Source: a virus. From it: 24,696 nt of DNA. The position numbers were made by a program, and so were the translations under genes. Position 1 is the stretch's first letter; every line of letters begins with the position of its first letter. This document shows positions 1 to 24,696 of this stretch, in pieces. A model generated the notes under the pieces. It searched no databases. It had not been told where the DNA came from and saw only the letters and a program-made list of their open reading frames with translations. Location of the stretch: positions 1 through 24,696 of IMG/VR virus record IMGVR_UViG_3300025880_000107; one strand, written 5' to 3'.

Positions 1-1024
1 TTCTTAATTCGACTTTGATGTGATCTTTATCAAGTTCAGTATCAACTGCTTCGACATAAGAATCGAGAAGTTCTGTAGTATCTTCTAGGGATATTTTCTC
101 GTCATCGACGCTTTCTCCCAAATACTCTTCAAATGATTCTGCAATCTTGAGTTCATATGTTTCAATAGATTGCAATTTATCCACAAACTTATCAAACATA
201 TACAAGTCATTCTTATTTATAACAATCAGCTTGATAAACTTTTTCTCGTATTCCGATACGTCTATAGTACTATAATCCGTCTTAGTATCATCATAAATGA
301 CTTTTTTAAACATAGTAATAGGGTTACGGACTGGAGTAATTTCTCTAGTCTCCGTATCTAATATATGAAAGTACTTAGGGTCATCAACATCTGCCCAGGT
401 AAATTCAAACTGTGATCCTAAATAAGACACATTGCCCTGACTGGATCTTGTGTGAAAATGTCCTGACAGTACGTGTTCAAATCTGGAGAATATATCTGCA
501 TTCATACCGTGTGGATTTGGAACACCCGCGAGTAGATCAAATCCTTTTAATTCTAAATGTGCTCCAAGAATAGGAGCATTACAACTGAGGGCCCACTTAG
601 TATATTCTTCATAGTTTGCATTATTAATCCAAGGAATAACTGCTACTCCGAGTCCATCATAATCTAAAACAGTTGGTTTCATTATAATATTTACATTACT
701 AGTAAAGTATCCAAGAAGTTCTTTAAGGGAACATAGTTCATTGGTGTTTTTATAAAACACATCATGATTACCAGGAATGATATCCATAGTGATGCCCATA
801 TCGCGCATAGGCTCAAGAAAATGCTTACGATTGGCATTGAGAGCCTTAAAGTTAACGAACTTTCTGTGTTCATAATAATCACCTAAGTGTAAGATGTTCT
901 TAATATTATGTTCTTTTAGGTATGGGAAAAAAATGTCTTGATAGAATTTTTCCTGATACTTTAGAAAAATATCTGATGAATTTCTTACACCACAATGCGT
1001 GTCGTTTAATATTGCTACTTTCAT
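1..1024 (-). CDS. 47: gp47-like recombination nuclease subunit (SbcD/Mre11 family), 3' end outside the window
   Basis: The reading frame opens at ATG 1024 and stays open for 341 codons to the window edge, so the C-terminus is missing. Its N-terminal half carries the calcineurin-type metallophosphoesterase motifs in order: DTH at residues 8-10, GD at 48-49, GNHD at 85-88, H156 and GHFH at 188-191. These are the metal ligands of Mre11/SbcD nucleases. In T4, gp47 pairs with the ATPase gp46 to resect DNA ends for recombination-dependent replication and to help degrade host DNA. In marine T4-like phages gene 46 usually follows, and it would lie just left of this window. The start directly follows the TAA of the upstream small gene with no gap, which suggests translational coupling. 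The internal frame at 691-882 is a shadow of this gene. The family call is firm; only the C-terminus is unseen. Confidence 0.95.
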   Translation of the reverse strand, partial: MKVAILNDTHCGVRNSSDIFLKYQEKFYQDIFFPYLKEHNIKNILHLGDYYEHRKFVNFKALNANRKHFLEPMRDMGITMDIIPGNHDVFYKNTNELCSLKELLGYFTSNVNIIMKPTVLDYDGLGVAVIPWINNANYEEYTKWALSCNAPILGAHLELKGFDLLAGVPNPHGMNADIFSRFEHVLSGHFHTRSSQGNVSYLGSQFEFTWADVDDPKYFHILDTETREITPVRNPITMFKKVIYDDTKTDYSTIDVSEYEKKFIKLIVINKNDLYMFDKFVDKLQSIETYELKIAESFEEYLGESVDDEKISLEDTTELLDSYVEAVDTELDKDHIKVELR

Positions 1025-1243
1025 TTAATTGTGCACCTCAATTCCTAAGTGTTCGCCTTCACTAAAATGATAGCCCATTGATATCATAAATTTTTCTAAT
1101 ATTTCAATCATATCATCTTTGCTCAAATCTTTTTCCATTACGTCAATGGTGATTCGTGTATTAGTTGAACTTTTATCTTCGTATGGATTACAAATTAATG
1201 AAATATACGGTTTCTCTTCGGCGGGTTTATGATTCCAAGTCAT
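1025..1243 (-). CDS. small hypothetical protein (about 72 aa)
   Basis: I do not recognise this small acidic protein. The longest frame starts at 1273, but that start overlaps the upstream gene by 47 bases. The internal ATG at 1243 is preceded by GGAG six bases upstream, so I prefer it; it begins MTWNHKPAEE. The product has a beta-like middle (YISLICNPYE, TRITIDVME) and a helix-prone end (DDMIEILEKFM). No signal peptide or membrane segment is visible. It is packed between another small gene, which it overlaps by 17 bases, and gene 47, whose ATG follows directly, so the three are probably co-transcribed with gene 55. No function can be assigned. Confidence 0.7.
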   Translation of the reverse strand: MTWNHKPAEEKPYISLICNPYEDKSSTNTRITIDVMEKDLSKDDMIEILEKFMISMGYHFSEGEHLGIEVHN

Positions 1244-1463
1244 TAAATACTCCATTGTTAATTGAACTTTCAAATGTATCCCAAAGCTTTTGAAATCGTA
1301 GCTCTGTAATATATTTTAGACCTAGCAATTGGTTTTGTAATGTATCACAATCTTCAGCATTTAACTTTAACTTATCTGTTGCGTGATAAATTAAATCAAT
1401 ATCTTCTGTAGTGTTCCAAGCTTGCATTATATCTGTTTCTAAATCAAATCTATTTTTTTCCAT
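1227..1463 (-). CDS. small conserved-looking hypothetical protein (78 aa)
   Basis: The 78-residue product starts MEKNRFDLETDIMQAWNTTE and looks largely helical, with no transmembrane segment. From memory, short proteins opening in the style RFxLExxIMxxW occur in marine T4-like phages near genes 55 and 47, but their function is unknown to me and I could not search. The start lies four bases after the gene 55 stop codon. There is no strong Shine-Dalgarno sequence, which fits coupling to gene 55 translation. The 3' end overlaps the next small gene. Confidence 0.75.
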   Translation of the reverse strand: MEKNRFDLETDIMQAWNTTEDIDLIYHATDKLKLNAEDCDTLQNQLLGLKYITELRFQKLWDTFESSINNGVFNDLES

Positions 1464-1467
1464 TTCA

Positions 1468-2046
1468 TTATACCATAAATAATTCTAGTTTTTCTTTCTC
1501 TCGGATCTTCTCTTCTTTGGCGAATTCTTTTAACTTTTCGTCTTTAGCTCTTACAGTCGATATTCTCTGTCGTAAAGTATCTACATACTGAAGTGTCTGT
1601 TCCGCACCTGCGTCATCCATACCCATGGCAACAAAGTCTTCAACACCCATCTTTTCAATATACTTGAACTTAATGTCTTGTTGTTTCTTTTCTTTAGTTA
1701 TTCGCCTAATAAAGGCGAAATAGCATATCTGGGTGAAGTAAGAGAATGCATTGGGTTTACCAGTTCTAGTGGCTGCTTCGATATTATAATTACCGATGGC
1801 TCGTAAACAATTCTCTACAGCATCCATAACCATTTCTTCTCGGTAAGTATATCTTACAAAGTTTGGCCGATGGGATAGTCCTTCAGCAATCTTAATAAAA
1901 CATGAAGCGATGTAATCGGTTACTACTGGCATATCACTATTAGATTCTTTTGCAGCTCTTGCCTCCATGGCATAATCAAATACTGCTTCACTAAAATCTC
2001 TATTGTTAACGTAGTGTGGTTTTTCTTTCGGCTTTAGTTTTGCCAT
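1468..2046 (-). CDS. 55: gp55-like sigma factor for late transcription
   Basis: This 192-residue protein has the size of T4 gp55 (185 aa) and its typical core. The helical segment HRPNFVRYTYREEMVMDAVE (about residues 79-98), followed by PNAFSYFTQICYFAFIRRI, corresponds to the sigma region 2 part that contacts polymerase and melts DNA. gp55 directs host RNA polymerase to TATAAATA late promoters, several of which occur in this window. The C-terminus ends in EKLELFMV, an acidic-hydrophobic tail of the kind T4 gp55 uses to touch the sliding clamp gp45; that equivalence is inferred. A strong GGAGG ribosome binding site lies about 8 bases before the ATG. A sigma-70-type promoter with an inverted repeat is directly upstream, so early or middle expression by host sigma is likely. 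Confidence 0.93.
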   Translation of the reverse strand: MAKLKPKEKPHYVNNRDFSEAVFDYAMEARAAKESNSDMPVVTDYIASCFIKIAEGLSHRPNFVRYTYREEMVMDAVENCLRAIGNYNIEAATRTGKPNAFSYFTQICYFAFIRRITKEKKQQDIKFKYIEKMGVEDFVAMGMDDAGAEQTLQYVDTLRQRISTVRAKDEKLKEFAKEEKIREKEKLELFMV

Positions 2047-2072
2047 GATTGGGTTTCCTCCATAATTAGTAT

Positions 2073-2101
2073 ATTATACTACACTTTTGGTTAAAAGTAA
2101 A
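2073..2101 (-). promoter_or_regulatory. sigma-70-type promoter of gene 55
   Basis: On the minus strand TTTACT (2101-2096) is followed after exactly 17 bases by TATAAT (2078-2073). The expected start is near 2066, giving a leader of roughly 20 bases that holds the GGAGG site of gene 55. This is a host-type promoter, distinct from the gp55-type TATAAATA elements elsewhere in the window. Confidence 0.75.
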
Positions 2102-2105
2102 GTGT
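2081..2105. repeat. inverted repeat overlapping the gene 55 promoter
   Basis: ACACTTT (2081-2087) and AAAGTGT (2099-2105) form a perfect 7-bp inverted repeat around an 11-bp centre. A smaller CTTTT/AAAAG repeat (2084-2097) lies inside it. The unit covers the -35 element and most of the spacer of the gene 55 promoter, where a repressor or activator site would be expected. It has no T-run in the minus direction, so it does not look like a terminator. An operator role is inferred only from position and symmetry. Confidence 0.4.
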
Positions 2106-2147
2106 TATTTAATATATTTTTCATTGCGATATTATTTGATAAAATGG

Positions 2148-2176
2148 TTGACAAAACCATGTGCGTATGATATAAT
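2148..2176 (+). promoter_or_regulatory. perfect-consensus sigma-70 promoter on the antisense strand
   Basis: TTGACA (2148-2153), 17 bases, then TATAAT (2171-2176), with TG at 2168-2169 as an extended -10. Both hexamers are perfect matches. It points rightwards while every gene here points left, so a transcript from about 2183 would run antisense into the 3' end of the 133-residue gene (2213-2614) and then uvsW. The 16 bases 2162-2177 (TGCGTATGATATAATA) also occur exactly in the minus-strand promoter of uvsY, which supports a real promoter. No convincing plus-strand gene follows it. Confidence 0.7.
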
Positions 2177-2212
2177 AATATAGTCATCCGGGGGGATAGA
2201 GGTATACTATTA

Positions 2213-2614
2213 TTAATGTACTGTCTCTTTACTGTCTGGTAAGATGTCATTGTATTCATCATCAATATCTTCAAGTTCTAGTTTATCTGCTATCTGGTTT
2301 GTTATTCGGTTAATAATAGATTCTGCAGATTCTGGTGGTGGTACTGGATCTCTTTTCATGAGAGCATACTTAATGTATTCTTTCTTTATCTCTTCCACTA
2401 CACTGGAATCACCTATAATATTATGCTTATCAATAGAATATCTTTTCTGTTCCGAGAATGGGAACCATGGGCTAAACTGATATCCCCCAATCATAGTACT
2501 GTATATAGCAACGGGTCTTTCTATCATATAATTATCTTGGTTATTATTACTTACCAGAGCAATTATATTATCACCATTAATCAGTTTAAAATTTCTTATG
2601 TTTAATTCTTTCAT
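2213..2614 (-). CDS. conserved-type hypothetical protein between uvsW and 55 (133 aa)
   Basis: I cannot assign a function. The N-terminal 40 residues read IRNFKLINGDNIIALV...YMIERPVAIY, a strand-rich pattern with a GD turn that resembles the small Sm-like barrels annotated in some marine phages. This is a fold-level impression only. A proline stretch (DPVPPPES, about residues 90-97) is followed by a helix-prone, strongly acidic C-terminus. It sits one base after the uvsW stop codon and is the last gene of the uvsY-uvsW operon. There is no Shine-Dalgarno sequence; a TATAAATA octamer (2621-2628) overlaps the end of uvsW six bases before the ATG. The plus-strand promoter at 2148-2176 points into its 3' end. 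Confidence 0.8.
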   Translation of the reverse strand: MKELNIRNFKLINGDNIIALVSNNNQDNYMIERPVAIYSTMIGGYQFSPWFPFSEQKRYSIDKHNIIGDSSVVEEIKKEYIKYALMKRDPVPPPESAESIINRITNQIADKLELEDIDDEYNDILPDSKETVH

Positions 2615-2615
2615 A

Positions 2616-4115
2616 TTAAATATTTATATCATATAATTTATAATCGAACTTCTCTTTTGAGTATATTTTAATGCGCTCTGCCGCATGAACCAATGTATAG
2701 TTCTTCTTACTTTTCCAATGCAGATCATCAGCAATATCATATACTTTAGTATTTATATCATCAGCGGACTTTCTGAGCCCACGGCCTATACTTTGTAGAA
2801 CCCTAATTTGACTCTTGCTTGGTGAAGCGAATATAATATTGTGAAGACGCTTAATATTAATGCCAGTAGAGAAAGTACCCATACTTGCCACAATAATAGC
2901 GTCACTTTCTTTTTCAGTGATAGCACGTATTTCTTCTCTCGTATCCACATCGGTTTCACCACTGACATAAAACAATCTCCTATCTATAATATCCATCTTC
3001 TTAAATTTTTCTTGTAACATATTATGCAAGGGTTTGCCGTGTTTATCCACATACTGAAACAGTATAAGAGTATTACCATCAGCATCCATAGCTAGATTTG
3101 AAATAAAGTTATTTCTTGGTTCATACTTTACAATAAAGTCCATCTCTGCTTGATAATCTCTCTTTACTTTACAGAACTCATCAGCATACTTTAAGAGTAG
3201 TATATTAATATCTAATTGAGCTAGATCGTTACTATCCATTAACTTCTTGGTAGTAGTTACTTTATGCACAGGACCGAATAAGCCTTCTAATACTAACTGA
3301 TGGGTTTGAGTACCATCTAAAGTGCCAGTAGTACCCATACGGAACTTACATTCTGTGCATTTTTCCAAGATCGCAGTTAGTGATTTAGCTTTAAATGAAT
3401 GCGCTTCATCACCAATCACCATTCCGAAAGGCTGAAACCAAGTCGCTCTTTCTTTATAAATGGACTGCCATGTAGTAATAACCACTCTATTCGGAATATT
3501 ATACTTCTCTCTGCCAGCATATATTTTATGGCAATTTTCATCCACATTCCATTCATCAAACTGCGAATAGTCTGCAAAGTCAGAGTACATCTGCTCTACC
3601 AATGAAGTTGTAGGTACTATTAATAAAATACTTTGATCGGATACCTCTAAAAAGAACCTTATAGCCATGTAAATGATAAGTGACTTACCTGATGCTGTAG
3701 GGGATAGTAGTAGAGATTGGCTGTTACTAAGTGCGTGTTCGAGCGCTTCTAATTGATAATTACGTGGGGTTATCTTATTACCACCCGCAGTTAAAGTTAA
3801 TTCTGATAATAAAGTAGGTATGTCTACTTTATTTTTAGCACCAGGCATGCCATAAGAACCATTATCAAGTTCTATATCATATTGTCTGGCATTGGCAAAC
3901 TCTTGTATATACTGAAACAAACCAGTATAAAGAGTCTTCTTTCTAAGGTCATATAGCCGAATCTTGCCGTCCCACATTCTATTTTTATACGCTGGCATAA
4001 ATTTATAACCAGGCACAAAGAAACAGAAATGTTCAGCTAGTTCATGTTCTATAGAAGGTTCTGTGATAATTTCCAAGAAAGCTTCATTCTTCTTTTTAAT
4101 TTTTATTAAGTCCAT
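2616..4115 (-). CDS. uvsW: UvsW-like recombination DNA/RNA helicase
   Basis: At 499 residues it matches T4 UvsW (503 aa). It is a superfamily 2 helicase: Q-motif-like NYQLEA near 119-124, Walker A SPTASGKS at 138-145, DEAH at 236-239, a TGT-type motif III near residue 260, and motif VI QSIGRGLRKS near 445-454. The N-terminal 115 residues contain the MWDGKIRLYD segment typical of UvsW's small DNA-binding domain. In T4, UvsW unwinds R-loops and branched recombination intermediates and helps switch from origin-dependent to recombination-dependent replication. It follows uvsY after 15 bases and has no clear ribosome binding site of its own. The neighbouring uvsY and nearby gene 47 complete a recombination cluster. 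Confidence 0.96.
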   Translation of the reverse strand: MDLIKIKKKNEAFLEIITEPSIEHELAEHFCFFVPGYKFMPAYKNRMWDGKIRLYDLRKKTLYTGLFQYIQEFANARQYDIELDNGSYGMPGAKNKVDIPTLLSELTLTAGGNKITPRNYQLEALEHALSNSQSLLLSPTASGKSLIIYMAIRFFLEVSDQSILLIVPTTSLVEQMYSDFADYSQFDEWNVDENCHKIYAGREKYNIPNRVVITTWQSIYKERATWFQPFGMVIGDEAHSFKAKSLTAILEKCTECKFRMGTTGTLDGTQTHQLVLEGLFGPVHKVTTTKKLMDSNDLAQLDINILLLKYADEFCKVKRDYQAEMDFIVKYEPRNNFISNLAMDADGNTLILFQYVDKHGKPLHNMLQEKFKKMDIIDRRLFYVSGETDVDTREEIRAITEKESDAIIVASMGTFSTGINIKRLHNIIFASPSKSQIRVLQSIGRGLRKSADDINTKVYDIADDLHWKSKKNYTLVHAAERIKIYSKEKFDYKLYDINI

Positions 4116-4130
4116 TAGATATGTATATCT

Positions 4131-4577
4131 TTAAATACCAGAGGTAAATTTGCGCCATTCAATCATATTTTTAATGTTCTGATGTCTCCACTTAATATTC
4201 TCCATTATTTCTTTAAGAGTATCACACATTTCTTTAGTGTATTCCATCTTAGCTTGATGTTGTTGAATAATGGGATCAGCATCATACCACTTATCCATAT
4301 CACCTTTAAGTACTGTTAATCCATTAAGAGGATCATAGTCCCAACCTTTGGAATCCATTTCCTCTTTGGATAGTTTACCATTATAGTGCATAAACTTGTC
4401 TCTAAGTATTACTTTAAAGTCTAGTTCTAGTTTCTTCAGTTTCATCTTATTGACACTGTAAAGTTCTAGGTATTTGGAGTGTAGTTTGGCGGAATCGCGG
4501 GAAGACTCGTCAAGTCTCATTTCGTCTATGAGTGAATCTTTCTTCCACATTTCTAAAATTTTTTCTAAGTTATTCAT
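4131..4577 (-). CDS. uvsY: UvsY-like recombination mediator
   Basis: The 148-residue product is close to T4 UvsY (137 aa) in size, high helical content and charge, with the recognisable segments HSKYLELYSVNKMKLKKLE (about 34-52) and ENIKWRHQNIKNMIEWRKF near the C-terminus. UvsY loads the UvsX recombinase onto single-stranded DNA covered by gp32. It is the first gene of a uvsY-uvsW-unknown operon and has its own sigma-70-type promoter just upstream. The leader has no clear Shine-Dalgarno sequence. uvsX and gene 32 are not in the window. Confidence 0.92.
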   Translation of the reverse strand: MNNLEKILEMWKKDSLIDEMRLDESSRDSAKLHSKYLELYSVNKMKLKKLELDFKVILRDKFMHYNGKLSKEEMDSKGWDYDPLNGLTVLKGDMDKWYDADPIIQQHQAKMEYTKEMCDTLKEIMENIKWRHQNIKNMIEWRKFTSGI

Positions 4578-4616
4578 AATATATCCATGGTTTAAAATAG
4601 TGCTGTTTTAAGTACT

Positions 4617-4645
4617 ATTATATCATACGCAGACGGAAAAGTAAA
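4617..4645 (-). promoter_or_regulatory. sigma-70-type promoter of the uvsY operon
   Basis: TTTACT (4645-4640), a 17-base spacer and TATAAT (4622-4617) on the minus strand, with TG of an extended -10 at the right place. It lies immediately after the end of the gp19-paralogue gene. The -10 region TGCGTATGATATAATA (4631-4616) is identical to that of the plus-strand promoter at 2162-2177, and the TTTACT hexamer is identical to that of the gene 55 promoter. Expected start near 4610, with a leader of about 33 bases. Confidence 0.8.
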
Positions 4646-4649
4646 CCCC

Positions 4650-5117
4650 TTATATTATTTCGTAATAGGTATACTTAAATGATGCGTCTGCTTGCAAGTA
4701 TTCAACATCGGTTTGTTGTGTTGAAAATTCTAATGCAGATAGTGTTGTTGGAAAACAATCTCGGAAAACGATTTCTTTACTTACATTGTTATGTGACGTC
4801 AGAATAGATAAGGTTGCATCAAATTTATATGATTCACCTTTAGAGTCATTAATGATATTATGCATCCAATTAAACATTTCTATATAGTTATCCATGTCCT
4901 CAGTTACATTAAATCTTATAGCTAGTTCATCAAAATTCAACCGATCACCAGTCATGGCAATATTAACACCTCTATATGGTACGTTTGATTCTGATAACGA
5001 AACACCAGGCAGTGTTACAGCTGTACAAAAATATTCAATGTTAGGAAACTGTTTAGCATCAACTCTAAACTGAAACCCAACTGGACTTAAAAAATTCTTA
5101 TTTGTTGTTAGTGTCAT
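4650..5117 (-). CDS. tail-tube-fold protein, paralogue of gp19
   Basis: The 155-residue product aligns along its whole length with the gp19 of this window (10235-10762). Its VPYRGVNIAMTGDR corresponds to VPFRGRQLQIAGDR, FNWMHNIIND to FERWMNGINNH, and FPTTLSALEFS to FPTNLSAIELS. It therefore belongs to the T4 gp19 tube family. It is too short to be T4 gp48 or gp54, the larger tube-fold proteins that initiate the tube. A role at the baseplate-tube or tube-neck joint is inferred, and it may be what some annotations of related phages place after gene 23. It starts inside a 30-codon ORF, has a GAGGAAG ribosome binding site, and is isolated from gene 23 by a terminator and a late-type promoter. uvsY follows with its own promoter. 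Confidence 0.85.
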   Translation of the reverse strand: MTLTTNKNFLSPVGFQFRVDAKQFPNIEYFCTAVTLPGVSLSESNVPYRGVNIAMTGDRLNFDELAIRFNVTEDMDNYIEMFNWMHNIINDSKGESYKFDATLSILTSHNNVSKEIVFRDCFPTTLSALEFSTQQTDVEYLQADASFKYTYYEII

Positions 5118-5190
5118 TTTCTTCCTCTTCTGGTTCCTCTTCTAAAAGTCCCCACCAATTCCAGCGACCATCTTCTATAGATTCTTCCAT
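5098..5190 (-). CDS. possible 30-residue acidic protein overlapping the gp19 paralogue
   Basis: ATG 5190 opens a 30-codon frame ending at TAA 5098, which overlaps the next gene by 20 bases in another frame. The peptide starts MEESIEDGRWNWWGLL and ends in a glutamate-rich tail. Its composition (three tryptophans, then acidic) is not typical of noise. There is no Shine-Dalgarno sequence, but a TATAAATA octamer ends exactly five bases before the ATG. It could be a real small protein, a leader that couples translation to the gp19 paralogue, or chance. Confidence 0.45.
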   Translation of the reverse strand: MEESIEDGRWNWWGLLEEEPEEEENDTNNK

Positions 5191-5195
5191 AGTAT

Positions 5196-5203
5196 TATTT
5201 ATA
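5196..5203 (-). promoter_or_regulatory. T4-type late promoter element before the gp19 paralogue
   Basis: TATAAATA, a perfect match to the T4 late promoter octamer, lies on the minus strand between the gene 23 terminator and the 30-codon ORF. Because the terminator separates this gene from the capsid operon, an independent late promoter is expected here. By T4 spacing the transcript would start at or next to the A of the ATG at 5190. Confidence 0.7.
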
Positions 5204-5223
5204 ATGGCTAATATTCTAAACAT

Positions 5224-5251
5224 AAAAAAAGGGACTCCGAAGAGTCCCTTT
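5224..5251 (-). terminator. intrinsic terminator downstream of gene 23
   Basis: On the minus strand AAAGGGACTC, a TTCG loop, GAGTCCCTTT and a run of seven T form a textbook Rho-independent terminator with a 10-bp stem and an extra-stable UUCG tetraloop. It lies about 30 bases after the major capsid stop codon and probably caps the abundant capsid mRNA and protects its 3' end. Confidence 0.93.
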
Positions 5252-5282
5252 AAAGAATCAAATTGACTCAATGATTTTGCAA

Positions 5283-6617
5283 TTAAGCAGAAACCATCAT
5301 GCTGTCAACTCTGAAGATTCTGAAGTATGGGTTAGAACGGTTACTACCCGCACCTGCCGCAGTACCCACGAATGGGTTCTGTTGAATACCATATCTTGTT
5401 TTGAATCCGATTCTTGGCTGGAAGTCATTCTCACCAACGGCTTTAACCATAGTTAAAGGAACGTAAGGACAATAGAACAGACCAGCATCATATGGATTAG
5501 TACCTCTGTAACCAACACATACGAAGTCAGAAGTAGCATATGGATCAATATATACTTTTAGTCTTCCGTTAAGAACACCAGCAAAAGTATTACCTGTATC
5601 ATCTACTTGTAAACCAGTAGATAGAGCAGGTGAATAGTCCATAGTACCAGAAGCTGCAAGAGCAGAAGCTACATCAGAAGATACTATTACAAAGTTACCT
5701 TTGCCTCTTCTTGTGTCAAGAGCGATCTTGTTAGATTCTCTTTCGATCTGCATGATAAGACCCTTGAACTTCTCAGCCATCCATCTGCCGTCTGAATCAG
5801 TATCTACGTTAAAGATACCTTTGATAGCAAGGTTTGACTGTTGAGCACCAAGATTAGCCTTAGTATATACAGTTCTAATCATCTCTCTGTTGATTTCCGC
5901 TAGGATTTCAGAAGAAAGAATATTAGCCAGTTCAGCTTCAGCGTCTAGTCCGTGTACAGCTTTAAGGTCTTGAGCGAGTTCCATTGTGTACTCAGCTTTC
6001 AGAGCTCTTGACTTAGCAGTAACAGTTGCTTTTTCGATTGAGAAAGCCATCTCACCGAAAGAACCGTCACCATCTCCGCCAACACCCAATCTTTCAGCAG
6101 CATCTGTATCCATTGCTGAACCGAAAGTATTAACGATATCTGCTTCATCACCGATGTCACCATCAGTATCAGCATCTGTTACACCTTCAAGACCAGTAGG
6201 ACCTGCTTGTTGAGTACCAGTACCAGAGAATCCAGAGTCAGCTTCGTTATGAAGTGCTTCTGTACCACCTTGAGTACTGTATCTTGATTTCATTGCAAAG
6301 ATAAGTCCAGTAGGACCAGTCATTGGTTGAACACCAGCGATATCATAAGCGATGAGGTTAGGCATTGCACGTCTTACCAAAGAGATAAGAACTGGATCAA
6401 AAGTAGCGATATCGCTACCTGCCTGGTTATTAGCTGCAGCTGCTTCAGAAATGAAGTTGCCACCCATATTTTGAGCATCTTCTCTGAGTGCTTGCTCTTG
6501 GTTCTCCAACAATCTAGCTGTAGTAGCTTTCTTGTGCTTATCAGCAATACTAGGTACGTCTGCGTGTTCTAGTACTGGAGCCCACTTTTCAATTAAATTT
6601 GAATCTGCGTTAAACAT
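5283..6617 (-). CDS. 23: gp23-like major capsid protein
   Basis: This 444-residue protein is the T4-type major head subunit (521 aa in T4; marine forms are shorter because the insertion domain is reduced). Recognisable segments include FDPVLISLVRRAMPNLIAYD (about 74-93), the GPTGLIFAMKSRY block, the EYTMELAQDLKAVHGLDAE segment and a C-terminus rich in conserved aromatic motifs. The sequence FISEAAAANN offers a gp21 cleavage site (I-x-E) after Glu58, which would remove an N-terminal 58-residue arm on maturation; this is inferred from the T4 rule. An AGGGG ribosome binding site precedes the ATG. No separate vertex gene (24) follows, as is usual in marine T4-like phages. A strong terminator lies downstream. 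Confidence 0.97.
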   Translation of the reverse strand: MFNADSNLIEKWAPVLEHADVPSIADKHKKATTARLLENQEQALREDAQNMGGNFISEAAAANNQAGSDIATFDPVLISLVRRAMPNLIAYDIAGVQPMTGPTGLIFAMKSRYSTQGGTEALHNEADSGFSGTGTQQAGPTGLEGVTDADTDGDIGDEADIVNTFGSAMDTDAAERLGVGGDGDGSFGEMAFSIEKATVTAKSRALKAEYTMELAQDLKAVHGLDAEAELANILSSEILAEINREMIRTVYTKANLGAQQSNLAIKGIFNVDTDSDGRWMAEKFKGLIMQIERESNKIALDTRRGKGNFVIVSSDVASALAASGTMDYSPALSTGLQVDDTGNTFAGVLNGRLKVYIDPYATSDFVCVGYRGTNPYDAGLFYCPYVPLTMVKAVGENDFQPRIGFKTRYGIQQNPFVGTAAGAGSNRSNPYFRIFRVDSMMVSA

Positions 6618-6638
6618 TTTTTTGTTTCCCCTTTTAGA

Positions 6639-7787
6639 TTACTTGTTAAATTTTGAGATTGCTTGTGTGTATCTTGACATAGTGTCACTGATATCAGCCG
6701 GGGCTTCGTCAGTTCCTGCTACGCTTGATAGCTCATCAGTTGATTCACTAAGTTCTTTAGTAAAGTATGATTCTTTAACAACTCTAACTTTCATTTCAAA
6801 GTTATCTTTGTTATCAAATTCAATATCTTCGACCAAAGTACTTAATTTCTCAGCTTCTGTGTCGGCAAGCCCTGAAGATTGTTCTCTTACTACTTCAGCT
6901 CTTTCCAAAGTTTGAACTGATTCATGTAGTCTGATATTATCTTCTGTGGTTTTGTTTAATGATTCTTCAAGTTCAGCGACTGATGCAGAAAGTTCTTCTA
7001 CAACGTCAACCTTACCTTCAGGCACATCGATATAATGTTCTTTGAACACTGATTGTAAAGAAGTCATAAAGTCTTCAGCAATTTCAGTCCTAAGACCTTC
7101 TGTTACTGCAACTTCATTCGTATCCATCCAGTTAGAAACAACATAGTTTAAGTAGGAATCAACCTTCTCAACTAATTCGCTTTTAACATCAGATACTTCT
7201 TCTTCAAGATTTTGCGCGTACTCAGTTTCAAGCCTTTCAACTTCATGAGCCAACTTACTAGTAAGTACAGCCTCAAAAATTGTAGCAGCTTTGCCACGGA
7301 ATCCATCAGATAAAGTAGCTTCTTCAGCGATTACTGCATCTAAATCTTCCTCAAAGTCAACGGACTCAACTTTAGCTTTCGCCTTAAGTTCGTTTTTCTT
7401 CTGTGGAGCTGATTTAATTGCACTATCAACGGATCCATCATCTTCGGATTCGTCAACTTTCGCCATTTTAGCGTAGATTTTCTGCGCATCTTCTTTTCTA
7501 GCTTTCTTTAACATATCAACTGCTGCTTGAATTACTCCAGCTTTAGTTTTAGGAATAGAAATTTCTTTGACTTCAGGCTCTTCGTCTTCTTCGTCATCCT
7601 CATGGGCTGACTCATCGACTTCTTCCTCGTCATCTTCGTCTTCTTCTTCCTTTACTTTAGCTTCATCAAGAACTTCTTCGTCTTCAACTTGTTGGTCTTC
7701 AACGAGCTCGTTCTCAAGCTCTTCAGCATCTTGTTGAATGTCTTCAGACACTAGTTCATTTTCTAGTTTATTTTCGTCTATTGACAT
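6639..7787 (-). CDS. 22: gp22-like prohead core scaffold protein
   Basis: Assignment rests on position (protease 21, then this gene, then capsid 23) and architecture. The first 75 residues are extremely acidic, with runs of Glu and Asp. Then comes a conserved-looking helical segment starting SIPKTKAGVIQAAVDMLKKA (about 77-96). The rest is predicted helical and coiled-coil, for example SVAELEESLNKTTEDNIRLH near 270. At 382 residues it is much longer than T4 gp22 (269 aa), and the excess is mainly the acidic N-terminal arm. The scaffold shapes the prohead and is then cut to small peptides by gp21; many L/I-x-E sites suitable for that are present. An AGGAG site precedes the start. Confidence 0.9.
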   Translation of the reverse strand: MSIDENKLENELVSEDIQQDAEELENELVEDQQVEDEEVLDEAKVKEEEDEDDEEEVDESAHEDDEEDEEPEVKEISIPKTKAGVIQAAVDMLKKARKEDAQKIYAKMAKVDESEDDGSVDSAIKSAPQKKNELKAKAKVESVDFEEDLDAVIAEEATLSDGFRGKAATIFEAVLTSKLAHEVERLETEYAQNLEEEVSDVKSELVEKVDSYLNYVVSNWMDTNEVAVTEGLRTEIAEDFMTSLQSVFKEHYIDVPEGKVDVVEELSASVAELEESLNKTTEDNIRLHESVQTLERAEVVREQSSGLADTEAEKLSTLVEDIEFDNKDNFEMKVRVVKESYFTKELSESTDELSSVAGTDEAPADISDTMSRYTQAISKFNK

Positions 7788-7802
7788 TTGTATTCTCCTA
7801 TT

Positions 7803-8459
7803 TTAAGAATTTACAAGTTTAGAGAGGAAATTCTTAAAAGCTTTAATCTCAATATTAGCAGCGCCAACACCTCGAGCCTCTTTTATTTCAGTCTCAATTT
7901 CTTCAATTTCTTGCGGACAAAGTACACCATTATTCCATACCCACTCAACACCTTCCATAATTCCATTGACAAATGCCTCTGGAGCAGAAGGGTCTTGCAC
8001 GATATCGACTGTTGAAAGCATAAAATCTTTACCAACATGCGATGCGCCTTGCTTATTCACAAGAGTTCCCATACCACGACTTGATACACCAAGCTTAACT
8101 CCACCTTCAAGTAGACCTTCAACGATCTTGCCCATAGGGGTATTAAGAATTGATGCTTTTCCTATAACATTACTTCCTTCAAACTTGAGTTCAGTAATCT
8201 TATGTGAAACTTTATCTAAGTTAATAGTAGGGCCTTCAGGGTGGTTTAATTCCCCAACAGCTCTACCTTGACTTACTTGTTCTTTTACGTATTTGTTAAC
8301 GGCACCTTCAAGTATTGATTTCTCATATACTCTACCGTTTCTATTCTTTTTATCGGCCTGCATAAACACGCCTTCGATAACATACGAATTGCTACCGTCT
8401 TTTTTCTTTTCAGTAATAACCTGAAGGTTACTGTCATGATACTCTGATATAAGTCTCAT
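7803..8459 (-). CDS. 21: gp21-like prohead core protease
   Basis: At 218 residues it matches T4 gp21 (212 aa). It has the usual herpesvirus-like prohead protease signature: NGRVYEKSIL (about 41-50), GELNHPEGPTINL with the putative catalytic His73, and LGVSSRGMG with the putative nucleophile Ser126 or Ser127. The enzyme assembles in the prohead core, is activated by self-cleavage, and then cuts scaffold and capsid proteins after L/I-x-E motifs. An AAGGAG ribosome binding site lies ahead of the ATG, which starts 14 bases after the stop of the 67-like gene. Confidence 0.95.
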   Translation of the reverse strand: MRLISEYHDSNLQVITEKKKDGSNSYVIEGVFMQADKKNRNGRVYEKSILEGAVNKYVKEQVSQGRAVGELNHPEGPTINLDKVSHKITELKFEGSNVIGKASILNTPMGKIVEGLLEGGVKLGVSSRGMGTLVNKQGASHVGKDFMLSTVDIVQDPSAPEAFVNGIMEGVEWVWNNGVLCPQEIEEIETEIKEARGVGAANIEIKAFKNFLSKLVNS

Positions 8460-8473
8460 TCTAGTTTTCTCCT

Positions 8474-8644
8474 TTATTCTTCTTCTGAAATTTCATCAGA
8501 AGACTTGCCTATCTGTGATGCAATTTCAATCTTTCTAGCATCCATAGCGGCTTGTAATTTTTGAGCAATAACACCATCAAATGCTTTACCAGCACCGACA
8601 TTATCACCTTTTCCAATATTATCAATCATTTGGTCTATAGTCAT
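8474..8644 (-). CDS. small prohead core protein, gp67-like (56 aa)
   Basis: ATG 8644 to TAA 8474 gives 56 residues starting MTIDQMIDNIGKGDN and ending in DEISEEE. It lies exactly where T4 and marine relatives carry gene 67 (and 68), between portal 20 and protease 21. It has the matching short-helix style (AFDGVIAQKLQAAMDARKIE) with an acidic tail. T4 gp67 (80 aa) is an essential internal prohead core component processed by gp21; the ISEEE tail here contains a possible I-x-E site. An AGGAG site nine bases upstream and a TATAAATA element before it support expression. Sequence similarity to T4 gp67 is too low to judge by eye. Confidence 0.8.
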   Translation of the reverse strand: MTIDQMIDNIGKGDNVGAGKAFDGVIAQKLQAAMDARKIEIASQIGKSSDEISEEE

Positions 8645-8664
8645 TATTTAGTTCTCCTAGTATA

Positions 8665-8672
8665 TATTTATA
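8665..8672 (-). promoter_or_regulatory. T4-type late promoter before the prohead core genes
   Basis: Perfect TATAAATA on the minus strand just after the portal gene stop. By T4 spacing the start would be near 8659, leaving a 15-base leader that contains the AGGAG site of the 67-like gene. It probably drives 67-21-22-23, since no octamer is visible in the short gap directly before gene 23. Confidence 0.75.
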
Positions 8673-8677
8673 ATATT

Positions 8678-10168
8678 TTATAAGTCAAAGTCGTCATCAT
8701 CGTCTTGAGCACCGGATTCTTTTTCTGCTTTGATCTGATCTTCCATTTCTTTCATGGAATCTTCATCCATTTTAAGAACATTCTTTGCAATCCACTCAAT
8801 AGAAACGTATTTACCTGCATATTCATCTACTGTACCCAACATCTCAAATCTTTCTCTCATCATTTCAGATTCTTTCAATTCAGAGAAGTAGTTATCTTCA
8901 ATAAAGTCATATGCAATGTATGTTTTCCAATTGTCCCAGTCTTGTTGAGTAATAATACCCTTTAGCACAAGTTGGGTTCTTAGTAACTGATTAAACATAT
9001 CAGTAAATCTTTTTCTTAATCTATCAATAAATTTCTTAAATTTAATCTCGTCCCTAGATATTTCAGTACTTCTACCCAAAGTAAACTGCTGTTCTTGTTC
9101 TAATCTACTAATAGGAACATTTAACGACTTGTATAATCTTTTCTGAAAGTATACAATATCATCAATCTGTCCTAGGTTTTCACCTCCGGGCAATGTTGAA
9201 ATTTCAGTACCTCTTCCACCTTCTCTACGCGGTAAGAAGAAATCTTCCATCATGCTCATATGTTTTCTATCGTCTTTTATATCACCAGTTTTAGCATCAT
9301 ATACCAACTTATTTCTATACTGGCTCATAATACCTTTTAAGTATTCTTCTGCCTTACCTTTCGGTAGGTTACCAACATCAATATAGAAGATTCTACGTTC
9401 TGGCGCTCTACTTATTCTGTAGATAACCAATGAATCTTCCATCATGCGTAGTTGGTTAACAGGCTTAATTGCTTTATGCAAGTAAGATAGTATTCTTTTT
9501 CTATCAGGTGATAACATTCCTGAAGTCGCATAACATATTGCGTCAGGGTGTATCTTTAATCCTTGGCCCGCACTACTCATCTTAGTGTCTTGAAACAAGA
9601 AATATTCTTCTTCTTTTTTAATAATTTTTGCCCCAGTCTTAGGGTCTTGTTCTTCTTCTACTTCTTTGACCTTTCTCAACTTAGTAGGATCAATATATCT
9701 TAATTCTTTAATACCATTCTTTGGTGATTTATTATCAATAATAATATGGTAAGGTAGTCTTCCATCAACATACCACTTTCTGAATATATCGTGTGCGTAT
9801 GAATTAAAATTAAGTAACTTTAATATAGTTTCAAATTCATTCTTAACTGATTCTTTAATCTTATCAGAAATTTCTAATTTATCAAGAATTAAATTTATTG
9901 GTGCTTCATCATTATCACCAACAATAGATTCGTTAATAATATCTTCAATAGCAGCATCACATTCTGGTTGAGAAGCAATATCTCTATACTTGTAAATTAA
10001 ATCGACTTCATTTTTAGCTTTATCACCATCTAAATCAAGGTACGCGCCAAAATGGCCACCAGTAGTAATAACACCAGTACCATCTTCATCCGTATTAGGA
10101 ACAAATGAAGGCCTTATAGGTTCTTCATTACCTTTCCTTTTTATTTCAAAACCAAAAAACTCTGCCAT
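8678..10168 (-). CDS. 20: gp20-like portal protein
   Basis: This 496-residue protein corresponds to T4 gp20 (524 aa), the dodecameric portal that nucleates the prohead, docks the terminase and later joins the neck. Diagnostic blocks are IYKYRDIASQPECDAAIEDI near residues 58-77, WYVDGRLPYHIIID, YIDPTKLRKV, the DSLVIYRISRAPERRIFYID segment around 242-261, and DDIVYFQKRLYKSLNVPISR near 335-355. The C-terminus is a run of aspartates (DDDDDFDL). It has a GAGGA ribosome binding site, and its own late promoter and leader hairpin lie upstream. Confidence 0.97.
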   Translation of the reverse strand: MAEFFGFEIKRKGNEEPIRPSFVPNTDEDGTGVITTGGHFGAYLDLDGDKAKNEVDLIYKYRDIASQPECDAAIEDIINESIVGDNDEAPINLILDKLEISDKIKESVKNEFETILKLLNFNSYAHDIFRKWYVDGRLPYHIIIDNKSPKNGIKELRYIDPTKLRKVKEVEEEQDPKTGAKIIKKEEEYFLFQDTKMSSAGQGLKIHPDAICYATSGMLSPDRKRILSYLHKAIKPVNQLRMMEDSLVIYRISRAPERRIFYIDVGNLPKGKAEEYLKGIMSQYRNKLVYDAKTGDIKDDRKHMSMMEDFFLPRREGGRGTEISTLPGGENLGQIDDIVYFQKRLYKSLNVPISRLEQEQQFTLGRSTEISRDEIKFKKFIDRLRKRFTDMFNQLLRTQLVLKGIITQQDWDNWKTYIAYDFIEDNYFSELKESEMMRERFEMLGTVDEYAGKYVSIEWIAKNVLKMDEDSMKEMEDQIKAEKESGAQDDDDDFDL

Positions 10169-10190
10169 ATGTTTATCCTCAAATAATATC

Positions 10191-10212
10191 AGGAGGGAAC
10201 TTAATCCCTCCT
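10191..10212 (-). promoter_or_regulatory. perfect hairpin in the gene 20 leader
   Basis: AGGAGGGA, loop TTAAGT, TCCCTCCT on the minus strand: a perfect 8-bp GC-rich stem. It lies 8 bases downstream of a late TATAAATA element, so a late transcript would begin almost at the hairpin. It could protect the 5' end, or attenuate readthrough from gene 19. It is followed by TGATATTATTTG rather than a clean T-run, so it is a weak terminator at best. Confidence 0.6.
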
Positions 10213-10219
10213 TCTACTA

Positions 10220-10227
10220 TATTTATA
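10220..10227 (-). promoter_or_regulatory. T4-type late promoter before gene 20
   Basis: Perfect TATAAATA on the minus strand, seven bases after the gene 19 stop codon. Expected start near 10214, just before the leader hairpin, with about 45 bases of leader to the portal ATG. Confidence 0.75.
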
Positions 10228-10234
10228 CATCAAA

Positions 10235-10762
10235 TTATGATGTAGTATCTGACTCCCAATACTGAACCTGTAGTTCAACTGTAAATTCTTCGATCTGATT
10301 TTCAGAATCATAAGAAAGTTCAATTGCACTTAGATTAGTAGGGAAAGTACCACGGATATCATACTTCTTAGTGACTTGTCCAGCTTTATTTAATTGTTCT
10401 ACAATCATGTCAGCTTGATAGTCAGTAGGATTAGATAGTCCAGTGTTTTCATTGTGGTTATTGATACCGTTCATCCATCTCTCAAAAGCACCACGAACTT
10501 GGAAATCAGCATCATTAATAATGGTTACTGACCATGGTTCGAAGGTTCTATCACCAGCGATTTGTAATTGTCTGCCACGGAAAGGTACCATGATAGGACT
10601 AATTACTGATGCTGGCATCTGAGCGCCTTTGCATAAGAAAGAAGTTAGTTCAACATCACCTTGTGCATAACTTGGAAAGTTACAAGTAACCTTGAACATG
10701 TTAGCACGTGCGCCACCGCCCACTAATTTAGATTTAAAATCATCTACGCCTAAAATTGCCAT
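10235..10762 (-). CDS. 19: gp19-like tail tube protein
   Basis: At 175 residues it matches T4 gp19 (163 aa), whose hexameric rings form the inner tail tube. Family motifs visible are the N-terminal VDDFKSKL, NMFKVTCNFP near 21-30, VPFRGRQLQIAGDR near 59-72, and FPTNLSAIELSYDSE with a terminal beta-strand FTVELQVQYWE. It directly follows the sheath gene, the standard order, and has an AAGGGAGA ribosome binding site. A paralogue lies after the capsid gene at 4650-5117. Confidence 0.96.
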   Translation of the reverse strand: MAILGVDDFKSKLVGGGARANMFKVTCNFPSYAQGDVELTSFLCKGAQMPASVISPIMVPFRGRQLQIAGDRTFEPWSVTIINDADFQVRGAFERWMNGINNHNENTGLSNPTDYQADMIVEQLNKAGQVTKKYDIRGTFPTNLSAIELSYDSENQIEEFTVELQVQYWESDTTS

Positions 10763-10775
10763 TTTCTATTCTCCC

Positions 10776-12476
10776 TTATACGCCGGAGATTTCAGAGAAA
10801 TCTACGCCGGTTCTTGTTGCCACAAAGTTAAGAGTAATGAAGTTAATCGACCTTGCAGGCTTGATAAAAATATCAGCTACGAATCTATTAGAATCAATCA
10901 CTTGACTTGTGTTATTAGTTTGATCACAAACAACTGCAAAGTCTGTTACCCCTCTTCGACCTTTAATGTCTCTGAGGAATGGTTCAACTAAATTTCTGAA
11001 CTGTGCACGAGTAAACTCGTCATTGAATTCAAAGAGTTGAGCCTCTGCCGCTGTTGAAATTGCTTTCTCCAAGGTGATGAATAATCTTCTGACATTAATT
11101 CTGTCAAAAGCAGAAGGTCTTGAAAGTAAAGTTTTATCTCCAAAAAGTACAGTACCTTGACCAGGTAATGAAACAATTGGATTAACTCTAGCTTTATAAA
11201 GACTATCTCTATCAGCCTTAGACGGGTTATATGCCAACTTAGTAACACCTAGTAGTTGACCACGATTAACACCAGCTGGTGAGAACCATGCGTCTGCTAC
11301 ATTATCAGTATTAGCACATAAACCTGCTTGATGTCCAGCTGCACCAATCCATCTATATACATCATTATACTTATCGTATACATACAGCGCTGTAGAATCA
11401 CATGCTGCATAAGATGTAGAAGTCAGGGTTGAGACCCAAGTAACAATAGCATCTCCTGGATTAGCTCCTCTTGAAACCGCAACCGGAGGTGATATAAATG
11501 CCATACAATCTTTTCTACTATTAGCAATAGTAATAAGACTGCCAGCAATATCTTTATCAGATGCAGTTGCTTCCGCCCCAGTATTACCACCAGGGAATGC
11601 AAACAATAAATTTACATCAACTGTTTCAGAATCTGCAAACAAGTTAAGACCTGTAGCGATTTCTGCCGCGGTTGGTGTATTATCATCTGTACCTGCAGTT
11701 AATGAGTTAGTAATAGCTGCTGTTACTGTAGTATATGTAGTAGTTGCTGTAACTGCATCACCAGCATCGGTTAAACCGGTGGGTGCTGCTAACCATCTGA
11801 CATATTCAGATTGTGTATTAATTACATCTTTATAGTAGTTAGTAGTTCCATCAGAACCTTTAGCATCAGAACCTTGAGATAGAAACTCGAAAGTCTCTAA
11901 TACAGTTCCTGCTTTACCAGACCATTTTCCGTCTTGGTCTATTACTACTATGTGAAGTTCATCTGCTGCCGCAGTTTTACCTAAATCAGTTGCATAATCG
12001 GAAGTACCTGGAACTGCAGAAAAACTTGACTTATAAGCCCAACCATTATATGCCGTAGCATTTGCTGGACAGACTGACACTTGCAAGCTGTTTCCTAGTT
12101 CCCCTGGATATTTTGCTACCCAAGCACCTTCACTTATGTTTCCTAAATCTAAGCCTTCATAATCAGTTTCATTTCCTACAAAAAGACCGCCGCCGCCAAC
12201 AGTTGCATTATCATGCGCTGTTTTAGCACGAACTACTTTAAGTGCGCCACCATACTTCAAAAATGATGCCGCTGTGAGGAAATGTTTAAAAGTATTGGAA
12301 TCGGGTGTTCCGAATGTTTCTGCTAGTTCTTTCTCCGAAGTTACAGTTACAATCTTAGCCACCGGCCCCCAATTAAATGACCCAGCCATCCCGCCAATAG
12401 AAGTTGATACCGCAGGTACTACACCTGATGCATCTATTTCATTGACCTGAACTCCTGGTGATACTTGAAATGCCAT
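10776..12476 (-). CDS. 18: gp18-like contractile tail sheath protein
   Basis: This 566-residue protein is the T4-type sheath subunit (659 aa in T4). The N-terminus SPGVQVNEIDASGVVPAVST is the typical extended arm. SFNWGPVAKIVTVTSEKELAETFG follows, and the C-terminal half has the conserved core: RLFITLEKAI near residues 461-470, FEFNDEFTRAQFRNLVEPFL, and the strand-exchanging end GVDFSEISGV. The variable middle (about 130-300) rich in Thr, Ala and Gly is the exposed insertion domain. The ribosome binding site is GAGAGGA. A late promoter sits about 64 bases upstream. Confidence 0.97.
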   Translation of the reverse strand: MAFQVSPGVQVNEIDASGVVPAVSTSIGGMAGSFNWGPVAKIVTVTSEKELAETFGTPDSNTFKHFLTAASFLKYGGALKVVRAKTAHDNATVGGGGLFVGNETDYEGLDLGNISEGAWVAKYPGELGNSLQVSVCPANATAYNGWAYKSSFSAVPGTSDYATDLGKTAAADELHIVVIDQDGKWSGKAGTVLETFEFLSQGSDAKGSDGTTNYYKDVINTQSEYVRWLAAPTGLTDAGDAVTATTTYTTVTAAITNSLTAGTDDNTPTAAEIATGLNLFADSETVDVNLLFAFPGGNTGAEATASDKDIAGSLITIANSRKDCMAFISPPVAVSRGANPGDAIVTWVSTLTSTSYAACDSTALYVYDKYNDVYRWIGAAGHQAGLCANTDNVADAWFSPAGVNRGQLLGVTKLAYNPSKADRDSLYKARVNPIVSLPGQGTVLFGDKTLLSRPSAFDRINVRRLFITLEKAISTAAEAQLFEFNDEFTRAQFRNLVEPFLRDIKGRRGVTDFAVVCDQTNNTSQVIDSNRFVADIFIKPARSINFITLNFVATRTGVDFSEISGV

Positions 12477-12539
12477 CGCTTTATCCTCTCATTGAGTTAG
12501 TTAATAAGTTTTTCATAATACGTTTATTTTCACTACTAT

Positions 12540-12547
12540 TATTTATA
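12540..12547 (-). promoter_or_regulatory. T4-type late promoter before gene 18
   Basis: Perfect TATAAATA on the minus strand in the 83-base gap between genes 17 and 18, with an expected start near 12534. The leader of about 58 bases contains an 11-codon frame (MKNLLTNSMRG) that stops four bases before the gene 18 ATG, and the GAGAGGA site inside its last codons. Confidence 0.75.
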
Positions 12548-12551
12548 AATA
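12544..12551 (+). promoter_or_regulatory. overlapping plus-strand late promoter octamer
   Basis: The gene 18 late element lies in the 14-bp palindrome TTATTTATAAATAA (12539-12552), so the plus strand also carries a perfect TATAAATA. If used, it would give a transcript from about 12557, antisense to the terminase gene 17. It may be no more than a by-product of the palindrome. Confidence 0.4.
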
Positions 12552-12559
12552 ACCACATC

Positions 12560-14173
12560 CTAACGAAGTAACCTATCGAACGCGTCGTTTTCAAACCAAA
12601 GGTTTTCGTCTCCTGCTAACTTTTCACCTGAAGGCGAATCTTCATCTTCTGGTATAAACCCAAATGGTAACATATCATCTTGTATTGCTTTTAATCGTTC
12701 TTTATATAACATATCTTTCATGTTAACATCAGCAAAACCTTCGAATATATCCGTAGTAACAAACCAAGCAAACATAACTAAATTCATCATTAAGTCGTCG
12801 TGGTTGGATCCTATAGCTTGATATGAATTACCCTTACTCACAAACGTACTCATTTCAACTATTGTATTAGCATCTTTTACTAATAACTTTCTCTGTTCTA
12901 TTAAATCTTTTATTGTAGAACAACCAATTCTTTTTACTCTTCTTGTCATTGTGGCGCCAAGAGCATTAGACTTAATAGATGATTCTACAAACATATTTTC
13001 ATATTCTAAATCATAGTATAACCCATTACAAACTACACCACCTTGGTCATTACTTTCTATTATAACATATGCTTTATTATAATAGTTCGCATATTTATAT
13101 ATAATGTCTGGTAATAACATCGGCGAAATATTATTATCTCTAAAAGTAGCTACCTGCTCAAATGGCCGTTTGCTTACATTGATAATATTAAATGTAGAAT
13201 AATCTTGCCCTCTGCCTTTGGCAACATCAACTGTCATAACATAATCGTGATTCTTCTCTGGTACATCATAGATCCAAATATTCTCTTTATATTCTAATGG
13301 GTCAACAGAGATTTGAGATAGTAAATGATTTGCATCAATAAGAGTATTACCACGGCCGTGGAATGTATTACCAAATTCCTGCTCGAACTGTAGTTCGGAT
13401 GTATTAGAAATTGTTTGTCTACGCCATTCCTCATCACGTCCTGGCACGTCCCACCAGTCAACACGAAAGGGTTTATACTCATTAGTTCCCTGCGAAGCAC
13501 CTTCCCATATCTTATGATATACGTTACCAATCCCATTAGCAGTAGAAGTAATAATAACCTTAGTATCTTTACCAGATGAAACAACTGGATATGTAGAAGT
13601 ATAAAATTGTGAATCATTCTCTACAAATGCAAACTCATCAAGAAATAGCAGGTTAATAGATAAACCACGAATAGATGAACCACTTGTAGCAGCTGCCATG
13701 ATTTTAGAGTTATTAGAAAATTCAATAGAGCCTTTATTTAATGCCTTACAACCTGGCTGTAAGAAGAACGGTAGATTTTCTAATGCAAGAGTTACCCTTG
13801 CCAACATTTCACGAGCAGTTGCACCCTTATTAGCTAAGATCGCTATATTCTTTTCTGGATGAAAACATGCGTACCAAAGTAAGTATACTACCGATGATAT
13901 ACTTTTACCAGACTGTCGACATGCTAATACAATACTAAATCTAGTATCATTAAAGTGTTTAAACATCTTTTCTTGGTATGGATATAAATCGAAAGGCACA
14001 AGACCTTCGTCAAGTGATATAACTTTAACATATGTTCTAGCAAAGTAAGCGGGATTATTCATGCATTTAGCATATTCTCGCACTTCGTCTTTATTGAATT
14101 GGGTTTCTACGCCGTCTCTTTTAACAGATGGATTGCCTAGATAGCCAAATTCGCTATTCTTTATCCTCTGCAT
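12560..14173 (-). CDS. 17: gp17-like terminase large subunit
   Basis: This 537-residue protein is the T4-type packaging motor (610 aa in T4). The ATPase domain shows a Walker A of the form CRQSGKS (85-91), Walker B LLFLDE (175-180) and the coupling motif TSTANG (209-214). The RNase H-like nuclease domain has its acidic residues at about D316 (TVDVAKGRG), E373 (IIESND) and D459/D460 (SNHDDL). It cuts concatemers and pumps DNA through the portal. The start overlaps the end of gene 16 by 20 bases in another frame, as is usual, and it has only a weak GAGAAG ribosome binding site, so translational coupling is likely. Confidence 0.98.
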   Translation of the reverse strand: MQRIKNSEFGYLGNPSVKRDGVETQFNKDEVREYAKCMNNPAYFARTYVKVISLDEGLVPFDLYPYQEKMFKHFNDTRFSIVLACRQSGKSISSVVYLLWYACFHPEKNIAILANKGATAREMLARVTLALENLPFFLQPGCKALNKGSIEFSNNSKIMAAATSGSSIRGLSINLLFLDEFAFVENDSQFYTSTYPVVSSGKDTKVIITSTANGIGNVYHKIWEGASQGTNEYKPFRVDWWDVPGRDEEWRRQTISNTSELQFEQEFGNTFHGRGNTLIDANHLLSQISVDPLEYKENIWIYDVPEKNHDYVMTVDVAKGRGQDYSTFNIINVSKRPFEQVATFRDNNISPMLLPDIIYKYANYYNKAYVIIESNDQGGVVCNGLYYDLEYENMFVESSIKSNALGATMTRRVKRIGCSTIKDLIEQRKLLVKDANTIVEMSTFVSKGNSYQAIGSNHDDLMMNLVMFAWFVTTDIFEGFADVNMKDMLYKERLKAIQDDMLPFGFIPEDEDSPSGEKLAGDENLWFENDAFDRLLR

Positions 14174-14585
14174 TTATAATCTTCTCATTATCTTGTGCTA
14201 ATAATCTTTGGAGATCGGTTGTAGAACCTACAAATACGTTATTATTAGTAACCGCACGTTGTTCTTCTTTTTCCTTCTCTTCCTTATTTAATTCTTTCTT
14301 AGCTTTTTGTAAACTCATTAACTTGTCTGTAGTATCACCAATATTCTTAATAGCTTGAGATAGTACTTCAAATGCTCTTGGGTGTTCGGATTCTCTTGCA
14401 AGTTCAGATAATATATCAAGTGATTTAGTACCAGTCTGTATTAATTCTTTATAGGTTGCCCTAGAGAATTCGTAATCATCTTTAATATCTTTATCAATCT
14501 GCACCGGCCTATCTTGCTTGATAGTAGGTAGATTCTTCGCCAGAGAGGCGGTAAGTTTATCTTTTTTATCCATAATTATGTCCAT
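14154..14585 (-). CDS. 16: gp16-like terminase small subunit
   Basis: The 143-residue product (T4 gp16 is 164 aa) has the family's helical core: KDDYEFSRATYKELIQTGTK (about 34-53), then ESEHPRAFEVLSQAIKNIGDTTDKLM. It ends with the segment NNNVFVGSTTDLQRLL, which resembles the T4 C-terminal motif NATVFMGSPTELMDEI. The small subunit selects DNA and regulates gp17. The start may be this ATG or the one four codons later, since neither has a clear Shine-Dalgarno sequence. It overlaps gene 17. Confidence 0.93.
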   Translation of the reverse strand: MDIIMDKKDKLTASLAKNLPTIKQDRPVQIDKDIKDDYEFSRATYKELIQTGTKSLDILSELARESEHPRAFEVLSQAIKNIGDTTDKLMSLQKAKKELNKEEKEKEEQRAVTNNNVFVGSTTDLQRLLAQDNEKIINAEDKE

Positions 14586-14590
14586 GACAG

Positions 14591-15337
14591 TTAAGTAATT
14601 GTAGTCGTAACTGTGTAATTATCATCCTCATCCGCATTAGATGGTGTAATAGTAAAGTCCATATTCTCTAAAATTTCTGCACCACCAGAGTCTCCGTTAA
14701 AGTCAATATTAACTTCTCTGATAACACCTTGATTACCTGTAGGCCCAAAGAATTTCATTTTCATTGTAAAGTCAAGTTGATATATAAGAGCTCTTCTAGT
14801 AAGGAAATCACCTTCATAATCATCACTGATTGTAACACCAGTCAGAACAATGGGTACATCTTGTTTATAGTCAAACCCAGTAACAGGTGAAATAGTAACA
14901 GTGTATTCTGGTTGAAAATATGGTAATATCTGTTCTACTACTTGTAAACCATCATCTTGATTCTTGGCCATTACAAATAAAGACATATTAATATTATAAG
15001 CTACCTGATGTTTAATGGTCTTCTTTTTAGTAACATCTGATGCATGTGCTTCGGTAATAGTATTTCTTTTACCCAATTTTTGAGTAGAATCTAATTCCAA
15101 AGATGTAATTTCAAAGGCCATTCTAGGCATTTTCACAGCCATAGATGCATCTGTACCAGAATTACCATCCAATCTAGCTAAAAATTTCTGCTTAGGACCG
15201 TATGCAAGTGGGACTTTAACCTGATTTAATACCGTACCATCTGACTTAGTTCTAATAACATTAATATTATTAAAGATGGTACCGAAGACAGCTACTGCCT
15301 TTCTCATTGTAGAGTGATAGAAGTGATTACCAAACAT
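14591..15337 (-). CDS. 15: gp15-like tail terminator / sheath stabiliser
   Basis: At 248 residues it matches T4 gp15 (272 aa), the hexamer that caps the finished tail and joins it to the neck. The opening FYHSTMRKAVAVFGTIFNNI is diagnostic, followed by VPLAYGPKQKFLARL and PRMAFEITSLELDSTQKLGK. The last third is strand-rich with an acidic tail. The ATG overlaps the gene 14 stop codon as TAATG, so translation is probably coupled. Confidence 0.96.
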   Translation of the reverse strand: MFGNHFYHSTMRKAVAVFGTIFNNINVIRTKSDGTVLNQVKVPLAYGPKQKFLARLDGNSGTDASMAVKMPRMAFEITSLELDSTQKLGKRNTITEAHASDVTKKKTIKHQVAYNINMSLFVMAKNQDDGLQVVEQILPYFQPEYTVTISPVTGFDYKQDVPIVLTGVTISDDYEGDFLTRRALIYQLDFTMKMKFFGPTGNQGVIREVNIDFNGDSGGAEILENMDFTITPSNADEDDNYTVTTTIT

Positions 15338-16308
15338 TAGTAAGTCTCCGATGGGTCGCCGAATGGATTGGTCTCAGTAAAGTCCAAAAACCCATCAGCT
15401 TCAATTTCAAATTCATAATTCTGTGCAGCATTGTCTAATGTAAACGATTCTGAATCTGAAACATCATAAGTATTGGTTATATAACAAGTATTATTACTTT
15501 CAGCTCCTACTACGCCTAAGGTTTCTGAAACTGTAAATTCTCTCATGGTGCCATCTCCACCAGTTACACCTACATTAATAACAGTTATTTCTGCCGATGT
15601 AGTAGATAATTTATCAACACTAGATACCGTACCAGATACTACAATAGGAGCAGTACCTACGACTGGAGGTCCAAGTGAATAATCAGATGATGCCGCTACT
15701 AATGTTTGTGATACTATCTCACCTTTAGTAAAGTGTGCATTTGCTGTAACTCCAACTTTTAAAGTGGTTTGATAAGCATCGAGCGCCGCTAAATCATCGA
15801 CAGCAGAAATACCAGTATCAAATTTCTCTTCACTGTATTCAAATAGAGAACAAGTTAAGTTATAAACTGGTAAGTTGGATAATTGATAGAATGGTTTTTC
15901 ATGTTCTACAAATGTAATTTCAAAGAAAGAATTAGACATCGGCAAGAATATTAAATCACCTTCTTGTGGCCTTATCGAATTTAAAGAGTTATTATATAAA
16001 CCAATTAATCTTTCCCACTGACGTTTAGATATAATGAATGTAGCTTCATCTCTAATTTCTAAACCAAACTTCTGGTATAAATCACCCGCGCCTTCAAATC
16101 CATCTTGGTTATCAATGTATGCTTCAATTAAATACGCGTCATCAAAACTAGACGCTGGGTCTTCGCCTAAAATTGTATCTCTTTCTACAAGAGTTCTAGG
16201 AATATAATAGACATCTTGTCCGAAAATTTTAAGTGATTCAATAACCAGGTCTTCATACAGATTCTGTTCTGATCTGACTGCCTGACTGAAATATACATTT
16301 CTAGGCAT
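15337..16308 (-). CDS. 14: gp14-like neck protein
   Basis: At 323 residues it is somewhat longer than T4 gp14 (256 aa). The N-terminus VRSEQNLYEDLVIESLKIFG plus DVYYIPRTLV is the family signature, and FGLEIRDEATFIISKRQW and GDLIFLPMSNSFFEI follow, placing the homologous part in the first 180 residues. The segment from about 190 to 290 is rich in Thr, Ser, Val and Gly and looks like an inserted beta domain common in marine forms; that is an inference. gp13 and gp14 complete the filled head for tail joining. GATAAATA directly abuts the ATG, and there is no Shine-Dalgarno sequence. Confidence 0.95.
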   Translation of the reverse strand: MPRNVYFSQAVRSEQNLYEDLVIESLKIFGQDVYYIPRTLVERDTILGEDPASSFDDAYLIEAYIDNQDGFEGAGDLYQKFGLEIRDEATFIISKRQWERLIGLYNNSLNSIRPQEGDLIFLPMSNSFFEITFVEHEKPFYQLSNLPVYNLTCSLFEYSEEKFDTGISAVDDLAALDAYQTTLKVGVTANAHFTKGEIVSQTLVAASSDYSLGPPVVGTAPIVVSGTVSSVDKLSTTSAEITVINVGVTGGDGTMREFTVSETLGVVGAESNNTCYITNTYDVSDSESFTLDNAAQNYEFEIEADGFLDFTETNPFGDPSETY

Positions 16309-16311
16309 TAT

Positions 16312-17061
16312 TTATCCCGTATAGAAATCGACTGGTTGTTCCCAATTCAATCTGACTTCTTCGTTTAATTTCTCTAATTCCTCTTTGGCGTCTTCAAAAA
16401 TTTGTCTACCATTAAATTGAACACCACCTGGCATTGTCATACCTTCAAACTTTAGTAAGTTCTGTCCCCACTGCTGTTTTATAAGAGCAGTAGCATATCT
16501 TTTTAAGAAGTAATCGTTGTATACATCAGTATAAGTGTCAGGGTCTATGATTCTATAACACTCAACAACTATATATTGGTCTACAGCTACTTCATTTGAC
16601 CAGTCCATATCAATTCTTAGTTGATTCTTATGTCTATCAAAACTTATATGTTTATCATCAGAGTCCATAATCATATCTAATAAAGACATCCACTGCATTG
16701 ACATTTCATAATCAACAAGTGAACCTAAAAATCCTAAACTATATACATCATTTAAATGAATCTGGTATTTAACATCAAACAAGTTATTCGTGGCCATAGT
16801 ATCTCTAATAGGCATAACACGAACCACATCTGTAATCATATCATTAATTGGTATATAACCATTAGTAATATTATCTGATGTAATCTGATGTTTTAGATAA
16901 ACTTTTTCAATCGAGTCTGCATGATAGTGTTGATAGAGTTGAATTGCTTCATCAACTCTATCTTCTACTTGATCATCATCGACATTAATTTCAACCACAG
17001 GAGCACCAAGGCTTCTTAAGCAGTAATCTATAAATGTTTGTCTTGAATTTGGTTTTGCCAT
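16312..17061 (-). CDS. 13: gp13-like neck protein
   Basis: The 249-residue product (T4 gp13 is 309 aa) has the family opening, SRQTFIDYCLRSLGAPVVEI, then NVDDDQVEDRVDEAIQLYQHYH, and near the end DYFLKRYATALIKQQWGQNL with FNGRQIFEDAKEELEKL. It forms the ring under the portal connector to which gp14 binds. It precedes gene 14 with a three-base gap. No Shine-Dalgarno sequence lies at normal distance; instead a TATAAATA octamer ends five bases before the ATG. Confidence 0.95.
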   Translation of the reverse strand: MAKPNSRQTFIDYCLRSLGAPVVEINVDDDQVEDRVDEAIQLYQHYHADSIEKVYLKHQITSDNITNGYIPINDMITDVVRVMPIRDTMATNNLFDVKYQIHLNDVYSLGFLGSLVDYEMSMQWMSLLDMIMDSDDKHISFDRHKNQLRIDMDWSNEVAVDQYIVVECYRIIDPDTYTDVYNDYFLKRYATALIKQQWGQNLLKFEGMTMPGGVQFNGRQIFEDAKEELEKLNEEVRLNWEQPVDFYTG

Positions 17062-17066
17062 ATTAC

Positions 17067-17074
17067 TATTTATA
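17067..17074 (-). promoter_or_regulatory. T4-type late promoter element before gene 13
   Basis: Perfect TATAAATA on the minus strand in the 21-base gap before gene 13. With T4 spacing, transcription would start at the A of the gene 13 ATG, giving a leaderless message. It would separate the neck and packaging operon from the fibre genes upstream. Confidence 0.6.
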
Positions 17075-17082
17075 CCTTTAAG

Positions 17083-17388
17083 TTATATACCTGCGTTTTC
17101 GTTAGCAGTTTTTGTAAGCTGTTTGACTTCATCTGTCCATACAGCATTAGCAATGCCTTGCACTTCTGCCGATTCTTCAGATATATCTGTATCTGTATGA
17201 ACCCACTCGCCATCTATTTGTTCAGACGCTAGACATACCAAAGAGTGTCTATGAAAAGAAGATGAAAGTTGCTCCCACCCTTTTGCGTCTGTGCCTTCCT
17301 CTACTATCGTAGCTGTTCTTACTTGTATTGCTTTTGTCTCACCGACAACTTCAATTTTGTCTTCGTAAATTCGTTTTCTTAATGCCAT
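17083..17388 (-). CDS. hypothetical protein between fibre and neck genes (101 aa)
   Basis: I do not recognise this 101-residue protein. It starts MALRKRIYEDKIEVVGETKA and looks mixed alpha/beta with alternating charged and aliphatic residues. There is no signal or membrane segment. An AGGAG ribosome binding site precedes the ATG, after a short gap containing a hairpin. Sitting just behind a tail fibre and before the neck genes, it may be a fibre-associated or minor tail protein, by location only. Confidence 0.8.
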   Translation of the reverse strand: MALRKRIYEDKIEVVGETKAIQVRTATIVEEGTDAKGWEQLSSSFHRHSLVCLASEQIDGEWVHTDTDISEESAEVQGIANAVWTDEVKQLTKTANENAGI

Positions 17389-17406
17389 TTTTTTCTCCTA
17401 TGTCCG

Positions 17407-17426
17407 TACCTAGAATCCACTAGGTA
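17407..17426 (-). repeat. hairpin between the second fibre gene and the 101-residue gene
   Basis: TACCTAG, loop TGGATT, CTAGGTA on the minus strand: a perfect 7-bp stem 14 bases after the fibre stop codon. No T-run follows, so it is not a standard terminator. It may mark the 3' end of fibre mRNA by processing or block 3' exonucleases. Confidence 0.45.
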
Positions 17427-17440
17427 TATTAGTTAAATTG

Positions 17441-20400
17441 TTATGATGCATTATAGTGAACAGCAAATCTCAAGGTCTTACCTGACAAATCTGCCCAGCT
17501 GTAATTGCCAAAGCCATTAGGTCTAAATATTAAACCATTTGTATAATTTACTGCCGCTATTACTGTTATGCTACTACTAATGTTTTGCTCTTGACATACA
17601 CCACCTGTAGCTGAGTTATTACTACTAGCATTTGGAGCAAAAGGTAAACTAAGTCTAGCCAATGTAGTATTTGAGCTACTTGGAAAAGTAATTTGACAAT
17701 GTGCAAACACTTTTCTGCCAATCTTAGTATATTGATTGTGTGATAAAGTGAATCCTGTAATACCTTGACCACTTGCATCTGTTGGAATCCAAGTACCTTC
17801 TTCATAATCGTCAAGCGATTCTGCGGCACTAGCTACATTATTAGCAGGGTTAAAGCTCAATCCATATTGTGAGAACACCCACTTATTAGTCGCACCTCTA
17901 TCAGAGATAGTAAATGTTCTTGGTGTGGCACTACCTGAGTTAGTAAGCCTTCCCATCTCCAAAGTAAGACCACTGAAGGCATTATTTGCTGTGTCATTTT
18001 GACCATCATACAGTGTAGTTTTTGTATAAGTATCAGAACCTCTATAGTGAAAGTTAAGTGGCACTGCACCATTGTAAACAACATGGTCATCTATTATTTG
18101 TATGTCTGACCGCACATCGCCTTTTTTGTAAACCTGATAACTAGGTAAAGCACCTGCTACGCTACTACTTGTAGCTCTTAGGTTTTTGCCTGCGTCTATA
18201 TTACTACTTGAATTTGGCGGTACAGATGTTGTTGCAGGGTCTAACTTATTACTACCAACACTCCATGACGTATCTACTGTTGCACTTGAACCAAATTGCG
18301 TGATTCTCCAACGGGAGTTAGAAGCCCATGACGCTGAGAATTGAACCCATAAAGCCCTACTTGTATCTAGCCTACATGTAACACTTACGCCCTCTGCTGT
18401 GCTTTGGTCGTGTTGCACACTAAATGATGCGCCACCATTAAATGAAGAAAAAGCTATTGTGCCTTTAGTAAATCCTGGGTAGTTTTCATCCGTCTTAGTT
18501 TCGTACTCTAAAACACCTCTACAATTACTAGAAGGCATTGTAAGTACTTTAATCCAATAAAACCTTGTGCCATTGGTTACGTCATAAGCATAAGAGCTTG
18601 TACTTCTCCATTGACTTGATTCTGCTGTTGCACCTGTTGAGTCATTTCTTTTAAAGGCTGATATAGCAATAGAGTTTAAATTACCATCAGTTGATACAAG
18701 AGAACCCCCTGTAACGACTCCTGTTACCCCTAAAGTTCCTCCGTGTATGGCAACGTTCCCGCTACTATCCATTTCAATACAATCTGTTGTGCTGAAGGCT
18801 CTTGATATTCTTAGTTTGTCATCACTGGTATCTTGAATCGCATAATAATTACCGCCTGTAAAATCGCCATCATAATCAAATAATATGTAGTTATTAGATC
18901 CACCACTTTTAAAGGGGCCTGTGGCTGTAATACCCGAACTACTAGTAATAGCGCCACTATCAAAAGTACCACTTATATCAACATTGCCAGTATCTAAATC
19001 TATTCTAAATGTATCAAATGTTCCAGAATCGTCTGCAATAGAAAAATTACCATCTTTTGCAATAAGGTGAGCATTTGTATCATTATCTTTAATTTGTATA
19101 AATCCTTTATCATCTGTACTTTCAAATACTGCGATTGTGTTTGTTGCACCTACATTTACTTGCAATTGACCACTAGAGATAGTTCCTATATTTGTTAGAT
19201 TTCTTGAGGAATCTATTACTGTTGTTCCATTTATCTCAAGATTATTCTTTACGTTTACGTTTCCTGCAGCAGTAATAGTCAAGTAGTCGTAAAACGTACC
19301 ACCAATATCTTTACCAATACGCGTTGCACTGTTATTCGCTGCAATCATTGCGTTGTTGCTTGAATCAACACCCATGTACAGGGCTGGTACTGTAGAGTTT
19401 GCTCTAGTTATGCGGAAGAGTTGGTGAGACGCAGTGCCTACATTAACCTGTAATATACTTGAAGTAGAGATAGTTCCTGTACTTGTAATTGCACCACTAG
19501 AGATAGTTCCTGCGAAGGTGGCGTCGCCTGTATCATCAATAGTCATAGCAGCAGCTGTATTTACTGTTGTTCCGTTTCCAGTATGCAACTGTATTTCAGT
19601 AACAGAATTAAAATCTCCTGTTGCACCAAGACCACCACCAATAGCTAAAATAGAATTAGTGTTTGAATCTGTAAACATACCAATCATATTATGGTCTTGT
19701 TCTGAAGAGGTATAATGTCGTGCTGCAATTGCTTGTCTCTTAGTTCCAGTTGCTGTAGTTTGACCAATCCTAACTGTTTTATAGTTAGTAGCACCTAAAA
19801 GGTCTAATCCATAAGTTGGACTACTCGTTCCAATTCCAACGTTTCCGTCCACTAGAGTCATAACATCAGTATTAGTGCCATTAGTTTTAACCCTAAACCT
19901 CATTTCTCCATCGTTGTCATCATGGTAAAACATATTAATACCAGCGAAGAAGCCATTGGTGCTGTCTAAAGCATAAATTCTGCCAAGATAATCCCCTGCT
20001 GACGGAGAAACAGTTGAATTACCTAGAGCTAAATCAGCTCCATTACTGTCTTCTAAGTGCAGCAGATAAGCAGGAGCTGTCGTTCCAATTCCAACGTTTC
20101 CGTTACCCTTGATAATCATCATAGGGGTATTGCCACTATTAGAAGTAACTTTAAAAGGAGTATTAGTAGCTGTATTCCAACGAGTGTCTACCCATAAACC
20201 ATCCGATGCATCAGTGTATGACGCTCCAGATGTTCCTGGCGAATTACCGTCGTTCTCTACTTTCATTATAAAGGAATCTACATCTTTCTTAACTGTTAAT
20301 AAGTACCCAGGAGAGCTGGTGCCGATACCAACGTTGCCACCATTAAAATAAGAATTACCAGCAGTATCAATAACAATTGTATTTGTTCCTTCGGCTTTCA

Positions 20401-21214
20401 TTCTTAGATATGCTTTATCTAAGTTAACACCTGTAGAGCCTCTATTACCTAATAAAACTAATTCATAGTCTGCTGAATTAATAAGTAAATCATGACCGTC
20501 ACCAGTAAGATTTATTGGTTTGTTGAAGTCCCACTCATCATTTGTACCGTCATATTTAATAGAAGGATATGTAGCACCTGATATTTCAACTTCAATACCA
20601 GCACCATCTGCAGCTGCAGCATTAAGTGAACCACTTGCTAAAGTAATACGCTTATCATCAACTGTAAGAGTGGTAGAATTAATTGTAGTTGTTGTTCCAT
20701 CAACCTGTAAATTACCAGCGATAACGACTGTTCCAGTATTGTCTCCTACTGCAGCCGGGTCGATAGTAAATGTTGCGGGCCCAGCGATATATCCAGTTGT
20801 TGTAATATTGCCAAATGTTGGAGTCGCAGATGTTCCTACATCTTGTCCAATTGATATTTCACCTGAAGAATATGTGACTCCAGTTCCACCAGATAAATGT
20901 GAATCAACTCTTGCATTTGTAAAGTAAAGATTAGTTGAACCTTCTGTTAAATCATCTGTTGTTGCAGCTGCAATTCGAGCATCTGCTCTTGCATTTGTAA
21001 AGTAAATATTAGTAGAACCTTCTGATACATCATCAGTATCAATTGCAGTTAAATTACTTGTTGATACTGTAAATGAAGTGTGCAACATTGAGGCAGTAAT
21101 AACATTATCTGCTATATGGTCGCTTGAAATATAGTCATTAGGTATTTTACCAGTATTTAACTGACCATTACTATCTACAAGTTGTGCTAATCTTCTGTTT
21201 AATGTATATGCCAT
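17441..21214 (-). CDS. long modular tail fibre / receptor-binding protein (1257 aa)
   Basis: The 1257-residue protein starts LNRRLAQLVDSNGQLNTGKI. It then has two copies of a short unit around EGSTNxYFTNARxD (about 60-110), a NLQVDGTTTTINSTTLTVDD block near 170-190, and three GNVGIGT repeats near residues 295, 370 and 460. More GTISSG-type repeats lie near 570-690. The C-terminus begins DDYEEGTWIPTDASG and continues through QYTKIGRKVFAHCQITFPSS, a domain often found at the tip of marine phage fibres. These repeats are typical of beta-rich trimeric fibres. The protein is presumed to recognise the host. It lacks a usable close Shine-Dalgarno sequence; AATAAATA ends five bases before the ATG. 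It is a repeat-sharing partner of the upstream partial fibre. Confidence 0.88.
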   Translation of the reverse strand: MAYTLNRRLAQLVDSNGQLNTGKIPNDYISSDHIADNVITASMLHTSFTVSTSNLTAIDTDDVSEGSTNIYFTNARADARIAAATTDDLTEGSTNLYFTNARVDSHLSGGTGVTYSSGEISIGQDVGTSATPTFGNITTTGYIAGPATFTIDPAAVGDNTGTVVIAGNLQVDGTTTTINSTTLTVDDKRITLASGSLNAAAADGAGIEVEISGATYPSIKYDGTNDEWDFNKPINLTGDGHDLLINSADYELVLLGNRGSTGVNLDKAYLRMKAEGTNTIVIDTAGNSYFNGGNVGIGTSSPGYLLTVKKDVDSFIMKVENDGNSPGTSGASYTDASDGLWVDTRWNTATNTPFKVTSNSGNTPMMIIKGNGNVGIGTTAPAYLLHLEDSNGADLALGNSTVSPSAGDYLGRIYALDSTNGFFAGINMFYHDDNDGEMRFRVKTNGTNTDVMTLVDGNVGIGTSSPTYGLDLLGATNYKTVRIGQTTATGTKRQAIAARHYTSSEQDHNMIGMFTDSNTNSILAIGGGLGATGDFNSVTEIQLHTGNGTTVNTAAAMTIDDTGDATFAGTISSGAITSTGTISTSSILQVNVGTASHQLFRITRANSTVPALYMGVDSSNNAMIAANNSATRIGKDIGGTFYDYLTITAAGNVNVKNNLEINGTTVIDSSRNLTNIGTISSGQLQVNVGATNTIAVFESTDDKGFIQIKDNDTNAHLIAKDGNFSIADDSGTFDTFRIDLDTGNVDISGTFDSGAITSSSGITATGPFKSGGSNNYILFDYDGDFTGGNYYAIQDTSDDKLRISRAFSTTDCIEMDSSGNVAIHGGTLGVTGVVTGGSLVSTDGNLNSIAISAFKRNDSTGATAESSQWRSTSSYAYDVTNGTRFYWIKVLTMPSSNCRGVLEYETKTDENYPGFTKGTIAFSSFNGGASFSVQHDQSTAEGVSVTCRLDTSRALWVQFSASWASNSRWRITQFGSSATVDTSWSVGSNKLDPATTSVPPNSSSNIDAGKNLRATSSSVAGALPSYQVYKKGDVRSDIQIIDDHVVYNGAVPLNFHYRGSDTYTKTTLYDGQNDTANNAFSGLTLEMGRLTNSGSATPRTFTISDRGATNKWVFSQYGLSFNPANNVASAAESLDDYEEGTWIPTDASGQGITGFTLSHNQYTKIGRKVFAHCQITFPSSSNTTLARLSLPFAPNASSNNSATGGVCQEQNISSSITVIAAVNYTNGLIFRPNGFGNYSWADLSGKTLRFAVHYNAS

Positions 21215-21219
21215 TTAAC

Positions 21220-21227
21220 TATTTATT
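21220..21227 (-). promoter_or_regulatory. possible late promoter element before the second fibre gene
   Basis: AATAAATA on the minus strand, one mismatch from the T4 octamer, overlaps the stop codon of the 125-residue gene and ends five bases before the fibre ATG. The same five-base spacing is seen at gene 13 and at 5190. Part of it is fixed by the TAA stop, so chance is possible. Confidence 0.35.
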
Positions 21228-21600
21228 CCTCTATTGCAGTCCATTGTTGGGTTTCTTCGTCCCAATAATAAGTATTTTCATCTTCTGGTCTTGGTGTTGG
21301 TGGTAGCCAAACACAAGCATCTTCATCTAATGTCCAAGATGGAAACGGCTGTGGTGGTATGAATGCGTCTTTTGTGGCATCATAGGTATAACCAATACCT
21401 GCATAGTTTTTTCGTAATGCTTTAGACTGGTCTGCAGAAGGTGTATTTGAATCCGGCTCATAATGCACTCCACCTCTTGTATTATAAGATGTTTGTAACC
21501 ATGTTCCTGGTGTGCTATCTACAAATGTATCAAAAAAATCTTCATCAGCTCTTATTATATTTATTACTTTATCATTTTCTATTTTTGCCCAATGTGTCAT
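21223..21600 (-). CDS. conserved marine phage protein in the fibre cluster (125 aa)
   Basis: The 125-residue product opens MTHWAKIENDKVINIIRADE and contains GTWLQTSYNTRGGVHY (about 32-47), LRKNYAGIGYTYDATKDAFI (62-81), FPSWTLDEDACVW and an end with WDEETQQW. I recognise this as a family widespread in marine phages, usually near fibre or tail genes. Its function is unknown to me; a structural or fibre-assembly role is inferred from context. No signal or membrane segment is present. The AGGAG ribosome binding site overlaps the TAG stop of the upstream fibre gene, so the two are translationally linked. Confidence 0.85.
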   Translation of the reverse strand: MTHWAKIENDKVINIIRADEDFFDTFVDSTPGTWLQTSYNTRGGVHYEPDSNTPSADQSKALRKNYAGIGYTYDATKDAFIPPQPFPSWTLDEDACVWLPPTPRPEDENTYYWDEETQQWTAIEE

Positions 21601-21608
21601 AATATCTC

Positions 21609-24600
21609 CTATGTAGTATAAGTTCCTGAACTTGTAAATTTAATTACAGTAAAATCTCCATTAGTTGTTACTGTTGGTGAACCAGTTGTTGTTCCACTAT
21701 AATTTGCAGTAGGAATTCTTAGTATTACTACTCCAGAACCTCCTGCTCCAGTTTGTGAACCCGCTGCTCCACCTCCGCCGCCAAGATTTGCTGTACCATT
21801 TGTACTTCCAGCCCCGCCGCCTCCAGAACCACCTGAGCCACTTGTAGCACCACCGCCACCATAAGTGACAGCACTTCCAGTAATACTTACAGATGTTCCA
21901 GCTCCTCCATCTGTACCTGTTCCATTGGCACCAGTGCCTCCACCGCCACCACCACGGTCACCACTTTCTGTACCTGTTCCGCCGTCAAATCCTTGACCAA
22001 TAGTTCCTGATCGACCTACACCATCTGATTCTGAACCACCTCCGCCAGAACCACCTGAACTACCAGCTGTAGTATTACCACCACCTCCACCTCCACCGAG
22101 AGATGTAATATTAGTAATACCCGAAGTACCGGTAATGCTTGAATTACTTCCTTGTGTTCCAGGAGTATCGTGAGTGGTTACTCCACCTGAAGCTCCTGCA
22201 CCAACAGTAATGGTTAGGGTATGTCCAGAAGTTACGATAAGTGGGTTTTCTGCTGTAGAAGCTCTACCAGAAACGGTACCATAAGATGTTCTTAATCCAC
22301 CGGCACCTCCGCCTCCACCAAATCTAGCAGGAGAAGTACAGTCACCACCACTGCCTCCACCACCTAAAACTAAATAATCTATACCATATACTGTAGATAC
22401 CATTTTCCAAGAAGAACCATCATACTGTTCTAAATTTCCTAATGTTGTGTTAAATCTTACCGCACCACTTACTGCACTTCCTGGTCGTTGTGCTGTAGTT
22501 CCTTTTGGTATTACCATTGAAGTAGTTGAAGCTACTTCAAATTTTGCTCCTGCAGAAACTGATGTTGAACCAAAGCCAAAGACAACATCACCAGCTGTAT
22601 TCATATGCATTAAATTTGTTGCAGTGCCATCGGCCTCTACCATCATATCAAAAGTATTAGCCCCTGAATAATTTTTTACTTTGAATGAATATCCATGAGC
22701 ACCTGCATTTGTTGATGAAGTATCTCCAAATGGGTCTGTTCCAACACCTCCATCTGTAAGCATATAAATCGCTGCATCTAATTGACCAGCATCTCCAGAG
22801 TTATTACTATCTCCTGATAATACTAATCTTGCTTCTCCTGTTGCAGAAACATTTAATGATTTTGCACCTGAACCCGCACTGACTGGATTGGCTGTTCCAA
22901 TTCCAACGTTGCCCGTATTATCAATACTCATTGCATTGCTAATAATACCGCCAGCATTATTGCCTACATCAAATCCTAATCCACCGTTGTCTATTCCCTG
23001 TACTCTACCTAAAGTTCCTCCAGGATTCGTGAAAGATATTAATGAATCTAAACCATCTGTTGAATTATGTAGATTTAATAAATCTTCAGACGTATTTTTT
23101 ACTACCAATCTATAGCCTGTTGGAGAAGCAGTACCGATACCGACGTTGCCTGTATTAGTTATAACAAAATCATCTTGATTTCCACCAGTATTATAAATAT
23201 GTAAAGCTCCATTAGAATCTTTAAAGATTCTACCTGAGTTTGCATGAGAGCTTGTGATTGTTATTCCATCACCCCCGCCATCACCCTTTTGTCGAATACC
23301 TAAAGTACCTCCTGAACTTGCTTCTGAACTTGTACTACCTACAATTTGTAATTTAGTTTGGGGACTATCGGTACCAATTCCAACGTGGCCACGATTACTT
23401 CCATCGTCTCCTATAGTTAAGTGACTTGTAAAAGTAGTGCCATCAGTGGCCATTTTACCAAATTTCATTTGATAAGCAGCTGAGTTTCCTGTAAATAATC
23501 TAAGTTCTCCAGCAACAGTATCTATTCCGAATGGGTTACTTCCATCATTGTTTAGCCAAATTCCAGCATTTGAGCCGCCGAAGGCCAAATTTGCGCCAGG
23601 GCTCGCAGCTCCGATACCAACATTGCCATCCAAGCCGACAGTGACTAAATTAGTTTCGCTACCACTTAATTCGCTTCTTATATGTAAATTGTTTGCTGTA
23701 CCAGTACCAGCAGAGCCTTCATAAAAAATAGAAACAGCAGGAGAGCCATTTTCTACAAATAAAATTTTAGAATCTTGATCAGAGTCACAATCTATTCTTA
23801 AGATAGGGGCAGTATCAGATATATTTAATATGCTTTGAGGATTATCAGTTCCAATTCCCACTTTGCCGCTGGCGTCGATGCGCATATCTTCTAAGCCATC
23901 GGAACCAAACCATCTATGATAACCACCGGTCTTATAACCAAGATAACCTATATTATTACCACCTACCAGTTGATAAGTTGCGGCTTGTGTACTAAGTTGA
24001 AGTATGCCTTTATTTGCATTTCCTGCTGCACCTGTTACAATAACTGTGCCAGCGCTGTCTATGCGCAGGCGTTCTGTTAAATCTTCAGAGTTATCTGAAG
24101 ATGTATGGAAAGTCATATATCCAGGTGCATCTCCTGAAGCTGCTGTACCATCAGTGCGGTGTATTATAGCTCCGCTAAGAAAGCCACCATGTCTAAATTG
24201 TATTCCAGAACCTCTATTTGCAGCATTTGCTGTATTGTTACTAACTAAGTTATATACTACTCCATTTCTTTGGCCATTAACATAAATACCCGCCAATGGA
24301 TCTGAAACTCCTGCAGTTCCACTATTAACAGCTAGTTGATATGTGCCTGGAGCATCTGTTCCGATACCAACGTTGCCGTCTGCGCCTATAGACATAATCT
24401 TAAGGTAACTTGACATATTAGTGCCAGAATGCATCATGAAATCATTATTTGTAGTTACACCATAAGTAAAATCGATTGCATCAGTTGTAGGATTTGCAAT
24501 TGCAGCAAATGCGTTATTGCCATATCTCCATAAAAGACTACCACCATGAGTACCAGAATCTTCAGACATTAATTGAATTGCAGGTTCAGTTGCTTCTATA

Positions 24601-24696
24601 CTGATAGCAGAACCATCATATGCATAAGTGTGATAAATACCAGCTTGGGCAGAGCCATCTCTTACGTGTAATTTTCCTAAAGGGCCAGATGTTCCG
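21609..24696 (-). CDS. long modular tail fibre with glycine-rich tip domain, 5' end outside the window
   Basis: The frame is open from the window edge. The first ATG inside (24569) is not the true start, because the 42 codons before it are also open and read GTSGPLGKLHVRDGSAQ, part of another repeat. At least 1028 residues are present. Six GxVGIGx repeats occur at roughly 80-residue steps in the first two thirds (codons near 24363, 23855, 23620, 23375, 23135 and 22900). A PKGTTAQRP...VRFNTTLGNLEQYDGSSW linker follows, and then a glycine-rich C-terminal domain of about 240 residues beginning YLVLGGGGSGG. Gly-rich loops of this kind form the receptor-binding tips of several T-even-type adhesins; that role here is inferred. 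The N-terminal attachment domain is unseen. Confidence 0.88.
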   Translation of the reverse strand, partial: GTSGPLGKLHVRDGSAQAGIYHTYAYDGSAISIEATEPAIQLMSEDSGTHGGSLLWRYGNNAFAAIANPTTDAIDFTYGVTTNNDFMMHSGTNMSSYLKIMSIGADGNVGIGTDAPGTYQLAVNSGTAGVSDPLAGIYVNGQRNGVVYNLVSNNTANAANRGSGIQFRHGGFLSGAIIHRTDGTAASGDAPGYMTFHTSSDNSEDLTERLRIDSAGTVIVTGAAGNANKGILQLSTQAATYQLVGGNNIGYLGYKTGGYHRWFGSDGLEDMRIDASGKVGIGTDNPQSILNISDTAPILRIDCDSDQDSKILFVENGSPAVSIFYEGSAGTGTANNLHIRSELSGSETNLVTVGLDGNVGIGAASPGANLAFGGSNAGIWLNNDGSNPFGIDTVAGELRLFTGNSAAYQMKFGKMATDGTTFTSHLTIGDDGSNRGHVGIGTDSPQTKLQIVGSTSSEASSGGTLGIRQKGDGGGDGITITSSHANSGRIFKDSNGALHIYNTGGNQDDFVITNTGNVGIGTASPTGYRLVVKNTSEDLLNLHNSTDGLDSLISFTNPGGTLGRVQGIDNGGLGFDVGNNAGGIISNAMSIDNTGNVGIGTANPVSAGSGAKSLNVSATGEARLVLSGDSNNSGDAGQLDAAIYMLTDGGVGTDPFGDTSSTNAGAHGYSFKVKNYSGANTFDMMVEADGTATNLMHMNTAGDVVFGFGSTSVSAGAKFEVASTTSMVIPKGTTAQRPGSAVSGAVRFNTTLGNLEQYDGSSWKMVSTVYGIDYLVLGGGGSGGDCTSPARFGGGGGAGGLRTSYGTVSGRASTAENPLIVTSGHTLTITVGAGASGGVTTHDTPGTQGSNSSITGTSGITNITSLGGGGGGGNTTAGSSGGSGGGGSESDGVGRSGTIGQGFDGGTGTESGDRGGGGGGTGANGTGTDGGAGTSVSITGSAVTYGGGGATSGSGGSGGGGAGSTNGTANLGGGGGAAGSQTGAGGSGVVILRIPTANYSGTTTGSPTVTTNGDFTVIKFTSSGTYTT

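Follow-up and report, generated by a model that had tools for sequence, protein, structure and literature searches.

A gene-less promoter facing backwards from the late sigma factor gene is conserved across marine T4-like phages

Introduction

Antisense transcription in T4-like phages has a described precedent in CfrI, an RNA of around 225 nt from the cyanophage S-PM2 (psbA/homing endonuclease), which is presented as the first antisense RNA in these phages in the part of PMC2984593 that cites Millard 2010. Marine T4-like phages lack the T4 factors MotA and Asi, and both their early-middle-late control and the start of their replication are unsettled, with a single theta origin predicted for Syn9 (PMC2984593). 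In T4, the R-loop origins oriF (ori(uvsY)) and oriG (ori(34)) combine MotA middle promoters with a tested unwinding element, and oriE relies on an early promoter (PMC3016281).

Antisense and orphan promoters are already known in phages, and the new part of the present analysis is the family-wide conservation of one of them, located beside the gene for the late sigma factor gp55. Overlapping or divergent pairs of regulatory promoters are also known in phages, for instance lambda pR/pRM, and the locus resembles them in that its promoters stand back to back, or overlap, at a regulatory gene by which the programme is switched; unlike pR/pRM, the marine pair has no known repressor, one of its arms has no gene and its spacing varies by clade. 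The transcriptome of Syn9 has reportedly been described by Doron et al. A description of the backward promoter in the gp55 gap was not found in the open-access papers searched, and an earlier mapping in subscription papers, such as the Syn9 transcriptome, is possible. As with CfrI, an antisense RNA in a marine T4-like phage is concerned, here predicted from its promoter; however, the locus is another one, and whereas CfrI is not family-wide as described in that part of PMC2984593, here it is the promoter, not the RNA body, that is conserved in phages of different hosts. The likeness to oriF and oriG lies in a promoter whose RNA can matter without coding and in the uvsY/uvsW neighbourhood (PMC3016281), but here a GC-skew signal is missing and the origin is putative.

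Results

A full-consensus promoter opposed to its neighbouring genes

The window, that is, the whole stretch of 24,696 nucleotides that was analysed (IMG/VR record IMGVR_UViG_3300025880_000107), is a fragment of a marine T4-like phage whose nearest named relative by the promoter region is Phage C48C1 (Kyanoviridae). The promoter lies in the gap at 2047-2212, between gp55 and a 133-aa gene beyond which uvsW and uvsY are found, and gene calls and PHROG matches in this neighbourhood bear out the view of the earlier note that the supported genes are all on the minus strand. The features of the locus are the following:

1468-2046, minus strand: late sigma factor (gp55 homologue), 192 aa; PHROG 234, E 8e-50
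2101-2073, minus strand: divergent promoter for the late sigma gene, TTTACT-N17-TATAAT (-35 at 2101-2096, -10 at 2078-2073); from the scan, at least 10/12 in 88-98% of relatives
2148-2176, plus strand: antisense (orphan) promoter of the sigma70 class, with -35 TTGACA at 2148-2153, TG at 2168-2169 and -10 TATAAT at 2171-2176; kept in four Kyanoviridae clades
2177-2208, plus strand: conserved initial region AATATAGTCATCCGGGGGGATAGAGGTATACT, a small stem followed by purine-rich AGAGG at 2198-2202
2183, plus strand: predicted transcription start, a G at the 7th base past the -10
2213-2614, minus strand: 133-aa gene, PHROG 527/471 match; in the position of the cyanophage gene labelled T4-GC 139
2616-4115, minus strand: uvsW helicase, antisense to the plus-strand transcript; PHROG 16, E 1e-101
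2621-2628, minus strand: late-promoter-like TATAAATA just upstream of the 133-aa gene, a consensus match only
4131-4577, minus strand: uvsY recombination mediator; PHROG 231, E 2e-35

Direct reading and a motif scan agree on the plus-strand TTGACA-N17-TATAAT that the earlier note had recognized as a full consensus. Together with its TG motif, it occurs exactly only once in the whole window, and it is the only 12/12 site among those listed in a scan of 1-20000. Based on 400 order-1 surrogates of the window (exact 12/12, spacer of 17, both strands), 0.01 such sites are expected per window, and 0.0025 when TG is included. The promoter of gp55 itself, absent from the earlier reading, shares the gap and forms a divergent pair with the antisense promoter. 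An inverted repeat, ATGGTT-GACAA-AACCAT (2145-2161), overlaps the -35 of the plus-strand promoter and, when read on the minus strand, is followed by TTTTATC, giving a weak terminator-like shape; this repeat is not evident among the listed window-clade relatives.

The divergent pair sits at the border between a late module (uvsY, uvsW and the 133-aa gene) and an early/middle module. Indeed, late-type TATAAATA promoters are found 11 times in the window against 3.75 expected, nine of the 11 being on the minus strand. Minus-strand TATAAATA copies start at 5196, 8665, 10220, 12540 and 17067, among other positions, and several lie just upstream of minus-strand ORFs. Since the operon facing the promoter thus looks late, any target of antisense transcription is more likely late than middle transcription. 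The proposal of a regulatory antisense transcript made in the earlier note is well supported, as a conserved feature, by the promoter conservation described below, but this does not extend to the part of it according to which middle transcription would be limited.

Conservation in four clades

A gp55 search yielded an initial sample of 80 relatives of the window clade, nearly all of which retain the antisense promoter at the same place; the -35 and -10 elements, whose loss in close relatives the earlier note had regarded as evidence against its reading, are kept. The sample was then enlarged to 317 Kyanoviridae contigs of four clades, and a promoter was scored when it reached at least 10/12 and pointed backwards from gp55. 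As controls, shuffled sequences and other same-strand gaps of the same contigs were considered, the following percentages being counts over contigs related to each other and hence not independent events:

Window clade (n = 80): antisense promoter in 96%, in shuffled sequences 10%; gp55 gap 97% and other gaps 4% in the control comparison
Cyanophages (n = 83): 100%, shuffled 5%; gp55 gap 100%, other gaps 0%
HTVC008M-like (n = 81): 82%, shuffled 9%; other gaps positive in 10/23
Melnitz-like (n = 73): 80%, shuffled 11%; gp55 gap 74%, other gaps 10%

Seven of the 10 positive control gaps of the HTVC008M-like phages lie directly before an ORF of around 82 aa that precedes gp55, and they look like the same locus as the gp55-gap promoter. 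In HTVC008M-like contigs such as L206, L209 and L210, this ORF is located between the promoter gap and gp55, and the antisense promoter stays upstream. Among named phages, strong antisense matches (11-12/12) are present in C48C1, in Pelagibacter phage HTVC008M and in three cyanophages, and a weaker match is present at gp55 in Methylophilales phage Melnitz-3. The perfect 12/12 form is rare in the window clade (5%), whose members mostly carry TTTACA or TGTACA as the -35 and TG ahead of TATAAT.

A lone consensus match in AT-rich DNA proves nothing, and promoter-like sites as a whole occur in 1-20000 at the level of shuffles (80 observed vs 77), as would suit a chance match or a decaying promoter devoid of function. 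However, conservation in four clades, measured against both shuffles and other gaps, excludes chance for this locus, and this explanation was rejected as scarcely credible. At the level of sequence, this conservation shows a genuine promoter that the marine T4-like family has retained and that faces backwards from the gp55 promoter. The arrangement is that of cis-antisense transcription, with a conserved promoter facing into a gene on the opposite strand.

Promoter class and sister copies

The site has the traits of the sigma70 class, namely -35 and -10 hexamers 17 nt apart in a clade-specific variant that is common to the other early/middle promoters of the phage. In C48C1, perfect sigma70 promoters stand ahead of early/middle genes, while in large window-clade contigs the forward promoters read TGTACA-N17-TATAAT and the antisense promoter is of the same variant. 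Within the window clade, the two divergent promoters match in their -35 variants: where the antisense one has TTTACA the sense one has TTTACA/T, and TGTACA is paired with TGTACA, a pairing that is expected if one polymerase reads both promoters and to which shared descent also contributes. From promoter type and gene order we infer that the site belongs to the early class, read by the host RNA polymerase with sigma70. In the complete genomes of four cyanophages, sites of at least 11/12 number 14-17 on the forward strand and 1-3 on the reverse strand (three in P-RSM4 and one each in Syn1, ACG-2014b and S-SM1); the latter always include the gp55 antisense site, which is the only one in three of the four genomes. 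Two further sites were observed: in C48C1, the intergenic stretch separating the tail tube gene from the portal gene holds a second antisense promoter, scoring 11/12 (OQ984149.1, around 12430-12459), and a window-clade relative carries another perfect TGTACA-N17-TATAAT on its reverse strand (G004:C1, around 35247).

The start region is also found elsewhere, as each cyanophage genome carries one or two extra forward copies of it, mostly straight after a strong promoter and closely preceding a gene, e.g. CpeT or small hypothetical genes, and Melnitz-3 has a second copy of promoter and start region in the sense direction. In 80 viral contigs, the promoter-plus-start unit was antisense at gp55 in 64 cases, before a sense ORF in 11 and unclear in five. 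No second copy of the start region was detected in C48C1, HTVC008M, the window or the incomplete window-clade contigs. The recurrence of the unit before small sense genes in cyanophages and the Melnitz phage indicates a real promoter class. Sense copies at 12641 and 46771 in ACG-2014b, 16507 in Syn1 and 73685 in Melnitz-3 stand in front of small genes, including CpeT and members of a 67-aa gene family, and such copies could mark a co-regulated early set.

The start region

All four clades share a GT at around positions 7-8 past the -10. In the window, a stem is formed by 2186-2189/2194-2197 (ATCC-GGGG-GGAT), and its arms covary in relatives (TGGC/GCCA, TGTC/GACA, AACC/GGTT, TACC/GGTA). The start region of the window clade is CCGGGGAGG-like, and that of cyanophages is AACACTGTAAGGGTTCA directly after the -10; a strict DNA pattern for the window-clade region gave no matches in viral contigs, being too strict for a variable element. 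The inverted repeat lies downstream of +1 in the window clade and spans the predicted start in HTVC008M-like phages.

A repeat placed after the -10 with arms that vary together, and recurring as near-exact copies of the unit within cyanophage genomes, would be expected if the start region were a short RNA element or operator bound by a phage or host factor, acting in repression, antitermination or as a trans-acting small RNA. Yet the window-clade stem is weak, with an energy no better than that of shuffles, and its G-T and A-C extensions (23 vs 25) do not settle the strand in that clade. In HTVC008M-like phages one arm precedes the predicted start and so would fall outside the RNA, which counts against an RNA element, and we hold this explanation to be improbable.

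Absence of a gene, terminator or conserved RNA body downstream

Conservation is confined to the promoter and around 25 nt beyond it. A plus-strand transcript would first meet the 3' end of the 133-aa gene, where synonymous codon identity is 0.34, compared with 0.49 for the gene on average; synonymous sites are thus not constrained at this end, and a conserved RNA body was rejected. No tRNA and no Rfam covariance-model match was found at the locus, and the first plus-strand terminator-like site downstream of the promoter in 1-20000 is at 7471, such sites being barely commoner than in shuffles. These results agree with the earlier note, which had seen no plus-strand gene, tRNA or obvious terminator after the promoter.

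An overlooked small plus-strand gene was considered since a start codon, ATG or GTG, is often found after the purine-rich AGAGG and since sense copies of the unit elsewhere do precede genes. However, the His-stop end of the 133-aa gene dictates this ATG/GTG, the ORFs opening within the first 80 nt are short, with medians of 11-32 aa, and do not resemble each other, and the frame after AGAGG in the window extends for eight codons. An unannotated gene was therefore rejected as most improbable. That no gene follows also accounts for the omission of the backward promoter from annotation.

Discussion

A conserved backward promoter without a gene points to a transcript that would be regulatory or start replication across the family. 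Since only the promoter and some 25 nt are conserved, with no ORF, terminator or RNA body, it is probably the act of transcription that is selected, i.e. the promoter rather than the RNA body would be under selection. The explanation that we favour, with moderate confidence, is that untranslated transcription runs early and antisense to the late operon and is coupled to the gp55 promoter. The conservation, orientation and class of the promoter and the lack of a gene are its established steps, and promoter activity, its timing and its effect on uvsW, the 133-aa gene and gp55 are predicted from them. Early in infection, an untranslated transcript would start at around 2183 and run antisense into the 133-aa gene and uvsW, ending by Rho or by fading, with no intrinsic terminator. 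The polymerases involved would encounter those leaving the late operon, and expression of the 133-aa gene, uvsW and uvsY may be held low until early promoters are shut off. As half of a divergent pair, the antisense promoter may also influence when gp55 is expressed.

Much of the same evidence is fitted by gp55 timing and by origin priming. Competition for polymerase between the divergent promoters is plausible, and the antisense promoter could act in this way alone, by steric exclusion or supercoiling, with gp55 released once early promoters are off and the RNA itself irrelevant. The two promoters are paired in nearly every relative, and their start region is common to other promoters, as expected of a common operator. 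In cyanophages they overlap by 16 bp (median), so that polymerases would exclude each other; in the other three clades, however, the -35 boxes are separated by median gaps of 35, 37 and 25 bp, and this variation argues against direct overlap as a general device, as does the small ORF that seemingly lies between the pair and gp55 in some HTVC008M-like contigs. We regard a pure timing switch of this kind as possible but rather unlikely.

Somewhat more doubtful is a T4-type R-loop origin, in which the orphan transcript would stay hybridised downstream and prime the leading strand, the product of the neighbouring uvsW later unwinding it. A promoter with no coding need fits such a role, oriE offers the precedent of an early promoter (PMC3016281), and for Syn9 a single theta origin has been predicted (PMC2984593). 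The G-rich start is followed by an AT-rich stretch, a candidate unwinding element (GC from 0.62 to 0.22 in the window clade; 22-33% GC at +20 to +40 in all clades), but this stretch is at the same time the end region of a gene. The RNA is moreover pyrimidine-rich beyond its first 20 nt, a composition that favours stable RNA-DNA hybrids less, and the promoter unit also occurs in sense orientation ahead of genes. Neither does GC skew lend support: in five complete genomes the skew contrast at the site falls between the 29th and 57th percentiles, an unremarkable level that gives no strand-bias signal, though such a signal is not a strict origin criterion because it may be lacking in T4-like phages that have several origins.

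Beyond early antisense transcription against the late operon, the backward promoter may tentatively be read either as the R-loop origin used throughout the marine T4-like family or as a switch in transcription by which the late sigma factor is timed. All in all, a gene-less promoter beside the late sigma gene offers a precise and testable handle on programme control and replication start, and it stands at the same place in phages whose hosts are Synechococcus/Prochlorococcus, Pelagibacter and Methylophilales. If an R-loop origin or a late-sigma timing switch were true, it would count among the general features of a marine phage family that is very abundant.
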